Below are positions 1 through 64,000 of a stretch of 64,000 bases of DNA, piece by piece; positions within the stretch are counted from its first letter, which is position 1; every line of letters begins with the position of its first letter. Under the pieces are notes generated by a model. It made no database searches and had not been told where the DNA came from. It was given only the letters and a program-made list of their open reading frames with translations. The translations under genes were made by a program, and so were the position numbers. Origin of the DNA: Desulforhabdus amnigena (lineage in GTDB: Bacteria > Desulfobacterota > Syntrophobacteria > Syntrophobacterales > Syntrophobacteraceae); contig NZ_BSDR01000001.1 of assembly GCF_027925305.1 (NCBI RefSeq), positions 124,001-188,000 on the forward strand. Reading direction: 5' to 3'.

Positions 1-231
1 CACTGGTAACAGTGGGGCTAGAGGAATGATCATTGCCTCGTTCTTCCTTCGGGGAGGATGGGGAACAGAACCCGGCTTATGACCTGCTCCAAATCCCTTT
101 TTTTTCAAATGTGCCAAAAATCAACGGTAGCGCCGTCTTCCATGGCGGCGAAAAAAAGAGAGTTTATACTTTTCTTCTTGTGGATCTCCTTTTGAACCGG
201 CTCCATCTTCTCTATTGTTTTGGATTTTTAA

Positions 232-969
232 ATGATGTCAAAAACCTGTGCAATCATTCCCGCTGCCGGACGCGGTCTGCGGATGGGTAGAAACAAACCC
301 AAACAGTTTCTTGAAGTATCAGGAAAGTCCCTTCTTTCTCATACATTGGATATTTTTTCGAAGGCTTCCTTCCTGTCGGAGATTTTTCTGGTGGTTCCTC
401 AGGATTTTATATCTGAAGCTCGAGAGCTGATTCAGGGCTTCTCCGATTCGATTCGGGACGGGTCCCGTTTTTCAGTGGTTGTGGGGGGAGCGGAAAGGCA
501 GGACAGCGTTTACAACGGCTTGTGCCGGTTGCCTTCAGACTGCGATTGGGTGATGGTGCACGATGGCGTGCGTCCTTTTGCATCCCTGAAACTCCTAGAG
601 AAAACCTGGAAAGCGGCTCAAATCTCGGGGGCGGCCGTTGCGGCTCTTTCTGCCACGGATACGGTCAAGCGCGTTCTGGACGCAGTCGTCCGGGAAACGC
701 TGCCGCGCGAGGAAATCTGGCTGGTTCAGACGCCTCAGGTGTTCCGCAAGGAAATTCTGCTTAGAGCTTACGAAGAAGCCCGGAAATACGGATGGGTGGG
801 GACGGACGATGCCTCCTTTGTGGAACGCCTTCAAATCCCGGTTTCCGTGGTCCATGGGGAGCGTTCGAACATAAAGGTGACCACTCCCGAGGATCTCGAC
901 TGGGCTGCGTGGTATCTTGGTCGAAATCCCGAGAGGGAAAACCTTCAATCTGCGGGGGGGGAAGCATGA
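232..969 (+). CDS. ispD: 2-C-methyl-D-erythritol 4-phosphate cytidylyltransferase
   Basis: Third step of the MEP isoprenoid pathway: couples MEP with CTP to give CDP-ME in the cytosol. The 245-aa protein has the family's N-terminal nucleotide-binding signature ([10 protein letters not shown] followed by KPKQF), the central VHDGVRPF motif, TPQVF and TDDASFVE, and a normal length for IspD. Two ATGs lie side by side at 232 and 235; either could start it, and no strong Shine-Dalgarno is seen. It overlaps ispF by four bases (ATGA at 966-969), so the two are almost certainly translated together. The 231 bases upstream hold no gene I can support. Confidence 0.95.
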
Positions 970-1445
970 GGGTGGGATTTGGATACGACGTTCATGCGTT
1001 TGTGGAAGGACGTCCTCTTTTTCTGGGGGGGGTCGAAGTCCCCTACGAATACGGACTGCTCGGCCATTCGGATGCCGATGTGCTGTTGCACGCCATCGCG
1101 GATGCCCTTCTGGGTGCGGCAGCCCTCGGGGATATCGGGCGCCATTTTCCGGATTCCGATCCGGCCTACAAGGGAATCTCCAGCCTGCTGCTCCTGGAGC
1201 GCACGGTGGAATTGATCGAGGAGCGCGGCTTCAAAGTGCAAAACATCGACAGCACCTTGGTCCTTCAAAAACCTCGTCTTGCCCCTTATATTTCCAGAAT
1301 GGTTGAACAAATTGCCAGGGTCGCGGGACTTCCCCTTTCGTCGGTCAATGTCAAGGCCACCACGACTGAAAAGCTCGGCTTTACGGGTCGGGAAGAAGGG
1401 GTGGCGGCATATGCAGTAGCTCTCCTTGAAGAGAGAGTTCAATGA
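966..1445 (+). CDS. ispF: 2-C-methyl-D-erythritol 2,4-cyclodiphosphate synthase
   Basis: MEP-pathway cyclase that converts CDP-ME 2-phosphate to the cyclodiphosphate, releasing CMP; a zinc-dependent homotrimer in the family. The 159-aa product starts [12 protein letters not shown], giving the metal ligands Asp8 and His10 at the usual place. It continues with [31 protein letters not shown] and the C-terminal [16 protein letters not shown]. The start overlaps the ispD stop as ATGA. An upstream in-frame extension exists but would run back through ispD and lacks family similarity, so it is rejected. Adjacent ispD-ispF is a common arrangement. Confidence 0.96.
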
Positions 1446-1549
1446 TTTTGATGTTGAGAATGTGCGGTTTCGTTTCGGGCTCTTGTCGCCTTCGGTTCGA
1501 GCCACTCAACATTCTTTTAAGGGAGTTGGCGGATTCTAATATCCCGTTA

Positions 1550-1633
1550 TTCACCACAAAGACGCGGAAGGCACGGAGAAGATTTTGGAATTCTTATGGG
1601 ATTCCTCTGTGATCTTTGGGCCTCTGCGGTGAA
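1550..1633. repeat. Dispersed 'CACCACAAAGAC' imperfect palindrome
   Basis: Two 29-nt arms (1550-1578 and 1605-1633) form an inverted repeat with about 19 of 29 positions paired, around a 26-nt centre. The outer ends begin TTCACCACAAAGAC. The remainder of 1446-1755 shows no gene. Elements with this core are, from general knowledge, scattered between genes in many delta-proteobacterial and related genomes; copy number in this genome cannot be seen here. Confidence 0.6.
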
Positions 1634-1755
1634 TGGGGATTTCAAGAGCGACTCACTCCCTAAATCCTGATGTTATGTTGATGTTATAGTGAAAAGATTG
1701 CAGGCTGCACTGAAACTTCGATGCTTGCTTCCTGCCGTCTATGGAGATCATACAC

Positions 1756-3243
1756 ATGGGATTGCAACTTTATAATACGCTCACAAAAAGCAAGGAAGAA
1801 TTTGTTCCTCTGGAACCCGGGAAAGTCAGATTTTATGTCTGCGGAGTAACGGTCTACGACTATTGCCATATAGGGCATGCGCGTTCCGCCATCGTTTTCG
1901 ATGTCGTCTATCGATATCTCATGCACCTCGGCTACGATGTGACGTATGTGCGCAACTTTACGGATATCGATGACAAAATCATTCGCCGCGCCAACGAAGA
2001 GGGAACGGACTATCGCACCATTGCACAGCGCTACATTGCCGCCTTCTATGAAGACATGGATGCACTGGGAGTGATGCGGCCCACTCTGGAGCCCCTTGCG
2101 ACGGATAATATCCCCGGTATGATCGAAATCATCCAGAAACTGGTGGAAAAGGGGATCGCCTATCAGTCGGGTGCAGATGTCTATTTTCATGTGGAAAGCT
2201 TTCCTCAGTATGGAAAGCTTTCAGGACGGTCGCTGGAAGACATGATGGCCGGAGCGCGTGTTGAAGTGGACGAAAATAAGCGAAATCCTTTTGACTTCGT
2301 CCTCTGGAAGGGCAGCAAACCGGGCGAACCGGCATGGGATAGCCCCTGGGGACCTGGGCGGCCGGGATGGCACATCGAATGCTCCGCCATGGGTTCGCGC
2401 TTCCTGGGGAAGACCTTCGATATTCATGGCGGGGGAAAAGATTTGATTTTCCCGCACCATGAAAATGAAATCGCTCAGAGCGAGGCGGCCTTCGAAGCTC
2501 CATTTGTGAAATATTGGATCCATAATGGGTTTGTGAATATCAACAATGAAAAGATGTCCAAATCTCTTGGAAATTTTTTTACCATTCGGGACGTTCTTCA
2601 GCAGGTTCACCCGGAGGCGTTGCGTCTTTTCGTTTTGAGCAAACATTATCGCAGCCCGGTGGATTTTTCCGACGAAACAGTGGCCGAGGCCGAACGCGGA
2701 TTGGAAAAGCTCTACAATACCCTGGCCGCAGTGAAGGAACGAACTCCCGAGTCAGTGGATGCTCAGGTTGCAGACAAAACACTCCAGTCTCAGGACGCTG
2801 AGCTGTTCCAGGAACTGACGGCATTGCCTCAAGCCTTTACGGATGCCATGGATAACGACTTCAATACGGCCCAGGTCATCGGGTGTCTTTTCGGACTTCA
2901 ACGCCACTTGCAGAGATTTCTCGACCGTTTCGGACAGAAAAAGCTGAAGGGGCCTGCCGCGTCATTGGCCCGGAAAGCGTCTGAGGCTTTGCAGCATTAT
3001 GCGCAGATTATAGGGCTTCTGAGCCTGGAACCCGAGGTCTTCATGGAAGAAGAAAAGCGGCTGAAGCTCAAGGCGACGGGATTGACGGAAGAAGATGTGC
3101 AGAGGTTTATCGAAATGCGCCATCAGGCACGGCAGGCAAAGGACTTTGAGGAAGCGGACCGAATTCGGCAGGAATTGGAGATGAAAGGCATTCAGCTCGA
3201 AGATTCCCCCAGGGGAACACGGTGGCGAGTGAGCATTCGATAG
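1756..3243 (+). CDS. cysS: Cysteinyl-tRNA synthetase
   Basis: Charges tRNA-Cys with cysteine. This class Ia synthetase shows the HIGH motif as HIGHARS, the KMSKS motif as KMSKSLGNF, and the zinc ligands of the family: Cys in YVCGVTVYD, Cys in HIECSAM and His/Glu in FPHHENE. A C-terminal DALR-like helical tail ends the 495-aa protein, a usual length. The ATG at 1756 (MGLQLYNTL) is preferred over the in-frame ATG at 1741. It has GGAG at 1743-1746 nine bases upstream, and CysRS proteins normally begin just before the 'YNTL' segment. It stands alone after a 310-bp gap from ispF. Confidence 0.95.
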   Translation: MGLQLYNTLTKSKEEFVPLEPGKVRFYVCGVTVYDYCHIGHARSAIVFDVVYRYLMHLGYDVTYVRNFTDIDDKIIRRANEEGTDYRTIAQRYIAAFYEDMDALGVMRPTLEPLATDNIPGMIEIIQKLVEKGIAYQSGADVYFHVESFPQYGKLSGRSLEDMMAGARVEVDENKRNPFDFVLWKGSKPGEPAWDSPWGPGRPGWHIECSAMGSRFLGKTFDIHGGGKDLIFPHHENEIAQSEAAFEAPFVKYWIHNGFVNINNEKMSKSLGNFFTIRDVLQQVHPEALRLFVLSKHYRSPVDFSDETVAEAERGLEKLYNTLAAVKERTPESVDAQVADKTLQSQDAELFQELTALPQAFTDAMDNDFNTAQVIGCLFGLQRHLQRFLDRFGQKKLKGPAASLARKASEALQHYAQIIGLLSLEPEVFMEEEKRLKLKATGLTEEDVQRFIEMRHQARQAKDFEEADRIRQELEMKGIQLEDSPRGTRWRVSIR

Positions 3244-3296
3244 AATGGCGGGGGTGCTGAAGACGTTGAGTGAGTAGGCGGTTTGCGAAAATGCCG

Positions 3297-3423
3297 TATG
3301 TGTTCCTGATTCCCATGCACCCGACTGGGGGGCACACGTGCCTCGCGCTCCAACGTCCCTTTCACGGTGTGGGAACGCCTGTATACATGAGTTCCCGTAT
3401 GAGAGGGCGTGGGAACCAGAATT
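3297..3423. repeat. Degenerate GTTCCC/GGGAAC intergenic palindrome
   Basis: The gap between cysS and the fmdB-like gene (3244-3458) holds no gene. It contains pieces of the 'GTTCCCAxGC ... GCGTGGGAAC' type, for example GGGAACGCC at 3370-3378 and GCGTGGGAAC at 3408-3417. Such repeats are frequent between genes in delta-proteobacteria. Boundaries are approximate and the element looks decayed. Confidence 0.35.
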
Positions 3424-3458
3424 TGCCGCTTTGTAGTGGAGATCTTCTGCTGTTCGAA

Positions 3459-3707
3459 TCAGGCCTTTCCGCAGCAGCTTCCAGGGATGCATCCCTGAGC
3501 TCCTGGCCGTGATCCACAGCAGCCCGTATCGCCGGCTCCCGGGATTTTGCCTTCACCCTTGAGCCCCGATGCACTGGAAGTGGCCGATAGGATTTTCTGA
3601 ACTTTGACGCTTCCGCACTGAGGACATTGAACTTTTTCGGCATCCGAAAAGACGAGATGTTCCGACACGACGCCACAGTCTTTACAAAGATATTCAAATA
3701 TAGGCAT
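3459..3707 (-). CDS. FmdB-family zinc-ribbon protein
   Basis: Small protein of about 82 aa starting MPIFEYLCKDCG, the hallmark of the FmdB/CxxC_CxxC_SSSS family. It has two CxxC pairs (YLCKDCG and VQCPQCGS), expected to bind one zinc, followed by a low-complexity Ser/Gly tail and a Cys-rich end (GCCGSRPG, SCCGKA). Members are annotated as putative regulators, but no function is firmly known. The start at 3707 is chosen over one at 3749 because the family begins MPxYEY and a GGAAGG lies about 8 nt upstream. It is transcribed against its neighbours. Confidence 0.8.
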   Translation of the reverse strand: MPIFEYLCKDCGVVSEHLVFSDAEKVQCPQCGSVKVQKILSATSSASGLKGEGKIPGAGDTGCCGSRPGAQGCIPGSCCGKA

Positions 3708-3866
3708 CTGAATTTCCTTCCGGTTTCTTCTGTCAATCCCATAAGACACAAAATTTAGGCAGATATATAGATTCTAATTTGATGCTTGTCAACCCGCCCT
3801 CCTGCCTCACCAGCAATTCTCATTTTGGACGCCTCTCATGATATTGGTACTTCCGACACCCTCCTC

Positions 3867-3929
3867 AATCCCCCTTCAAAGGGGGATTTTATCCTAAAAA
3901 TTCCCCCCTCGATGGGGGGCAGGGGGGTG
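3867..3929. repeat. AATCCCCCTT palindrome plus G/C-run hairpin
   Basis: A perfect 22-nt palindrome (arms AATCCCCCTT/AAGGGGGATT, 3867-3888) is followed by CCCCCC...GGGGGG runs (3903-3929). The same style of element is widely dispersed between genes in delta-proteobacterial genomes. It may act as a transcription block for the flanking convergent or divergent genes, but nothing here proves it. Confidence 0.55.
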
Positions 3930-3989
3930 TAGTTTTTTCAAATTGCTACTGCCTCTCTTTATATCCAAAACAAGGGTTGGACTGCCTGC

Positions 3990-4017
3990 TTGAAAAAATT
4001 CTCCAAGAGACTATATA
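3990..4017 (+). promoter_or_regulatory. Likely sigma70 promoter of the bifunctional-nuclease gene
   Basis: TTGAAA (3990-3995), 16 bases, TATATA (4012-4017), placed about 40 bases before the start codon at 4056. The gene also has a strong AGGAGG at 4044-4049. Confidence 0.5.
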
Positions 4018-4055
4018 TGTAGATTATAAAATCACTCAATGTTCAGGAGGAAGCC

Positions 4056-4511
4056 ATGGATTCAAAGGAATTTGTCATAGCTAAAGAGGTGTTCATCAAG
4101 ACGGACCGGATTCAGGGCAATACAGTCGTTTTGAAGGAATCGGAAGACGACCCCAACTATTTCCTGATGTTTGTAGGAGATGCTGAAATCACTGCCATAG
4201 CCAAAGAAAAGGGGCTTGTAGACCCCAAACGTCCTCTTACGCATGACTTGTATCTTTCCATCCTGGATAAGGCGGGCGTTGAATTCGACCACATCGAGAT
4301 TTCTGCTATGCAGGAAAACACATATTTTGCGAAGGTTTACACAAAAATTCATGGGGAGGAAGCGGTTTTTGACAGTCGTCCCAGCGATGCGGTTGCTCTG
4401 GCTCTCCACGTGAAATGTCCCATCTGGGTCGCCAGGCACCTGATGCGGCGAGAGTTGTCGGCGGCGGAAATCCAGGAATTCGAAATGATCGTTAGAACGG
4501 TTAAGTTTTAA
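4056..4511 (+). CDS. Bifunctional nuclease family protein (DUF151)
   Basis: A 151-aa protein of the BFN/DUF151 family, recognised by the conserved FDSRPSDAVALALH segment near residue 110 and the length. Plant members degrade both RNA and DNA; the bacterial role is not established. The start has a consensus AGGAGG (4044-4049), and a promoter-like pair lies just upstream. It stands alone, followed by a hairpin terminator at 4626-4652. Confidence 0.85.
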   Translation: MDSKEFVIAKEVFIKTDRIQGNTVVLKESEDDPNYFLMFVGDAEITAIAKEKGLVDPKRPLTHDLYLSILDKAGVEFDHIEISAMQENTYFAKVYTKIHGEEAVFDSRPSDAVALALHVKCPIWVARHLMRRELSAAEIQEFEMIVRTVKF

Positions 4512-4625
4512 TTTTTCAGCTCCTTGCAGTGATTATTTTGCCGTTGACTGCCTCTGTGCTTTTGGCTAGAGAGAGTTTCTTCGTTCAATGGCGCTTGAAA
4601 GAACGGCAAAGTGAACGAGATGAAC

Positions 4626-4652
4626 AGCCGGTGTTTTCCGGCTTTCTCTTTT
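4626..4652 (+). terminator. Rho-independent terminator
   Basis: Stem AGCCGG (4626-4631) / CCGGCT (4638-4643) with a TGTTTT loop, followed by the T-rich run TTCTCTTTT. It lies 115 bases after the DUF151 gene. Nothing else is seen in 4512-4736. Confidence 0.7.
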
Positions 4653-4736
4653 GGCGCCGAGGAAAAGATGCTCGCAAAGGTCTTTTCCCAGCTGGTTCAC
4701 CGATAAAATGAATATAATGAATTAGGATATGTGCAG

Positions 4737-5930
4737 ATGGGCATTCAAACGGCTTCGGCCACTTTCACCCGATTTTTTGTTCCAGATCCCACCACTGAAG
4801 ATTTTTGGAGTTTTGTAGAGGAAAAATTAGAGGCCGGGTGTTTCAGGGAACCTGATGACATTCAGGAACAGACGGTGGGATTCGCCTCGTGGGAGGATTT
4901 TTTTGAGTCCTCTTTTCCTTATGGATCGTATCACAAGGGTGAATATGTGGCTTTTCAGTTCCGTTGCGATCAGCGGAAAGTCCCCGCCATCATCGTGAAG
5001 AAGTATATTCGAGACGCCGTCCAAAAATTTCGCAAGGAAAATAACGATAAATGGCCCTCTCGCCAGGAAAGGCAGGAGATTCAGGAGGAGGTGCAGAATT
5101 GGCTCCTGAACCGTTCCCTTCCTCAGCCCTCGACGTGCGAAGTGGTCTGGAATCCGGCGGGTAAATGGATGTTTTTGGGGACTACGAGCACCAAAATGAT
5201 GGATGCTTTTCTGGAACACTTCGAAAAGCATTTCAATATCTATCCCGTGCCTCTCTACCACGTCCATTGGGCTTTGAATCTTATTCCCCTCAATGAGCGG
5301 CAGAAGGATATTTTGAGTGCCCTGGTGCCTCTCCAGTCTCCGCAGGCTATGGAGGACGGCCGTTTCCTCGGATATGAATTCCTGACCTGGCTTTGGTATT
5401 TTATCGAAAATTCGGAAGGTCGCATTCGTATCTCCAGCGTGAGTGGCGAAAAGGAGGCTGAAATCCACCTGGGAGAGCGGGTGGTGCTGACCCTTCCCGG
5501 GGAAGGCAAGGAAAAAGTGGTGTGCACCACACAGGCCAATTCGCTTCACGAAGCACGGACCGCCTTGCGGCAGGGAAAACTGGTTCAGGAAATCCAGATC
5601 TTCATGATGATTGGAGAAGATGAATATCTCCTCACCCTGGACAGCGCACTCTGGGCGGTTAAAGGGCTCAAGACGCCAAAGCAGTTGAAGGATTACGACG
5701 AAGAGGACCAGGACTCGCTTTTTCTGGAAAAAATGTACTTTCTCGAAGATGCCACGTCAGCTCTCAATGCGCTTTATGCGAAATTCCTCCTGGAACGGCT
5801 GAGTCCCGCCTGGGAGTCCGACAGTCTGCCGCAACTCAAGGATTGGATGCAGGGCAATGGCGGAGAACCCCCGCAGCAGGGCAAAGAGATTTTAGACCAT
5901 GAAAGTGCGGACGATCCAGCCCCATTTTAA
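4737..5930 (+). CDS. RdgC-like recombination-associated protein
   Basis: A 397-aa protein resembling divergent RdgC. It has an opening FTRFFV strand, a central segment with basic helices (VKKYIRDAVQKF ... SRQERQEIQEEVQNWLLNRSLP), and then the WNPAGKWMFLGTTSTKMMDAFLEHFEKHF stretch split by HFNIYPVPLYHVHWAL, all in RdgC order. RdgC forms a ring on DNA and limits RecA loading in E. coli. The ATG at 4737 is preferred over a GTG at 4731, with AGGA at 4723-4726 giving ten bases of spacing. The next gene follows 22 bases later and may be co-transcribed. Confidence 0.7.
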   Translation: MGIQTASATFTRFFVPDPTTEDFWSFVEEKLEAGCFREPDDIQEQTVGFASWEDFFESSFPYGSYHKGEYVAFQFRCDQRKVPAIIVKKYIRDAVQKFRKENNDKWPSRQERQEIQEEVQNWLLNRSLPQPSTCEVVWNPAGKWMFLGTTSTKMMDAFLEHFEKHFNIYPVPLYHVHWALNLIPLNERQKDILSALVPLQSPQAMEDGRFLGYEFLTWLWYFIENSEGRIRISSVSGEKEAEIHLGERVVLTLPGEGKEKVVCTTQANSLHEARTALRQGKLVQEIQIFMMIGEDEYLLTLDSALWAVKGLKTPKQLKDYDEEDQDSLFLEKMYFLEDATSALNALYAKFLLERLSPAWESDSLPQLKDWMQGNGGEPPQQGKEILDHESADDPAPF

Positions 5931-5952
5931 GTCTTCGCTTCAGTAGGGGGCC

Positions 5953-7035
5953 ATGGATATCTATCCAGGATATGACATGTTTCTGGAGTTGCTGCGCCTG
6001 CACTGGGTAAGCGCTCTTTTTATACTCCTGACTCTTTTGACCATTTTTCTGCTCCTTGGGTTCCGCTGGTGGCTGAGAAGGCGTCTAAGATGCTTCCTGG
6101 AAGAAAAGTTCGAGGAAGAAAATGAGCTGGACATACTGCCATCCACCGGCCCCAAAGATCAGGAGGCCATGGCCCTTATCAAGAAGTTCCGCAGCGATGT
6201 GTGGGGGCTTCCAGAATCGGAGCTTATCCTCAGTGTCGATGCCTTGAATCTTCGAGCCGTTGGGATCGTGAAGGCCGTTGCAGGGGTTTACTATCCCTTT
6301 GCCGACTTTCCCCAATACGAAGCTTCCCTCTCGGAACTGCTCCAGATGGTGCGCCGCATCAGCACAAAACTGGCCCGCCTTTCCACGACTGCGCCTTTCA
6401 AATATTTGGGCAATCGAAGGCTGCGGGATTATCAGCGTTACTATGAAGTCTACCGCAAGATCAATGAAAACCCCATCCTGCAGCTCGTCAAGCGCAATCC
6501 ACAGCTTTATAAAATCGCCAGATGGGCCATGAACGTGAAAAATCTCGGAAACCCCCTTTATTGGGCGGGGAAGGAGCTCAGCCGGGAAGGGTATTTCTTC
6601 ATGCTCCGGTGGTTTTACCTCTCTTTCATCAGCCAGGTGGGCAGGGAGGCCATGCGGCTCTACAGCGGACGGCATTTCCAGACGGAAGAGGACCGCGATG
6701 CCGCTCTCGTTTGCTACCGCCTCTATGGGTTCACGCTGCAGTGGGGGGGGCCGTCGGCACAAGAATGGTCCATCCTCGTCGATTATGTGACAAACCATTC
6801 GGCCCTGGAATCTGAAATAAAACTTCACATCCTTTCGAGATGGAGCCAGAACCGTCTTCCCAAAGACCTCGACCAGCAGATGCTGCAGACGAAGTCCGGC
6901 ATAAGATGGTATCAGGAAGGGCTGAAACGCTTGTTGAATGAAGATAAGAAAGCCATTCCCCTGAAAGCCAAACTCATCAGGCAGGAAATTGCCGGCCTGG
7001 AGACCGAAGCGGTTGCGGAAAAGGCGGATCGGTAG
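5953..7035 (+). CDS. Membrane-anchored protein of unknown function
   Basis: A 360-aa protein with one hydrophobic segment near residues 18-37 (VSALFILLTLLTIFLLLGF), then RWWLRRRLR, so the bulk probably lies in the cytoplasm. The rest is helical, with no motif I recognise. It follows the RdgC-like gene closely. Its 3' end overlaps the convergent P-type ATPase gene by 59 bases (6977-7035). One of the two could use a different terminus only if there were a sequencing error; both frames look real. Confidence 0.75.
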   Translation: MDIYPGYDMFLELLRLHWVSALFILLTLLTIFLLLGFRWWLRRRLRCFLEEKFEEENELDILPSTGPKDQEAMALIKKFRSDVWGLPESELILSVDALNLRAVGIVKAVAGVYYPFADFPQYEASLSELLQMVRRISTKLARLSTTAPFKYLGNRRLRDYQRYYEVYRKINENPILQLVKRNPQLYKIARWAMNVKNLGNPLYWAGKELSREGYFFMLRWFYLSFISQVGREAMRLYSGRHFQTEEDRDAALVCYRLYGFTLQWGGPSAQEWSILVDYVTNHSALESEIKLHILSRWSQNRLPKDLDQQMLQTKSGIRWYQEGLKRLLNEDKKAIPLKAKLIRQEIAGLETEAVAEKADR

Positions 7036-9241
7036 AATCGGAATTGATCCGCTCCTGCCCCTGCTGTTTGCTGCGCAGCAGTCTCAGGCCGTTAAAAATC
7101 ACCAGGAGGGATGCTCCCATGTCGGCGGCAATGGCCATCCACAGGGTCGCCGTTCCAAAAAGCGTCATGGAGATGAAGAGAAGCTTTATCCCTAGGGAAA
7201 ACAAGATGTTCTGTTTGATGACCTTGAGGGTCCTTCGGGAATGGCGGATGAGCCAGGGCAGTTTGGACAAATCGTCCGACATAAGAGCGATGTCCGCCGT
7301 TTCGACGGCCGCGTCTGTTCCCATGGCGCCCATGGCAATGCCCACCGACGCCATCGCCATAGCGGGGGCATCGTTCACGCCGTCTCCCACCATGGCAACA
7401 TTTCCCAAGTCTTCCTCGAGTTCGGCAACAAACCGCACCTTGTCTTCCGGCAGCAATTCCGCCCGATAGGCATCCACGCCGGTTGTGTGAGCCATCTGTT
7501 CGGCTGTGCGTTGATTGTCCCCCGTGATCATCACAATCTTTTGGATCCCAAGCTCTTTCAATTCGCTGATGGCCTGCCTTGCCTCTGTCCGCACCTGGTC
7601 GGCAACGCTCATGAGCCCGCAGACGTGGTCGTTGCACCACATGATCACCAGGGAATGCCCCTCATCTTCTAGGCGGGTGGCCATTTCGTGAAATTCCGGA
7701 GTCTCATGCCGCCACTGCTCGAGCAGTCGGTGGCTTCCGATCCAGTAGGACTTGTTGTGGATGGTTCCCTGAGCTCCCTGTCCGGGTAGAATAGAGAAAT
7801 CTTCGGCTTCGGGGAATGTGACTCCTCTGGCTTGTGCGTGTTCCAGAATCGCCCTGGCGAAGGGATGGGTGCAGTGAGATTCCAGGGCCGCTGCGTTGGC
7901 CAGAAGTTCTTCCTCCGTGTGATTGTCTGTGGGAATGATTTGCTGCACGGTGGGCTGTCCATAGGTGAGAGTCCCCGTTTTGTCCAGGGCGATCCCTTTG
8001 AGCCTGGCCGGGGCTTCGAGAAACGCACCTCCTTTTATGAGCACTCCATTGCGGGCCGCAGAGGTGAGGCCTGCCACGATGCTCACGGGCGTGGAAATGA
8101 CCAGTGAACAGGGACATGCAATCACCAGAATCACCAGGGCCTGGTAGAACCAGTCTGTCCAGATTCCTCCAAGAAAAACGGGAGGGATGACAGCGATCAG
8201 AAGGGCGAGGACCATCATGGCGGGAGTATAAACGAGGGCAAATTTTTCCACCCATTGTTCCACTGGTGCGCGGCGGGCCTGAGCGTCTTCCACCATGTGA
8301 ATGATGCGTGAAAGGGTGGTATTCGAAGCCGGCCGGGTGGAACGGAATTCAATGGCGCCTTCTGCGTTGATGGTTCCGGCAAAGACTTCATCGCCGGGTT
8401 CTTTGAATACAGGGGCCGATTCTCCGGTAATGGGAGACTGATTGACCGAGGTAATGCCTTTGGTGACCACTCCGTCCAGCGGGATTTTTTCGCCCGGCCG
8501 CACCAGAACGGTTACTCCCACGGGGATATCCTCCACTGGTTTTTCCTCGATATTTCCGTCCGTGGGACAGATGAACCGGGCTTTCGTTGGAGAAATATCC
8601 ACAAGCGCCTTGATGGCCCGACGGGCCCTTCCCACGCTCCAGGATTCTAAAACCAGGGCCAGGGAAAAGAGGAAACTCACGGAAGCGGCTTCGAGCCATT
8701 GACCGATGCCCATGGCGCCCAGCACGGCGACGGTCATGAGAAGGTTCATGTCGGGCCGGAGACGCCGAACGGCAAAAAGCGCTTTGGGTAAAACGTACCA
8801 TATGCCCGTGACGACGGCCGCTGTATATAGGAGAATCGCAGCGTTGCCGTACCGTAACGCTTCCGCATGGCCTTCGCTCAACGCATCCCAGAAACTGCCC
8901 AGGCGATAGGCTTCCAAAAGGAACCCGGCGAGTATGAAGGCGCCGCTCGCTCCGCACATGAAAAGACGGCCGTGACGTTGCCACGCGCCTTCTTCCACAC
9001 CACAAGTTCCAGGTACACAGAACTCGTCCCAGGGAACAGCCTCCATACCCGTTTGAGCCACAGCTTCCCTGATTTTTTCCGAAGTTACGGCTTCATCTGG
9101 CGATAGGACCGTCATCTTGCTTTCCAGCAAATCGAAGGCGAGGTTCAATTCTCCGCCGACCAACGGGCCGACCTGCCTTTTGAGAACCGCTATCTCTTCC
9201 CCGCAGCACATGCCCTTTATGCGAAAGATCATTCGTTCCAT
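6977..9241 (-). CDS. Heavy-metal P1B-type ATPase (Zn/Cd/Pb class)
   Basis: Exports soft divalent metals across the inner membrane. Order of parts in 754 aa: an N-terminal metal-binding domain with MCCGEE at residues 11-16 (a CCxxE site rather than CxxC), membrane helices from about 95, the actuator loop TGES at 272-275, the transmembrane ion site CPC at 376-378, the phosphorylation site DKTGTLT near 420-426, an HP locus (SHCTHPF), and the hinge GDGVND. The C-terminal membrane pair includes IAADMGASLLVIFNGLRLL, typical of the ZntA/CadA branch. No metalloregulator gene is adjacent. A possible alternative start is Met4 (9232). Confidence 0.93.
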   Translation of the reverse strand: MERMIFRIKGMCCGEEIAVLKRQVGPLVGGELNLAFDLLESKMTVLSPDEAVTSEKIREAVAQTGMEAVPWDEFCVPGTCGVEEGAWQRHGRLFMCGASGAFILAGFLLEAYRLGSFWDALSEGHAEALRYGNAAILLYTAAVVTGIWYVLPKALFAVRRLRPDMNLLMTVAVLGAMGIGQWLEAASVSFLFSLALVLESWSVGRARRAIKALVDISPTKARFICPTDGNIEEKPVEDIPVGVTVLVRPGEKIPLDGVVTKGITSVNQSPITGESAPVFKEPGDEVFAGTINAEGAIEFRSTRPASNTTLSRIIHMVEDAQARRAPVEQWVEKFALVYTPAMMVLALLIAVIPPVFLGGIWTDWFYQALVILVIACPCSLVISTPVSIVAGLTSAARNGVLIKGGAFLEAPARLKGIALDKTGTLTYGQPTVQQIIPTDNHTEEELLANAAALESHCTHPFARAILEHAQARGVTFPEAEDFSILPGQGAQGTIHNKSYWIGSHRLLEQWRHETPEFHEMATRLEDEGHSLVIMWCNDHVCGLMSVADQVRTEARQAISELKELGIQKIVMITGDNQRTAEQMAHTTGVDAYRAELLPEDKVRFVAELEEDLGNVAMVGDGVNDAPAMAMASVGIAMGAMGTDAAVETADIALMSDDLSKLPWLIRHSRRTLKVIKQNILFSLGIKLLFISMTLFGTATLWMAIAADMGASLLVIFNGLRLLRSKQQGQERINSDSTDPPFPQPLRSPGRQFPA

Positions 9242-9452
9242 ATCGTCACAGTCTCCGAAGTTTTTTTAATTATAACGCCATCGAGAATTTAATGTGCCGG
9301 ACATCCGCTATTTTTAGAGGCAGTGAACAAAAATTTAGGTTGGGTTGAACGGTAGTGAAACCCAAGACGGACTTTCATTGGGTTGCGGCGTACAGGATAT
9401 CCCTAAACCGACCTACAAACCGAGGCGTAAAAAGGCGGTGAAGTCCACCCTG

Positions 9453-12400
9453 CTAGAGAAAGGGTTGCAGCAGGGTAACGGGCAGCTTGAAAGTTCTTTC
9501 CACGTAGCCGAAAAGTTCCGCTCCTATGGCTGACGGGGCAAGAGGCACGACGTTGGGGTCCTTGATGTTGCCGGTCACCCGGACGGGGATGGCGATGAGT
9601 GAACCTCCCAGAACATTGCCGAGCAAAGGGATGGATGAAATGATCCTGTCCACAGTCCTCAAAGGGGAAACCAGAACCGTCATGTCCAAATTCTCGTTTT
9701 GTAGATCTACCGTGCCGCGCCAAACCATTTTCAGGTATGGACCATCGATGATCCCTTTCTTGAGGGTCATTTTCCCCTTGGCCAGAGAGCCTTCCGCTTC
9801 GATGGTATCGTATGCGAACCCTTCTTCCATGAGGTCTGGAAATTTGCCCCGGTAGATCTCAGTAATGTTGATCACGCTGAAAATCCTGGCTAAAAGCCCC
9901 ATACGATAAATCCGGCCGTCCCTGACCGTCAGCTTCAGGTTGCCCTCCAGGGATTGAGTCAGATCGTGATGATTCCCGGTCGCTTTCAAATCACCCGTAA
10001 GGTCAAACCTTCCTGTCATGAGGTTGCTTCTGTTCCAAAGGCAGGCGAGAGTCGGAACGATATCGACGTCTTTTGCATTGGGCTTTGCTTCCAGGTGGTA
10101 GCTTCCGGAAGTGACGCCGATGGTTCCCTGAGTGGGGATACCACAAAGGCTTCCCTTGGTGAATTCGACTCTGGCTTCGTCTCCTTGAAGAAAAACCCTG
10201 GTTGCGACATCCTGCCAGGTCAGTTTACCATAAGTGAATTTTCCCGCTTTGACGTTGAGCAGCCCTTGCAAAGTCAAGTTCGGTTTCTTTTTAGTGTCTG
10301 CCTGGAAACTTTCGTCTCCCCTCCGAGGTGAGGGGGGTTCAGATAGGCTTTTAGTGAGGATAGGCCTGGCGGTAGGAAGGCTTTCCTCTTTCATATAGCG
10401 AATTTGATCCCAGTCCAGTGAATCGGCGGATACATCCATGTTCAGCAGAAGACCCTGGGCTGAAAAATCCACATTGCCTTGAAAATTCAACAGGCTTCCT
10501 CCCCATGAAACCTGGGACGATTTCACGTGGATTTGATTTCCAACGGCTGAAAGATCTGCCCGCTCTATGACGGCGGGTTTTTTCAGTCCATCCTTATATT
10601 GAAACCCTTCGATGTGAAGCTGTCCGCCGGCCTTGGAATTGAGGGGGGCATCCAAGGAAAACTGAGTCTCAAAGCTTCCCTCGACAGCACCTGTGAAGAA
10701 AGGATTGCGGAGCAACAAACGGTCTACACTGCTTTTTTTCAGTCCTCCGGCAAAAGAGATATCGAATTCCCCTTCACTCAGGAGCAGGGATGCAGAGGCG
10801 TCCGATGCATCATCTTTGACCACGAGTTTTTTTATGTTCAACTTCAGGCGATTGTGAAGCACTTCAATGCCCATTTTCGGACCGTCCTTGGGACTCATCT
10901 GTGCTGAAAAAGAGGTGTCTCCATTGAGATTCCAGGCAAAGCGGGCCTGCGAAAACTGCAGGGGCGAGCGGAGCCTGAACGTGTCCGGTAAATGAATGAG
11001 GTCGGAAATGTACCGATTGCCTTCCGTGCCCAATTCCCCGCTGACAGACAAATCTGCGGCGCGAAGCCCTTTTGTGTAGCCATCCAGAGACCCTGTGACC
11101 ACAAAGGAAGAGTCCAAAATGCGAGCGGAGCAGTCGAAAAAAGAGAGCTTTTCAGCATCGGCCTCGAACCTTCCCTTTTTTACCGTAAGCAGTCCCGGCA
11201 GAAACGATGAGTTCATGGAAAAATTCTCTACTCCCCCTTCGGCCTGGAAGACCCAATCTCCGGGTCGGAGCACCGGGCCTTTCATGTTGAGGGAATCCAC
11301 GAGGAGAACGCCTTTCATGGATTCGAAATGTTTGAGGAATCTTTTGACGACGGGGTGAGTGAGAAGCCAGGGGTAGATTGCGTCGAGGTCGATCCTGGAC
11401 CGGGAAGATGAAGTCACTTCCAAACGGGTCTCATTCCCCCAACGCACCGCCACGGATACCTGGGAGAGCGCGGATTTGCCAAGAGTGCCGCTGGCGGATT
11501 GCACTGTGACTTCGTTGCCGTGGTAACCGAAGGTGCCTCCCTGGATATGCAGAGGGGAGGGAAGCCGTTGATAATTGGAGCTCAGATTGAAGGACTGGAT
11601 ATCCAGATCCGTCTTGACGGCGTCGAGACTCTCTCCCAGGACCAGGTGCCCCACAGCTCTCCCCTGGATCTCCTTCATGAGTCGCATTTCCCGCAGGAAG
11701 GCATCAGATTTCACGACGCGCTCCAAGATGGGGGGCAATTGGACGAGGTCGGCGTCCAGAAGGATATCCAAGTGGAAAGGAGTATTGTCTCCTTTCATGA
11801 GACCGATGATCAATTTGCCCTCCCGGCCAAAAGATTTTCCTGCGACACCTTCGAGATTTTTCCCTTCCAGGATCTCTTCAGAGATGAGAACTTCACCGTT
11901 TGCCTTTTGAACCTCGAGATCGATTTTGGGCACAAGAATCGTTCCGTCGATCATCCTGCCGTTGATGACCATGTGGTCCAGTTTTTTCAAGTCGGATAGA
12001 GTCTTTCCCTGAGCCACGCAGGTGATGAGAGGAACATCTCCTGCCCTGATGATGGTGAAAACCTTGGAGATGGCCTCGTTGTTGCCTCCAAGGGCCAACG
12101 CCACCTTGCGAAGGGCGGCTGCATCGATGTCTTTGCCGTCGAGATCGAGTCGCGCCAGGGGAATGCGCGCGTCTCTGAAATACTTTCCTGTCAAACTGCC
12201 TCTGGGGGTGTCGAATTGCAGCCTGGAGAAAGCCACATCCAGCTGGTCGCCGTTGCGCTGAACGGTTCCTTCAAATGTTCCCCCTTTTAAAAAAATGTCT
12301 TCGCCGTTTTGCAGAAGGTCAAGATACGGGATCTTTCCCCTGAAGTGCGACTGAATCATTTGGGGCCCGCTGCTTTCGAAGGTGGCCTCGAAATCTGCCT

Positions 12401-13142
12401 GCCCTCCTTTGACCTGGCAGTTGGCATAGGGGAAAAAATAATGGGTCAGCTTCTGGGGAGTCAGGCGCGTCAAGCTGAACTTTCCCTGGCTTTTTAATGT
12501 CTTGGTATCGAGCCAGGCATTTAGGGAAATGGCCTCGAAGAGGTCTGACTTGCACTGAACTTCTACCTTTGGGCGTTCCGGGGAGAGATGGATGCTCCCA
12601 TGAATGTCATGGAACTGGAATCTCGGCTTGTCTTTCTCCATGAGATTGAGGCGTCCGTCGGCTATAAAAATCTGAAGGTCGGGAAGTTTTGAGGCGAGCC
12701 CGGCCAGGAAGGCAACCACATCTTCCTGAGCCTGGAGGTGAGAAGCTATCGTTTCCGACTGGGTTTCGGACTGAGGCATGGAGACCAGTTGGAGATTCGT
12801 CTGTGGTGCTTCACACCGTATGGAAGCGATTTCTGCGTTTCCTCGAATGAACGCCAGAAGTCGTGGGACGACGGTCAGTGAAGGCATCTCGGTGTCGAAT
12901 AAACCGGGGGAAGAAATATGGATCTTCCTGAAAACGACATGAGGTGACGGGAAGAGGGACAGGTCGAGACTCTTGTATTGCAGCTCATACCCGGTTTTGA
13001 GGCGGAATTCTTCCGTGATTTTCCTGTTGATCTTCTCCAGGAGGCCCTGGCTGGGAAAGAGGAGTACGCAGGAAACCGCAACCATTAACAGAATTCCCGA
13101 GATCCCTGTCAACCAAAGGGCTGTTTTACTCAATTTCACCAT
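9453..13142 (-). CDS. AsmA-like / YhdP-type large membrane-anchored protein
   Basis: A 1229-aa protein with an N-terminal signal-anchor (ALWLTGISGILLMVAVSCVLLF) and then a long beta-rich periplasmic body. The C-terminal end matches the AsmA-like C-terminal domain (GRIYRMGLLARIFSVINITE ... SSIPLLGNVLGGSLIAIPVRVTGNIKDPNV). Proteins of this superfamily bridge the envelope and are implicated in phospholipid traffic to the outer membrane, which fits a Gram-negative host. The start at 13142 has CGGAG about 12-16 bases upstream. The gene is isolated: 9242-9452 and 13143-13640 on either side are non-coding. Confidence 0.85.
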   Translation of the reverse strand: MVKLSKTALWLTGISGILLMVAVSCVLLFPSQGLLEKINRKITEEFRLKTGYELQYKSLDLSLFPSPHVVFRKIHISSPGLFDTEMPSLTVVPRLLAFIRGNAEIASIRCEAPQTNLQLVSMPQSETQSETIASHLQAQEDVVAFLAGLASKLPDLQIFIADGRLNLMEKDKPRFQFHDIHGSIHLSPERPKVEVQCKSDLFEAISLNAWLDTKTLKSQGKFSLTRLTPQKLTHYFFPYANCQVKGGQADFEATFESSGPQMIQSHFRGKIPYLDLLQNGEDIFLKGGTFEGTVQRNGDQLDVAFSRLQFDTPRGSLTGKYFRDARIPLARLDLDGKDIDAAALRKVALALGGNNEAISKVFTIIRAGDVPLITCVAQGKTLSDLKKLDHMVINGRMIDGTILVPKIDLEVQKANGEVLISEEILEGKNLEGVAGKSFGREGKLIIGLMKGDNTPFHLDILLDADLVQLPPILERVVKSDAFLREMRLMKEIQGRAVGHLVLGESLDAVKTDLDIQSFNLSSNYQRLPSPLHIQGGTFGYHGNEVTVQSASGTLGKSALSQVSVAVRWGNETRLEVTSSSRSRIDLDAIYPWLLTHPVVKRFLKHFESMKGVLLVDSLNMKGPVLRPGDWVFQAEGGVENFSMNSSFLPGLLTVKKGRFEADAEKLSFFDCSARILDSSFVVTGSLDGYTKGLRAADLSVSGELGTEGNRYISDLIHLPDTFRLRSPLQFSQARFAWNLNGDTSFSAQMSPKDGPKMGIEVLHNRLKLNIKKLVVKDDASDASASLLLSEGEFDISFAGGLKKSSVDRLLLRNPFFTGAVEGSFETQFSLDAPLNSKAGGQLHIEGFQYKDGLKKPAVIERADLSAVGNQIHVKSSQVSWGGSLLNFQGNVDFSAQGLLLNMDVSADSLDWDQIRYMKEESLPTARPILTKSLSEPPSPRRGDESFQADTKKKPNLTLQGLLNVKAGKFTYGKLTWQDVATRVFLQGDEARVEFTKGSLCGIPTQGTIGVTSGSYHLEAKPNAKDVDIVPTLACLWNRSNLMTGRFDLTGDLKATGNHHDLTQSLEGNLKLTVRDGRIYRMGLLARIFSVINITEIYRGKFPDLMEEGFAYDTIEAEGSLAKGKMTLKKGIIDGPYLKMVWRGTVDLQNENLDMTVLVSPLRTVDRIISSIPLLGNVLGGSLIAIPVRVTGNIKDPNVVPLAPSAIGAELFGYVERTFKLPVTLLQPFL

Positions 13143-13640
13143 TTAATGATTTTCTCCGGGAATTCTAAATATATTCCGTTTCGGTGCAAAATAAAAAAGT
13201 GCTCTTGCAAGAGTGCGAATAAACTCCACTGATTGTCCTGAGCTGAGTAGAGGCTATATTCATATTTTTTTATGATAGCAATTCAATGAGAACACGACAA
13301 GATTTCATGAAAGAGACAGTGAGTTAAAGAAGACCGGCAGAATAAAAGAAAACGGTCGTCTCCTCCAGCATTGCATAAAAATGCTTGTTTTTGAGGGCCG
13401 CATAGAGTAATTATCATAAGTTCATTTTTTGAGATGCTTGACTTTCTGAATACGAATATTACAATTAAGCATCGTTAACACTCAAAGCATTCAAACCGAA
13501 CGGTGTCAGCGTCATTTCGATTCTTCCCGCCATGAGGTTGGGAGAACTACCTATACTATCTTCAAGATGTGGAGATGTGAAGGGGGTGGCGAGGAAAAAC
13601 GACTCTGATGAGATTGTTGGTGGATGTGCATTCTTATAGA
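13143..13640. other. Intergenic region between AsmA-like gene and ssrA
   Basis: No gene is supportable in these 498 bases. TTGACT (13438-13443), 16 bases, TACAAT (13460-13465) is a good sigma70 match reading toward ssrA, but lies 175 bases before the mature tmRNA 5' end. If it is the ssrA promoter, the precursor leader would be long. No better candidate is seen closer in. Confidence 0.4.
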
Positions 13641-13996
13641 GGGGGCGAAACGGGTTCGACGGAGGTAAAGAAGCTCAAGTTGCATGTCGAGGTCCTGGTT
13701 CCTCGTAAAACTGTCGGGATTTAAACACAAACGCAGACGATTATTCGTATGCCGTAGCCGCTTAGGCGGCTACCGTTCCTCTAGTTTTTTCTTGCGGAAT
13801 TAGCAGGAGCGTCGACTCAGCGAGATGGTCCCTGTCATGCCGCCTGCAGTGACAGAGATGAGATTCCAGTAGGCTAGCCTGTGCGAAATCCTGCTCGTGG
13901 GAGTTTTCAAAGGCGAAACTCAAAACGCGAGATAAACATGTAGAAACTTCAGTGGATTACTTTCGGACGCGGGTTCAACTCCCGCCGCCTCCACCA
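13641..13996 (+). ncRNA. ssrA: Transfer-messenger RNA (tmRNA)
   Basis: Rescues stalled ribosomes by trans-translation. The 5' end GGGGGCGAAACGG pairs with the 3' end CCGCCTCCACCA. The D-analogue GGTTCGACGG and T-arm GGTTCAACTCCCG are present, and CCA is encoded at 13994-13996. The tag reading frame ends at the TAG at 13763-13765 and decodes as NTNADDYSYAVAA; the exact resume codon is uncertain by one or two codons. The tag's -AVAA end is the expected protease signal. The prophage begins immediately downstream, so the 3' end or its flank is the presumed integration site. Confidence 0.96.
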
Positions 13997-14008
13997 TTAA
14001 CAAAAGAC

Positions 14009-14056
14009 AAACCCGTCTCTCTGGAGTCATTCTCCGGGGTGACGGGTTTTCTTTTT
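14009..14056 (+). terminator. Rho-independent terminator after ssrA
   Basis: Stem AAACCCGTC (14009-14017) / GACGGGTTTT (14041-14050), then CTTTTTT. It ends ssrA transcription; it cannot be decided from the sequence whether it is host DNA or arrived with the phage. Confidence 0.8.
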
Positions 14057-14360
14057 TCCCTTGTTTCTAAAGGGTTTGCGCCCGTTTCACATCTTTTCAA
14101 ACAGCTTCTCCGCACTGCCAATTCTCTCCATCCTCCAGCCATTCTTTCTCTGTTTGACCCCTGATTCTCTGTTTTCTTCGGACCAAGTCCGAAGCTCGTC
14201 CGGAAAGCTACATCCTTGATTGATATAGGTTTCCGGCTGGTTGCCGTTTTTGGCGGTTGCCTTAGGTCCTCGGGAGGTGCCGTAACCGGACGTATTTTTC
14301 GAAATCGCCTTCCTCGGTGATGAAAAGAAGTGTGGTCAATTCCGGTTTCCTGCCTCTGCC

Positions 14361-14389
14361 AAAAGAAAAGCCGACGCTGATGGTCGGCT
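14361..14389 (-). terminator. Terminator of the integration operon
   Basis: On the minus strand AGCCGAC (14389-14383) pairs with GTCGGCT (14375-14369) and is followed by the T-rich run TTTCTTTT. It sits 26 bases past the stop of the HTH gene, closing the minus-strand operon. 14057-14360 otherwise contains no gene I can support. Confidence 0.75.
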
Positions 14390-14414
14390 CTGAGGGTGGT
14401 CTCCGGTACGGTCG

Positions 14415-14837
14415 TCAGTCGGTGGCGAAACCGAACTGGCGGCGCTGCGCGGTCCATTCCTCGGGGAAGGTTTGGGTCAGTTTAGCCAGCGAAAGTCCGT
14501 TGGGCTCCTCGCCGTTGATCAGGGCTTCGACGATGTCCGGGGCAAGGGTCGTTAGCTTGAGAATGCGGGTCACATACGAGCCATCCACGTCGAGGGTACG
14601 GGCAAGCTCGCTGATGGACTTGATCTGGCCGGATTCGAGGATGTCGGCCCAGGAAAAGGCTCTTGCCAGCGCCTGGAGGATGGCGGACTGCACCGGCTCC
14701 TGCGCCCCGGGGATTTCTCCATCCAGCGCCTGGGGAGCAATAACCGTCTTGCGGCCGCGCATGCGCCGGATGAGCATCGGGATGTGGATCTGCAGGTTGC
14801 CGTTGTCAGCCACGGTAATGGTCGGTTTGATTTTCAT
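14415..14837 (-). CDS. Recombinase-associated HTH protein
   Basis: A 140-aa protein. Residues about 70-110 (KSISELARTLDVDGSYVTRILKL then LAPDIVEALINGEEP) form a helix-turn-helix like those of ParB/KorB-type proteins; the rest is small and charged. It overlaps the recombinase stop by four bases, so it is co-translated with it. The position suggests an accessory role in recombination, such as a directionality or regulatory factor. That is inference, and no homologue of known function is recognised. Confidence 0.7.
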   Translation of the reverse strand: MKIKPTITVADNGNLQIHIPMLIRRMRGRKTVIAPQALDGEIPGAQEPVQSAILQALARAFSWADILESGQIKSISELARTLDVDGSYVTRILKLTTLAPDIVEALINGEEPNGLSLAKLTQTFPEEWTAQRRQFGFATD

Positions 14838-16420
14838 CGGCTTGCCCTCCGCTCAGTGACTTCGCATGCCAGACCGGCCAGCTCGGCGATGAGTGTCGTC
14901 AGCCCGTTGGTGCGCAGTTCCATGTCGATTCCGGTCTCGCGAATCTCGACTCTGTCTACAAGGAGGCGGATGAGCCGGTTCCGCTCTATCGGAAAAAGGT
15001 CCTCCCAGAAACCCTCGACATTCTGGAAGGCCTCCGAGACATCCAGCTCAGTGATGCTGTTCCCCTGGTAGGCTTTGCATCGCTCGCTCACATGCGTCAG
15101 TTGTTTCGAGAGCTCGACCGCCTGGCGGTTGACGGTCGTGAGCATCTCAGCCTTGCCCGGCTGATCGCTGCCGGGTTTCATCAGTTCGAGTGCCTGCTCC
15201 CTCGCCTGCGACAGCTCCATCTCGAGTTGGGCTTTCTGCTTGAACAGCCGCTCCCGCTCCGCCTGCTCGATGTCCCGGGCCGCGAAGAAGGTTTTGGCCA
15301 CCAGCGTCGGCGTGCGAAACACCGCGCTCAACTGCTCAATCACGGCCTGCTCGATGTCCCCGGCGGGAATCCGTTTGAGCGGGCACCGGCTCACGGTCCG
15401 CTTGCTGTCCTTCTGGCAGATGTAATAGGTGTAGTGGCGGCCGTTCTTGCGGGCGTAGGTCGGTCCCATCGAGCAGCCGCAGTGGCCGCAGCGGATGACA
15501 CCCTTCAGCGGGGCGACCATTTTGGTTCTGGCCATGGATACCTTGACCGGTTTGTTGTCCTCCAGGATGGCCTGAACCTTGTCCCAGGTCGCCCGGTCGA
15601 TGATCCCTTCGTGCTCGCCGGGGTAGCTGCGGTCCTTGTGGGCGATCTCGCCGATATAGATCCGGTTGTTGAGCAGCCGGTAGATGTGGGCGGTGTTCCA
15701 TTCGGAGCCCTCGCGCACCTTGCCTTTCTTGGTGGTCCAGGCCTTGGTGCGGTACCCCTGTTCGTTCAATTCCTGGCCCAGCTTCTTGGCCGAGCCGATC
15801 TGGATGAAGCGGCGGAAGATGTACTGCACCGTCCTGGCTTCATCCGGGTTGACCAGCAGCTTCTTGTTATCCCGGTCGACGTCGTATCCGAGGATGGGCA
15901 CGCCGCCGCAGTATTTTCCCCGGCGCTTGGCTGCCGCCACCTTGTCCCGGATACGTTCGGCGATGACCTCCCGCTCGTACTGGGCGAAGGTAATCAGGAT
16001 GCCGAGAAACATCCGGCCGGTGGGATCGGTGGTGCTGAAGTGCTGGGTGACCGAGACGAAGCTGACGCCCTTTTCGTTGAAGAGGTCGATCATCTTCATG
16101 AAGTCCAGCAGCGAGCGGGACAGGCGGTCGACCTTGTAGACGACGATCACATCGATCTTCCCGGCGTCGATATCCGCCAGCAGGCGGCGTAGCCCCGGAC
16201 GCTCCATGTTCCCGCCCGAGAAACCACCATCGTCATAGCGATCCGGCAGAGCCGTCCAGCCCCGCATCCTCTGGGCTTCGATATAGTGTTCCGCCGATTC
16301 CCGTTGCGCATCCAACGAGTTGAACTCCTGTTCGAGTCCTTCCTCATGACTCTTGCGTGTGTAAATGGCGCAGCGCAGGGTCTTGTTCTTGCCCGGCGCG
16401 ACATTGCTGTTATCAAGCAT
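14834..16420 (-). CDS. Large serine recombinase (phage integrase)
   Basis: Catalyses integration and, with a directionality factor, excision. The 528-aa protein has the N-terminal resolvase domain with nucleophile Ser24 in IYTRKS, followed by YKVDRLSRS and FAQYEREVIAERIRDK. Next come the recombinase domain (RIYIGEIAHKDRSYPGEHEGII), a zinc ribbon beginning CGHCGCSMG with later Cys residues near CQKDSKRTVSRC, and a C-terminal coiled coil (about 385-440). This is the large serine integrase arrangement. It overlaps the upstream DUF2924 gene by eight bases. Adjacent ssrA fits a role as integrase, although such enzymes rarely use tmRNA sites. Confidence 0.93.
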   Translation of the reverse strand: MLDNSNVAPGKNKTLRCAIYTRKSHEEGLEQEFNSLDAQRESAEHYIEAQRMRGWTALPDRYDDGGFSGGNMERPGLRRLLADIDAGKIDVIVVYKVDRLSRSLLDFMKMIDLFNEKGVSFVSVTQHFSTTDPTGRMFLGILITFAQYEREVIAERIRDKVAAAKRRGKYCGGVPILGYDVDRDNKKLLVNPDEARTVQYIFRRFIQIGSAKKLGQELNEQGYRTKAWTTKKGKVREGSEWNTAHIYRLLNNRIYIGEIAHKDRSYPGEHEGIIDRATWDKVQAILEDNKPVKVSMARTKMVAPLKGVIRCGHCGCSMGPTYARKNGRHYTYYICQKDSKRTVSRCPLKRIPAGDIEQAVIEQLSAVFRTPTLVAKTFFAARDIEQAERERLFKQKAQLEMELSQAREQALELMKPGSDQPGKAEMLTTVNRQAVELSKQLTHVSERCKAYQGNSITELDVSEAFQNVEGFWEDLFPIERNRLIRLLVDRVEIRETGIDMELRTNGLTTLIAELAGLACEVTERRASR

Positions 16421-16937
16421 CCGAACCTCCCTCGGCTTTTCTGCCGTAAACCTTCTTCAGCCCGAAAAAGACTTTGCCGTTCCAGCGCGTCCCGGTGATC
16501 TCCCTGGCCACCGCGCTGAGCGACCGGAATGTGCGACCTTCGAACTCGTAGCCATCGGCAAGGACGATCACCTCATAGCGCCGGTCGTTCCAGATCCGCA
16601 CTAGTCTGGTCCCGGGCAGGATCGCCTCGTTCGATTTCCGCTCCTCTGGGATGCGTCGATTGACAGTGGCGACCGGGTCCTCCTTAGCGGCCTGCTGAAG
16701 ATGGACCTTGGCCTGCTCGGACAGCCCGCCGTAGAAAAGCTCCTGGATGCGATAAGCCAGCCGCTTGATGAGGAATTGCTTTTTGTACTGGGGCGGCTCT
16801 TCTCCGTAGAGGTCGAGCCATTTTTCCCGGAGCTGCTCCAGGGACATGGATTGCAGCAGGGCCATCTGCCGAAGGACCGAGTTTCGGGTTCGGTCCTGAT
16901 TCTTGCCGCCGGTGGCGGCGTTCTGTAACTCATTCAT
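16413..16937 (-). CDS. DUF2924 family phage protein
   Basis: A 174-aa basic protein. The first half is helical (MALLQSMSLEQLREKWLDLYG ... KKQFLIKRLAYRIQEL). The second half, PGTRLVRIWNDRRYEV ... YEFEGRTFRSLSAVAREITG, is the DUF2924 signature, resembling a small beta DNA-binding fold. The family regularly sits next to serine recombinases in prophages; its function is unproven. The start at 16937 is chosen for the AAGGAG seven bases upstream, rather than an upstream in-frame ATG without a ribosome site. Confidence 0.85.
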   Translation of the reverse strand: MNELQNAATGGKNQDRTRNSVLRQMALLQSMSLEQLREKWLDLYGEEPPQYKKQFLIKRLAYRIQELFYGGLSEQAKVHLQQAAKEDPVATVNRRIPEERKSNEAILPGTRLVRIWNDRRYEVIVLADGYEFEGRTFRSLSAVAREITGTRWNGKVFFGLKKVYGRKAEGGSDA

Positions 16938-16971
16938 TTTCAACTCCTTATTTTGGTTTCCGGACGAGTTG

Positions 16972-17214
16972 TCATGAATGAATGCTCTGTTCCGGCAATG
17001 AATCAAGTCCTTCTCCGAGCACAGGGGAAGAATCTTCGAAAGCATCTAACTCATTGCCCACACATGCGTTTTTTGCCTTTCGGCGCAGGATCGCCGTGGC
17101 CAGAATGGAAGCGGCTGACTGGAGCCTCGCCTCACCCGACAAGCGGCCGGGTTTGCCGTTTTCGCCAAGGTCATCCATCCCCGGCCCATCATTCATTTCC
17201 TGGACATCCAACAT
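16972..17214 (-). CDS. Small phage protein heading the integration operon
   Basis: An 80-aa acidic protein (starts MLDVQEMNDGPGMDD, central RLQSAASILATAILRRKA helix). I do not recognise a family. GGAGG lies six to seven bases before the ATG. It ends 34 bases before DUF2924 and reads in the same direction, and a bipartite promoter-like element (17366-17398, minus strand) lies 152 bases upstream. These three facts support it as a real first gene of the operon. Confidence 0.6.
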   Translation of the reverse strand: MLDVQEMNDGPGMDDLGENGKPGRLSGEARLQSAASILATAILRRKAKNACVGNELDAFEDSSPVLGEGLDSLPEQSIHS

Positions 17215-17365
17215 CGAACACCTCCGGTGGGACCGGGGGACTGGATGGTGTGGATGCCAGAAAACGGTGGCGGTCGGGATGCGCGTTCTATGGCACCCAC
17301 AACCGCCTCAGCTCCGCCTCTGGTCGGTTATCTGGTTACATCCGGCTTGAACCGGACTTGCGTTC

Positions 17366-17398
17366 GTTACCTACCGGAGGGACGTGCAAGATGACGGA
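17366..17398 (-). promoter_or_regulatory. Bipartite phage element, copy 0 (before integration operon)
   Basis: On the minus strand TCCGTC (17398-17393), 14 bases, TCCGGTAGGTAAC (17378-17366). It has one A-to-G difference from the other copies but exactly the same 20-base offset, and points toward the integration operon. It is less certain than the plus-strand copies. Confidence 0.5.
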
Positions 17399-17425
17399 AT
17401 CAGACGAGAAGTCCTGTTTTTTTGA

Positions 17426-17454
17426 TTGACCTGATGTTCATCAGGTCGTATATT
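17426..17454 (+). promoter_or_regulatory. Sigma70 promoter with palindromic operator in the spacer
   Basis: TTGACC (17426-17431), 17 bases, TATATT (17449-17454). A perfect inverted repeat GACCTGAT/ATCAGGTC (17428-17435 and 17440-17447, 4-base centre) fills the space between the two boxes. A bound repressor would block polymerase. The first gene downstream, a LexA-type winged helix, is the obvious candidate repressor. Confidence 0.75.
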
Positions 17455-17510
17455 TTGTGGTCATAAATTGGGCTTAATCCGCTCAGTGGCTACGACACGG
17501 AGCAATCGCC

Positions 17511-17744
17511 ATGGGAAAGAAAAAGGTATCGGAAATAACCGACCCACAAGCACACACGCTGAGGGTCATTTGCCAAATCATCGATGAAAAGGGGTTGCCG
17601 CCAACGGTGAAAGAATTGTCGGAAGTCCTTGGTATCAGCCACGCGAGCGCCCACGAGCAGATCGCTCAACTGGTACGGAAAGGCTATCTGAAGAAAGAAG
17701 CTCGTAAGGCCCGAAGCATCGTCGTCATCAGGAGGCCCGAATAA
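17511..17744 (+). CDS. LexA-type winged-helix protein lacking the peptidase domain
   Basis: A 77-aa protein matching only the LexA DNA-binding domain: DPQAHTLRVICQIIDEKGLPPTVKELSEVLGI, then ASAHEQIAQLVRKGYLKKEARKARSI. LexA's self-cleavage domain is absent, so it could not respond to RecA directly. GGAG at 17499-17502 supports the ATG at 17511. It lies downstream of a promoter with a 20-bp palindrome and 33 bases before the next gene, so autoregulation of the three-gene operon is the simple inference. Confidence 0.8.
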   Translation: MGKKKVSEITDPQAHTLRVICQIIDEKGLPPTVKELSEVLGISHASAHEQIAQLVRKGYLKKEARKARSIVVIRRPE

Positions 17745-17777
17745 CGATGCTGGGTCGCGAAAAATAAGGAGATCGAC

Positions 17778-18566
17778 ATGGGGCACGTCAGACTTGGAAG
17801 CCTTCCGAGGTCGAGGGCATGGAAAGAGGTGGTCGGCCTGATCACGGCCGGTGCCGACGTGTCCCAAATCGCAAACGCAACAATCCGGGCAGCCGATAAA
17901 GCATTCACCTTCGTGCTCAACGATGAGGGGTTCACCGAGGCGGTCTGGTTGATGACGCAACTCGCCATTGCCGCAAAAAAGGAGAACCTCGGCGAGCATC
18001 TCCAATCCCTCGGCGTCAACCTGCCGCAGGATACATCCCTTCCCGATCTTGCAGCCGCAGTCTCCGAGGCCCTGGATAACAAATTGGAGTCCAACGGTGG
18101 CCGATCCGACCTCGGTGAAATGTCTCAGCGTGCATTGGTCGGAGCCCTGGTAGAGCACATCTCACCAAAACTGCCGTCTCTCTTCGCCCCCGGGCCAGAT
18201 GATGTTCGGGCCGCACTGGCAGCGCTCGGGAAAAAGCGGGAGTTCGGAGAGCTGTCGCGGACTTTCTTCGCCAAGCTGACCAACGAGAGCATGAACTACT
18301 TCCTCTCAAAAACGCTGGCTACCCATCTGGGCGAGGGCCAGCGCTTTGCCACCATGAATGAAATGGGACAATTCGAGAAGGCTCTGAACACGCACTGTAA
18401 AGAGGCGTCCCTGATCGTCGAGCAGTTTTCAGCAGATTGGTTTTCGAAGCACAGGTACGAAGAAGGTGGTGACATCTCCAGGGAGTCTTCCAATGGCTTC
18501 GCCTCTTACGCGCTGAAAAAGATGAAGGACGAGCTAAAAGAAGGAGCGCGAGCCGATGCAAGATAA
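17778..18566 (+). CDS. Partner protein of the QueC-like gene, unknown function
   Basis: A 262-aa, mostly helical protein with no motif I recognise. It begins MGHVRLGS, so Met removal would expose Gly2. This is of interest because the QatB partner of the QueC-like QatC also starts Met-Gly in the members I recall. AAGGAG lies eight bases before the start. The gene overlaps the QueC-like gene by 11 bases, a sign that the two proteins act together. A substrate or effector for the QueC-like enzyme is a hypothesis only. Confidence 0.7.
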   Translation: MGHVRLGSLPRSRAWKEVVGLITAGADVSQIANATIRAADKAFTFVLNDEGFTEAVWLMTQLAIAAKKENLGEHLQSLGVNLPQDTSLPDLAAAVSEALDNKLESNGGRSDLGEMSQRALVGALVEHISPKLPSLFAPGPDDVRAALAALGKKREFGELSRTFFAKLTNESMNYFLSKTLATHLGEGQRFATMNEMGQFEKALNTHCKEASLIVEQFSADWFSKHRYEEGGDISRESSNGFASYALKKMKDELKEGARADAR

Positions 18567-20658
18567 ACGATATATCATCTGTGGGAACGCACCGACCGAT
18601 GGGATTGAAGAAAATCCTGACCGTGATCTGCGCCTGCGCCTTTGGGGCAAGGATGGGCCGGACAAGATCACCCTACGCATTGAAGACATCCACAAAAAGA
18701 TGAGCAAGGACGTGCCTGATTCTTTCCAGGACCTGCTCGAAATCGCCACCTACGTTTACAGTGCCGATCAGGCCATCCCACGAGGGGCCGACGACGTCGA
18801 TTCTTTTGGCCATGGCTGGCGCAGGGATCTGCACTTCATCATCCCGGTGCGGAAGCCAGATTTTTGGAACGGAGACGATATCCACCAGGCGCTGCGCTCC
18901 ACGCTTGGTTTCTTGTCTGACGACAACTATCACTTCGAGTTCGTCAAACTGAAAGAGGCTCAGGCATTCCAGGGATATCTGAAATTTGATGATGACGGAC
19001 GGCTGTTCGGCTATCCGGAACAGGTAGTGATGTTTTCAGGTGGACTGGACTCGCTGGCGGGAGCCATCGATGAAGTTCTGAATGAAAAACACAAGGTCGT
19101 CCTTGTTACCCACAAGTCGACACCGAAGCTCAACACGCGCCACCGGCGACTGGAAAAGATGATTGCCGACAAGGCTGGGGAAAACGCCCCGCTACACATC
19201 GGCGTCCGGGTCAACAAGAACAAGGGCCTGAACTACGAGTACACCCAGCGCAGCCGATCCTTCCTTTATGTGTCTATCGGGGCGACCATCGCAAAAATGC
19301 TCAATCTGAAAAGCGTCCGTTTTTACGAAAACGGGGTCATCAGTTTGAATCTGCCGGTCTGCGCTCAGGTAGTCGGAGGCCGGGCAACACGCACCACCCA
19401 CCCCAGGGTGATCCGAGGCTTTCAGGAAATCATCAGCCTGGTGGCTGGCGAACCGTTCACGATTGAGAATCCCTACATCTGGAAAACCAAGGCCGGTGTT
19501 ATCGAGGTGATCACCAAGGCCGGATGCCAGGACATGATCGCGGCATCGACCACCTGCACCCATACCTGGGAGATGACCAATCACCATACGCATTGCGGAA
19601 CGTGTTCGCAGTGCATCGACAGGCGTTTTGCCATGATTGCGGCAAAAGCGGATCAGCATGACCCCGTGGAAGCCTATAAGGCCGATATCTTCACCCAAAG
19701 TCGAAGCAAGGACGAGGACAAGATCATGGCTGCCGCGTACCTGGAGCGAGCCAACCAGGTCCGTGATCAGGATGACATCACCCAGTTTATCGCTCGATTC
19801 AGCGAGGTAAGTCGGGTCTTCCGCTACTTGAATGGGAACCCCGGAAGCGTGGCCCAGAAGGTCTATGACCTTTACAAACGCCACGCCAAGGAAGTCTGCG
19901 AAGCGATGGACACCATGGTCGCCCGCAACATCACGGCCATCCGTCAGCGCACCTTGCCGGGAGACTGCTTGCTTCGGACGGTCTATGAATCGGGATCGGT
20001 GATCTCTGTCCCAGCTATTCCGGTCGAGCAGAAGCAGCCGGACAACTACTTCAGGAAGCGCGGGGGAGTCTGGGCCGCACGCTTTAACGGCAATGCCGAG
20101 GTGCTCGTGACGGGTGTCGACAAAGGAGCCGAGTACATCAACTTCCTTCTGGCGAGGCCCAACAAGGAAACCTCGGTCTACGAGATCGTCTGCGGGTTCG
20201 CCATCAATACCTGCAACACGTTTCTGAACTCTGATGAAACCGAAGACGGTTTTCAGTTCACCCAGGGGGTTCCGTTGGGCGATACCGGCTTCGTCGCCGA
20301 CCGCAAGGCTATCGAGCAGTACCGGGAGGCGGCTCACGATCTTCTTCGAGAAATTGAAGACGCACGAGCAGAAAACAACGATGCCGAGATTCAGCGGCTT
20401 GAAGAAGAAATGGCAAAGGTGACCACAGCGATCAACGAGGCTGTTGGCTTGGGTGGCAAACTCCGGAAATCCAACGACAAGCGAAAGAACGTCCGTGACG
20501 CCTTCCGGAACGCCGTAAACCGGGCCATCAAGTATCTGGAGAAGTATGACAAGCCGCTGGCCGCCCACCTGAAGGAATCCATCAAGTGCGGCAACGAGCC
20601 TGTCTACCGGACCGAAGAGGAGATCGTTTGGGAGGTCCGCCCGATAGTCAACGAGTGA
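18556..20658 (+). CDS. QueC-like (7-cyano-7-deazaguanine synthase-like) protein with long extensions
   Basis: A 700-aa protein. After about 155 unfamiliar residues comes a PP-loop ATP-pyrophosphatase core with SGGLDS at 161-166. It has QueC-type zinc cysteines at Cys334, Cys347, Cys350 and Cys353 (HCGTCSQC). A further ~300 residues follow, ending in a coiled coil (about 590-640). True QueC is about 220-240 aa and makes preQ0, and no other queuosine gene is present here. QueC-like proteins are known parts of the Qat (QatC) and type IV CBASS (Cap9) defence systems. With its overlapping partner, this is a candidate defence or protein-modification module; other Qat/CBASS parts are absent. Confidence 0.8.
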   Translation: MQDKRYIICGNAPTDGIEENPDRDLRLRLWGKDGPDKITLRIEDIHKKMSKDVPDSFQDLLEIATYVYSADQAIPRGADDVDSFGHGWRRDLHFIIPVRKPDFWNGDDIHQALRSTLGFLSDDNYHFEFVKLKEAQAFQGYLKFDDDGRLFGYPEQVVMFSGGLDSLAGAIDEVLNEKHKVVLVTHKSTPKLNTRHRRLEKMIADKAGENAPLHIGVRVNKNKGLNYEYTQRSRSFLYVSIGATIAKMLNLKSVRFYENGVISLNLPVCAQVVGGRATRTTHPRVIRGFQEIISLVAGEPFTIENPYIWKTKAGVIEVITKAGCQDMIAASTTCTHTWEMTNHHTHCGTCSQCIDRRFAMIAAKADQHDPVEAYKADIFTQSRSKDEDKIMAAAYLERANQVRDQDDITQFIARFSEVSRVFRYLNGNPGSVAQKVYDLYKRHAKEVCEAMDTMVARNITAIRQRTLPGDCLLRTVYESGSVISVPAIPVEQKQPDNYFRKRGGVWAARFNGNAEVLVTGVDKGAEYINFLLARPNKETSVYEIVCGFAINTCNTFLNSDETEDGFQFTQGVPLGDTGFVADRKAIEQYREAAHDLLREIEDARAENNDAEIQRLEEEMAKVTTAINEAVGLGGKLRKSNDKRKNVRDAFRNAVNRAIKYLEKYDKPLAAHLKESIKCGNEPVYRTEEEIVWEVRPIVNE

Positions 20659-20722
20659 CCCGGGACCACCCAGGAAGAAAAAACTAAAAAAAATTTCCGC
20701 TACGCCAAATGTAGCCATTGCG

Positions 20723-20772
20723 ACGCCGGATGTAGCGCCTTCCTCAATGAAGGCGCGATCCGGCGTTTTTTA
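20723..20772 (+). terminator. Terminator of the QueC-like operon
   Basis: Two nested stems, ACGCCGGAT (20723-20731)/ATCCGGCGT (20758-20766) and GCGCCTTC (20735-20742)/GAAGGCGC (20749-20756), followed by six T. A strong intrinsic terminator that insulates the module from downstream phage genes. Confidence 0.9.
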
Positions 20773-20831
20773 TTGGTCAACAGAGTGTTGGCCACCGGGC
20801 GTGCCAGAACTTCCGAACAAGGAGACTGGCA

Positions 20832-21158
20832 ATGGCACAAGTCAACAAAGCAACCCTCACCCCACCAAAGCGGCGACTCATCGAATTGATGCAAGACATC
20901 AACTTCGGCCGCATCACCAACATTCCGGTTCACGACGGTGAACCGGAACTCACCCCTGACACGGTCATCGAGCGTGAAATCAAGCTGGGCGGACAGATCG
21001 GTCCAAGGCCTGAGCGCGACCAGGATGACTTCACTCTCAAGCAAGAGGTTGTGACGCTGCTGGAGCAGCTCTCACAGATGGGCAGCGGAAAAGTCTGCCT
21101 AATCGAGATCAAGCATGGCCTGCCTTTCCTGATGCGCATCGAGGAACGGGCAGCCTGA
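20832..21158 (+). CDS. Phage protein of unknown function
   Basis: A 108-aa protein (starts MAQVNKATLTPPKRRL, with GKVCLIEIKHGLPFLMRIEE near the end). I recognise no family. AAGGAG at 20819-20824 supports the start. It lies between the accessory-operon terminator and the sigma-factor gene, 195 bases upstream of the latter, so a regulatory role is possible but unsupported. Confidence 0.6.
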   Translation: MAQVNKATLTPPKRRLIELMQDINFGRITNIPVHDGEPELTPDTVIEREIKLGGQIGPRPERDQDDFTLKQEVVTLLEQLSQMGSGKVCLIEIKHGLPFLMRIEERAA

Positions 21159-21329
21159 ACACGTAACGACCTTAACCCTTAGACACTGGACAACAAGCTG
21201 GACGCATGGCGGAGGCTGTTGTGGGTGTCGCCGAGCCGAATACGGCAATTGGCGGCGTACCTGCGACCCCTTCGCCCACGCGACAGCTTTGTCCTGTGAT
21301 CTGGCCCGTGCCGACACCCACGCGGACCT

Positions 21330-21348
21330 CCTCCTCGCTCCGAGGAGG
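21330..21348 (+). promoter_or_regulatory. RBS-sequestering hairpin before the sigma-factor gene
   Basis: CCTCCTCG (21330-21337), loop CTC, CGAGGAGG (21341-21348): a perfect 8-bp stem. The right arm contains the Shine-Dalgarno GAGGAGG, five bases before the ATG at 21354. Ribosome access would require the stem to open, suggesting translational control of the sigma factor. Confidence 0.65.
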
Positions 21349-21353
21349 CCCCG

Positions 21354-21938
21354 ATGGTTTCACAAAATTCTTACGACGGCATCGACAAGTATGCCGCCGA
21401 CCTCATTCGGCACAAAGCACGTCAACTCGTAGGCAAGGCCGGATTCACCGAGGACGACAGACCCGACCTCGAACAGGAACTGATGATCGATCTGCTGCAG
21501 CGGATGCGGCATTTCAATCCCGCCAAGGCCAAGAAGACCACCTTCATGGCCCGGATCGTCGAACGTCACATCTCCACCATTCTGGAGGCCCGGTTCGCCC
21601 AATGCCGGGACTGGCGGCTCTGCCAAACCTCACTCAACGAACCCCTCGACAACGGCGAAGGCGACACCACCGAGCGGATCGAGTTCCTGGACAGCGAAGG
21701 TTCTCTGGGGGGCGGCACCCGCGAAACAAGAGAGCGCCTCGCCCATGAGATCCACATGGATCTCGGCCAGGCCATCGCCTCGCTGCCGGAAGAACTCCGG
21801 GATCTGTGCGTGCGCCTGCACGACAGCACCATGGCCGAAATCGCCCGGGAGATGGGCATTCCCAGAACCACCCTCTACGACCGGCTGAGCAAGCTGCGGG
21901 AGGCGTTCATCGAGGCTGGCCTGACGGACTACCTGTGA
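21354..21938 (+). CDS. Phage-encoded sigma-70-family (ECF-like) factor
   Basis: A 194-aa protein with two sigma-like parts. The region-2-like segment includes DLEQELMIDLLQRMRHFNP and TTFMARIVERHISTILEA. After an acidic linker comes a region-4-like helix-turn-helix (LPEELRDLCVRLHD then MAEIAREMGIPRTTLYDRLSKL). The size and two-part layout fit an ECF-type factor, although region 2 is divergent. Directly after its stop codon comes the first plus-strand copy of the bipartite element (21941), before the replication genes. It is the best candidate to recognise that element family. Its own RBS is in a hairpin. Confidence 0.78.
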   Translation: MVSQNSYDGIDKYAADLIRHKARQLVGKAGFTEDDRPDLEQELMIDLLQRMRHFNPAKAKKTTFMARIVERHISTILEARFAQCRDWRLCQTSLNEPLDNGEGDTTERIEFLDSEGSLGGGTRETRERLAHEIHMDLGQAIASLPEELRDLCVRLHDSTMAEIAREMGIPRTTLYDRLSKLREAFIEAGLTDYL

Positions 21939-21940
21939 TC

Positions 21941-21973
21941 TCCGACGCATCGGCTCCGCCTCCGGTAAGTAAG
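21941..21973 (+). promoter_or_regulatory. Bipartite phage element, copy 1 (before replication block)
   Basis: TCCGAC (21941-21946), 14 bases, TCCGGTAAGTAAG (21961-21973), in the gap between the sigma gene and the gene at 22043. If the second block is a -10-like element starting at GGTAAG, the spacer from TCCGAC is 17 bases. Confidence 0.65.
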
Positions 21974-22042
21974 CACCGTGCCGCATGGTGCGGCTATCCG
22001 GGGCCTCGGAAATCAGAACCTGAACAAAAGAGGAGTTCAACC

Positions 22043-22381
22043 ATGACTCACGACACCTACAAGTACCGTTTTGACGAGTCGGTCCCGGCCCAGGAACTGG
22101 AAGACACTTTCATGCTGGCGATGCTGGCCGTCGAAAGCCTGCATGGCCGTTCCCGTGTGCGGATGGAGAGCCGGTTCAATCTGGACAAGGCCCGACGCAC
22201 CTGCGTGATCGACGCCTCCACCGATGTCGGCAGCGACCTCGCCCGCATCTTCACCGGCTTCGCCACCAAGGAATACGGCGAACGCTCGGTCCTGATCGAA
22301 CGATCCCAGCCGTCGGGTTGCGCCTGTGCCTCCAAGCATCGGGCAGCGCCCGCCGCCGCGACAGCGGGGGTGGCGGTATGA
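22043..22381 (+). CDS. Phage protein of unknown function
   Basis: A 112-aa protein starting MTHDTYKYRFDESV, with a likely small alpha/beta fold (VESLHGRSRVRMESRFNLD) and a Cys/Ala-rich tail. AGAGGAG at 22030-22036 supports this start, not a longer frame that runs back into the sigma gene. It overlaps the nuclease gene by ATGA. First gene of the replication/recombination operon; role unknown. Confidence 0.7.
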   Translation: MTHDTYKYRFDESVPAQELEDTFMLAMLAVESLHGRSRVRMESRFNLDKARRTCVIDASTDVGSDLARIFTGFATKEYGERSVLIERSQPSGCACASKHRAAPAAATAGVAV

Positions 22382-23394
22382 GCGAGCTGATGACCACCAC
22401 CTATTCCATGTGGCGGCTGTTCCGCAACTGCCGCATGGCCTGCAAGTGGCGCTATATCGACGAGCTGGTGCCACTCGAGCGCGACCCCAATCTGGCCTTC
22501 GGCTCGGTCATTCACGACTGCCTGGAGTGCTGGCACGGCGAGCGGGATCTGGCCAAGGTCCTCGACCACATCGACCGGACCTATCCGAACAGGGCGCAGG
22601 ACGACCATCAACAGGCCGACTGGCATCTCGCCCGGGCCATGATGAGCGCCTATGCGAAACACTACCCGGCCGAAGAGTTCGAGGTCGTCGCGCTCGAGAA
22701 GACCTTCGAAGGTCCCATCGTCAACCCGGCGACCGGGGCGACCTCGCGCAGTTTCATTCTCGCCGGGAAGGTGGACGGCATCGTCCGTCAGGATGGCCAG
22801 TATTTTCTGCTGGAACACAAAACCGCCGCGCAGATCGACGCCAGCTATCTGGAGCGGCTGTGGACTGATTTCCAGATCATCCTCTACGCCTGGTACCTGG
22901 AGCAGACCCTCGGCATCACGGTCAGCGGCATCATCTATAACGTCCTGGTCAAAGCCCGGCTGCGCCAGGGCAAGGGTGAAACCGAAGCTGAATACGAAGC
23001 CCGCCGAGACGAACTGATCGCCAAGTCGAAAACCGGCAAGAGCAGCGCCAAGCGCAAGCTGCCGGAGGACGACGAAACCTTCCAGCAACGACTCCAGGAG
23101 AAGTACCTCGAGCCGGGCATGTTTCATCGCGAGGTGCTCTACATCTCCCGAGACCAGTTCGAGGAACTGCGGGCGGAGCTGTGGGAACTCTCCAAGGCCA
23201 TGCTCGACGCCCGTCGGCGCGACACCTTCTACCGCAACACCAGCTACTGCTTCCAGTACGGAAGACCCTGCGCCTACTTCCAGCTCTGCCGCTCGGGCGG
23301 CAACCCCAACGTCATCGAAAACCATTTCCAACGGATCGCCCCGCACGAAGAGCTGCGGGACGGAGCCGGTGAAGACGCCGCTCCGGTGTTTTGA
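22378..23394 (+). CDS. Cas4/RecB-like PD-(D/E)XK nuclease
   Basis: A 338-aa exonuclease-like protein. The core AGKVDGIVRQDGQYFLLEHKTA carries the Asp and E-x-K of the PD-(D/E)XK fold. Cysteines near the N terminus (NCRMACKW) and three near the C terminus (CFQYGRPCAYFQLC) are arranged as in Cas4/AddB proteins with a 4Fe-4S cluster. It probably resects phage DNA ends for the recombination partner encoded next. The start overlaps the previous stop by four bases. Confidence 0.88.
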   Translation: MSELMTTTYSMWRLFRNCRMACKWRYIDELVPLERDPNLAFGSVIHDCLECWHGERDLAKVLDHIDRTYPNRAQDDHQQADWHLARAMMSAYAKHYPAEEFEVVALEKTFEGPIVNPATGATSRSFILAGKVDGIVRQDGQYFLLEHKTAAQIDASYLERLWTDFQIILYAWYLEQTLGITVSGIIYNVLVKARLRQGKGETEAEYEARRDELIAKSKTGKSSAKRKLPEDDETFQQRLQEKYLEPGMFHREVLYISRDQFEELRAELWELSKAMLDARRRDTFYRNTSYCFQYGRPCAYFQLCRSGGNPNVIENHFQRIAPHEELRDGAGEDAAPVF

Positions 23395-23420
23395 AATCCC
23401 AACCATAAGGAGACGAAGCC

Positions 23421-24191
23421 ATGCTTCCCAAGACCAAAAGCAAACCCAAACACACGCTCTCGGACCTCACCGCCCTGGTGTACGGCCCGAGCAAGATCGG
23501 CAAGAGCACCTGGTGCTCCAAGGCCAATGACGCACTGTTCCTGGCGACCGAGCCGGGTCTGAACGCCCTGGAGGTGTTCCAGACCCCGATCACCTGCTGG
23601 GACGACCTTCTGCAGGCCTGCGCCGAAATCGCCGAGGGCAAGCACGAGTTCAAGACCATCGTCGTCGACACGGTGGATAACGCCTACAAGATGTGCTCGG
23701 ACTACGTCTGCAAGAAATTCAAGATCGAGCACGAATCCGACCTGGGCTACGGCAAGGGCTACGCGCTGATCAACAACGAGTTCCAGCGCGTCATCAACAA
23801 GCTCGCCTTCCTGCCCTATGGGTTGATCCTGATCTCCCACTCCCAGGAACGGGACATCGAGACCCGGACCGGCAAACACACCCGCATCGTGCCGACGCTG
23901 CCGGAAAAGGCGCGGAAGCTGGTCACCGGCCTGGTGGACCTGATCCTGTTCTGCGATCTGGACATGAAAACCGGCGAGGACGGCAAGCCGGTCTGGCAGC
24001 GCGTGATGCGCACCAAGCCCAGTCCCAACTACGACGCCGGTGACCGCACCGGCCGACTCCCCGAAGTCATCCCCCTCGATTTTTCGAGCTTCATGAAAGC
24101 GTTCAACAACACGGCAGCCGGAGCTGCGGCGAGTGCCGCCCGGCCAAAGCCGGAGCCGACCGCGAGTGCGGCGGCGAAACCCCAACAGTAA
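23421..24191 (+). CDS. Sak4-like RecA-fold ATPase (phage recombinase)
   Basis: A 256-aa protein with Walker A GPSKIGKST near residue 22 and a Walker B-like TIVVDTVDN. A later LILISHSQE strand is typical of the phage AAA_24/Sak4 family. These single-strand-annealing ATPases work with a phage SSB, and the next gene encodes an SSB-like protein. The C-terminal 30 residues are an Ala/Pro-rich tail. AAGGAG precedes the start. Confidence 0.85.
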   Translation: MLPKTKSKPKHTLSDLTALVYGPSKIGKSTWCSKANDALFLATEPGLNALEVFQTPITCWDDLLQACAEIAEGKHEFKTIVVDTVDNAYKMCSDYVCKKFKIEHESDLGYGKGYALINNEFQRVINKLAFLPYGLILISHSQERDIETRTGKHTRIVPTLPEKARKLVTGLVDLILFCDLDMKTGEDGKPVWQRVMRTKPSPNYDAGDRTGRLPEVIPLDFSSFMKAFNNTAAGAAASAARPKPEPTASAAAKPQQ

Positions 24192-24203
24192 GGAGATCCG
24201 ACC

Positions 24204-24677
24204 ATGGAACACTACGAAAACCAATCCAGCAGCAACCTCGACCTGGCGCAGTTCGACGACGCCTTTGAAACCGCCGAAGTCGAGGAACGCGAGTTCGATG
24301 CCGTCCCCGACGGCAAGTACCAGGTCAACGTCGACCGGGTCGAACTGACCCGCGCCCAGACCTCGGGCAACCCCATGCTCAAGTGGACCCTGCGCATTCT
24401 CGCGCCGACCCACAAGGGTCGTCTGCTCTGGCGCAACAACGTCATGGCCAGCAACGAGAACATCAAGTGGCTCAAGCAGGACCTCTACACCTGCGGGCTG
24501 CAGCTCCAGAAGCTCTCCGACCTGCCGGGCCACCTCGAGCAGCTTCTCAACATCAAGCTGGAGGTGACCAAGCGCACTCGCGGTGAAAACGAGAACATCT
24601 ACTTCAACCGTCGCATTGTCATGGCCGACGATGCCGGGGCTCCCGGCGCGGCGATGGACGACATGATCCCGTTCTGA
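24204..24677 (+). CDS. DUF669-type SSB-like protein
   Basis: A 157-aa protein with the DUF669 pattern (VPDGKYQVNVDRVEL ... NPMLKWTLRIL). It ends in an acidic tip, MDDMIPF, very like the DDxIPF tail by which bacterial SSB recruits partner proteins. It likely coats single-stranded DNA and pairs with the Sak4-like ATPase just upstream. The stop overlaps the next start by one base (TGATG). Confidence 0.85.
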   Translation: MEHYENQSSSNLDLAQFDDAFETAEVEEREFDAVPDGKYQVNVDRVELTRAQTSGNPMLKWTLRILAPTHKGRLLWRNNVMASNENIKWLKQDLYTCGLQLQKLSDLPGHLEQLLNIKLEVTKRTRGENENIYFNRRIVMADDAGAPGAAMDDMIPF

Positions 24678-25159
24678 TGATGGACCGGATCACCGTTGTC
24701 GTCGACACCCGCGAACAGGAGCCCTACAGCTTCGATAGTGACAAGGTTTCGGCGGTTCGCAAGGCGCTGCCCGCCGGTGATTACTCACTGGTCGGCCTCG
24801 AAGAACGGGTGGCGGTGGAGCGTAAATCCCTGACGGATTTCGTCTCCACCGTCATCCGGGGGCGCAAGCGGTTCCACCGCGAGCTGGAAAAGCTATCCGC
24901 CTACGAATCCGCCTGTGTGGTTGTCGAATGCAACTTTCGCGATCTGGTCGATGGCCGCTACCGAAGCGATGCCCACCCGCACGCGCTGATCGGAACGGTC
25001 GCCTCCATCGTCGTCGACTTCGGTGTCCCCGTCTACTTCTGCTCGGACCGGCAGGCAGCCTGCCGTTTTGTCGAGGAGTACCTGACACGTTTTCACCGGA
25101 GGATCGCGAGATGCCAAAAAGAAATGAGAGTAACCCGGCGCGACTCCGGGGAAGAATAG
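24677..25159 (+). CDS. ERCC4-domain nuclease
   Basis: A 160-aa protein with the ERCC4/XPF nuclease motifs VDTREQ, LPAGDYSL and VERKSLTDF in order near residues 8-60. It is a stand-alone nuclease domain that would cut branched DNA, fitting its place between SSB-like and helicase genes. It overlaps the helicase gene by 49 bases, so the last 16 codons also contain that gene's ribosome site (GGAGG 25098-25102) and start. Confidence 0.88.
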   Translation: MMDRITVVVDTREQEPYSFDSDKVSAVRKALPAGDYSLVGLEERVAVERKSLTDFVSTVIRGRKRFHRELEKLSAYESACVVVECNFRDLVDGRYRSDAHPHALIGTVASIVVDFGVPVYFCSDRQAACRFVEEYLTRFHRRIARCQKEMRVTRRDSGEE

Positions 25160-27339
25160 AGCGCGTTTACTATGCCGGACCCAAGTTCTCCGCAGGCCGA
25201 CTGCTCACCCCGACCGGTGAGGAAGTCCAGTTCGCGGGCAATTTGTTCGCTCGGGAAAATCAGCCTGTGGTCCTGCTCGGGTCGTGGTCCACCCATCCAA
25301 AATACGGCCGTCAGTTCAAGGTCGACGGGATGGAGCACGACCTCGAACTCGATCCGGAGGGGCTGATCCACTATCTGGCCAACCATCCGGAGATCAAGGG
25401 CATTGGACCGGCCAAGGCCAGATTGATCGTCGAGAGCTTCGGCGACGCCTTTGAAGAAACCCTTCTGAACGACCCCGAGCGCATTGCGCTCAAGGCTCGA
25501 CTGCCCCTGGAAGCGGCCCGGCGGTTGCGTGACGAATGGTTGAAGAACCGTAGCGTTAACACCGTCATGGCCTGGCTGTCGGCATTCGGCCTGACCCATC
25601 ATCAGGTCACCACCCTGGTCGAAAGACTCGGCGGCAACTGCCTCGATATCCTGAAGGAAGACCCGTACATCCTCATTCGGGAGATCCGGGGATTCGGCTT
25701 CAAGAAGGTCGACAAGATCGCCCGCAAGCTGGGAACCCCCAAGGACCATACCCCTCGTATCCGGGCCGGATTGAATTTCTGCGTCCGTGAAGCCCTGGAC
25801 AATGGCCACTGTTGGATCGAATACGAGGATCTGGTGGACCAGGCCAATTTGCTGCTGGTCATGGATGCCCTGGACAGCCGGGTCCGTATCGAGAGCGCCC
25901 TCGACGCGCTCATCGAAGAACAGGCGCTTTCCTGCGATTCCCACGGCGGGCGTTTCGTGGTCGCTCTGCCGGAGATCGTCCGCATGGAGCGGGAGCTGGC
26001 CTCGTTGTTCGGCCAGGCCGAAACACCCAACCCGCATTTCCAGTCCGTCAAGAAACTCGATGCCCTGATTCGGCGCTGCGCATCAACGCTGAACGATAAG
26101 CAGCTCGAAGCGGTGCGCTCGGCCCTCCAGCACAGCATCAGCCTGATTTCGGGTGGAGCCGGTTCGGGCAAGAGCTACACCATTTCGATCATCAACACCA
26201 TCTGCGAGGAGAGCGATCTGGAGGTCGTGCTCGCCGCGCCGACCGGCAAGGCGGCCAAGCGCCTGGAGGAAGTCAGCGGCCGTAGCGGCACCACCATCCA
26301 CCGTCTGCTCGGCTATGACGGCAAGGGATTCTCCCGCAGCAAGGAGAATCCCATCGATGCCGACGTCTTGGTGGTCGACGAGTTTTCGATGGTGGACGTG
26401 CCCCTGGCCTGGCACTTGTTCGAGGCGGTCGACCTGTCGCGGACCACGGTGCTGCTGGTCGGTGACCACAACCAGCTTCCGCCGGTGGGACCCGGAAACA
26501 TCCTGCGCGATCTGATCCAGACACGCGCCATCCCCACGGTCATCCTCGATAAGGTCGTGCGCCAGGCTGGTGTCCTCAAGGAGAACTGCACCGCCGTTCT
26601 CAAGGGCGAGGTGCGCAAGACCAGCGAGGCATCGGTGGCTGGATGCCGGGATTGGTATCTGGTGGATCAGTTCACCGACCCGATGGCGGCACGCTCGTTC
26701 CTGCTGGAGCTGTTTCAGGAGCGGCTCGACGCCCTGGGTTTCGACATCATCAAGGACGTGCAGGTGCTGACGCCGACCCACAAGGGGCCGCTCGGCACCA
26801 AGGAATTGAACGAGGAACTGCAGCGGCTCATCCAGCGCAAGCTCTGGAACGCCGAGGTACCGCCGGTCGCTATGGGCCGCCGCGCCCCGTTTCTCAAGCA
26901 CGACAAGATCATCCAGACCCGGAACAACTACGACCTGAACGTGATGAACGGTGCCATCGGCTATGTGGTCGATGTCCTCGCGAACGGCACCCTGGTCATC
27001 GACTTCGACGGCATGCCCGTGGAGATGGAAAAGGGTTCGCCCGACCTTCAGGACCTGCAGCTCGCCTATGCGCTCACCATCCACAAAACCCAGGGTTCCG
27101 AGTTCCCCTGCGCCGTGGTGGTGGTCCACAAGGCGCATTCCTTCATGCACCACCGCAATCTGCTCTACACCGGGGTGACCCGCGCCCGGCGCACCGCCAT
27201 TGTCCTGGGTGACCATTGGGGCATCCAGAATTGCGCCAAGCGTTGCCAGGTGGATGACCGTCGGACCTTTCTGCCCCTGTTTCTGGACGCCGCCCAGCAC
27301 GCGGAGGCCGATTTCGCCCGTGTCGCGGAGGCCGAATGA
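25111..27339 (+). CDS. RecD2-like superfamily 1 DNA helicase
   Basis: A 742-aa helicase. Its N-terminal OB-like and helix-hairpin-helix region (IKGIGPAKARLIVESFG, IRGFGFKKVDKIARKLG) is typical of RecD2. The motor has Walker A GGAGSGKS near residue 347, DEFSM near 423, GDHNQLPP, and the C-terminal LTIHKTQGSEF. It unwinds 5'-to-3' in the family. The start at 25111 (GGAGG eight bases upstream) is preferred to an earlier in-frame start that would read through the ERCC4 gene. Its stop overlaps the primase start. Confidence 0.92.
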   Translation: MPKRNESNPARLRGRIERVYYAGPKFSAGRLLTPTGEEVQFAGNLFARENQPVVLLGSWSTHPKYGRQFKVDGMEHDLELDPEGLIHYLANHPEIKGIGPAKARLIVESFGDAFEETLLNDPERIALKARLPLEAARRLRDEWLKNRSVNTVMAWLSAFGLTHHQVTTLVERLGGNCLDILKEDPYILIREIRGFGFKKVDKIARKLGTPKDHTPRIRAGLNFCVREALDNGHCWIEYEDLVDQANLLLVMDALDSRVRIESALDALIEEQALSCDSHGGRFVVALPEIVRMERELASLFGQAETPNPHFQSVKKLDALIRRCASTLNDKQLEAVRSALQHSISLISGGAGSGKSYTISIINTICEESDLEVVLAAPTGKAAKRLEEVSGRSGTTIHRLLGYDGKGFSRSKENPIDADVLVVDEFSMVDVPLAWHLFEAVDLSRTTVLLVGDHNQLPPVGPGNILRDLIQTRAIPTVILDKVVRQAGVLKENCTAVLKGEVRKTSEASVAGCRDWYLVDQFTDPMAARSFLLELFQERLDALGFDIIKDVQVLTPTHKGPLGTKELNEELQRLIQRKLWNAEVPPVAMGRRAPFLKHDKIIQTRNNYDLNVMNGAIGYVVDVLANGTLVIDFDGMPVEMEKGSPDLQDLQLAYALTIHKTQGSEFPCAVVVVHKAHSFMHHRNLLYTGVTRARRTAIVLGDHWGIQNCAKRCQVDDRRTFLPLFLDAAQHAEADFARVAEAE

Positions 27340-30300
27340 GTATGGGCGGAACGGATAACGTCAGGGAGTATTACCGGCTCGTCACCGAGATGGACATCGG
27401 TGACGTGGCCCGGGAACTCCTGCCGGGACGGATCACCCAAGAGACCGGCCAGCGCTTGATGTGCGACTGCCCCAACCATCAGAGCCAGTCGCGTCTGTCG
27501 CTGCACGTGATGCTCGACAAGCAGGGCTGGTACTGCTTCGGCTGCGGAATCGGCGGTGATGTGCTGCAGCTCGTTGAGTTCATTCAGACGGGCTCGGTCA
27601 CCGCCGGGCAATCTGGTCCGATGCCGGACAGCCACCGTCAGGCCCGGGACTATCTCGCCAAGAAGGCGGGCTTGCCTCCGCTGTCGCGCTATGGCCTCAG
27701 CCAGGAGCGTCTGGCCCAGACGGAGGCCGACCGCGCCTTCGAACTGCGGGTCAAGGACGCGCTGACCTCGCTGGCCAGGCTTTACCACGCCAGACTCAAA
27801 GAGTCGCCGGAGGTCCTCGACTGGCTGAAATCCAAATACGCCCTGAGCGAGGAGACCATCGACGATCTCCTGATCGGCTACGCGGACAACGCGTCCGGCG
27901 CGGTCGCCCAACTGACCGGGGGTGAGGACGGTTTTTCCAAGCGGGAGCTCGCCGCGACCGGCGCTTTCCGTCCCACCAGCCAGGACGGCCTGACGCCATT
28001 TTTCGAGCGCCGCATCGTCTTTCCCTACTGGAGCCGTGGCCGGGTAGTGTTCATGATCGGCCGCAAGACGCCGTGGACCCCGGACGTGGGCTGGGAGCAA
28101 GGGAAATACAAGAAACTGCCGGTTCATGACGAACACCAGCGGCCCTACGTCGCCGACTTCATCAACAACGCGCTGCTGTTCAACGAGGACTGTCTGCTGG
28201 CCCGGCCCGGCAAGGTGATCATCACCGAGGGGGTGACCGATTGCCTGGCGCTGATGCAACTGGGCCTGCCCACCGTATCGCCGGTCACCGTCCGCATCCG
28301 GGCCGCCGATTGGGAGCGCCTGATCCCCAAGTTGCGCGGCGTCGAAACCGTCTACATCTGTCAGGACAACGAACTCTCCCAAGCCGGTCTCAAGGGGGCA
28401 CTGCAAACCGCCCGCACCCTGGCCGAACACAAGATCGACACACGCCTGGTGACGCTGCCCTTGTCGGAGACACAGATCTCAGCCCGGCAGGAGCTGACCG
28501 AACGCTTCGGCCTGACGGCGAGCGTGGGGCCGAAGGAGCTGGCCAAGCTGCTGGCTGGACGGCCCGCCGAGGAAATCCAGGCGGCCGAGGCGCTTCTCGC
28601 CACCGCAAAGATCGACGTCAACGATTACATTGCCGCCGGGCATACCCGGGAGGATTTCGAACGCCTGCTCGCCGAGGCCAGCACGCCCATCGAGTTCGGC
28701 GTGCGCTCGCTGCCCGAGGGCGCTGAGGAAGAGGAACGCAACCGCCTGCTCGAACCGATCCTGGGGGAGATTTCCGAGCAGTCGCCGCTGGAACAGGCCC
28801 GCCTGCTGAAGCTGGTGCAGGAGCGCATCGGCGGTGGCGTCTCCATGGCCACCCTGAAGGAACAAATCCGCGCCATCCAGAAGGACCGAAAGGTCGAGTT
28901 CCGCAACGAAAAGAAAAAGGCCAAGCGGATGTCCGGCGCGATGCCCGGATCATGCCGCGCCCGGGTTGACGAGGTGCTGATCGACACGGAACTGGAGAAC
29001 GGCGCTCCCGACTACACCCTGGCCGCCGAGGCCGCCTACGACTGGTTCACCTCCAACGGTGCCCAGTTCTTTCACACCCTGCAGGGCGAGCCGTTCATGT
29101 ATTTCGACAACGCCATCTATTGGATGGATTCACCGGACCGGGGCCGCAAGCGCCATTACGCGGCCATGCTTTACAAGCACACGGGCATGGTGCCGACCAC
29201 GGGCGGCGGACGGACATTTTTCGAGGTGTTGCCAAGCCTGGCGATGATCCGTGGCCAGGTGCGCGACCATTTTTCCTGGCTGCACACGGATGTGGCTTCC
29301 TACACCGTCTATTTCAACCTGAACAATCCGGAGCACGAGATCGCCAAGATTACCCCGGACGAAATTCAGATCATGAAGAACGGCGGCAACGAGGACGGCA
29401 TCATCCTGGACGGCTCGCGGAAGATGAAGCCGCTGAAATTCCTGCCCGACGCCGACCTCGAAGAGGCGGACCGGCTCCTGGTCGATCTGCTGGTGGGTAA
29501 CATGACCTGCCCGCAAGGAGATCGCTTTCTCATCCTTTCCTGGCTCTCCTGCTTCCTGCTGATCGACTTTGCCGGGACGCGGCCCATGACCCGCTTCGAG
29601 GGCTCCGCCGGATCGGGCAAGACCACCGCCAGCAAAATCACTTCGACGCTGCTTTACGGCGAGCCCCAGCACAAGAAGGCCACCGACGCCGCGAACTACA
29701 CCGACGGCTCGCAGAACCCGCTCATCGTCCTCGACAACATCGAGGTCAAGCAGATGACCGAGGATCTGACCACCTTCATGCTGACCAGCATCACCGGCAT
29801 CGCCAAGGAGAAACGCAAGAGCGGCACCGACAGCGAGACCATCACCGAGCGGACCAAATGCCTGCTGAACACCACCGGCATTGAGCCGCTGTGCGGGGAG
29901 CTTTCGGAGATACTGTCGAGGTCCTTCGTTATCAACTTCGACCTCGCCAACCAGGCCAGCGACTGCTTCCTGGAATCGGAGGTCATTTCCGCCATCCAGC
30001 AGAACCGGGACCTGATCATCTCGGCCATTATGAAGCGAACCAGTCATGTTCTGGCGATGATCCGGGACGGAGCCCAGAAACAGGTCATGCGTCTGCTGCA
30101 CCGAACCATGCCGACCCATGGCAAGCGCCGTTGCAACGATTATCTGAGCCTGATGTACCTGATGATGCTGGCCGGGTCCGAGGAACACGAGGTGACCACC
30201 GGACTCGAGGATCTAAGCCCGCTGTTCATCGAGCAGATTCATTCCATCAATGACACCAGCCAGGAGATGGCGCGGGAGTCGAACCCCATTGCCACGGCGC

Positions 30301-30647
30301 TGACGTCGCTCTTCCATGCCTACCGGAACGCGGTGGAACTGGACGAGAAGGCCCGCTATGGCGAGGACGACCGGGCAAACCACGTGGTGGGGTTCATCGA
30401 ACGCTATCAGGTGAGGTTCGAGAACGAGAACACCATGGAACCGGTGTCGGCGGGACGGCTGCTCGCGGCGCTGCGCAGGGTTGGCCGGGAATTCAACCTC
30501 GAGTTCGAATACAAGAAGCCCGCCCAGCTCGGTCGGCGCATCAGCAACGACCTGGACATCATCCGGGACGCCGGGTTTGACATCGACCGGCAGCGCAACG
30601 CCCACACCAAGAACTTCGAGTACCGGATCAGTAGCAAAGGTGTTTAA
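27336..30647 (+). CDS. Primase-helicase (CHC2 zinc finger, TOPRIM, ATPase)
   Basis: A 1103-aa replication protein. The N-terminal zinc finger of DnaG type shows CDCPNH (43-48) and WYCFGCGIGGDVL (66-78). A TOPRIM core begins near 290 (VIITEGVTDCLAL), and after a linker an AAA-type motor has Walker A GSAGSGKTT near 755 and Walker B-like LIVLDNIEV. The combination gives primase and replicative-helicase-like activities in one chain. It ends the operon begun at 22043. The start overlaps the helicase stop (ATGA); a second Met lies two codons in. Confidence 0.9.
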   Translation: MSMGGTDNVREYYRLVTEMDIGDVARELLPGRITQETGQRLMCDCPNHQSQSRLSLHVMLDKQGWYCFGCGIGGDVLQLVEFIQTGSVTAGQSGPMPDSHRQARDYLAKKAGLPPLSRYGLSQERLAQTEADRAFELRVKDALTSLARLYHARLKESPEVLDWLKSKYALSEETIDDLLIGYADNASGAVAQLTGGEDGFSKRELAATGAFRPTSQDGLTPFFERRIVFPYWSRGRVVFMIGRKTPWTPDVGWEQGKYKKLPVHDEHQRPYVADFINNALLFNEDCLLARPGKVIITEGVTDCLALMQLGLPTVSPVTVRIRAADWERLIPKLRGVETVYICQDNELSQAGLKGALQTARTLAEHKIDTRLVTLPLSETQISARQELTERFGLTASVGPKELAKLLAGRPAEEIQAAEALLATAKIDVNDYIAAGHTREDFERLLAEASTPIEFGVRSLPEGAEEEERNRLLEPILGEISEQSPLEQARLLKLVQERIGGGVSMATLKEQIRAIQKDRKVEFRNEKKKAKRMSGAMPGSCRARVDEVLIDTELENGAPDYTLAAEAAYDWFTSNGAQFFHTLQGEPFMYFDNAIYWMDSPDRGRKRHYAAMLYKHTGMVPTTGGGRTFFEVLPSLAMIRGQVRDHFSWLHTDVASYTVYFNLNNPEHEIAKITPDEIQIMKNGGNEDGIILDGSRKMKPLKFLPDADLEEADRLLVDLLVGNMTCPQGDRFLILSWLSCFLLIDFAGTRPMTRFEGSAGSGKTTASKITSTLLYGEPQHKKATDAANYTDGSQNPLIVLDNIEVKQMTEDLTTFMLTSITGIAKEKRKSGTDSETITERTKCLLNTTGIEPLCGELSEILSRSFVINFDLANQASDCFLESEVISAIQQNRDLIISAIMKRTSHVLAMIRDGAQKQVMRLLHRTMPTHGKRRCNDYLSLMYLMMLAGSEEHEVTTGLEDLSPLFIEQIHSINDTSQEMARESNPIATALTSLFHAYRNAVELDEKARYGEDDRANHVVGFIERYQVRFENENTMEPVSAGRLLAALRRVGREFNLEFEYKKPAQLGRRISNDLDIIRDAGFDIDRQRNAHTKNFEYRISSKGV

Positions 30648-30668
30648 CGAGATATTTTCTCTTTTAGA

Positions 30669-30697
30669 TTGACTTTCAGGCCGCCCATGCCTATATT
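30669..30697 (+). promoter_or_regulatory. Sigma70 promoter of the RloA/RloB pair
   Basis: TTGACT (30669-30674), 17 bases, TATATT (30692-30697), 44 bases before the start at 30741, within the 93-base gap after the primase gene. AT-rich surroundings contrast with the GC-rich phage genes. It lets the pair be expressed in the lysogen. Confidence 0.8.
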
Positions 30698-30740
30698 AAA
30701 GGAATGATAAAGCGAATATTTCACTTTAGGAGGCGGTAAG

Positions 30741-32087
30741 ATGATAGTCAGTTTCTCACTCGAAAACTGGATGTCCTTCCGCAACCAGGTCACATTTTCG
30801 ATGGTCGCCAGCAGGGAGCGCCAGCATGGAGACAGGGTTCCCAAACTCGGCAAGTACCAGACGAGAGTTCTTCCGGTTGCGGCAATTTATGGCGGTAACG
30901 CGTCGGGCAAGACCAACTTTTTCAAGGCACTGAGTTTCGCCAAGGCGCTGGTCGTCAAGGGGACCCAGCCCGACAGCCTGATTCCTGTCGAGCCGTTCCG
31001 GCTGGACGCCAAGGTGGCCGATCAGCCGTCACGGTTTGGCTTCGAGCTGCTGATCGACGAGATCATTTACGAGTTCAGCTTCGCGGTGACCCGCAAGGCG
31101 GTTCTGGAAGAGAAGCTGGTGGTCATCACCAGCACCAGTGAAAAGGTGCTCTACCACCGTCGAGACGGAAAGCCCAACTTCGATGATTCCTTGGCCAAGG
31201 ACCAGTTCCTCCAGTTCGCCTTCAAAGGGACCCGGGACAATCAACTCTTTCTGACCAACTCGGTCTCCCAGAAGGTCGACAATTTCCGGCCGGTCTACGA
31301 CTGGTTCAAGGACACGCTCGAGCTGGTCGCGCCCGATTCCCGCTTCGAACCGTTCGAGCAGTTCCTCGACGAGGGGCATCCGCTCTACTCGACCATGAAC
31401 GAGATGTTGCCGCAGCTCGACACCGGCATCGCGCACCTGGGTGGCGAGGAGACCCCCTTCGAAAACATTCCGCTGCCCGAGCCGCTGAAAACCAAGCTGC
31501 AGGAAGACGTGAAGGAAGGCATGACCGTTCGTCTGCTGACCGAGCCGATCAACGAACGGTTCGTGGTGACCCGCAAAGGTGGCGAGCTGATCGCCAAGAA
31601 GCTGGTGACCTATCATCCGAAGGCGGACGGCACGGAAGCCAAGTTCGAGATCCGTCAGGAGTCGGACGGCTCGCAGCGGGTGATCGATCTGCTGCCCGCG
31701 TTTCTTGAGCTCTCGGCCCAGGTCTCGAAGAAGGTCTACGTGATCGACGAGGTCGACCGCAGCCTGCACACGCTGCTGACACGCAGATTGCTCGAAGCGT
31801 ACCTCGCCAACTGCTCCACGGAAACCAGAACGCAGTTGCTGCTGACCACCCATGACGTGCTGCTCATGGATCAGCAACTCCTGCGCCGTGACGAGATGTG
31901 GGTGGCCGAAAGAGACGCCACCGGAGCTTCGAACCTGCTCTCCTTCAGCGAGTACAAGGATGTCCGATACGACAAGGATATCCGCAAGAGCTACCTGCAG
32001 GGGCGACTGGGTGGAATTCCCCGGATTCTTTTGGGAGGCGCTTTGACCAATCCCTGCCTCACCGAGGAAAGTGAGGGGGATGACTGA
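30741..32087 (+). CDS. RloA-like AAA ATPase (abortive-infection/defence type)
   Basis: A 448-aa ATPase of the AAA_15/21 (ABC-ATPase-like) group. It has N-terminal [17 protein letters not shown], Walker [10 protein letters not shown] near residue 51, Walker [13 protein letters not shown] and the following LLTTHD switch. Together with the next gene it forms a RloA-RloB pair of the type catalogued as AbiL-like anti-phage systems. AGGAGG precedes the start. The pair sits between replication genes and the candidate origin, with its own promoter and terminator, so it is a moron-like cargo unit. Confidence 0.88.
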
Positions 32088-32683
32088 TGCCGCCGAAGAG
32101 ACGCAAATTCCAGAGACCCCTTGGCGAGCGTCGCTACCGCAAACTGTTCGTGATCGCGGTGGAAGGCGTGAAGACCGAGCCGCAGTATTTCGCCATCTTC
32201 AATGACCAGCAATCGGTGATCCGGGTGAACTGCCTCAAAGGCAGTCATGATAGCTCACCTCCCCAGGTGCTGAAGCGGATGGAGGACCATCTCCGGCAGG
32301 AGGAGCTGAGATCCTCCGACGAAGCCTGGCTCGTGGTGGACAAGGATCAGTGGACCGACGAACAGTTGGACCAGCTTCATGCCTGGGCTCAGGCACGCGA
32401 CAATTACGGCTTCGCCCTCAGCAACCCCAAGTTCGAATACTGGCTGCTGCTTCATTTCGAGGACGGCACCGGCATCGCATCGTCACGGGATTGCAGCGAC
32501 CGGCTGAAGCGGCACCTTCCCGGTTACGACAAGGGGATCGACGCACGCAAGATCACCCGCGACCGGATCGATGAAGCCATCCGCCGCGCCAGGCTGCGCG
32601 ACAATCCTCCCTGCGCCGACTGGCCACGCACACTTGGCGGCACCACGGTTTACAAGCTGGTCGAAAACATTCTCCAGGTCTGA
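32087..32683 (+). CDS. RloB-like protein
   Basis: A 198-aa protein matching Rlo[27 protein letters not shown] and [14 protein letters not shown]. The acidic residues in EGxKTE and VVDKDQW resemble a TOPRIM-like nuclease centre. It overlaps the RloA gene by one base. In related pairs the ATPase senses infection and the partner is the toxic effector; this is inferred by analogy. Confidence 0.88.
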
Positions 32684-32714
32684 ACCCCAATCGGTTCGCC
32701 CTCCCAATAATTCA

Positions 32715-32741
32715 GGACGCTCTCGGGCGTCCTTTTCTTTT
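32715..32741 (+). terminator. Terminator of the RloA/RloB unit
   Basis: Stem GGACGC (32715-32720)/GCGTCC (32727-32732) with loop TCTCGG, followed by TTTTCTTTT. It closes the defence unit just before the repeat field. Confidence 0.8.
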
Positions 32742-33110
32742 GCGGTGGTGCGGTGAACACCGCTGTCCCTTGCGGTGGATAACCACCGCACGCCAAACCC
32801 TTGCCAGACAAGGCTTTCATGGCCTTTGCGGTGGTTGCGGTGGTAAATCCAGAGGTCTCACCCCCTATGGGCTGAAATATTTTTTCGACTCACCAACCCG
32901 GCGTCCCCCACCAGAGAAATTCCGGCCCAGCGTGAGAGACATTCCCCAAATACCACCGCAACCACCGCACTCTCTCTTTTCTTTCTTCATAACTAACGAA
33001 AAACAATAAACAAACAACGGACCACCCCCTGCGGTGGGACGAGAAAATCTTCCACCGCACGACCACCGCAGCCACCGCACATATCCACCGCAGAACCTGC
33101 CGGTTTCTCG

Positions 33111-33172
33111 AAAAACGTTTAGAGATCTCAAAAAACAGTTACAAAACGGCCGCTCGCTAAAAAAACGATTAC
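33111..33172 (+). repeat. Three AAAAACxxTTA repeats next to the octamer field
   Basis: AAAAACGTTTA at 33111, AAAAACAGTTAC at 33131 and AAAAACGATTAC at 33161, spaced 20 and 30 bases, i.e. on the same face of the helix. They form an AT-rich stretch between the octamers and the bipartite element at 33191. Confidence 0.5.
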
Positions 33173-33190
33173 AAGCGAAAGCATCGGTCC

Positions 33191-33223
33191 GCCGTCACCT
33201 GGCTTTGGGCTCCGGTAAGTAAC
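33191..33223 (+). promoter_or_regulatory. Bipartite phage element, copy 2
   Basis: GCCGTC (33191-33196), 14 bases, TCCGGTAAGTAAC (33211-33223), 39 bases before the gene at 33263. The first block deviates (G first, T for A) as in the intragenic copy. Confidence 0.6.
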
Positions 33224-33262
33224 GGGAAAAGCAATTAACCCGTATTTCTGGAGCGTGAAGCC

Positions 33263-34033
33263 ATGAGCCTTCTGAAAACCATGATCAAGCACACCGCCGG
33301 AGGGCAGGACGCCTCGGCCGGATGTGAAACCCCATCATTACCACCGCAACCACCGCAGCCCGCCATCTATGTCTCCACCGGGCTCGACGTTCACGAGATC
33401 GAGGACGCTCGCGACTGGCCTGAAGACCGGGAGATCGACGGCACGCTGTGTCGCCGTCTGTCGCCTGAATTCTTTGCCTGGCTACGTTTCCGCATGGTCA
33501 CCGCCCAAGCCGCGCACAAGGCCGGAAAGCTCCCCGACGATGCCTGGAACACGCTGCGGCAGCGATTCAACGCCCTGCAGGAGCTGGCCATCCGGGAGTT
33601 TGGCAAGGAAAACTTGCAGGAGGTACTGCACTCCTTTTCCCCGAAGAACTACCGGCCACCCGCGCTTCGTCCCGAGCCCCAGGAGAAACCCGTCGAAGTT
33701 CCCAGAAAGGACTGGATTTATCCCGGGAACCAAGCTTGGAAATGTAAGCAGCCGGTGACTTCCCAGGCTGTCGCCAAGGTCGACGCCATCCGTGAGGAGG
33801 CCATGGCCAATGGCTGGTCCGAGGCACGCCTCTATCAGAACCAGGGCCGCTTCCGGTTTCCCTGCGGCGAGGACTACGGCCTGGTCTGCTTCGTCGATGG
33901 CGATCAGGAGATTGGCGAGGTCACCGAGCGTTCTATCGAAATTATCCACGGGCCGAAGTCCGGACGCCCCAGCACGCTGAGGTTTTTCAACCCGGACGTG
34001 CCCCAGCCGTGGATGAAGAAAATGGAGGATTGA
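33263..34033 (+). CDS. Phage protein of unknown function
   Basis: A 256-aa protein. An N-terminal Pro-rich stretch (LPPQPPQP) comes from two octamer repeats. The middle holds a helical EFFAWLRFRMVTAQAAH region, and the C-terminal part ends PWMKKMED. I recognise no family. It is followed three bases later by the HTH gene, so the two are probably co-transcribed from the element at 33191. Confidence 0.7.
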   Translation: MSLLKTMIKHTAGGQDASAGCETPSLPPQPPQPAIYVSTGLDVHEIEDARDWPEDREIDGTLCRRLSPEFFAWLRFRMVTAQAAHKAGKLPDDAWNTLRQRFNALQELAIREFGKENLQEVLHSFSPKNYRPPALRPEPQEKPVEVPRKDWIYPGNQAWKCKQPVTSQAVAKVDAIREEAMANGWSEARLYQNQGRFRFPCGEDYGLVCFVDGDQEIGEVTERSIEIIHGPKSGRPSTLRFFNPDVPQPWMKKMED

Positions 34034-34036
34034 GCT

Positions 34037-34315
34037 GTGAAGAAAAAGAAACGCTACGCCAACGCCAAGGATGTCCTGCCCGAGGAACTCTTCGAGCAGA
34101 TCCAGAAGCACTACACCGGGATTCTCTGGGTCCCGGCACCGAGCCGCTTTTACCAGGAGCGCCGCGCTCTGGTATTGGCTCTTCATCTGCAGGGGATCAG
34201 CAGCCAGGAGATCTCCAACCTCGCTGGAGTGACCACCCGCCGGGTCAACCAGATCATCGCCGCCGAACGAAAACAGGACCGGGACCGACAGTTGGCCGCC
34301 GCTTCCGGTAAGTAA
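34037..34315 (+). CDS. Small HTH protein
   Basis: A 92-aa basic protein with a C-terminal helix-turn-helix (ALVLALHLQGISSQEISNLAGVTTRRVNQIIAAER), a homeodomain-like fold seen in phage regulators and small terminases. Its last codons, Ser-Gly-Lys-stop, are made by the bipartite element itself (TCCGGTAAGTAA at 34304), so the coding end and regulatory site share DNA. The position before the terminase genes suggests a regulator of packaging or late genes, without proof. Confidence 0.75.
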   Translation: MKKKKRYANAKDVLPEELFEQIQKHYTGILWVPAPSRFYQERRALVLALHLQGISSQEISNLAGVTTRRVNQIIAAERKQDRDRQLAAASGK

Positions 34316-34316
34316 C
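34284..34316 (+). promoter_or_regulatory. Bipartite phage element, copy 3
   Basis: ACCGAC (34284-34289), 14 bases, TCCGGTAAGTAAC (34304-34316). It overlaps the last codons of the HTH gene and lies 91 bases before the GTG at 34407. Confidence 0.6.
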
Positions 34317-34406
34317 CCCTGAACCGGCGGGAGCGCGTTTGGAGGCTAAATCGGCCTCCCGCCCCGCATCCCGGCTTGGGAAAACAATATTCGGCAGGAT
34401 TTCCAC

Positions 34407-34907
34407 GTGGCACTGAACAAACCGGACAAAGAGACGCTGGACCGCTGGCACCGCAACGAGGGCAAGACCGAACCGCCCCGGCGCGGGCCTGGTGCGCCCG
34501 AGGGCAACCAGAACCGGCTGCGTCACGGCATCTTCGCCGACCGCTGCCTGACGCCGGAAGAAAAGGTCATGTTCGACGCGATCATCGACCGCCTCAACCA
34601 GGACTTCGAGTTCAACAAATCCAGCGACTTCCTGCAAGTGGAGCTGGTGGGCGTCTACTCGGTCAAGCTGGTCCGCGCCCAGATCGAGGGGAACACCGAC
34701 GCCGCCGAAAAGCTCGACCGGATGATCCGCTGCCACATGAAGGATCTCAAGACCACCAAGATTGCTCGCGAGGGTGAGGAGCCGAAAGGCCCGCAGACCT
34801 CTCCGGCGGAATGGGCGGCGGCACTGCTTGAGAAGGTGGCCGAGGCTGCCAACACCCCGGGCGCGAAACCCTCCGGCCGCAAGAAACACGGAAAGAATTG
34901 CGGATAA
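34407..34907 (+). CDS. Possible small terminase subunit
   Basis: A 166-aa protein with a GTG start. Near residue 30 it has GAPEGNQNRLRHGIF, a GN(Q/K)N...HG motif seen in phage small-terminase-like proteins. A helical middle (FDAIIDRLNQDFEF ... VKLVRAQIEG) and a basic tail (SGRKKHGKNCG) follow. The large terminase lies 2.8 kb downstream, with the recombinase genes between. The repeat array that follows could be its DNA target. The assignment is tentative. Confidence 0.5.
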   Translation: MALNKPDKETLDRWHRNEGKTEPPRRGPGAPEGNQNRLRHGIFADRCLTPEEKVMFDAIIDRLNQDFEFNKSSDFLQVELVGVYSVKLVRAQIEGNTDAAEKLDRMIRCHMKDLKTTKIAREGEEPKGPQTSPAEWAAALLEKVAEAANTPGAKPSGRKKHGKNCG

Positions 34908-35065
34908 CACCATGGAGGGCTTTTCCGATGACCCCGGCACACGGCGACTTGCGGCAGACAGCTTCACCAGGAATTGCGGATAAGACGTGTTCCTTGCACT
35001 TTCGGAATCGGCATTCTCCGGCTGCCGATCATCATTTCCACTCCTCGATTTCTTCCTGCAGCTCT

Positions 35066-35307
35066 CGATATCCGCTTGGCATGTGTGTGCATAAGCCGAA
35101 CCGCATAACCCAAGTAGATATTGGCACGTTCACGCCGGAGCTCTCTCACATAACCCAAGTAGATATTGGCATGTCGAACCCCAGGCAGAACCGGCCAAGC
35201 CCCGCAAATAGCCATTCCTTCGGCAACGGCCCTCGCACATGCCAAGCAGATATTGCCATGTGTGTTCCGCGCCTGGAGCGCACAAGCCAAGCAGTTATAG
35301 CCATGTG
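35066..35307. repeat. Array of ~25-bp palindromic repeats, period about 45 bp
   Basis: Five same-direction copies have their CCAAG core at 35110, 35155, 35195 (weak), 35242 and 35287. An inverted copy lies at 35066-35089. Consensus: about CACATRCCAAGYAGATATTGSCATGTG, itself an imperfect palindrome with CACATG ends. Steps are 45, 40, 47 and 45 bases. The gap 34908-35507 otherwise has no gene I can support. There are no cas genes and the repeats are degenerate, so this is not CRISPR. It may be a packaging (pac/cos), recombination or partition site. Confidence 0.6.
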
Positions 35308-35507
35308 CGGCCGACAGACAGCGAAGGAGAAATTACGGTCAATCGATATTTCCCGCTCCGCCCGGGAGGAAGAGACCCTCCGTCATGATCATTCATCATC
35401 GGCGGATGTGTTCTTCTGCGGGCACTGTCATTCACTGTCTTCGACACTGTCTCGGCCAACGAAAACAGGAGCAGCCGAGGCCGCTCCCATCGTCGGGTCC
35501 GGAAGGA

Positions 35508-36422
35508 TCAGAGGCGTTCGAGGGCTTCCTCGAGCTGACCGTCCACGAGGTGGGTATAGATCTGGGTGGTGGACACGTCGCGATGCCCCAAGGCCCGCTG
35601 CACCACGAGCAAGTCATTGGTCGCGCCGTAGAGGTGGGTGGCGAAGGTGTGCCGCAGCCCGTGCGGCGTCAGATCCTTTTCGATCCCGGCTTTCCGCAGC
35701 CAGTGAGCGAGCCGGTTGGCAATCTGCCGCTGGCAGAGTCTGCCGTCCCGGTTCGACAGGAACAGAGCTTCCATTTCGGGACGGCCATGTCGACGGCGCT
35801 CGGCCAGGTAACGGCGCAGCAATGTGCGGAGGTCGGTCTTGATGAACTTGACCTGCGGCACATTCCCCTTGGCCCGCACCCGCAGATGCTTGGCGTCGAG
35901 GTCAATGTCATCCATGTCGAGCGCGGCCAGCTCGCCAAGCCTGATCCCGGTGCCCAGCAGCACCTCGATCATGGCGCGGTCGCGCAGCGTGGAGAAATCG
36001 GTCCGTCCCTTGAGCTCTTTGAGGAGCCGTTTCTTTTCAGCGGCGGTCAGGAACACCGGCAGCTTTCTCGGCAGTCGCTGCATGCGGATGGACCGGGCCG
36101 GATTGTCATCGACCACTCCAACTTCGACGGCCCAGGCGAAAAAAGCCCGCACTGCCGCCTTCATCCGATGGAGCGACGCCGCCGAGCGTGGGCCTCGCTC
36201 ACTCTCGGTAACCGGCCCGGCGGAGAACACCTTGTCGAGAAGCCCGGCCGTGACCGCCCGGCAGACGATACCCGGGGCCAGCTCCCCGGCCACGCGGGCC
36301 ACCAGGGCGAGGTCCCGGCGGTATGCGGCTATGGTCGCTGGGGAGCGTCCTTCGGCCGACAGGCGGGCACAGAACGCCTCTGTCGCGCCCGTCAGATCGA
36401 GGTCAGCCGTTCGGTTGCTCAT
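35508..36422 (-). CDS. Tyrosine recombinase (XerC/D-like)
   Basis: A 304-aa recombinase with all catalytic residues: Arg161 in GIRLGEL, Lys185, His254 and Arg257 in HGLRH, His280 in LGH, and Tyr289 in IYTHL. A SAM-like core-binding domain occupies the N-terminal ~115 residues. The phage already has a serine integrase next to ssrA, so a second role is likely: dimer resolution, inversion or element-specific recombination. The nearby 45-bp-period array is a possible target. It overlaps the upstream core-binding-only gene by 20 bases. Confidence 0.93.
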   Translation of the reverse strand: MSNRTADLDLTGATEAFCARLSAEGRSPATIAAYRRDLALVARVAGELAPGIVCRAVTAGLLDKVFSAGPVTESERGPRSAASLHRMKAAVRAFFAWAVEVGVVDDNPARSIRMQRLPRKLPVFLTAAEKKRLLKELKGRTDFSTLRDRAMIEVLLGTGIRLGELAALDMDDIDLDAKHLRVRAKGNVPQVKFIKTDLRTLLRRYLAERRRHGRPEMEALFLSNRDGRLCQRQIANRLAHWLRKAGIEKDLTPHGLRHTFATHLYGATNDLLVVQRALGHRDVSTTQIYTHLVDGQLEEALERL

Positions 36423-36777
36423 CGCTGGACTCCTTTACCCGGCTGTGGCCCATGGGCGTGCTCTTGGGCAGAGGCAACTCCTCGATGCGCCCCGACTCCC
36501 TGGCCCAGACCATCATCATGCGGAACACCCGGACGGTCTTGGCGACGGTGCGTTCAGCCCGCTCCTTGCCGTCGGGGAGTTTGAGCAGCAGGTCGGACTT
36601 GTAGAACTTGCCGACCTGGGGAAGCCGGATCTCGGCGAGCTGGCGATCCGCTCCGAAGAAGGACTCAACCACGTCGAGGTCCTTCCGGTAGGTGTAGAGG
36701 GTCCGCTCTTTCTTTCCGGATTCCCGCAGGTGGCCGATGAAAGCCTCGGCGGCTTGATGCACGGTGCATTCGGTCAT
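36403..36777 (-). CDS. Stand-alone core-binding (SAM-like) recombinase domain protein
   Basis: A 124-aa protein resembling only the N-terminal DNA-binding half of a tyrosine recombinase (AAEAFIGHLRESGKKERTLYTYRKDLDVVESFF ... VRVFRMMMVWARESGRIEELPL). No catalytic domain follows. AAGGAG lies about eight bases before the start, and it overlaps the full recombinase gene by 20 bases. It may help the recombinase bind or control it. It does not look like a truncation scar, because the frame ends cleanly within the next gene's start. Confidence 0.8.
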   Translation of the reverse strand: MTECTVHQAAEAFIGHLRESGKKERTLYTYRKDLDVVESFFGADRQLAEIRLPQVGKFYKSDLLLKLPDGKERAERTVAKTVRVFRMMMVWARESGRIEELPLPKSTPMGHSRVKESSDEQPNG

Positions 36778-36810
36778 GTCGATGTCTCCTTTGTCAGTGG
36801 CCCGGTGTGT

Positions 36811-37005
36811 TCAGGACAGGAACTCGTCCAGCTCCCGCAGCAGTTCCTCGACGTGGCCGAGGGAGCCGACGCTCGCCCAGGTGATGTCCGTCTGCTTCGC
36901 GTCCGCTTCGAGCTTGCCGCGAATGCCCTCGATCAGCCGGGCGATGTTCTCCTGCTTTTCTCGGTATGCCTTGAGTGCCTGCTGGCGGTTTCTGTCGTAG
37001 GTCAT
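36811..37005 (-). CDS. Small coiled-coil phage protein
   Basis: A 64-aa helical protein (starts MTYDRNRQQALKAYREKQ, ends EELLRELDEFLS), first gene of the minus-strand recombinase operon. GGAGGC lies just before the ATG at 37005; a longer in-frame extension has no ribosome site. Function unknown. Confidence 0.65.
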   Translation of the reverse strand: MTYDRNRQQALKAYREKQENIARLIEGIRGKLEADAKQTDITWASVGSLGHVEELLRELDEFLS

Positions 37006-37145
37006 GGCCTGCCTCCGGTTCCGGTTTTCGTGGATGCGGGACCATCCCGCGCCACATCCAATGACGCTTCTATTTCGTTGGAAATCAAGTGTTTGCAGAG
37101 ATCTTTCTGCATGTGCCCAAAACCCACAAACCAAAGGAGATCAAC

Positions 37146-37418
37146 ATGTTGAAGAAGACCCTCGAATGGACCATCCCGCTGGTCCTGGCCGGGATCATGA
37201 CCGGCTGCGCCACCTACCGGCCTCCGGCCCAGATCCAGTCGGCGGTAGCCACCGTCAACCGCCACACGCCCGAGTACGTGACCGAGGCCAACAAGGCGCT
37301 GCGCGAGGTCGGCCACCCGGACGCCGAGCGCCTGACCGGTGTCGGCCTGCGCCTGCAGACCGCCGTGGACGCCCTTGACCAGTGGGCCAACGGCTCGAAC
37401 CAGGAGGCAGGTCAATGA
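37146..37418 (+). CDS. Small putative lipoprotein
   Basis: A 90-aa protein with an N-terminal signal (MLKKTLEWTIPLVLAGIMTGC); Cys21 after Met-Thr-Gly could be a lipid-attachment site. The rest is a soluble helical domain. AAAGGAG precedes the start. A lipoprotein next to packaging and lysis-type genes might be an outer spanin-like part, but it is long for that, so function is left open. It overlaps the next gene by ATGA. Confidence 0.65.
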   Translation: MLKKTLEWTIPLVLAGIMTGCATYRPPAQIQSAVATVNRHTPEYVTEANKALREVGHPDAERLTGVGLRLQTAVDALDQWANGSNQEAGQ

Positions 37419-37693
37419 AAGAGATCCTTCAGGAAAACAGCGATGCCGTCCGCCAGGCCGGTGAGGCCCTGGTTGAAATCGGCACCGAACTGGCGGCGGG
37501 ACGGATCGAGAACGCCCTCGGCCGTCTGGAAGCGGCCCAGCAGCAATACCGGGCCTGGGCGGAGTTGGACCAGGCCATCATCGACATTCAGGAGGCTGTC
37601 CATGACCGGAAGAACACCCTGGCCGTGCAGCAGATCCTGACGGAACTGGTGGGCACCATCCTCGGCAGCGCCTTGAGGACGGGAATGCACTGA
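37415..37693 (+). CDS. Small helical phage protein
   Basis: A 92-aa protein, nearly all helix (VRQAGEALVEIGTELAAGRIENALGRLEAAQQQYRAW), with a hydrophobic C-terminal segment. It shares ATGA with the lipoprotein gene and TGATG with the terminase gene, so the three are translationally coupled. No family recognised; a lysis accessory role is possible. Confidence 0.6.
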   Translation: MKEILQENSDAVRQAGEALVEIGTELAAGRIENALGRLEAAQQQYRAWAELDQAIIDIQEAVHDRKNTLAVQQILTELVGTILGSALRTGMH

Positions 37694-39216
37694 TGGCGGT
37701 AACCGACAAGGAGCGCAGACTCGCGGCGACCCTGAGCGATCCCGTGTTGTGGGGGCAAGCCTACCTCTACAACCGGGATGGCTCAGGCCGCGACTACTGG
37801 CCGCACCAGGTGGAGGACCTGCGCTGCCCGGCCAAGAACATCATCCACCTCGACGGCCGGGACGTGGGCAAGTCCATCGTGCTCTCGACCGACGCGCTCC
37901 ATTACGCCTTCACCACCCGAGGCGGTCAGGGCCTCATCGCCGCTCCGCACCAGGGACACCTCGACACCATCATCGAGGAGATCGAGTTCCAGCTCGACAC
38001 CAACCCGGATCTGATGAACAGCATCGCCCTGACCAAGTACGGCAAGCCCAAGATCCACCGCAAACCCTACTTCCGGCTGGAGTTCACCAACGGTTCGGTG
38101 CTCTATTTTCGCCCGGCCGGGGCTTATGGCGACGCCTTCCGGTCCCTGCATGTCGGCCGCGTCTGGGTCGATGAAGGAGCCTGGCTGACCGAACGGGCCT
38201 GGAAGGCGCTGCGCCAGTGCCTCAAAGCCGGAGGGACGCTACGCATCTACTCCACGCCCAACGGCCTGCGCGACACCACCTATTACCGGCTCACCTCGTC
38301 GGATCAGTTCCATGTGTTCCGCTGGCCGTCCTGGCTCAACCCTCTGTGGACCGAGGATCGCGAGGCCGAACTGCTGGAGTTCTACGGCGGCCGCGACAGC
38401 TCCGGCTGGCAGCACGAGGTGGCCGGTGAGCACGGCAAGCCCTCCTATGGGGCCTTCAATGTCGAACAGTTCAACCTCTGTCGGCAGGATCTGCTGGAGT
38501 ATCAGAAGATCGTCATCACCGATTCCGAGCTGCGCGATTGCGACACCGAGGAAGCGGCCCACGACCGGCTGGAGATGCTGCTCAACCTCACGCCCCGTAG
38601 CGGGCAGTTCTGGGTTGGCGGCGACCTGGGCTACACCAACGACCCCACCGAGATTGTCGTATTCCAGGAGATGGAGATCGGCGAGCGAACGCTGCTGAAA
38701 ATGATCCTGCGCGTTCATCTCGAACACGTTTCCTATCCGCACATCGCCCAGATCATCGCGCTGTTGGAGCGTTACTACACCCCGGCGGGCATCGGCGTGG
38801 ACAACGGCGGCAACGGCCTGGCCGTGGTCCAGGAGCTGCTCACCCTGGACAAGTACAAAGGGCTGGAGCTGGAAGGCAGGCTCAAGGGATACGACTTCGG
38901 CGGCATGACCCGGCTGGCGGTCCGCGACGGCAAGGAAGTCAAGAAGCGGACCAAGGAGCTGATGACCAGCCTCATCAACGGGGCGCTGCAGCGCAAGCAG
39001 CTCATTTTCCCCTCGGACGACCTTGAGGTGGAAGACCAGTTCACCACCCACACCTACACCCTGCGGGACGGCAAGATCATCTATTCCAAGGGCAACGACC
39101 ACATCATCGACGCGGTGCGCTGCGCCATGCTGATCCGGGAGGAAGGCAACCTCGACCCGGTCGGCGAAGAGGTGGTCTCGCTCAAGCCGGTGCTCACCAA
39201 TCCGATCTTCATCTGA
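37693..39216 (+). CDS. Phage terminase large subunit
   Basis: A 507-aa packaging motor. The ATPase part has a Walker A-like LDGRDVGKS near residue 53 and Walker B VGRVWVDEGAW near 155. The C-terminal nuclease has GGDLGYTNDPTE near 313, the central IGVDNGGNG, and HIIDAVRC near the end, giving the acidic metal ligands. A full-length, intact enzyme marks this as a DNA-packaging phage. It starts within the preceding stop codon. Confidence 0.93.
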   Translation: MAVTDKERRLAATLSDPVLWGQAYLYNRDGSGRDYWPHQVEDLRCPAKNIIHLDGRDVGKSIVLSTDALHYAFTTRGGQGLIAAPHQGHLDTIIEEIEFQLDTNPDLMNSIALTKYGKPKIHRKPYFRLEFTNGSVLYFRPAGAYGDAFRSLHVGRVWVDEGAWLTERAWKALRQCLKAGGTLRIYSTPNGLRDTTYYRLTSSDQFHVFRWPSWLNPLWTEDREAELLEFYGGRDSSGWQHEVAGEHGKPSYGAFNVEQFNLCRQDLLEYQKIVITDSELRDCDTEEAAHDRLEMLLNLTPRSGQFWVGGDLGYTNDPTEIVVFQEMEIGERTLLKMILRVHLEHVSYPHIAQIIALLERYYTPAGIGVDNGGNGLAVVQELLTLDKYKGLELEGRLKGYDFGGMTRLAVRDGKEVKKRTKELMTSLINGALQRKQLIFPSDDLEVEDQFTTHTYTLRDGKIIYSKGNDHIIDAVRCAMLIREEGNLDPVGEEVVSLKPVLTNPIFI

Positions 39217-39224
39217 TCGCATCC

Positions 39225-39257
39225 TCCGACGTTTTCCACCCCGCTCCGGTAAGTAAC
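39225..39257 (+). promoter_or_regulatory. Bipartite phage element, copy 4 (before portal)
   Basis: TCCGAC (39225-39230), 14 bases, TCCGGTAAGTAAC (39245-39257), between terL and the portal gene. Confidence 0.65.
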
Positions 39258-39330
39258 CGGCATCGAGCCGGGTTCGGCCCACACGGGCCGGATGTGCGGC
39301 TGTCATGGCCGAAACTACCGAGAGGATCAC

Positions 39331-40839
39331 GTGGAAAGCACCGCCCATCAGGACGAACAACCCGAAAGCCTGGACACCACCGGCTTTGTCATCGCGCCGA
39401 TGGCAGCAGCGGCCGCGCTCGACTCGGCCGCCTTTGCCAAGGTGAACGCCGCCGAAGCGATTCCGGCCACCTGGGAAGAACGCGCCCGCAAGGCCTGGGA
39501 ATACTATGTCGAGGAGCCGCTGGTGAAGAACTGCGTCAACTCCTGGCGCACCTTCGCCGTGGGCGACGAGATCAAGATCACCAGCGATGACGAGACCCTC
39601 AAGGAGCAGGCACTGGAGGCCGCCTGGCGGTTGAACATCACGCAATTCATCAAGGACATGGTTCTTCAGCTCCTGGTGAAAGGCGACGCCATCGGCTTCA
39701 AGCGCTTCACCAAGTCCGGCCAGGACATCGAGGAACTGGTCTGCGTCAACCCGGTTTCGGTCAAAGTCAAATACGCCCAGGGCGAGCTGATCGAGGCCCG
39801 GCAATTTCCCGAAGACACCCCCGGCGGCGGGGAATCCATCCCGCTACCCGTCGAACAGGTGGTCCACCTCAAATGGGACGCACCGGCCTTCTCGCCCCGG
39901 GGCAACTCCCTCGTGCTTCCAGCCTTTCAAGCCATCGAACTGCTGCGCGATTACCGCCGGGCCGAACAGGCCATCGCCAAGCGCTGGGCTACGCCCTTTC
40001 GCCTGCTCAAGGTGGGCGGCGCGTTCGGCCAGAAGATGGTGATGCCGGACCAGCGGATGCTCGAACAGGTCCGCGACATGGTCAACAAGATGGACATGAA
40101 AAGCGGCTTGGTGGTCCCGTTCTACGTCAATGTCGAAACTCACGGCACCGACGGCCAGGTCCTCAACGTCGAGGACAAGGTCAAGGAGGTGAAGGAAGAC
40201 ATCGTGGTGGCCCTGGGGCTGTCACGCTCGCTGGTGACCGGCGATGGCCCTAATTTCGCCACCGCCTCGGTGAGCATGCAGAAGATGATGGTCATGATCC
40301 GCGAGATCAAACAGGCCGCACGCAAGCTCCTCGACTGGGTGTTCGACGACTGGATGGAGCTGAACGGCCACGGCGACAAAAGCATCCAGTTCATCTTCAA
40401 CGACCTCGACCCCAGCGACGCGGTCGATTTCAAGAAGCTCCTCATCGAACTCTACGACCGCAAGCTCATCAGCCGCTCCAGCCTTCAGCTCAAGATGGAC
40501 CTGGACCCGGACATCGAGGCCGCCAACCGCGAGACCGAACGTAAGCAGATCGACCTGATGGACGAGAAGCAGGTGAAGCCGGTGGTGGATATGGTCGTCT
40601 CCGGCATTCTCAGCGTGCCTCGCGCCCGGAAGATGCTCGGCATTCCGGCCGAGGACGATGAACCCACGGCGGAGGCGGCTTTGGTCTGGTCGGGCGATCT
40701 GGAGTCCACCGGCGACGCGGCCGTGTGCGACGAGTGCAGCCACTTCATTGCTGACACCAACCACTGCCGGGTTCACAACAGCGAGCGCACCTTCGACGCC
40801 CCGGCCTGTCGTTTCATCGACCGCCGGGAGCCCCACTGA
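39331..40839 (+). CDS. Phage portal protein with Cys-rich tail
   Basis: About 502 aa forming the packaging vertex ring. Portal-type features: WEYYVEEPLVKNCVNSW near the start, the FIKDMVLQLLVKGDAIGFKRF region, the LLRDYRRAEQAIAKRWATPFRLLKVGG helix, and TGDGPNFATASVSMQKM. The last ~45 residues hold a C-x2-C, C, C pattern (CDECSHFI, HCRVH, ACRF) that looks like a small zinc knuckle, unusual for portals. The GTG at 39331 with AGAGGA upstream is preferred; an ATG at 39292 would add 13 unlikely residues. Confidence 0.85.
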   Translation: MESTAHQDEQPESLDTTGFVIAPMAAAAALDSAAFAKVNAAEAIPATWEERARKAWEYYVEEPLVKNCVNSWRTFAVGDEIKITSDDETLKEQALEAAWRLNITQFIKDMVLQLLVKGDAIGFKRFTKSGQDIEELVCVNPVSVKVKYAQGELIEARQFPEDTPGGGESIPLPVEQVVHLKWDAPAFSPRGNSLVLPAFQAIELLRDYRRAEQAIAKRWATPFRLLKVGGAFGQKMVMPDQRMLEQVRDMVNKMDMKSGLVVPFYVNVETHGTDGQVLNVEDKVKEVKEDIVVALGLSRSLVTGDGPNFATASVSMQKMMVMIREIKQAARKLLDWVFDDWMELNGHGDKSIQFIFNDLDPSDAVDFKKLLIELYDRKLISRSSLQLKMDLDPDIEAANRETERKQIDLMDEKQVKPVVDMVVSGILSVPRARKMLGIPAEDDEPTAEAALVWSGDLESTGDAAVCDECSHFIADTNHCRVHNSERTFDAPACRFIDRREPH

Positions 40840-43800
40840 TGCCGTCGGACCTCAAGCAGCGCATCCAGGCGGCCACCCTGAAAAGCCTGACGGCCCGCAA
40901 CCGCTACAACGACCAGGTCACGGCCCAACTCACCCAGGCCCTGAAACAGGCCGAAGACGAGGTCGCCCGCGCCATCCTCCAGTACCGCTCCCTAGGCTCC
41001 CTGCCGGACAACAAGCTCGCCGCTCTCAAGGGGCTGGAAAAGCTCCAGCTCGAACTCGACGACACCATGAAGCGGCTCAAGCGGGAGCAGACCCTGGTCT
41101 TTCGCAAGACGACCAAGGACTCCTTCAAGCTCGGTATCCAGCAGGGAATCGGAGAGCTCGCCGACGCGGCGCTGCCGTTCTACGCCGACCTGAAGCCCGA
41201 GGGCATCGACAAGCTGGCCACCAAGGTGTTCACCATCGTCGACACCAATGCCCTCGACTTCATGGCGCAGTACAACCTCACGCTCGCCGGTGACGTCCAC
41301 CGAGAACTCGCAGACGGCATCAAGCGCACCATCCTGAACGGCGTCGCCACGGGCAAGGGGGCCGACGACATCGTCAGGGACATGGGCAAGGTGATCGTCG
41401 ACAAGGACTCCTTTCGCCAGGCCGGAAGCCGGGTGTTCAGCAAGGCGCAGTACCGCATGGAGATGATCGCCCGCACCGAGGTCCTCCGCGCCCACAACAT
41501 GGGCAGGCTCAAGTTCCACGAGCGGGTCGGCATCCAGAAACTGGAATGGCTGGCCGTGGAGGACGAGCGCATGTGCCCGGTCTGCGGCGGCCTGGACGGC
41601 AAGACCTTTCCCATCGACAAGTTCCCTCAGCAACCCGCGCATCCGCACTGCCGCTGCACTAACATCGTGGCCTGGCCGATGACCGTCTGCGGCAGCGAGA
41701 TGGCCGCCCAGGCATCGCAGGGGGACGCCTGCATTCTCCCGCCCCATGTGCTGGAAGGCATGGCCGACGCCCAGGCCAAGGAGAACGCCAAGCTCAAGAG
41801 CGCCTTTGAAAACGGCGACATCGCCGACCTCGGTTCGCTGACGGTCAAACAGCTCCAGACCCTGGCGAAACAAAACGGCGTGGCCATTGCCCGGACCAAG
41901 GCCGATTTCATCAAGCTGCTCGATCTGGCCGAACCGGGGATCGATCACGGCGACCTGGCCGGAGCGGCGCTCAGCGCCAAGCTCAAGGAACACAAGATCG
42001 GCCTGCTGCGGACCAAGGAAGAACTGGTCGAGCTGCTCGGACAGAAGCAGGCGGAACTCAAGCAGGCCAAGCTGCTCGCCGTCCAGATGGCGAAGATCCC
42101 TCCCGCCGAGGGGCTGGAGGGCATGACCGCCCAGCAGCTCAAGGAGATGGCGAAGGAGAACGGCATCTCCCTCAACATGACCAAACAGGAGACCATCGAG
42201 CTGCTGGACAAGCTGGAACCCGGCGTGGATCACAGCGGCCTGATGGGCAAGGAACTATCGGCGGCCAAACAGAAGCACGGCATCGGCATCCTCAAGAACA
42301 AGCAGCAGCTCGTTGAGGCGCTGCAGAAGAAGGCCGGTGCCGACATGGCCCAGTCGGTCAAGAAAAAGACGGTCGACGAGGCCAAACAAAAGCTGATCCT
42401 GAAACAGAAAACGGCTCTCGAAGACGCCGCCAAGGCCGTGGTCGTTCCCGACACGCCGACCGGCTACAAGGATTTCCTCGACGCGATTGCCAAGGCGGAA
42501 CAGGCGGTTTCCGGCGGCACCGATCTGCCCCAGGAGCTGCTCGCGGCCCACAGCAAGGAAATCGCCCTCAAGAAACAGCTCTTCCAGGATCAGGTCGGAA
42601 AACTGAAATCGGCAGAGCTCAAGACGCTCGCCAAGGAGACCAAGGTCCAGTATTGGCAGTGGGCCAACAAAGACGAGCTGACCACGCTCTTCACCGAGAC
42701 CGACCCGGCGAAAATCAAGGCGGTTCAGGCCAGCATCGACACCAAGCACGCGGCCTGGGCCGAAAAGCATGGAGGCAAGAAGAAAACCGCTCCTGCCAAG
42801 CCCGCCACGCCGAAGAAAGAGCCGCCGAAACCAGCTCCACAGCCGAGCCCGGTCAAGCCGCCCGAGCCCAAGATCGTCAAGAAAGGCGCGGAGTTCGCCA
42901 CAGTCGATTCAGCGTGGCAGCAGAAAGGTCTGCCGTCAAAATTCAAGAAAACCGGCAAGGCCGCTGTCGGCGGCGCACACGAAAAGGAGTTCTGGACCGA
43001 CGAAAACGGCGACAAATGGCTGTTCAAGCCCATTGGCCGCAAGGATGATGAGTTCATCGCCTTCGGAGAGGAAGCCGCCTACAAGATTGGCCGCCTGATC
43101 GACCCCCATTCCATCGAGGTGCGCACCATCCAATTGAACGGCCGCACCGGCTCCATCCAGAAATGGCGTACCGATCTGCGGGACGACTTCGATTTTCGCA
43201 ACATCCTGCCACAGGATCTGACCACCATCGAACTGGAGCAGATCCAGCGCGAGCATGTGGTCGACTGGCTGATCGCCAACCACGACGGACATTCCAAGCA
43301 GTTCATCCGCGCCCGGGACGGTCGCGTCTACGGCATCGACAAAGGCCAGGCATTCAAGTTTCTGGGGCAGGACAAGCTCTCGCTCGACTATCACCCCAAC
43401 GGTGTCTGCGGCGAGGAAGAGCCGTTTTACAACAAGGTCTTCCGGGCGGCCAAGGAAGGGAAGGTACGGGTCGATCCGAACGCGACCTTTCGCTACATCC
43501 AGGAAGTCGAAAAGATCGCCGACGAGGATTACCTCGATCTGTTGCGACCCTACGCCGAGGGACGGTTCGCCAAGGACCCGGCCGGGCTGCGGCATTTCTA
43601 CGACCTTGCCCTGGAGCGGAAACACAATCTCCGGCGGGACTTCGAGGGCTATTACGCCGATGTGCTGGGGGATCGGGGCTTCCGCTTCGACAAGCTGAGT
43701 GCCGCCACCGGCAAGAAAAAGCTGCTCTCCGCCGCCGAAGAGACCCTGGTCGAGGAGGCCCGCAAACTCGGCTGGCAAGGCAAGACATTGCCCTTCGACA

Positions 43801-45416
43801 GCGGCGACGTGGAGGACCAGAACGCGCTGATCTTCACCGAGAGTTTCAAGGGGAAGAAGCGCACCGTGGTCAAGATGAAGATCCGGCCGGACACGGACCG
43901 CCGCATCGACGAGGTGCTGCGCAGGTATGTGCAGACGGCGGCCGGGGAAAAGGGACAACCGCTGGTCGAAGACAGCTTCTTCGAGACCGTTCTGGACGCC
44001 GTCAAAAACGTCAATTTCCACGTGGGCGACGGCAAGTACAACCGGACCAAGATCGACAAAGCCCTGCGCCTGCGCAAGAAACTGGAGACCCTGCAAAAGA
44101 GCGCCGACCCCAAGGTCAAGGAGATGGCGGACCATTATCTGAAATGGGTCAAGGAGATCGAAGAATCCGTCGACTGGGACCGGGCCACCAACGGCGTTTT
44201 CGAGCAGTATCTACCCAAGCTCGACGCGCAGAAACCCAAGGAGAATCCGCCGTTCAAGGTGGAACGCGGCAAGGTGACCCACACCAAGCGCAGGATCGGT
44301 TCCGGCACCATTACCGTCGAGGCCGACGACATCGACAACCGGACGCTGTTCAATCACAACTCCCGCATGCAGGACGGACACCAGTACACCGTCACCTTCG
44401 AGGACGGCACCCGGGTCCGCTATCGCCCCTGGTCCGACACCAACCTCTATGCCCAGCGCGGCGAGCTGGAAATGATCCTGGACGGCGACGCTACCCCCGG
44501 ACGGGTCGAGGCGATGCTGGAAAAGCTCGAACAGCTCGGCATCGACACCCGGGTGGCCACGGCGGAAAACGCCGAGCAGATGTACCTCGAAAAGCTCGCC
44601 TACATCCGCAAGACCGACAAGAGCGCCGATTACAAACGGCTGCAGAAATCCCTCGACGACCGCAACGCCACCACCACCGAGCGGGTCCAGGCCCTGCGCG
44701 GCTATTGGCAAAAGGAACTGGGCGTCCAGGACATCACCCAGCTTTCGGGATACAACCCGCTGGGCGAATACCAGGCGGGCTTTCTGGACCGCAACGCCAA
44801 GGGCGGATACCGGCACCAGTTCCGGTTCGACATCACCGAGGATGACCTGGAAAAACAGATGAAGGGGTATTCGCTGGTCCACGATCTGACCAACGGTGAG
44901 AGCATGTCTGGCTTCATCGACTTGATCATGGAGAACAACGGAGCCATGGTCAGCACGGTCGAGAAGATGCGCATGGGCGTGGCTCCGGGCGGCATGTCCC
45001 CGGTGGCTGACATGCAGACCGGCGGCGCAAGCTATTTCTTCACCCGCATCAAGAAGCAACCGGCCAGCGACGCCTCACCGGCCCTCTACTTCAAGAAACA
45101 GATGCTGCGGCGCATGGACGCCATCAGCTACGACCATGACGCCTACGGCAAAGTGATTGACGACTACGTGCAGCGCAACCGGGGGGCCAGCATCGACGAC
45201 TGGAAGCGGTTCTCGCAGCGCCACGGCAACGAGACCATCTTCAAATACTCGGTGACGCTGCTGGACAACATCGAATTCATCGTCGCCAGAAGCGACAACG
45301 AACGCCGGGAGATCATCCAGAGTTTCACCCGGCGCGGCATCAAGAAACTACCCGACGGGCGCAAGGTGGAGGACATCGTCCATACTCCTCAAAGCTGGAG
45401 CAAACGCAAACAATGA
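40839..45416 (+). CDS. MuF head protein fused to SAP-like repeats, a HipA/PI-kinase-like domain and a large C-terminal domain
   Basis: A 1525-aa giant. Residues about 205-275 are the MuF head-morphogenesis domain (RTEVLRAHNMGRL, CPVCGGLDGKTF, HPHCRC). SAP-like 'LTVKQLQTLAKQNGV...TKADFIKLLD' repeats lie near 331-362, 428-460 and 588-620, followed by a Lys/Pro linker at 650-680. Residues about 700-930 resemble HipA/PI3-4-kinase-like folds: WLFKP (Lys730), DWLIANHDGHSKQF (809-822) and YGIDKGQAF (831-839). The usual metal-ligand Asn after the catalytic Asp is Gln821. The last ~590 residues are unassigned. MuF proteins are packaged, so the extra domains could be injected effectors (inference). Confidence 0.85.
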   Translation: MPSDLKQRIQAATLKSLTARNRYNDQVTAQLTQALKQAEDEVARAILQYRSLGSLPDNKLAALKGLEKLQLELDDTMKRLKREQTLVFRKTTKDSFKLGIQQGIGELADAALPFYADLKPEGIDKLATKVFTIVDTNALDFMAQYNLTLAGDVHRELADGIKRTILNGVATGKGADDIVRDMGKVIVDKDSFRQAGSRVFSKAQYRMEMIARTEVLRAHNMGRLKFHERVGIQKLEWLAVEDERMCPVCGGLDGKTFPIDKFPQQPAHPHCRCTNIVAWPMTVCGSEMAAQASQGDACILPPHVLEGMADAQAKENAKLKSAFENGDIADLGSLTVKQLQTLAKQNGVAIARTKADFIKLLDLAEPGIDHGDLAGAALSAKLKEHKIGLLRTKEELVELLGQKQAELKQAKLLAVQMAKIPPAEGLEGMTAQQLKEMAKENGISLNMTKQETIELLDKLEPGVDHSGLMGKELSAAKQKHGIGILKNKQQLVEALQKKAGADMAQSVKKKTVDEAKQKLILKQKTALEDAAKAVVVPDTPTGYKDFLDAIAKAEQAVSGGTDLPQELLAAHSKEIALKKQLFQDQVGKLKSAELKTLAKETKVQYWQWANKDELTTLFTETDPAKIKAVQASIDTKHAAWAEKHGGKKKTAPAKPATPKKEPPKPAPQPSPVKPPEPKIVKKGAEFATVDSAWQQKGLPSKFKKTGKAAVGGAHEKEFWTDENGDKWLFKPIGRKDDEFIAFGEEAAYKIGRLIDPHSIEVRTIQLNGRTGSIQKWRTDLRDDFDFRNILPQDLTTIELEQIQREHVVDWLIANHDGHSKQFIRARDGRVYGIDKGQAFKFLGQDKLSLDYHPNGVCGEEEPFYNKVFRAAKEGKVRVDPNATFRYIQEVEKIADEDYLDLLRPYAEGRFAKDPAGLRHFYDLALERKHNLRRDFEGYYADVLGDRGFRFDKLSAATGKKKLLSAAEETLVEEARKLGWQGKTLPFDSGDVEDQNALIFTESFKGKKRTVVKMKIRPDTDRRIDEVLRRYVQTAAGEKGQPLVEDSFFETVLDAVKNVNFHVGDGKYNRTKIDKALRLRKKLETLQKSADPKVKEMADHYLKWVKEIEESVDWDRATNGVFEQYLPKLDAQKPKENPPFKVERGKVTHTKRRIGSGTITVEADDIDNRTLFNHNSRMQDGHQYTVTFEDGTRVRYRPWSDTNLYAQRGELEMILDGDATPGRVEAMLEKLEQLGIDTRVATAENAEQMYLEKLAYIRKTDKSADYKRLQKSLDDRNATTTERVQALRGYWQKELGVQDITQLSGYNPLGEYQAGFLDRNAKGGYRHQFRFDITEDDLEKQMKGYSLVHDLTNGESMSGFIDLIMENNGAMVSTVEKMRMGVAPGGMSPVADMQTGGASYFFTRIKKQPASDASPALYFKKQMLRRMDAISYDHDAYGKVIDDYVQRNRGASIDDWKRFSQRHGNETIFKYSVTLLDNIEFIVARSDNERREIIQSFTRRGIKKLPDGRKVEDIVHTPQSWSKRKQ

Positions 45417-45925
45417 CCATGAAGGACTTTATCGAACAAGAGAAACAGCGGCTGCAGGAAGCGCTGCACTGGTTCAACAACCGGGGCAGTCGCATGACCG
45501 TCAGGGAAACCGGGGATCTCTTCCTGGATACCCTGGTGGATAGCTTCACCGTCACCCGGATCGCACCCCATTTCGACACCGCTGGCAACCATCTGCGCAC
45601 CGATTTCTGGCTGTTGTGGAAGGCACTCGGTTACGACGAGGGTTTTCAGCACGCCCACACCATCAAAGTGGTCGATGTCCGGGTCGAAGACACCCTGATG
45701 GCCGAACATGACGGCAAGGAGGCCGAAGGCTGGCTGATTGTCGAGCTAACCGACGATCTGGGCCGGATTCACCATGTCGAAATGATGGAGCCGGTCTCGG
45801 AGCCCGAGCTCGCGGCGGACTGGCAACGCTGGATCGCCTACCGACAAAAAAACGCCGAAAGATTCCACCGGATCGACGCCCAGCTTCTGGCAGAGCATCT
45901 CCGGATCGCGGAGGACTGGTCATGA
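45413..45925 (+). CDS. Phage protein of unknown function
   Basis: A 170-aa protein (starts MTMKDFIEQEKQRLQEAL; contains FDTAGNHLRTDFWLLWKALGYDEGF). It overlaps the giant MuF gene and the next gene by four bases each, so it is coupled to head assembly. If the MuF C-terminal part is toxic, this gene and its neighbour are in the position of an immunity or chaperone gene; this is speculation. Confidence 0.65.
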   Translation: MTMKDFIEQEKQRLQEALHWFNNRGSRMTVRETGDLFLDTLVDSFTVTRIAPHFDTAGNHLRTDFWLLWKALGYDEGFQHAHTIKVVDVRVEDTLMAEHDGKEAEGWLIVELTDDLGRIHHVEMMEPVSEPELAADWQRWIAYRQKNAERFHRIDAQLLAEHLRIAEDWS

Positions 45926-46275
45926 AACTGCGCTATATGATCGACTCGATAATGGCCGACCGGCAAGCCACCGTCCCGGAATACGTGCCCGTGGGCGTCT
46001 GGGTTCAGGGGCCGGGTCCCGGTCTGGATGCGGAGATGTACTACTTCGAGCGGGGGCCGAACGGGCTTTCCGACCGCAGGGACGAGGCCGCCTGGGTGGT
46101 CAACCGTCTGGTCGAGGCCGGGGCCACCTCGCTTCCGGCGGATTTTCTCGAATACCACCGGCTGTCCCGCTCACCCTATGACGGGGTCTTTTCCGAGATC
46201 ACCGAGAGCGACGAATACCCCTCCCTCGACGCCTGCGGCAAGGCCGTTCTGACGCGGCTGAACTCCGCCCGCTGA
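45922..46275 (+). CDS. Phage protein of unknown function
   Basis: A 117-aa acidic protein (starts MKLRYMIDSIMADR; contains WVQGPGPGLDAEMYYF). No family recognised. It is the last gene of the portal-MuF unit; the bipartite element at 46291 follows 15 bases after its stop. Confidence 0.65.
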   Translation: MKLRYMIDSIMADRQATVPEYVPVGVWVQGPGPGLDAEMYYFERGPNGLSDRRDEAAWVVNRLVEAGATSLPADFLEYHRLSRSPYDGVFSEITESDEYPSLDACGKAVLTRLNSAR

Positions 46276-46290
46276 AATTCGCCGTCACCC

Positions 46291-46323
46291 TCCGACACAT
46301 CGCCAACGCTTCCGGTAAGTAAC
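46291..46323 (+). promoter_or_regulatory. Bipartite phage element, copy 5 (before protease/scaffold)
   Basis: TCCGAC (46291-46296), 14 bases, TCCGGTAAGTAAC (46311-46323). The inner bases (ACACATCGCCAACGCT) are nearly identical to those in copy 6, suggesting selection beyond the two blocks. Confidence 0.68.
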
Positions 46324-46378
46324 CGCTGAACGCTCCCCGCAAATCGCGGAGAGCACAGCAAACTGACCGGAGACGTTG

Positions 46379-48775
46379 ATGGAACTGTTCGCCACAGACC
46401 TGGAAAGGCTGGCGTTTCTACTGGAGGCCGATGCGGCGCTGACTCTCGATCCCGACACGCTCGGGAGCGAGGCCGCCGAACAGTCCGCTCCTGAAGAGCT
46501 CCCTCCCGAGAAGCGCCCCAAGTACATCACCAACTACATTGGCAGTAAGCAGAAGCTCGTCGACTGGATCTGGAAGCATACCCCGGAAGGCACTGGCACG
46601 GTGCTGGATGCCTTTTCGGGGTCTGCGGTCGTGGCCTACATGTACAAGACCAAGGGCCTCCAGGTCATCGCCAACGACCGGCTCCGCTACTGCCACCATG
46701 CCGCCAAGGCGATCATCGAGAACAACTCGGTTCGCCTGAGCGAGGACGAGATCGAAGCGCTTCTGGCCGACAACGCCAAGGCGGGCAGCTTCGTTCAGGA
46801 CAACTTCAAGGGCATCTTCTTCGCCAAGGGTGTCCATACGCTGATCGACACCATCCGCGCCAACTGCGACAAGCTCTCCGGCTTCAAGAAAGACATCGCC
46901 CTGTTTGGCCTCGGCAAAACCTGCATGAGCGGCAAGGGTGGCTTCGGCCACTTCTCGTCGTCCACCGATTATGGCCGCCGCCAGGACACCCCCGACGAGT
47001 TCAAGGATCGTCTGCGCAAGAATCTGCAGCGTATCAACGCCCTGGTCTTCGACAACGACAAGGAGAACAAGGCACACCGGCAGGACATCAACGACCTGCT
47101 GCCGAAAGCCAAGGCGGATCTGGCCTACTTCGATCCGCCCTACGCCACCGAGTTTTCGACCACCAACTACGAGCGGGCCTACCACTTTGTGGAGGGGCTC
47201 ATGACCTATTGGGAAGGGCTCGAAATCAAGGCCGACACCAAGGTCAAGTATTACGAGACCGACCACAAGACCGTCACCAAGGCCAACGCCAGCGAGTTCT
47301 TCCAGACCTTTCTCGGCAACGCCAAGCACATTCCGCACTGGCTGATCTCCTACCGCGATCACGCCTATCCCAACGAGCAGGAGATGAAGCGGATCATCGG
47401 CTCATTCGGCAAACAGAGCCGGATGAAGTCCAAGGATCACCACTACGCCATCACCTCCAAGCACGGCGAGGCTTCCAACGCCAAGGAGCGCCTGTTCGTC
47501 TGCGGTCCCGGGGCCAAGGCCAGCGCCGAGCGGGAGGAGAAACCCGTTCCGATGGCCGCCGCCGCGAACTTTCACACCAGCATCCCCGTGGACATCCGGC
47601 TGGGCGACGGCGAACGCCTCGCGACCGAGGCCATGGATGTCGGCTCGGCGGGCGACCCCCAGTTCAGTTTCGTGCTCTGCCGCACCGGGACCAACAAGAA
47701 CGGCGATCACTTCACCGCCGAGGAGTTGTCCGGTCGGCATATGACGGCCGTGAACAAGAAGGTCGATCTGCAGCATTCGCAGGAGTTCAACGACATCGTC
47801 GGCGGCATCGTCGCCGCCGACTACCTGGAGGACGACAACGGCGGCCGCGTGGAATGCGTCGGCGAGCTGTACGTCCACGACACCCCGGCCGCCCGGCTGG
47901 CCTACAAGCTGATGAAGCGCGGGATCATCTCCCAGGTCTCCATGGAGTGCGACTACCAGGAAGGCGAATGCTCGGTCTGCCACAAGCGCTTCCAGAACAA
48001 GGCCGACTACTGCACCCACCTGCGCAAATTCAAGGGCCGTGATTTCAACGGCCAACCCGTTTTCGAGATTCTGCACGGCGTCACTTTCACCGGACTGGGA
48101 CTGCTCGACCGCAAAGGCGCGGACGAGAACGCCAGGATTCTGCAGGTGGCGTCCCTTCAGAGCCAGCCCGACCAATCCCAACCCGAAGGAGATTCCACGA
48201 TGGAAGACAAAACCAAACCCACCGATGACCCGGCCGTCGAAGCGGCCAAGAAGAAACCCGCCCAGCAGGAAGGCGATCCTGCCCGCGTTACCGACCTGGA
48301 AAAGGAAAACCGGCAGCTCAAGGCCCAGGTCGCCGAGCTGCAGAAACGAGTCCAGGAACTGGAAGCCGAACAAAAGGCGGCCGCCTGCCGCTCCCGGGCC
48401 AAGAAGCTGCTCACCCGGCTGGAGAAGCAGGGACTCTCCTTCGCTTCCGATGAGGACCGGGAAGCCGAGCTGAAACGCCTGGCCGAACTGTCCGACGAAG
48501 CCTTTGCCGCCACCGAGGCCGCTTACGAGCGCCTGCCCAAATCGGCAAAGGCGGACAAGGACAAGGAAGAGAAACCCGCCGACAGCGACCAGGGCGGCAA
48601 GCCCGCCGCCAAGGCATCGACGGAAACCCCGCTGCGCAGCGACGCCGGTGTCCGGCCCCACGATGTGGACGACCGCAAGGTGTCGCTCGAGGACCGTCTG
48701 CGCGACGGGTTCATGGCCGCTTACCGCAACCGTGTCGGCGAGGACTCTCCCGAACACTCGCAAATCAACGCATAA
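46379..48775 (+). CDS. DNA adenine methyltransferase - prohead protease - scaffold fusion
   Basis: One 798-aa chain with three parts. Residues about 46-380 are a D12-class (Dam-like) adenine methyltransferase: ITNYIGSKQKLVDWI, motif I DAFSGS (77-82), motif IV DPPY (252-255). Residues about 425-590 look like a prohead maturation protease: NKNGDHFTAEEL, KKVDLQH (His466), RGIISQVSME (Ser518 or Ser521), with a zinc-finger-like insert (Cys531, Cys534, Cys545, His547). Residues 608-798 are coiled-coil scaffold. GGAG (46369-46372) supports the ATG at 46379. A methyltransferase fused in front of a head protease is unusual. Confidence 0.85.
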   Translation: MELFATDLERLAFLLEADAALTLDPDTLGSEAAEQSAPEELPPEKRPKYITNYIGSKQKLVDWIWKHTPEGTGTVLDAFSGSAVVAYMYKTKGLQVIANDRLRYCHHAAKAIIENNSVRLSEDEIEALLADNAKAGSFVQDNFKGIFFAKGVHTLIDTIRANCDKLSGFKKDIALFGLGKTCMSGKGGFGHFSSSTDYGRRQDTPDEFKDRLRKNLQRINALVFDNDKENKAHRQDINDLLPKAKADLAYFDPPYATEFSTTNYERAYHFVEGLMTYWEGLEIKADTKVKYYETDHKTVTKANASEFFQTFLGNAKHIPHWLISYRDHAYPNEQEMKRIIGSFGKQSRMKSKDHHYAITSKHGEASNAKERLFVCGPGAKASAEREEKPVPMAAAANFHTSIPVDIRLGDGERLATEAMDVGSAGDPQFSFVLCRTGTNKNGDHFTAEELSGRHMTAVNKKVDLQHSQEFNDIVGGIVAADYLEDDNGGRVECVGELYVHDTPAARLAYKLMKRGIISQVSMECDYQEGECSVCHKRFQNKADYCTHLRKFKGRDFNGQPVFEILHGVTFTGLGLLDRKGADENARILQVASLQSQPDQSQPEGDSTMEDKTKPTDDPAVEAAKKKPAQQEGDPARVTDLEKENRQLKAQVAELQKRVQELEAEQKAAACRSRAKKLLTRLEKQGLSFASDEDREAELKRLAELSDEAFAATEAAYERLPKSAKADKDKEEKPADSDQGGKPAAKASTETPLRSDAGVRPHDVDDRKVSLEDRLRDGFMAAYRNRVGEDSPEHSQINA
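48200..48775 (+). CDS. Nested in-frame scaffold protein
   Basis: An internal ATG at 48200 is preceded by AAGGAGAT (48186-48193), a strong ribosome site, and begins a 191-aa product (MEDKTKPTDDPAVEAA). The product is highly charged with a heptad coiled coil (VTDLEKENRQLKAQVAELQ). This is the same layout as lambda C/Nu3, where the scaffold is made from an internal start in the protease gene. It would supply free scaffold in excess over the fusion. Confidence 0.75.
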   Translation: MEDKTKPTDDPAVEAAKKKPAQQEGDPARVTDLEKENRQLKAQVAELQKRVQELEAEQKAAACRSRAKKLLTRLEKQGLSFASDEDREAELKRLAELSDEAFAATEAAYERLPKSAKADKDKEEKPADSDQGGKPAAKASTETPLRSDAGVRPHDVDDRKVSLEDRLRDGFMAAYRNRVGEDSPEHSQINA

Positions 48776-48787
48776 GGAGGAAACACC

Positions 48788-49150
48788 ATGTCATTCATCA
48801 ATCCGTGTCACCGCAGCCTCGCCTATGGCGACGGCCACATCCAGGGCGACGGCCAGCTCGGCCAGGCGGTCCGCGTGGTCGGAGACGACCTGTTCGCCGT
48901 CAACACCGATCCCACCAAGCGCTCCTTCGGCATCCTGATCAAGGATTACGTCGGTGGCGAAATGCCCGGCATCTACTGTGACGGCGGCGTCTACGAGACC
49001 GACGCCTTCGAAGGGACCGTCGTCGCAGGAGACGACCTGAAAGTTTCGGCGAGCGGTCGGCTGACCAACGGCATCGCGGCCGGAGAGCACGTCGTCGCCC
49101 ACGCCATTTCCGTACAGAGCGGCGTCCTCAAATTCCGCCTGCTCGTCTAA
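48788..49150 (+). CDS. Head decoration protein
   Basis: A 120-aa, beta-rich protein lying between scaffold and major capsid genes, the usual position of a lambda D-like or DUF2190-like capsid cement protein. Gly-rich N terminus (MSFINPCHRSLAYGDGHIQGDGQLG). AAGGAGG precedes the start. The assignment rests on position and character rather than a clear motif. Confidence 0.65.
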   Translation: MSFINPCHRSLAYGDGHIQGDGQLGQAVRVVGDDLFAVNTDPTKRSFGILIKDYVGGEMPGIYCDGGVYETDAFEGTVVAGDDLKVSASGRLTNGIAAGEHVVAHAISVQSGVLKFRLLV

Positions 49151-49168
49151 CCCAAGGAGCCAACGCAC

Positions 49169-50032
49169 ATGAAAACCAATCAGTTGAAGATCCACTCCCA
49201 GGAGTACATGGAAACCATGGCGCGGCTCATGAGCGAGGCTCTCGAGTCGCCCGAAGGCATGCGGGCGCTTGCCGCCGCCATTGCCGCGCCCATCGAACAG
49301 GAGATCAAGCGCAAGGAGATTTCCTCGCTGCTGCTCACCAAGCACACGCTGCCCAAGGGCGAACGTCCGGTCTACCAGAAGAAACCGACCGTCAAGGCTC
49401 ACTGGATCAGCAAGGACGGCGACGCCCAGGAGCAGGAGGTGGGCAAGGACGAGGTCGAGTTCCCCACCAACCGCATCCACTCCAATCCGATGGTGGACGT
49501 TTCCGTCCTCAAGAACGGCAACATCGGCACGCTGATGGACATCCAGACCAGCGCCGCCGACGCTATTCGCAAGGAGATGGACCGCCGCACCATCTCGGTG
49601 CTCTCCTCGGCCATCCCGGCGACCAACACCATCGAGGTCACTGGCGACCTGCTCACCGAGGATGCACTGAACGAGGCCATCTCGATCATCGAGGACCTGG
49701 AGCTGTCGGTGAAGTACATCGTCCTGCGCGGCCGCCGGTTCAACGACATGCGCGGCTGGAACCTCGATCCCCAGACCAAGCTCGAGCTGCGCCAGAAGGG
49801 TGTCATCAAGAACTACGGCACCGGCGGCATTCTGCTGACCGCCTCCATGCCGCTGGACGAGATCATCATCGTCCCGGATGAAGAGGTCGGAAAGATGCCG
49901 GTGCGCGAAAACCTGAAGACAGAGTCCATCGATCAGAAGACCCGCTTCAAGACCGGCTGGCTGGTGTGGTCCGAGATCGGTCAGGGCATTACCCGCCCTG
50001 ACATCATGGCCAAGGTCAAACTGGTTCCGTAA
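49169..50032 (+). CDS. Major capsid protein
   Basis: A 287-aa protein in capsid position, after protease, scaffold and decoration. It has an N-terminal helix, then a beta-rich body, with TKHTLPKGERPVYQKKPTVKAHW and a C-terminal EIGQGITRPDIMAKVKLV strand. It probably adopts the HK97 fold. AAGGAGC upstream fits high expression. The N-terminal ~40 helical residues could be a cleaved delta-domain-like segment. Confidence 0.8.
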   Translation: MKTNQLKIHSQEYMETMARLMSEALESPEGMRALAAAIAAPIEQEIKRKEISSLLLTKHTLPKGERPVYQKKPTVKAHWISKDGDAQEQEVGKDEVEFPTNRIHSNPMVDVSVLKNGNIGTLMDIQTSAADAIRKEMDRRTISVLSSAIPATNTIEVTGDLLTEDALNEAISIIEDLELSVKYIVLRGRRFNDMRGWNLDPQTKLELRQKGVIKNYGTGGILLTASMPLDEIIIVPDEEVGKMPVRENLKTESIDQKTRFKTGWLVWSEIGQGITRPDIMAKVKLVP

Positions 50033-50050
50033 TCCGGGAGGTGACGTGAG

Positions 50051-50410
50051 ATGAATCGAATCAAGAACATCCGTCCCGGCGTTCTGGTGATCCCCGACGC
50101 CGGGCTGAAACTCAAGCCCGGCCAGGTGGTCGAGGTGGAACGCCTCACCAAGCAGATCCAGGCGGCGCTCAAGAATGGCCGCTTGGCCATGGCCGACAAA
50201 CCGAAGCAGGAACCGCTCGCCCCTCCAGAGCCCGACCAGGACGCGGAACCGGTGGACCTGAGCAAGCTCTCCGCCACCGACGCGATTTCCAAGGTCAACG
50301 AGGAAGCCAATCCGGAGACCCTCAAAGGCTACATGGAAACCGAGAAACGCCGCACGGTGATCGACGCGCTCAAGAGCCGTCTGGAGGGCCTGCAAGGTGC
50401 TGCTGAGTGA
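50051..50410 (+). CDS. Small head/neck protein
   Basis: A 119-aa protein. The start (MNRIKNIRPGVLVIPDAGLKLKPGQVVEVE) looks like a small beta barrel, followed by a Pro/acidic linker and a helical tail. It overlaps the next gene by 14 bases. Function in head maturation is inferred from position only. Confidence 0.6.
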   Translation: MNRIKNIRPGVLVIPDAGLKLKPGQVVEVERLTKQIQAALKNGRLAMADKPKQEPLAPPEPDQDAEPVDLSKLSATDAISKVNEEANPETLKGYMETEKRRTVIDALKSRLEGLQGAAE

Positions 50411-50861
50411 CCTGATCGCCGACCTGCGGCTCGACCTGTCCGATCCGGGCGCATCTCTCTTCGAGGACCAGACTCTGGAGAGATGCGTCCGGAAGGCCGT
50501 TTTCCGGGTCGGGCGCGACCTCGACCAATCGCTGTCGGTCACGGCCGGAGAGATCACCCCCGATCCCACCGGCGAGGTCCGCGAGCTCCTGGTGATCATG
50601 GCGCAGATCCACGCCTGCCAGGTCATGCGTTCGGCCACCGCCAACGCCTTCTCCTTTTCCAGCGGCGACAAGAGAGTGGACAAAACCGGACAGCCCGGCC
50701 ACTGGGCCAAGCTCGAGGCCGATCTGCTCGCCGACTACCGGCAGCGGCTCACCGAGCTGCGTCCGGCCACCCAGCTCGATCAGGAATCCTACATCCTGAC
50801 CCCGAGCGGCCTCACGCCGGTCATCTACGAACAAGGGATCGACCTCGATGTTGTTGAATGA
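50397..50861 (+). CDS. Head-tail connector protein
   Basis: A 154-aa helical protein with a GTG start (MLLSDLIADLRLDLSDPGASLFEDQTLERCVRKAVFRVG). The pattern 'DLRxxLxD...F.D..L..cv..A' is typical of head-tail adaptor proteins of gp15/gp6 type. It overlaps both neighbours by 14 bases, as neck genes often do. Confidence 0.65.
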   Translation: MLLSDLIADLRLDLSDPGASLFEDQTLERCVRKAVFRVGRDLDQSLSVTAGEITPDPTGEVRELLVIMAQIHACQVMRSATANAFSFSSGDKRVDKTGQPGHWAKLEADLLADYRQRLTELRPATQLDQESYILTPSGLTPVIYEQGIDLDVVE

Positions 50862-51207
50862 CCGGGAACGCACCGAAGCCGTCGCCGACGTCGCCCGGCT
50901 GATCCTCTCCTCGGGTCAGACCGCACGCGTCCTGCGCGTGGTTCCCGGCGAGCGGCTCTACGGCACCGACGATGCCGAATACACTGAAATCTCCGTCGTC
51001 CCCCTCGAACTGAACGAAACCCCGCCGGAGGAGCTGAGCGGAAAGATCGACGCGCTCGCCTGTGTCCTTCCGGATGCCGACGTCCGGGGTGAAGACCGCC
51101 TGGCCGCAGACAGGGAAACCTATCGCATACAGAGTGTGGAAGAAGAACACTTCTTTGGCACCGTCACCCACAAGAACCTGCAACTGGTGAAGCTCAATGG
51201 GCGTTAG
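50848..51207 (+). CDS. Head-closure/neck protein
   Basis: A 119-aa protein (starts MLLNDRERTEAVADVARLIL), beta-rich toward the end (YRIQSVEEEHFFGTVTHKNLQLVKL), resembling head-closure stoppers in size and order. It overlaps the next gene by 11 bases. Assigned from neighbourhood; no diagnostic motif. Confidence 0.6.
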   Translation: MLLNDRERTEAVADVARLILSSGQTARVLRVVPGERLYGTDDAEYTEISVVPLELNETPPEELSGKIDALACVLPDADVRGEDRLAADRETYRIQSVEEEHFFGTVTHKNLQLVKLNGR

Positions 51208-51682
51208 GCGGACCGGTGACTGGGACAAGGCCCGCGCCAAGCTGACCACCGGCATGGGGCCGCGCCTGGCCACGGCCCTGCGTCAGGCCACGATCCGCAA
51301 CGCACTTTTTCTGGTGCGCGAGATCCAGCGGGGGATTCGCTCCCAGGCCCCTGGCGGACAGGCCTTCGTGAAACTCGCCGCAAGCACTATCGAGCGCAAA
51401 GGTTCCAGCAAGGCGCTCATCGACACAGGCTTTCTCGTCAACGCCATCACCCAGAAGATCATGGCCGACAAGGCGTTCGTCGGCCTGCTGCGCGGCACTG
51501 TCAACAAGGACGGGGAAGACATGGTGAACATCGGTGCCGTCATGGAGTACGGGGCCACCATCAAACATCCGAACGGCGCGACCATCGTCATCCCCGCCAG
51601 ACCCTTTCTGCATCCGGTGATGGAGAAGTATCGCGAACAGATCCTCCAGAACTATCGCGAGGCGATCCGCTCCGCGCTTTGA
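51197..51682 (+). CDS. HK97 gp10/Mu gpG-like tail-completion protein
   Basis: A 161-aa protein with the signature of the tail-completion family: RNALFLVREIQRGIRSQ, LIDTGFLVNAIT, MEYGATI and the ending IPARPFLHPVM. It connects head and tail during assembly. It ends the head unit; the next bipartite element follows four bases after the stop. Confidence 0.8.
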   Translation: MGVRRTGDWDKARAKLTTGMGPRLATALRQATIRNALFLVREIQRGIRSQAPGGQAFVKLAASTIERKGSSKALIDTGFLVNAITQKIMADKAFVGLLRGTVNKDGEDMVNIGAVMEYGATIKHPNGATIVIPARPFLHPVMEKYREQILQNYREAIRSAL

Positions 51683-51685
51683 GCC

Positions 51686-51718
51686 TCCGACACATCGCCA
51701 GCGCTTCCGGTAAGTAAC
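51686..51718 (+). promoter_or_regulatory. Bipartite phage element, copy 6 (before tail genes)
   Basis: TCCGAC (51686-51691), 14 bases, TCCGGTAAGTAAC (51706-51718), in the 59-base gap between the head and tail units. Confidence 0.68.
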
Positions 51719-51741
51719 CAGGCAGAAAACGGAGGCGTCCC

Positions 51742-52290
51742 TTGAGCACGATACAGACCGTCACAGAAACCCTGATCCGCCTGGCCAAACAGGCCATCCA
51801 CCCGGACACCGTGCTGGTGTTCCCGGATGACCTGTTCGAGGTCCAGCGTACCCCCAGCGTCATCCTCCAGGGGCCGAAGCTGGCGGAAGACCGTTTCCGC
51901 CGCAGCCAGAGCCGCCTGTTCGAGAAGAATGTCGCGGAGCTGAGTTTCGAGGAGTGCCGGTTTCCCCGGCTCTATCACCTCGATTTCGACCTGGTGGTGA
52001 CCGTGGACCGGGAGGCCGAACTGCTCGGTTTTCACGAATCGGTGTCGCGGTTCCTCCAGCTTCACCCGGAGATCGCCATCGCCGACCAGGGCAGCCTGAA
52101 CCTTACCGAACTGGTTCCTCTGGGCGGCCTGGCCCGGGTGAACCTCTCCAACCTCCGGCAGAGCTCCGGACGCATCCGCATCGAATCCTGCCCGGTGTAC
52201 GACGGCGACCTGCGCGACGGTCGGCTGATCCGGGACCGGACCTTCCAGTTTCACGGCGACGTGACAGAGCAACGAACCATTCAACCGTAA
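51742..52290 (+). CDS. Tail terminator-like protein
   Basis: A 182-aa protein with a TTG start supported by GGAGGC (51731-51736). First gene of the tail unit, just before the sheath, where myophages often encode the tail terminator. Sequence includes LFEKNVAELSFEECRFPRLYHLDFDLVVTVDRE. Function inferred from place and size. Confidence 0.55.
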   Translation: MSTIQTVTETLIRLAKQAIHPDTVLVFPDDLFEVQRTPSVILQGPKLAEDRFRRSQSRLFEKNVAELSFEECRFPRLYHLDFDLVVTVDREAELLGFHESVSRFLQLHPEIAIADQGSLNLTELVPLGGLARVNLSNLRQSSGRIRIESCPVYDGDLRDGRLIRDRTFQFHGDVTEQRTIQP

Positions 52291-52302
52291 AGGAGAACAA
52301 CC

Positions 52303-52560
52303 GTGATCGAGATCAGAAACCTGCAGTTCCAACCCCTGACGTTCAACCTCTCCGGCCAGGGAACCCTCCACCTCGGGCCGCGAGAACGCAAGAGCATCGC
52401 CCGCAAGGACCTCTCCGCCGAGATCAAGACCGCCGGAAAACGCGGACTGGTGCGCATCACCGACCTGACCGGCGGCGCGGAACCGGAGCCGGAAAAGCCC
52501 ACGGCGACCGAGGACGCCGGAACCGATGAGGCCAAGACCACCAGCAAGCGGAGGAAATAA
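52303..52560 (+). CDS. Small phage tail-unit protein
   Basis: An 85-aa protein with a GTG start (MIEIRNLQFQPLTFNLSGQGTLHLGPRE) and a charged, disordered tail ending KTTSKRRK. It precedes the sheath gene by two bases. No family recognised. Confidence 0.6.
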   Translation: MIEIRNLQFQPLTFNLSGQGTLHLGPRERKSIARKDLSAEIKTAGKRGLVRITDLTGGAEPEPEKPTATEDAGTDEAKTTSKRRK

Positions 52561-52562
52561 CC

Positions 52563-54092
52563 ATGCCGACCTATCTATCGCCCGGGATTTACACCCGGGA
52601 AACGGACTTCAGTTTCTATGTGAAGCAGATCTCGACCTCGTCGGCTGCCATGGTCGGAGTGGCCGAGAAAGGCCCGATCAACAAGCCCGTGCTGGTGACG
52701 AGCTGGGAACAGTTCATCAACCGTTTCGGCTCCTATATCAACGAAAGCTATCTGGCCTACGCCGCACGGGCGTTTTTCGACAACGGCGGGTCGGTCCTCT
52801 ACGTCACCCGCATCGCCCATCTCACCGACTCCACCGACCGGGACACCCTGACGGCGCTCAAATCTTCCATTGTGCTGCAGAACCGGGAGGCGACGCCCGC
52901 CGACGCCCTGCGGATCGAGGCCGTGAACGAAGGCGTCTGGGGCGACCGACTCTCCATCTCCATCGAGGACGGTTCTCTCGATCCGGCCAATCATTTCAAC
53001 CTGGTGGTCCGGCACAAAGGCGATGTGGTCGAGGTGTTCAAGGATCTGAGCATGGACGAGACGCTGCCGAACCATGTGGAGCTGGCGATCAACGAACGTT
53101 CGGATTTCATCCTGGTCCAGGATCTGGCCGCAGCAATGGGAACGCCCGGCGACCGTCCGGCATTGGGCGTGTTCACGCTCAGCGGCGGCGACAATGGTCT
53201 GACCGATCTGGCCGATGCGGACTTCATCGGCGATCCCTCGCAGCATACCGGCCTCTATGGCTTTGACGAGATCGACGCCCTGAACCTGTTGATGGTCCCC
53301 GGCGTCACGACGGTGCCGGTGATCAACGCCGGAATCGCCTATGCCGAAGGGCGCAAGGACCTGCTGTTCATGGCCGACACGCCCATGCATTTGGAGCCGC
53401 TCGAAGCGGTCGACTTCCGCAAGGGACAAGGGATGTACAGCCACGCGGCCTTCAACTCCTCCTACGCGGCGCTCTATTACCCCTGGCTGGAGATCAGCGA
53501 TCCGGTGAACTCGCGCAAGAAGCTGGTGCCGCCCTGCGGCGCGGTGGCGGGATGCATCGCCCGCAGCGACCAGAAGACCAACGTCTGGAACGCGCCCGCC
53601 GGTATCGACCGTGGCCGCATCTTCAATACGCTCTCCCTGGCCTACAAGACCAGCCGAGGCGAACGCGATGTGCTCTATCCGGAGGGGGTCAACGTGATTG
53701 CCGTGTTCCCCGACACCGGCATTAACATCTGGGGGCAGAAGACGCTGCAGAGCCAGCCCTCGGCCGTGGACCGCATCAACGTCCGCCGTTTGATGATGTT
53801 CATGGAGGAAGCCATCTCGGAATCCTCCCGCTTCGTGGTGTTCGAACCGAACCATCCCCAGACCTGGCGTGCCCTCGGCCGCCTGATCAACCCCTTCCTG
53901 CAGGACATCAAGGACAAGGGCGGCCTCTACGACTTCGCCTTCCAGTGCGACGAGGAGACCAATACCCCGGCGGTCATCGACCGCAACGAAATGGTGGCCC
54001 GCGTGTTCGTCAAGCCGACCAAGACGGCGGAGTTCATCGAGCTGAACTTCATCCTGACCAGCACCGGCGCGGACTTCAAAGAAATCATCTAA
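52563..54092 (+). CDS. Contractile tail sheath protein
   Basis: A 509-aa protein. It starts MPTYLSPGIYTRETDF, the typical sheath opening 'YLSPGVYvrE', with VGVAEKGPINKPVLVTSWEQF and the C-terminal sheath core (INVRRLMMFMEEAISESSRFVVFEPNHPQTW ... VKPTKTAEFIELNFIL). This assigns the phage to the contractile-tailed (myovirus) type. A strong GGAGG lies upstream. Confidence 0.95.
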   Translation: MPTYLSPGIYTRETDFSFYVKQISTSSAAMVGVAEKGPINKPVLVTSWEQFINRFGSYINESYLAYAARAFFDNGGSVLYVTRIAHLTDSTDRDTLTALKSSIVLQNREATPADALRIEAVNEGVWGDRLSISIEDGSLDPANHFNLVVRHKGDVVEVFKDLSMDETLPNHVELAINERSDFILVQDLAAAMGTPGDRPALGVFTLSGGDNGLTDLADADFIGDPSQHTGLYGFDEIDALNLLMVPGVTTVPVINAGIAYAEGRKDLLFMADTPMHLEPLEAVDFRKGQGMYSHAAFNSSYAALYYPWLEISDPVNSRKKLVPPCGAVAGCIARSDQKTNVWNAPAGIDRGRIFNTLSLAYKTSRGERDVLYPEGVNVIAVFPDTGINIWGQKTLQSQPSAVDRINVRRLMMFMEEAISESSRFVVFEPNHPQTWRALGRLINPFLQDIKDKGGLYDFAFQCDEETNTPAVIDRNEMVARVFVKPTKTAEFIELNFILTSTGADFKEII

Positions 54093-54107
54093 CGGGAGAA
54101 CACGGCT

Positions 54108-54569
54108 ATGAGAAGCGGAAACATGCCCAAGAGCCTTTACCAGAACTGGCAGTTCGCCATCGAGGTAAACGGCTTCGACGTGGCCCTGTTCCACAAGGGA
54201 CAGGAGCCCAAAACAGAATTCGAGGAAGTGGCCTTTGCCCCGGCTGGTTCGATGTTCGACCAGAAGGTGGCGGGGCGGGTCAAGTTCGAGGATATCACCC
54301 TCGAAAAAGGAAACCTGCAGGACGGCTCCGACGAGGCGGCCCGCGAATGGATCAAGAAACAGGTGGACGTGAACGCCGTCACCGGCGGTCTTCCGGCCGA
54401 CTACATGCGCGACATCGATGTTGTCCGCTACGACCGCACCGGCAACGAGACCCGCCGCTGGACCCTGCATGGGGCCTGGGTGAAGGCGCTCGAATACGAC
54501 GAGCTCGAGGGCGGCAACACCGAGAACACCATCGAGAAGCTCACCATCTGCTTCCAATACTGGACCTAA
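54108..54569 (+). CDS. Tail tube protein
   Basis: A 153-aa protein of the T4 gp19-like tube family: a beta-rich body with QFAIEVNGFDVALFHKGQEPKTEFEEV and the C-terminal YDELEGGNTENTIEKLTICFQ. It directly follows the sheath gene. A second in-frame Met at 54123 (MPKSLYQNW) could be the true start. Confidence 0.88.
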   Translation: MRSGNMPKSLYQNWQFAIEVNGFDVALFHKGQEPKTEFEEVAFAPAGSMFDQKVAGRVKFEDITLEKGNLQDGSDEAAREWIKKQVDVNAVTGGLPADYMRDIDVVRYDRTGNETRRWTLHGAWVKALEYDELEGGNTENTIEKLTICFQYWT

Positions 54570-54584
54570 ACCGGAGGATCGACC

Positions 54585-55262
54585 ATGTACAGCTTTGAAC
54601 TGCCAAGCGGCACTGAACTCGAGCTCCGGGAAATGACCGGGGCCGAGGAAGAACTGCTCACCAACCAGCGCCTGATCCGTTCCGGAGAGGCGATCAACCA
54701 GGTGCTCCGCAACTGTTTCGTCCGGCTGGGCGAGAAGACCGATCCCGATCTTTCCGAGGTGATGAACCTGCTCTCGGGTGACCGGCTGTTCGCCCTGGTC
54801 CGCCTGCGCCAGATTTCCCTCGGTGACGAGGTTGAACTGGAGCTGAGCTGCCCGAACAGCGCCTGCCGCATGACCAACTTCGTGACCATCAATCTCGAGG
54901 ATCTCAAGGTCACCCCCTACGGCGAGGAGCGGGAGTTCGCCTTCAAGCTGCCCGGCTCGAAAAAAAACGTGCGCTTCGGATATCTCGACGGCCACAAGGA
55001 AAAGCGTCTGGCCAGCCTGCGCGAGCCCAACATCACCTCGGCCATGCTCATCCGCGTCCTCGACATCGACGGCAAGGCTCCCTCCAAGAAGAGCCTGGCG
55101 GAAATGTCGATGCGCGACCGCAACGCGCTGCGGCAGGAGATGTCGCGGGTCGACGCGGGAATCGACACCTCGGTCGAAACCGAATGCGATGGCTGCGGCA
55201 CCAAGATCCGCACCCGTCTGGAGGCCGAACCGGCTTTTTTGTTCCCAGGAGTTCGCTTGTAA
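54585..55262 (+). CDS. Tail assembly chaperone-like protein (zero-frame product)
   Basis: A 225-aa protein between tube and tape-measure genes, the position of tail assembly chaperones. It includes ELELREMTGAEEELLTNQRL and a zinc-type Cys set (CPNSAC and CDGCGT), as in the T4 baseplate-protein-like family PF12322. The sequence T-TTT-TTG at 55235-55241 lies in the correct frame for a -1 slip just before the stop. Confidence 0.75.
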   Translation: MYSFELPSGTELELREMTGAEEELLTNQRLIRSGEAINQVLRNCFVRLGEKTDPDLSEVMNLLSGDRLFALVRLRQISLGDEVELELSCPNSACRMTNFVTINLEDLKVTPYGEEREFAFKLPGSKKNVRFGYLDGHKEKRLASLREPNITSAMLIRVLDIDGKAPSKKSLAEMSMRDRNALRQEMSRVDAGIDTSVETECDGCGTKIRTRLEAEPAFLFPGVRL

Positions 55263-55405
55263 GCGACGCATTCTTTCTCGCTTACGGCGGACTACACTGG
55301 AGCTGGTCGGAAACCCGCTCGCTGCCACTCAGGGTCCGGCGTCAGTTCGTCGAGGCCCTCGAGCGGCAGATTGATTTTGAACGTGAGCAAACGGAACGGC
55401 GATAG
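55241..55405 (+). CDS. -1 frameshift extension of the tail assembly chaperone
   Basis: After a -1 slip at T-TTT-TTG, the ribosome would add about 54 residues (VPRSSLVSDAFFLAYGG ... EREQTERR) to make a fusion near 273 aa. The extension resembles the small DUF6760-type proteins found at this place (HWSW...RRQFVEAL). No ATG, GTG or TTG occurs in this frame between the slip site and the end. The only upstream ATG in the frame (55184) lacks a ribosome site. The stop touches the tape-measure start. Confidence 0.65.
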   Translation, partial: VPRSSLVSDAFFLAYGGLHWSWSETRSLPLRVRRQFVEALERQIDFEREQTERR

Positions 55406-58400
55406 ATGAACGGCGATCTCGGACTGGGCATAGTGGTATCGATGAAGGATGCGTTCTCGCAGAACGCGCAGCGCATCCGTGGCTCCATGATGGACCTCGA
55501 TTCCACCGTGGCGGATGCCAGCGAGCGGATGACCCGCAACCTGGACCGCATCCAGCAAGGCACCATGATGCTGGGGGCGGGACTGGCCCTGATGGCGGTA
55601 CCCGCCGCCCTGGTCGCCTCCACCGCCGCGACCCAGAAGGCTCTGGGCGAGCTGGCGTCCCTCGGCGTGCAGGACCTCCGGGCCATCGAGGACGCCGCAG
55701 AATCCTTCACCAACCAGTGGTCCGGTGCCGACAAGGCGGCGTTCATCACCGCCACCTACGACGTGAAATCGGCCCTGTCCAACCTCAGCGACGAGGCGGT
55801 GGGCGTCTTCACCTCCATGGCCGCCATGACCGCCAAGGCGACCAAGGCCACCACCCAGGAGATGGTCGGCACCTTCACCACGGCCTACGGGATCTTCAAG
55901 CCCATCATGGCCGACATGAACGACATGGAATGGGCGACCGCCTTTTCCGGAGCCATGGCGCAGACCGTGGCCTCGTTCAAGACCAACGGCACCCAGATGG
56001 CCGACGCCATCAAGAACATCGGCGCGGTGGCGGCCGCGAGCAATATTCCGCTGAACGAGCAGCTCGCCGTGCTCGGCCAGCTCCAGACCACCATGCCCGG
56101 CTCCGAGGCGGGCACGCTGTACAAAGCGTTCATCATGAAGGCGGCCGAGGCCGGTGACGAGCTTGGCCTGTCCTTCACCGACACCAGCGGCCGTCTTAAG
56201 GGCGTGGTTCCCATCCTGCAGGAGATCAAACGCCAGTTCCCCGATCTCTCCAACGCCGCCGCCCAGGTGAAGCTGAAGAAGGCCTTCGGCTCCGACGAGG
56301 CGGTCAAGTTCCTGCTGCAGATGTCGGCGGGCATGGAGAGCCTCGAAGGCAATATCCAGTCGGTGGGCCGGGCCATGAAGACCGGCACGGCGGTCACCGA
56401 ACAGATGGCCGACGCCATGAACCAGGACATCGGAGCCCGGTTCCTGCTCCTGCGCCAGCAGGTGGCCAACCTCAGCGAAATCCTGGGACGCACTCTGCTA
56501 CCGGTGGTCACGCCGGTGATCAACGGCGTCTCCCGCTTCATTCTGTTCCTGCAACGCATGGCTAAATCGATGCCGGGCGTGACCCGGGTGGTCCTGGGGC
56601 TGTCCATGGCCCTCGGCACCATTCTGGTCGTGGCCGGAGCCGTCACCGCCGCCGTAGGCATGGTGGGACTCATGCTGCCCGCCATCAAGGCCGGGTTCGT
56701 GGCCATCAGCGCCGCACTCGCCGGAGTGGGTTCGGCGGTCGCGACCTATTTTCTGCCTGTTACCGCCATCATCGCGGGCGTGATCCTCTCGGTGTATCTC
56801 CTCAAACGCGCCTGGGAAACCAACTTCGGCGGCATTCAGGAGATCATCACCGGGTCCTGGAACAAGGTCTCGCTGGTCTTCCAGGGGATCAGGGAGCTGG
56901 TGGGCTCGCTCAGCGGCGGTGTCGGACAGATGTCGGCCGAACTGGCCCAGAAGCTCGAATCCGCCGGGCTGTTGGGCTTCGTGGTCACCGTCTTCAAGGC
57001 CTATTACCGGGTTCGTGAGGCCATGGCCGGATTGTGGGGCGCGTTCTCCCATGCCTTTGGCCGCATCCGCGCCATCCTCGAACCGACCGTCCGCACCCTG
57101 ATGAGTGCCTATGCGGCGCTGGCCAGCGCGGTCTTTTCGGTGGTGGAGATCTTCGGCGTGGCCGCCAGCGCCACCGATGGGTCGTCCTGGCGCACCTTCG
57201 GCACTGTTATCGGCACCGTCGCCGGTGTGCTTCTTCAGGGGCTGGCATTCGCCCTGAAGATCGTGGCCTGGAACCTGTCGCTCATCGTCCGAGCCCTGGC
57301 GGTGGTGGTGCGCAGCGTGGTCTGGGTCGGCAAGGTCATCGTCGGGTCCCTGGTCGGAGCGGCCAAGTTTATCTACAAGTTCCTGTTGCCCGTGCGCATG
57401 ATCGGCGAGGCCTTCGTGGCCGCCGGAAAGATCGTCTATGCGGTCTGGCAGGTGCTGACCGGCGACATTTCCCTGCTGGACGGTCTCAAGGCCATTGGCG
57501 GCGCGGTCTACGATTTTGTTGCCACCCCGTTCCGCTGGGCGCGGGATGTGGTGGTCGGTGTCTGGAATTTCATTTCCGGCATCTTCACCTCCATCGGACA
57601 CATGGTGGCCGACGCCGCCGGACAGATTGGCCAGGCGATTCTGAATCTGCCGATTATCAGCACCCTGCGTGAGCTGTTTGCCACCGTGCGCTCCCTCTTC
57701 GCCGGGGACACCACCTTCTTCGAGGCAGGCAAAAAGCTGCTGATCACCCTGGGCGAAGGGATCTGGTCGGCGGTGACCTATCCCTTCACCATGCTCAAGA
57801 ACGCCCTGGGCAAGCTGCGCAATCTGCTGCCATTCTCCGATGCCCGCGAGGGACCACTCGCCATCCTGACCGCCTCCGGTTCCGCGTTGCTCAAGACCCT
57901 CGCCGACGGCATGAGCCTTACCCAGACGCTGCCCGCGAAAGTGTTCGGCTTCGCCGCTCGCGGGATTCTCTCGGCCGCTGCGGGAGCCTGGCAGCAGATC
58001 AAGACGGCGGGCGGAAACCTCATGGACGCCGCCTCGGCTCCCTTCCAGATGGCTGGAAAACTCTGGGATGGGTTGACCTCCGGGGCTCAAACCGTCGCGG
58101 CCAAGGCCGGTGCCATCTTCGGCGGTCTCAAACAATTCCTGTTTGGCGACACGCCCGTACTGTCGCTCAAACCGCCCCAGGTCAATGCCTGGGACGCGCT
58201 GGCCACGGGAGCCGTCAATCTCCGCGACCGGATCGTTGCCACGCTGTCGGCCGTGCCCGGCGCTGTCGGTCGAATCTTTACCAACGCCGGTGCCGAGGGG
58301 CAAACCCTCTGGCAGAGGCTTTCCAGTGGCGCGAGCGCGGGCATTCAGGCGATCAAGGAGCGCAGTGCCGGGATCACCAACGGTTTGCTCTCCTCCGCTC

Positions 58401-59041
58401 GCGCCATGCTGGGAGTCCAGACCCCGATTCCGCAGGTGGCCGAGCAGAAGGAACCGCTCAAGGCCGCGCCGCCCGCCGAATCGATTGGGCAACGCATCAT
58501 CGAAAGCGTGCTGAGTCTCGTACCGCGTCTGGACGAGCGCCTGGTGCCCAAGGCCCTGAGCGCCATGCTGATGCTCCAGCCGGTCATGGCCACGGCCGCG
58601 CCGCCTCCGCAACCGATGAACGGCACCGTGCAGACCGTCGCGGCGGCCGTCGAGCCGGTAAGTAAGAGCTATATCCAGCCGTTCGCGGTGGAACCGGCAC
58701 TGGAAAACGGAGATGCCTCTCTGGCTCCGGCCGGGATCGAGCGGCCCATGACCGCCGCTCCGACTCCGATAGCGAAGCCTTTGCAATCCGGGCTCACCGA
58801 GACGGTGCCTTCCGAACGGTTGATCGCTCCGGCTCGCACCGCTCCCGCGACACCGCTGCGCGGAGAGGAAGCCGGTCCGGGAGTGCGCGAACTGCTGGAA
58901 TCCTTGCTCTCGCGCCTCGATGGCCTGGCCGACCGCCCGGTGGAATTGAGCGTGACCACCAACATCGATGGCCGGAAGGTGGCCGAGGCCGTCTACAAGG
59001 ACCTGCGGGAGCGGAAGATCAGAAACTACGAAACCCTGTGA
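55406..59041 (+). CDS. Tail tape measure protein
   Basis: A 1211-aa protein that sets tail length. The N-terminal TP901-type region (VSMKDAFSQNAQRIRGSM, then MTAKATKATTQEMVGTFTTAYGIFKPIMADMNDMEW) precedes a series of hydrophobic segments between about 390 and 720 that can form channels during DNA entry. A Pro/Ala-rich C-terminal part follows. It starts right after the frameshift frame's stop codon. A copy of the bipartite element lies inside its last 400 bases. Confidence 0.93.
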   Translation: MNGDLGLGIVVSMKDAFSQNAQRIRGSMMDLDSTVADASERMTRNLDRIQQGTMMLGAGLALMAVPAALVASTAATQKALGELASLGVQDLRAIEDAAESFTNQWSGADKAAFITATYDVKSALSNLSDEAVGVFTSMAAMTAKATKATTQEMVGTFTTAYGIFKPIMADMNDMEWATAFSGAMAQTVASFKTNGTQMADAIKNIGAVAAASNIPLNEQLAVLGQLQTTMPGSEAGTLYKAFIMKAAEAGDELGLSFTDTSGRLKGVVPILQEIKRQFPDLSNAAAQVKLKKAFGSDEAVKFLLQMSAGMESLEGNIQSVGRAMKTGTAVTEQMADAMNQDIGARFLLLRQQVANLSEILGRTLLPVVTPVINGVSRFILFLQRMAKSMPGVTRVVLGLSMALGTILVVAGAVTAAVGMVGLMLPAIKAGFVAISAALAGVGSAVATYFLPVTAIIAGVILSVYLLKRAWETNFGGIQEIITGSWNKVSLVFQGIRELVGSLSGGVGQMSAELAQKLESAGLLGFVVTVFKAYYRVREAMAGLWGAFSHAFGRIRAILEPTVRTLMSAYAALASAVFSVVEIFGVAASATDGSSWRTFGTVIGTVAGVLLQGLAFALKIVAWNLSLIVRALAVVVRSVVWVGKVIVGSLVGAAKFIYKFLLPVRMIGEAFVAAGKIVYAVWQVLTGDISLLDGLKAIGGAVYDFVATPFRWARDVVVGVWNFISGIFTSIGHMVADAAGQIGQAILNLPIISTLRELFATVRSLFAGDTTFFEAGKKLLITLGEGIWSAVTYPFTMLKNALGKLRNLLPFSDAREGPLAILTASGSALLKTLADGMSLTQTLPAKVFGFAARGILSAAAGAWQQIKTAGGNLMDAASAPFQMAGKLWDGLTSGAQTVAAKAGAIFGGLKQFLFGDTPVLSLKPPQVNAWDALATGAVNLRDRIVATLSAVPGAVGRIFTNAGAEGQTLWQRLSSGASAGIQAIKERSAGITNGLLSSARAMLGVQTPIPQVAEQKEPLKAAPPAESIGQRIIESVLSLVPRLDERLVPKALSAMLMLQPVMATAAPPPQPMNGTVQTVAAAVEPVSKSYIQPFAVEPALENGDASLAPAGIERPMTAAPTPIAKPLQSGLTETVPSERLIAPARTAPATPLRGEEAGPGVRELLESLLSRLDGLADRPVELSVTTNIDGRKVAEAVYKDLRERKIRNYETL
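58634..58666 (+). promoter_or_regulatory. Bipartite phage element, intragenic copy in tape measure
   Basis: ACCGTC (58634-58639), 14 bases, GCCGGTAAGTAAG (58654-58666), the same 20-base offset. It lies about 385 bases before the baseplate genes starting at 59050. The weaker first block and coding location lower confidence. Confidence 0.45.
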
Positions 59042-59049
59042 GAGGACCG

Positions 59050-59361
59050 ATGAAACGCATCTTTGTCTGCAGCCCGTTCGCGGGCGACATAGCCCGAAAC
59101 GTGAAGGTCGCCGAGGCACTTTGCCGCCAGGTCATGAGAAGCGGTCACGCGCCGTTCGCGCCGCATCTGCTATATCCGACCTTCACCGATGACAGCGTCA
59201 CCGAGCAGCGAGAGACGGGCATCGCCTGCGGCCTGGCCTACATGGAATGTTGCGACGAAGTGTGGGCGTTCACCGGCAACGGCATTTCCAACGGCATGCG
59301 GCTGGAACTCGACCGGGCCGGACAACTGGGCAAGCCAATCATCGAGATCGCCGAGGTGTAA
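59050..59361 (+). CDS. Nucleoside 2-deoxyribosyltransferase-like protein
   Basis: A 103-aa protein with the DUF4406/DUF7768-like pattern: KRIFVCSPFAGDIARNVKVAEALCR, HAPFAPHLLYP, and CDEVWAFTGNGISNGMRLELDRA. Such proteins share the fold of enzymes that act on nucleotide sugars. It is out of place among tail genes, between tape measure and baseplate parts. The ATG at 59050 is preferred over a GTG at 59038. Confidence 0.75.
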   Translation: MKRIFVCSPFAGDIARNVKVAEALCRQVMRSGHAPFAPHLLYPTFTDDSVTEQRETGIACGLAYMECCDEVWAFTGNGISNGMRLELDRAGQLGKPIIEIAEV

Positions 59362-59364
59362 GGA

Positions 59365-59835
59365 ATGGCATGGGATCAACAGCCCATCAAGGGATATCTG
59401 GTAGACGCCGACACGGGGGAGCGGCTCGAATTCCAGTACAACCCCAACTCCATCAGCGACGAGAAGTCGACCGACTACGCAACGATCAAAATCCCCGGCA
59501 TGAGCCACCCGCGCTACCAGTACGTCGCCGGAGAACCGCGCCGGATCGCCTTCAAGGTCGAGCTGTTCAAGGGGCCGGTCAAACAGAAGGTCGACTGGCT
59601 CCGCTCGCTGCAATATCCGGAACACGCCGGAACCATGCTCAAGAACGCGCCGCACCGTGTGCTGCTCATCTTCGGCGATCTCTACCCCGGCGTGACCTGC
59701 ATCGTCCGGCAGGTGAAGGCGCGGTTCTTCGGCCTGTTCGACCGGGACAACCTGCTGCCGCAACGGGCCGAGGTGGACATCGTCCTCGAGGAATATGTGG
59801 ATCAGTCCATCAACTGGTCGGAGGTACGTTCATGA
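59365..59835 (+). CDS. Contractile injection system tube/baseplate adaptor protein
   Basis: A 156-aa protein of the CIS-tube (Afp7-like N-terminal) type: GYLVDADTGERLEFQYNPNSISDEKS and RRIAFKVELFKG. These proteins join tube to hub and often carry or accompany a LysM domain, which here is the next gene. It overlaps that gene by ATGA. Confidence 0.82.
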   Translation: MAWDQQPIKGYLVDADTGERLEFQYNPNSISDEKSTDYATIKIPGMSHPRYQYVAGEPRRIAFKVELFKGPVKQKVDWLRSLQYPEHAGTMLKNAPHRVLLIFGDLYPGVTCIVRQVKARFFGLFDRDNLLPQRAEVDIVLEEYVDQSINWSEVRS

Positions 59836-60122
59836 TCGGCCGTGATTCCCGATACGCCCGCTGCGTTCTCTACCGGGACAGTGACGGCACCTCCCTCGGC
59901 ATGCGCCAGCGCATCGACACCACCCCCAGACACGACGACCGCCTACACACCGTAGTCGAGGGCGACCGTCTGGATCTGCTCGCTCACCGCTATCTGGGTG
60001 ATGCCCGGCTCTGGTGGATCATCTGCGACTACAACGACCTCTTTTTCCCGTTGGCGCTCGAGCCGGGTCTGGCGCTGCGCATTCCCTCCCGCGAACACGT
60101 CCAGATGCGCCTGCTCGACTGA
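59832..60122 (+). CDS. LysM-like baseplate protein (gp53 type)
   Basis: A 96-aa protein with a LysM-like core (HTVVEGDRLDLLAHRYLGDARLWWIICDYN), then LRIPSREHVQM. In contractile tails this domain, linked to the CIS-tube protein, bridges hub and wedge. The ATG overlaps the preceding stop; a longer frame through the previous gene is rejected. Confidence 0.85.
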   Translation: MIGRDSRYARCVLYRDSDGTSLGMRQRIDTTPRHDDRLHTVVEGDRLDLLAHRYLGDARLWWIICDYNDLFFPLALEPGLALRIPSREHVQMRLLD

Positions 60123-60126
60123 AGCA

Positions 60127-60159
60127 TCCGACACCTCGCCATGCCTTCCGGTAAGTAAG
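60127..60159 (+). promoter_or_regulatory. Bipartite phage element, copy 7 (before hub gene)
   Basis: TCCGAC (60127-60132), 14 bases, TCCGGTAAGTAAG (60147-60159), in the 66-base gap before the late-control-D gene. Confidence 0.66.
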
Positions 60160-60188
60160 CAGGGAACTGCGAACCGCCGGAGAGACGC

Positions 60189-61472
60189 ATGGATCTGGAT
60201 ACCTTCAAGCCGACATTTCTGATTCAGATCGAGGGGCAAGACCTCTCGAAGGACATCACCCAGGAGATCACCTCGTTCGTCTTCACCGACAACGAGGAGG
60301 AGCTGGATGTCCTCGAACTGTCGGTGACCGACCGCAACCTGCAGTTCGTCGACGATCCGCTGTTCCAGGAAGGCAACGAGATCGTGGCCCGCTTCGGCTA
60401 CGTGGGGAACCTCTCTCCGCGCAAGAAGGCGGTCATCAAGGACATCGATTACGACTTCCCGGAAAACGGTGATCCGACCATCCGCATCAAGGCCTACGAC
60501 AAGGGCTTCAAACTGGCGGGCAAAGAAAACCAGAAGGTCTGGCAGAAACCCGCTCCCGGCATCCTCTATTCGGAAATCGCCGAACAAGTCGCCGCCGCCA
60601 ACAGCCTCACCCCGGTGGTCACGGCCACCAAGGGGACCCATCTCCGCGTCACCCAGAGCAACATCTCGGACGCCCAGTTCCTCAAGGAGCTGGCGGAAAA
60701 GGCCCGCGACCGCGATGGCGACGGCGTGAGCGGCTATGTCTTCTACATCCAGGACGACGAACTCCATTTCCATCCCCGCGAGCTCGACCAAACGCCGCTA
60801 CTGACCCTCGAATATTTCACCGACACCAAGGGCCTGCTGCGCTCGTTCCGTCCCAGCACCCAATCCCAGGGAGCCAAGGGCGCGGGTGTCGAGACCAAGA
60901 CGGTCGGCGTCGACCCGCGCAAGAAGGACGTGGTCGAGCACAAGGCCAACAACGCCACCACGCCCGAGCGGACGGCCCTGGGCAAGCAGACCTATCTGGT
61001 CGACGGCAACACCGGCGAAGGCAACTTCAAGGAACAGGAGACGGGGCAGATCGTGCCCAGCTTCGACCGTTCCGAAGGCTTTCACGAAGAGCCGCGCCAG
61101 GAGCCCGCCCAGGACAGCGCCGAAGGCAAATTTCGCGAGGCCGAGCTGCGCCAGGTCGAGGCGGATGCGGCCACCATCGGCATTCCCCAGCTACGTGCCA
61201 AGAAGAACGTCGAGATCAAGGGCGTGGGACGGAAGTTTTCCGGCATCTACTACTGCCACTCGGTCCGCCACAGCATCAGCGGCGCTGGCTATCTCTGCGA
61301 ACTCAAACTCAAGAAGAACGCCCTCGGCAAGGGCGCGGGCGACAAGTCCGCCGAGTCCCAGGGCAAACCCAACGACAAGGAGGCCCCGCCCACGCCGCAA
61401 AACGAGCCGCCAGCTATGGTGACCATCAACGCGGATTCCGGCGCGGTCACACAAGGAGGCGGCAATGGGTGA
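60189..61472 (+). CDS. Baseplate hub protein (late control gene D-like)
   Basis: A 427-aa protein of the gpD/gp27/VgrG-N family: KPTFLIQIEGQDLSKDITQEITSFVFTDNEEELDVLELSVTD at the start, IKAYDKGFKLAG, and LRVTQSNISDAQFLKELAEKA. It forms the trimeric hub that holds the spike. The C-terminal ~70 residues are charged and Pro-rich. It overlaps the peptidase gene by eight bases. Confidence 0.88.
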   Translation: MDLDTFKPTFLIQIEGQDLSKDITQEITSFVFTDNEEELDVLELSVTDRNLQFVDDPLFQEGNEIVARFGYVGNLSPRKKAVIKDIDYDFPENGDPTIRIKAYDKGFKLAGKENQKVWQKPAPGILYSEIAEQVAAANSLTPVVTATKGTHLRVTQSNISDAQFLKELAEKARDRDGDGVSGYVFYIQDDELHFHPRELDQTPLLTLEYFTDTKGLLRSFRPSTQSQGAKGAGVETKTVGVDPRKKDVVEHKANNATTPERTALGKQTYLVDGNTGEGNFKEQETGQIVPSFDRSEGFHEEPRQEPAQDSAEGKFREAELRQVEADAATIGIPQLRAKKNVEIKGVGRKFSGIYYCHSVRHSISGAGYLCELKLKKNALGKGAGDKSAESQGKPNDKEAPPTPQNEPPAMVTINADSGAVTQGGGNG

Positions 61473-61839
61473 TCTCAGCAAGAATTTCAACCGTTCGGAA
61501 TTCGCCTGCAAGGGCAAGAACTGCTGCGGCCATTCGGCTGCTATACATCCTGACCTGGTCGACGCCCTGCAGGCGTTGCGTGACCACATCGGCAAGCCGC
61601 TGTCCATCACCAGCGGCTTCCGTTGCAATCGGCACAACAAGGCGGTGGGTGGCGCGGAGCAGAGTTTCCACACGCTGGGCATGGCGGCCGACGTGAGCTG
61701 TCCCGCAGGCGTTTCGCCCGAGGAACTGGCGGTCATCGCCGAGGAAATTCCGCTCTTTTGCGAGGGCGGCATCGGCGTCTATGCCTCCTGGGTCCATCTC
61801 GATGTGCGCCAGTCGGGCAAGGCGAGGTGGCGGTCATGA
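61465..61839 (+). CDS. M15-type peptidoglycan endopeptidase
   Basis: A 124-aa peptidase of the M15_3 family: NFNRSEFACKGK, SITSGFRC, SFHTLGMAADV (His and Asp metal ligands) and WVHLDVR (second His). It cuts peptide cross-links of the cell wall, either as the lysis enzyme or as a tail-associated enzyme; its place among hub and spike genes allows both. Confidence 0.88.
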   Translation: MGDLSKNFNRSEFACKGKNCCGHSAAIHPDLVDALQALRDHIGKPLSITSGFRCNRHNKAVGGAEQSFHTLGMAADVSCPAGVSPEELAVIAEEIPLFCEGGIGVYASWVHLDVRQSGKARWRS

Positions 61840-62255
61840 GCGCCGAAATCAAGACCCTGTTTTCCGGTACCGCGCTGGGTCTCTCCGGACCGCTTCGGGT
61901 GGAGATCCTGCCCAATGGAATGACCGCGAGGCTGACCCAGCCGTTCCGTGTCCGCACCGGCGCTGGCCGCATCATCGAAGTGCCCGCCGGGTTCGAGACC
62001 GACTTCGCCTCGGTGCCGCGCCTGTTCTGGCGCGTGGTGCCGCCTTGGGGACGATATTCCCCGGCGGCCGTCGTTCACGACTACCTCTACCACACCGGCA
62101 AGGTCTCGCGGCTTGCTGCCGACCGCGTCTTTCTCGAACTGATGGCGGCCCTTGGCGTGCCTCTGTGGAAACGCCAGGTCATGTATTGGGCGGTTCGCCT
62201 GGGCGGCTGGCTGGCCTGGGATGCCAGTCGAAAGCGGGAGACGGAGCATGCTTGA
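61836..62255 (+). CDS. DUF1353 family phage protein
   Basis: A 139-aa protein with the DUF1353 pattern EVPAGFETDFASVPRLFWRVVPPWGRYSPAAVVHDYLY. The family is common near endolysin genes of phages and has unproven function. It overlaps the M15 gene by ATGA and the spike gene by eight bases. A longer frame running back through the peptidase gene is rejected. Confidence 0.85.
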   Translation: MSAEIKTLFSGTALGLSGPLRVEILPNGMTARLTQPFRVRTGAGRIIEVPAGFETDFASVPRLFWRVVPPWGRYSPAAVVHDYLYHTGKVSRLAADRVFLELMAALGVPLWKRQVMYWAVRLGGWLAWDASRKRETEHA

Positions 62256-63297
62256 AACTCGCGACCGTCAATCCGAGGAGCGCTACCGCAACCGCTGGTA
62301 CGGCAAGTACCGGGCCTTCGTGCGCGACAACAACGATCCCGAACGCCTTGGCCGGGTCCGCCTGGAGATCCCAGCCGTGCTCGGCTGCGGGCGGGAGAAC
62401 TGGTCCGAATGGGCCGTTCCCTGTTTCCCCTACGGCGGCAACGACGACACCGGCATGTTCCTGGTCCCCGAGGAAGGTGCCTCGGTCTGGGCCGAGTTCG
62501 AGGGCGGCGTTGTCCAGTATCCGATCTGGACCGGGGTCTGGTTGGCCAAGAGCAATCCCGGCGAGCAGCCCGAGGAATCGAAGCGCACCTGCGCGAATGC
62601 CTTCTGTCATGACTGCGAGGACAAGATCGAGCATCAGGCCAACCGGCACGACGATCTCGAACACAAGAAGTACCACGGCCATCCGCCGTATTACTGCCCG
62701 CGCCTGAAGGTCCTGCTCAAGACCGAAACCGGCCACACCATCCTGGCCGATGACCGCGACGGCGACGAGCTGCTGCGCATCATCGACCGCGCCGGACAGA
62801 TCCTCACCATGGAAGGGAAGGTGAAGCCCGAGATGCAGAGCGGCAACGCCCTGCGGCGCGGCACGAAGGACGCCGAGAAAGGCGACCAGCTCGACATCGC
62901 CTCGCAGATCGTCGGCTCCCGCGCCCGCATCCAGCTCACCGACCTCTGCCGCCAGCAGGTGATCCTCGAAGCCTGGCAGGACAAGGAGAAGGTTCACATC
63001 CTCTCGTGCGACAAGGGCCGCTCCCGCTGGCAGAAGATCCTCATCGATACCACCAAGGGTCGGGAGAAGGTTCACATCTGGGGGCTCAACGGCACTCAGG
63101 AAATCCTCGTCGATTCCACCACCGCCGCCGAACAGATCCGGCTCACCGACAAGGCCGGTCAGGTGGTGCGCATGAACGCCGCGCCCGGCCAGGAGAGCAT
63201 CAGCGCCACCGACAAGTCCGGCAGCCTTGTGTTCATGGATGGGGTGTCCGGAAACATCCTCATTCGCTCGACGAACACCGTCTTGATCAACACCTGA
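62248..63297 (+). CDS. Baseplate spike protein (gp5/VgrG OB-fold type)
   Basis: A 349-aa protein whose N-terminal part is the gp5 OB-fold domain (YGKYRAFVRDNNDPERLGRVRLEIPAVLG, then VPEEGASVWAEFEGGVVQYPIWTGVW). A Cys-rich loop (CANAFCHDCED) comes next, and then beta-helix-like repeats (ILIDTTKGREKVHIWG, ILVDSTTAAEQIRLTD). It forms the needle under the hub; the PAAR tip gene follows shortly. Confidence 0.88.
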   Translation: MLETRDRQSEERYRNRWYGKYRAFVRDNNDPERLGRVRLEIPAVLGCGRENWSEWAVPCFPYGGNDDTGMFLVPEEGASVWAEFEGGVVQYPIWTGVWLAKSNPGEQPEESKRTCANAFCHDCEDKIEHQANRHDDLEHKKYHGHPPYYCPRLKVLLKTETGHTILADDRDGDELLRIIDRAGQILTMEGKVKPEMQSGNALRRGTKDAEKGDQLDIASQIVGSRARIQLTDLCRQQVILEAWQDKEKVHILSCDKGRSRWQKILIDTTKGREKVHIWGLNGTQEILVDSTTAAEQIRLTDKAGQVVRMNAAPGQESISATDKSGSLVFMDGVSGNILIRSTNTVLINT

Positions 63298-63309
63298 AGG
63301 AAGCATTTC

Positions 63310-63684
63310 ATGGGAGAAAGAACAACAACGCCCTCCGGGCTTTCGGGCAGCGAGGAATTGCTGGCCCGGACCTTCGATCATTGGCGGGAAGAATTCCGCA
63401 GCATCCTCGAAAACCACCGCCGGGAAATCCAGGACCGCCTCGAGAAGATCGAGCGTGAAATCGAGAAGAAATCGGACAAGGAAAACGTCGAGGTGCTGGT
63501 CCGCTCGATCTATTCCGATCTGCACCGGCACGCCGAGGAGATCGACCGGCTACATGCCCGGGTCGGCTCCAAGATGGGGACCGAGACCATGTGGAAGATC
63601 GTCGGCCTAGTATTGACCATCGGCAGCACCATCGGCGGACTCGTCGGCTTTCTGATCCATCTGCTGCTGAAGGTGAACCCATGA
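63310..63684 (+). CDS. Coiled-coil membrane protein (holin-like?)
   Basis: A 124-aa protein with a coiled coil (REIQDRLEKIEREIEKKSDKENVEVL) and one C-terminal membrane segment (IVGLVLTIGSTIGGLVGFLIHLLL). Size and topology would fit a holin or a haemolysin-XhlA-like protein, but no motif decides. It overlaps the PAAR gene by four bases. Confidence 0.65.
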   Translation: MGERTTTPSGLSGSEELLARTFDHWREEFRSILENHRREIQDRLEKIEREIEKKSDKENVEVLVRSIYSDLHRHAEEIDRLHARVGSKMGTETMWKIVGLVLTIGSTIGGLVGFLIHLLLKVNP

Positions 63685-63944
63685 GCTCCCAGGCGCGACT
63701 CGGCGACATCAGCAGTCACGGCGGCGTCATCATCACCGGGGCGAGCCGAACGCTGGACAACGGCATGCCGGTGGCCCGCATGGGTGATCTGCACGTCTGT
63801 CCCATCCCTGGGCATGGCGTGACGCCCATTGTGACCGGCAGCTTCGACACCATCACCGAAGGATTGCCCAACGCCCGCATCGGCGACATCACCGCCTGCG
63901 GAGCCATCATCGTCACCGGCAGTCCCGACACCATCGACAACTGA
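63681..63944 (+). CDS. PAAR-like spike-tip protein
   Basis: An 87-aa protein of PAAR type: ARLGDISSHGGVIITGASRTL, ARMGDLHVCPIPGHGVTPIVTGS, ARIGDITACGAIIVTGS, with His and Cys residues placed to bind a metal at the tip. It sharpens the spike. The start overlaps the previous stop; an upstream extension in this frame is rejected. Confidence 0.88.
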   Translation: MSSQARLGDISSHGGVIITGASRTLDNGMPVARMGDLHVCPIPGHGVTPIVTGSFDTITEGLPNARIGDITACGAIIVTGSPDTIDN

Positions 63945-63954
63945 GGGGGACGCG

Positions 63955-64000
63955 ATGAACAATCTCGAACAGCCGCAGGAACCGCACTACTGGGATGTCT
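63955..64000 (+). CDS. Partial gene at window edge (baseplate unit)
   Basis: An ATG at 63955 opens a frame (MNNLEQPQEPHYWDV) that runs off the window; GAGGGGGACGCG lies just before it. In contractile phages the next gene is often a gp25-like or wedge protein, but 15 residues cannot identify it. Confidence 0.5.
   Translation, partial: MNNLEQPQEPHYWDV

What the first reader, a model, noticed from the sequence alone, without database searches (positions are those of the whole stretch)
13641..14389. Serine-integrase prophage abutting ssrA
The integration operon ends 419 bases after the tmRNA 3' end. Tyrosine integrases usually exploit tmRNA 3' ends, serine ones usually do not. Either the true attachment site is the ssrA flank, or the tyrosine recombinase 20 kb away is involved, or two elements are stacked.
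Basis: partly seen in the sequence, partly recalled or inferred. Interest (0 to 1): 0.5.

Follow-up and report, generated by a model that had tools for sequence, protein, structure and literature searches.

The report
Phage parked at tmRNA gene end
A large dormant virus has inserted itself exactly at the end of an essential RNA gene using a serine-type DNA-cutting enzyme, and close copies sit at the same spot in distantly related bacteria; the trick was already known from one phage of an acid-loving bacterium, but here it serves an unusually widespread virus.

Summary
In detail: the tmRNA gene (13641-13996) is followed, 419 bases on, by the end of a three-gene serine-integrase operon (14415-17045). 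The ssrA 3' end is the attachment site. Related elements share the junction ...CTCCACCA|TTTAG + hairpin: of 35 distinct left junctions 25 follow ssrA, 3 a partial ssrA tail, 4 the right end of another copy, 3 something else. Their right ends mostly finish in CTCCACCA before native flank, so the shared core is 8-9 bp. Five complete relatives measure 81.5-91.0 kb and share about 60 kb at ~96% DNA identity; terminase-portal is 97% identical in a gammaproteobacterium. In this genome no right end was found. The XerC-like tyrosine recombinase (35508-36422) probably does not choose the site: a sister prophage in this genome carries it (62% aa) but has another serine integrase and sits at tRNA-Asn; phage AcaML1, reported at the tmRNA gene with 10-bp repeats, has the serine module and no XerC-like match in the 55 kb searched. 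AcaML1 and Dehalococcoides islands are prior art: a new member of a known kind, with unusual spread.

The parts
13641..13996 (+). ssrA (tmRNA), target gene, left intact by the insertion
   Evidence: ARAGORN
13989..13996 (+). att core CTCCACCA (last 8 bases of ssrA), shared with the right end of relatives
13997..14414 (.). left arm of the element (phage side of attL); 88% identical to the left arm of L082, which is 94-100% identical to those of five complete relatives
   Evidence: among 19 other ssrA loci of relatives it follows ssrA in 4, two of them in diverged form
14002..14055 (+). element-borne hairpin followed by a U-run, probably the replacement terminator of ssrA (inferred)
   Evidence: 13997-14060 folds at -32.9 kcal/mol, z -6.77
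14415..14837 (-). small ParB/HTH-like subunit of the integration module (phrog_14161); homologue of the AcaML1 'recombinase small subunit' (42% aa over 82 residues)
   Evidence: (parB_part below cut-off)
14834..16420 (-). large serine recombinase (integrase), 528 aa, open frame intact
16413..17045 (-). DUF2924 protein, third gene of the module; homologue of AcaML1 Gp4 (39% aa)
17778..20658 (+). variable locus 1 (unknown protein + QatC-like protein); no matching DNA in 4 of 5 complete relatives
22318..30647 (+). replication/recombination genes: PD-(D/E)XK exonuclease, Sak4-like, SSB, helicase, primase
30741..32683 (+). variable locus 2 (AAA ATPase + RloB), probable defence cargo; no matching DNA in 3 of 5 complete relatives
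35508..36422 (-). XerC-like tyrosine recombinase, in the backbone of all five complete relatives (95-97% aa); judged not to be the site determinant
37693..39216 (+). terminase large subunit
39292..40839 (+). portal protein
40839..45416 (+). Mu-F-like head protein, 1525 aa
46376..48775 (+). DNA methyltransferase
49169..50032 (+). major head protein
52563..54092 (+). tail sheath (contractile tail)
60189..61472 (+). tail protein; the prophage continues past the window end (baseplate J at L003:3194-4603; backbone to about 16.1 kb past the window end, cargo to about 37.7 kb past it)

Best explanation
A contractile-tail temperate phage of about 88 kb integrated at the 3' end of ssrA by its own serine integrase module (large recombinase, small HTH subunit, DUF2924 protein). 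The integrase recombines a phage site, in relatives ...TTGCGGTAGGTCG.CGTTCC-CTCCACCA-TTTAGAAAAGACAAACCCGTC..., with the ssrA 3' terminus ...CCGC-CTCCACCA. Insertion leaves ssrA whole; the phage's left arm supplies a strong hairpin in place of the native terminator, which is displaced to the far side. Because the target is a conserved stretch of a near-universal gene (recalled), the same phage can lysogenise very different hosts. In this genome no right arm was found, so this copy is probably locked in. Shown: junctions, core, sizes, conservation, sister prophage. Inferred: catalysis by the serine enzyme, terminator function, spread by infection, loss of excision.
For: 35 distinct left junctions, 25 after ssrA (23 called by ARAGORN, L073 and L086 by eye). 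The right-arm probe matches 12 of 16 genomes; in 11 of them it marks a right end, in G003 only a 51-base fragment that is none. 13 distinct right ends finish in CTCCACCA, 3 in CTCCGATT. Hairpins that look like native terminators lie behind right ends L100, L105, L110. Five complete relatives: 87,288, 89,043, 91,008, 83,199 and 81,488 bp; mean identity to the window element 95.6-96.1% over 59.9-63.8 kb. A partial ssrA tail of about 18 bases suffices in L069. Sister prophage: 16-bp repeat CGGGGAGCCAGAAATC at tRNA-Asn and 90,150 bases away. AcaML1 has the same three-gene module, and CCACCATTTA at both record ends; PMC3826726 (passages) reports it as inducible, in the tmRNA gene, with 10-bp repeats. 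No XerC-like match in AcaML1 1-55,000.
Against: No recombination assay. No right end here, so the att sites of this copy are inferred from relatives. The half-site right of the core is not conserved between hosts, which I recall as unusual for serine integrases. Three of 35 left ends (L089, L093, L237) follow neither ssrA nor another copy; L089 and L093 are from MAGs and may be assembly errors. The XerC-like gene is in all five complete relatives, so its absence could not be used as a test within this phage. In two isolates with the integrase, Thiohalocapsa marina and Desulfoprunum benzoelyticum, the terminase-portal stretch gave no match. Part of the cargo segment beyond the window is withheld and could not be read.
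Confidence: 0.88

Rival explanations
1. The XerC-like tyrosine recombinase at 35508-36422 integrates the phage at ssrA; the serine recombinase does something else (e.g. inversion).
For: Tyrosine integrases classically use tRNA/tmRNA 3' ends; the gene is present in all five complete relatives at 95-97% aa; a tmRNA site used by phages of the tyrosine-integrase clusters is described in PMC8092301 (passages).
Against: It lies 21.5 kb from the end while the serine module is adjacent; the shared core is 8-9 bp against 25-76 bp for the tRNA sites in PMC8092301; the sister prophage has it at 62% aa but sits at tRNA-Asn; no match in AcaML1 1-55,000, reported at the tmRNA gene; no match in the 5.7-17 kb held around three tRNA-Ser insertions with a fused relative of the module (short stretches, so weak evidence; L243, at tRNA-Asn, has a weak 29% match).
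Confidence: 0.06
2. Two elements are stacked: an older ssrA island of another kind supplies the left boundary and the phage integrated next to it.
For: Stacking is seen elsewhere: left end directly after another right end in L082, L090, L113, L239, a diverged left end after the right end in G006 and G040, and a variable post-CCA region in the family.
Against: In the window the phage left arm starts at the last base of ssrA; the segment is one element in five relatives.
Confidence: 0.04
3. Chance neighbourhood: the operon merely happens to lie near ssrA and the phage boundary is elsewhere.
For: No repeat of the ssrA end in this genome.
Against: Same junction in several genera, classes and two phyla; tmRNA is as a rule a single-copy gene (recalled).
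Confidence: 0.01

Closest known systems
Acidithiobacillus phage AcaML1 (JX507079; Acidithiobacillus caldus)
   Same: Same operon order: small subunit (42% aa), large serine recombinase (48.9% over 68% of the query), DUF2924-like Gp4 (39%); record starts and ends in CCACCATTTA, the start followed by a hairpin; reported in the tmRNA gene with 10-bp repeats and inducible (PMC3826726, passages); tail sheath; McrBC genes near the right end.
   Different: 59 kb record instead of about 88 kb; no XerC-like match in its bases 1-55,000; other right-arm sequence; spread over phyla not known to me.
Dehalococcoides ssrA genomic islands (DsiB/DsiA)
   Same: CcrB-like large serine recombinase at ssrA, tandem stacking, a ParB-domain protein in the module (PMC3146451, passages and abstract).
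   Different: Crossover placed in the T-loop, 20-bp repeats; islands (the vcr type about 12 kb) described as mobilizable elements, not phages; two serine recombinases.
SCC elements (CcrA/CcrB) of staphylococci
   Same: Serine recombinase, stacking, insertion at the end of a conserved gene (rlmH; PMC10061031 passage); the integrase matches NCBIfam CcrB at 163 bits.
   Different: Other target; far below the CcrB cut-off of 900 bits; not a phage.
Tyrosine-integrase elements at tRNA/tmRNA 3' ends
   Same: Target gene kept whole; element begins at its 3' end.
   Different: Serine enzyme; core 8-9 bp instead of 25-76 bp (PMC8092301, passages).
Wolbachia phage WO serine recombinase
   Same: Recombinase 40-41% aa over 67%.
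   Different: The sr1WO type is described in a magnesium chelatase gene or between genes (PMC9203015, passages).

Membership tests
Large serine recombinases (serine integrases) | Resolvase N-terminal domain followed by Recombinase domain and zinc ribbon in one long protein | tested here: met
   PF00239, PF07508, PF13408 all above cut-off; phrog_95 integrase 431 bits
Large serine recombinases (serine integrases) | attP and attB differ, sharing only a short core | tested here: met
   8-9 bp shared between left and right junctions, in relatives
Large serine recombinases (serine integrases) | Recombines attP x attB without another integrase | not testable with these tools
   needs an assay
AcaML1-type ssrA integration module | Operon small subunit - large recombinase - DUF2924 directly inside the left end | tested here: met
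AcaML1-type ssrA integration module | Insertion at the ssrA CCA end with CCACCA(TTTA) at the junction | tested here: met
   window CCACCATTAAC; most relatives CCACCATTTA; AcaML1 record CCACCATTTA
AcaML1-type ssrA integration module | Short direct repeat at both ends | tested here: not met
   not met in this genome (no right end found); met in relatives
AcaML1-type ssrA integration module | Inducible phage | not testable with these tools
   needs induction; PMC3826726 reports it for AcaML1
Temperate contractile-tail phage | Terminase, portal, major head, tail sheath, baseplate genes in one cluster | tested here: met
Dehalococcoides ssrA-GI | Crossover in the ssrA T-loop with 20-bp repeat | tested here: not met
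   core lies at the CCA end, 8-9 bp
SCC/Ccr | CcrA/B/C family membership | tested here: not met
   CcrB 163 bits against cut-off 900; CcrA and CcrC also below
Tyrosine-integrase tmRNA element | Tyrosine integrase next to att and a long identity block | tested here: not met
   XerC-like gene 21.5 kb away; core 8-9 bp

The most novel reading that the evidence does not exclude
A family of phage serine integrases with a small HTH subunit (separate or fused) is specialised for the 3' termini of stable RNA genes and has switched targets between tmRNA, tRNA-Asn and tRNA-Ser, even between two sister prophages of one genome; the tmRNA version rides on a phage lineage that has recently crossed between Thermodesulfobacteriota and Gammaproteobacteria with 96-97% DNA identity, because its target is almost universal.
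Probability: 0.42. Interest if true: 0.72.

Novelty: new member of a known kind. Interest (0 to 1): 0.52.

Why it matters
It shows that ssrA-targeting by serine integrases is not an oddity of one phage or one island family but the integration mode of a widespread phage lineage found in cultured bacteria of two phyla. The sister pair in one genome, with related backbones and different serine integrases at tmRNA and tRNA-Asn, is a natural experiment on how serine integrases choose targets, and the enzymes are candidates for inserting DNA at a site that most bacteria are thought to have.

Tried and rejected
Search for a second copy of 13900-14460 in the genome: only short matches, best E 0.049 over 24 bases. 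CTCCACCA itself: no plus-strand copy from 78.0 kb to the end of the stretch held, about 124 kb in window coordinates, apart from the withheld part. The right end was first sought near the end of the conserved backbone, about 80 kb, where G000 and G006 diverge; rejected because variable cargo continues and relatives end 81-91 kb from the left end. A CCTCCACC at about 101,952 was considered as the missing right end and rejected: by eye it lies in the C-terminal motif of a minus-strand DHH-type gene (motif recalled), and the right arm does not align better than shuffles (15.0; shuffle mean 12.7, maximum 19.0). The same-genus genome G001 was tried as an empty site; it carries a diverged left end and no matching integrase.

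The claim that the whole phrog_14161 family uses stable RNA ends was tested and does not hold as a rule. Of 30 loci from a Pseudomonadota sample 2 have a tmRNA within 1.5 kb, one of them the E. shaposhnikovii copy of this element, 28 have no stable RNA. Of 20 places read more widely (one without an integrase match, one without a small-subunit match), 4 have a tmRNA whose 3' end faces the module (L303 and L310 within 0.8 kb, L298 and L308 at about 4.5 kb; about 0.05 expected by a rough estimate), 2 have a tRNA 5-6 kb away and 14 have none. No phage or plasmid record matches 37693-50032 by megablast; the head protein matches 3 phage records, best 31%. The end repeat of an 89-kb virus contig was checked as evidence for a circle: 121 of 125 bases agree before the first mismatch, so a circle cannot be told from tandem copies.

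Full report
What is there. The tmRNA gene lies at 13641-13996 on the plus strand. A minus-strand operon of three genes ends 419 bases behind it: a 140-aa protein of phrog_14161 (14415-14837), a 528-aa serine recombinase with Resolvase, Recombinase and zinc-ribbon domains (14834-16420) and a DUF2924 protein (16413-17045). GC content of 1-kb steps is 0.45-0.58 before the tmRNA gene's end and 0.55-0.67 behind it, staying high beyond the window end. The window also holds exonuclease, Sak4-like, SSB, helicase, primase, terminase, portal, head, DNA methyltransferase and tail-sheath genes, and a baseplate J gene follows just outside: a prophage with a contractile tail.

The left junction. Two other genera of the family carry the same segment directly behind ssrA. 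Their ssrA genes are 80-81% identical to the window's, while the blocks of the segment are 89-96% identical (the first block includes ssrA). The bases behind ssrA differ between genomes: among 19 ssrA loci of relatives, 4 show the same start, two of them (G001, G034) in diverged form. Relatives of the integrase were found in 27 loci of species-representative genomes (92-100% aa in the best segment, one at 87%) and in 5 virus contigs (94-97%). Collecting left ends from all loci then held gave 52 raw and 35 distinct junctions (places seen twice merged; a virus contig with only 14 flank bases, L096, was merged with L069 by the script and is not counted; the junction was anchored on a CCACCA near the expected place). 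23 have an intact tmRNA by ARAGORN, two more look like ssrA by eye (L073; L086 with 86 flank bases), three follow only a partial ssrA tail (L069 about 18 bases, L079, L095), four follow the right end of a copy (L082, L090, L113, L239), three follow something else (L089, L093, L237). Three of the 35 came from searches that favour such ends (L113 and L239 by the right arm, L237 by a pattern with the core); without them it is 25, 3, 2 and 2 of 32. 34 of 35 read CTCCACCA; L093 reads CGCCACCA.

The right junction. The sequence in front of the left end in L082 recurs elsewhere; as a probe it matched 12 of the 16 genomes searched (18 handles given, 2 not held) and not the window's genome. In G003 the match is a 51-base fragment and no right end; in the other 11 it marks right ends. 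Thirteen distinct right ends finish in CTCCACCA; three finish in CTCCGATT followed by one shared sequence that I cannot explain. Behind CTCCACCA lie hairpins that look like native ssrA terminators (L100, L105, L110), other host DNA, or the left end of a further element (L082, L090, L107, L113; diverged in L108). So the two ends share a core of 8-9 bp, and insertion moves the native flank to the far side. The left arm itself folds into a strong hairpin followed by a U-run (13997-14060, -32.9 kcal/mol, z -6.77); that it terminates ssrA is inferred.

Size and spread. Complete elements measure 87,288 bp (G006), 89,043 (G040, Desulfosarcina alkanivorans), 91,008 (G045, Desulforhopalus sp. IMCC35007, which also has an internal right-arm variant about 1.9 kb before its end), 83,199 (G041, Desulfocarbo indianensis) and 81,488 (G043, Desulfofustis glycolicus). 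They share 59.9-63.8 kb with the window element at a mean of 95.6-96.1% DNA identity; the differences sit mainly at about 17.7-20.8 kb, 30.6-33.2 kb and in the cargo from 80.1 kb on. The terminase-portal stretch (3,147 bases) was sought in 23 genomes and matched 9: five over 3,142-3,147 bases at 96-97% (G040, G041, G043, G044, G045), two at 96% over the part left by a contig edge (G046, G366), two only at 77-89% (G003, G362). Fourteen did not match, among them incomplete MAGs but also the isolates Thiohalocapsa marina (G050) and Desulfoprunum benzoelyticum (G049), so not every copy of the integration module still has this backbone. G044 is Ectothiorhodospira shaposhnikovii DSM 243, a gammaproteobacterium, with 97% over 3,145 bases; its left end is joined to an ssrA with the tag ANDDNYALAA and its right end to its own hairpin. 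Of the named hosts, five were looked up: classes Desulfobulbia, Desulfarculia and Desulfobacteria of Thermodesulfobacteriota, and Gammaproteobacteria twice.

This genome. Cargo homology ends at an antiporter-like gene (by eye) at window coordinate about 101,712; in G043 the matching gene ends 248 bases before the right end. No right arm follows here and none was found in the genome. The simplest reading is a deleted right end and a locked prophage of about 88 kb. Part of the cargo segment is withheld, so this cannot be made certain.

Which recombinase. A XerC-like tyrosine recombinase lies at 35508-36422 and is 95-97% identical in all five complete relatives. But a sister prophage in the same genome, syntenic over most of the backbone, carries it at 62% aa, has a serine integrase 43% identical, and sits at the 3' end of tRNA-Asn, with a 16-bp repeat there and 90,150 bases away (search limited to the 115-kb region held). 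I re-read 20 divergent loci with wider flanks. Eight hold integrases of the sister type, 42-45% identical; 5 of these 8 have tRNA-Asn with its 3' end facing them, with the sister 6 of 9. Six loci hold seven fused or partly preserved recombinases with the small subunit at the C-terminus; three of the seven lie right behind a tRNA-Ser gene, and two of those share the same element start right after CCA; four do not. Two loci hold only remnants of the small subunit, behind a tRNA-Leu and a tRNA-Ala gene. L259 has a 74% identical integrase that runs off the contig on the relevant side. L251-L253 gave no match.

Prior art. The nearest phage record by integrase is AcaML1 of Acidithiobacillus caldus (48.9% over 68% of the query; all 1,614 matching records are below 60%). 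Its module has the same three genes in the same order, its record begins and ends in CCACCATTTA, and a hairpin follows the start. PMC3826726 (passages) calls it an inducible temperate phage in the tmRNA gene, with 10-bp repeats (its text gives 72 kb, its table 59,363 bp). No XerC-like match was found in bases 1-55,000 of the record (the rest was not searched). Dehalococcoides islands use a CcrB-like serine recombinase at ssrA with 20-bp repeats and a crossover placed in the T-loop (PMC3146451, passages and abstract); clostridial islands in ssrA with large serine recombinases are mentioned in PMC10061031 (passages). I found no description of this phage lineage or of the tRNA-Asn sister in the searches, which cover open-licence papers only and of which I saw listings, and passages of some papers.

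Limits of the wider rule. The small-subunit family was found in 27 of 297 genomes of the window's phylum and 95 of 398 of a Pseudomonadota sample. In the first sample 7 of the 8 strongest loci are at tmRNA (one is the window itself, one the Desulfocarbo copy already counted). In the second, 28 of 30 loci have no stable RNA within 1.5 kb, and of 20 read more widely 4 have a facing tmRNA and 14 no stable RNA. The rule holds for some branches and is open for the rest. Recounting the fused loci (3 of 7) made me lower the odds of the novel case from 0.45 to 0.42.

Verdict. The finding is real and its first alternative is right: the attachment site is the ssrA 3' end, used in all likelihood by the serine integrase. 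The kind is known from AcaML1; the lineage, its near-identity across phyla and the tRNA-Asn sister are what I did not find described.

Noticed in passing
L139/L140/L141 (G000:C1:3136028-3226177): Sister prophage of about 90 kb at the 3' end of tRNA-Asn, with the integration module inverted relative to the body and a 16-bp repeat at both ends.
   Followed up: partly
window 18556-20658: 700-aa QatC-like protein (206 bits, below the NCBIfam cut-off of 280) in variable locus 1; ORFs at 17778, 20832, 21206 and 21806 gave no PADLOC match.
   Followed up: partly
window 30741-32683: AAA ATPase plus RloB pair in variable locus 2, likely defence cargo; no matching DNA in 3 of 5 complete relatives.
   Followed up: no
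window 35508-36422: XerC-like tyrosine recombinase kept in the backbone of all five complete relatives and in the sister; its role is unexplained.
   Followed up: partly
L090, L102, L112: Right-arm variant ending CTCCGATT followed by the same conserved sequence in three genomes, i.e. not a host junction; meaning unknown.
   Followed up: no
L034:4048 and L029: Diverged copies of the left end directly behind ssrA in G001 (no matching integrase in that genome) and G034: remnants or other members of the element family.
   Followed up: partly
L041 (G019), G022:C245: Extra 26-27-base copies of the ssrA 3' end 1-4 kb downstream of ssrA, pointing to other islands at the same hotspot.
   Followed up: no
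L003:16267 to L004 (beyond the window): Cargo of this copy: PepSY and, by eye from the translations, an ABC transporter, DedA- and UppP-like genes, genes that look like an arn lipid A modification operon, and an antiporter; G006 has other cargo, by eye a DNA methylase and a helicase.
   Followed up: partly
L238 (IMGVR_UViG_3300034524_000040): Right end of the element followed by a short spacer and, by eye, a tyrosine integrase gene: the phage seems to have inserted next to a tyrosine-type island.
   Followed up: no
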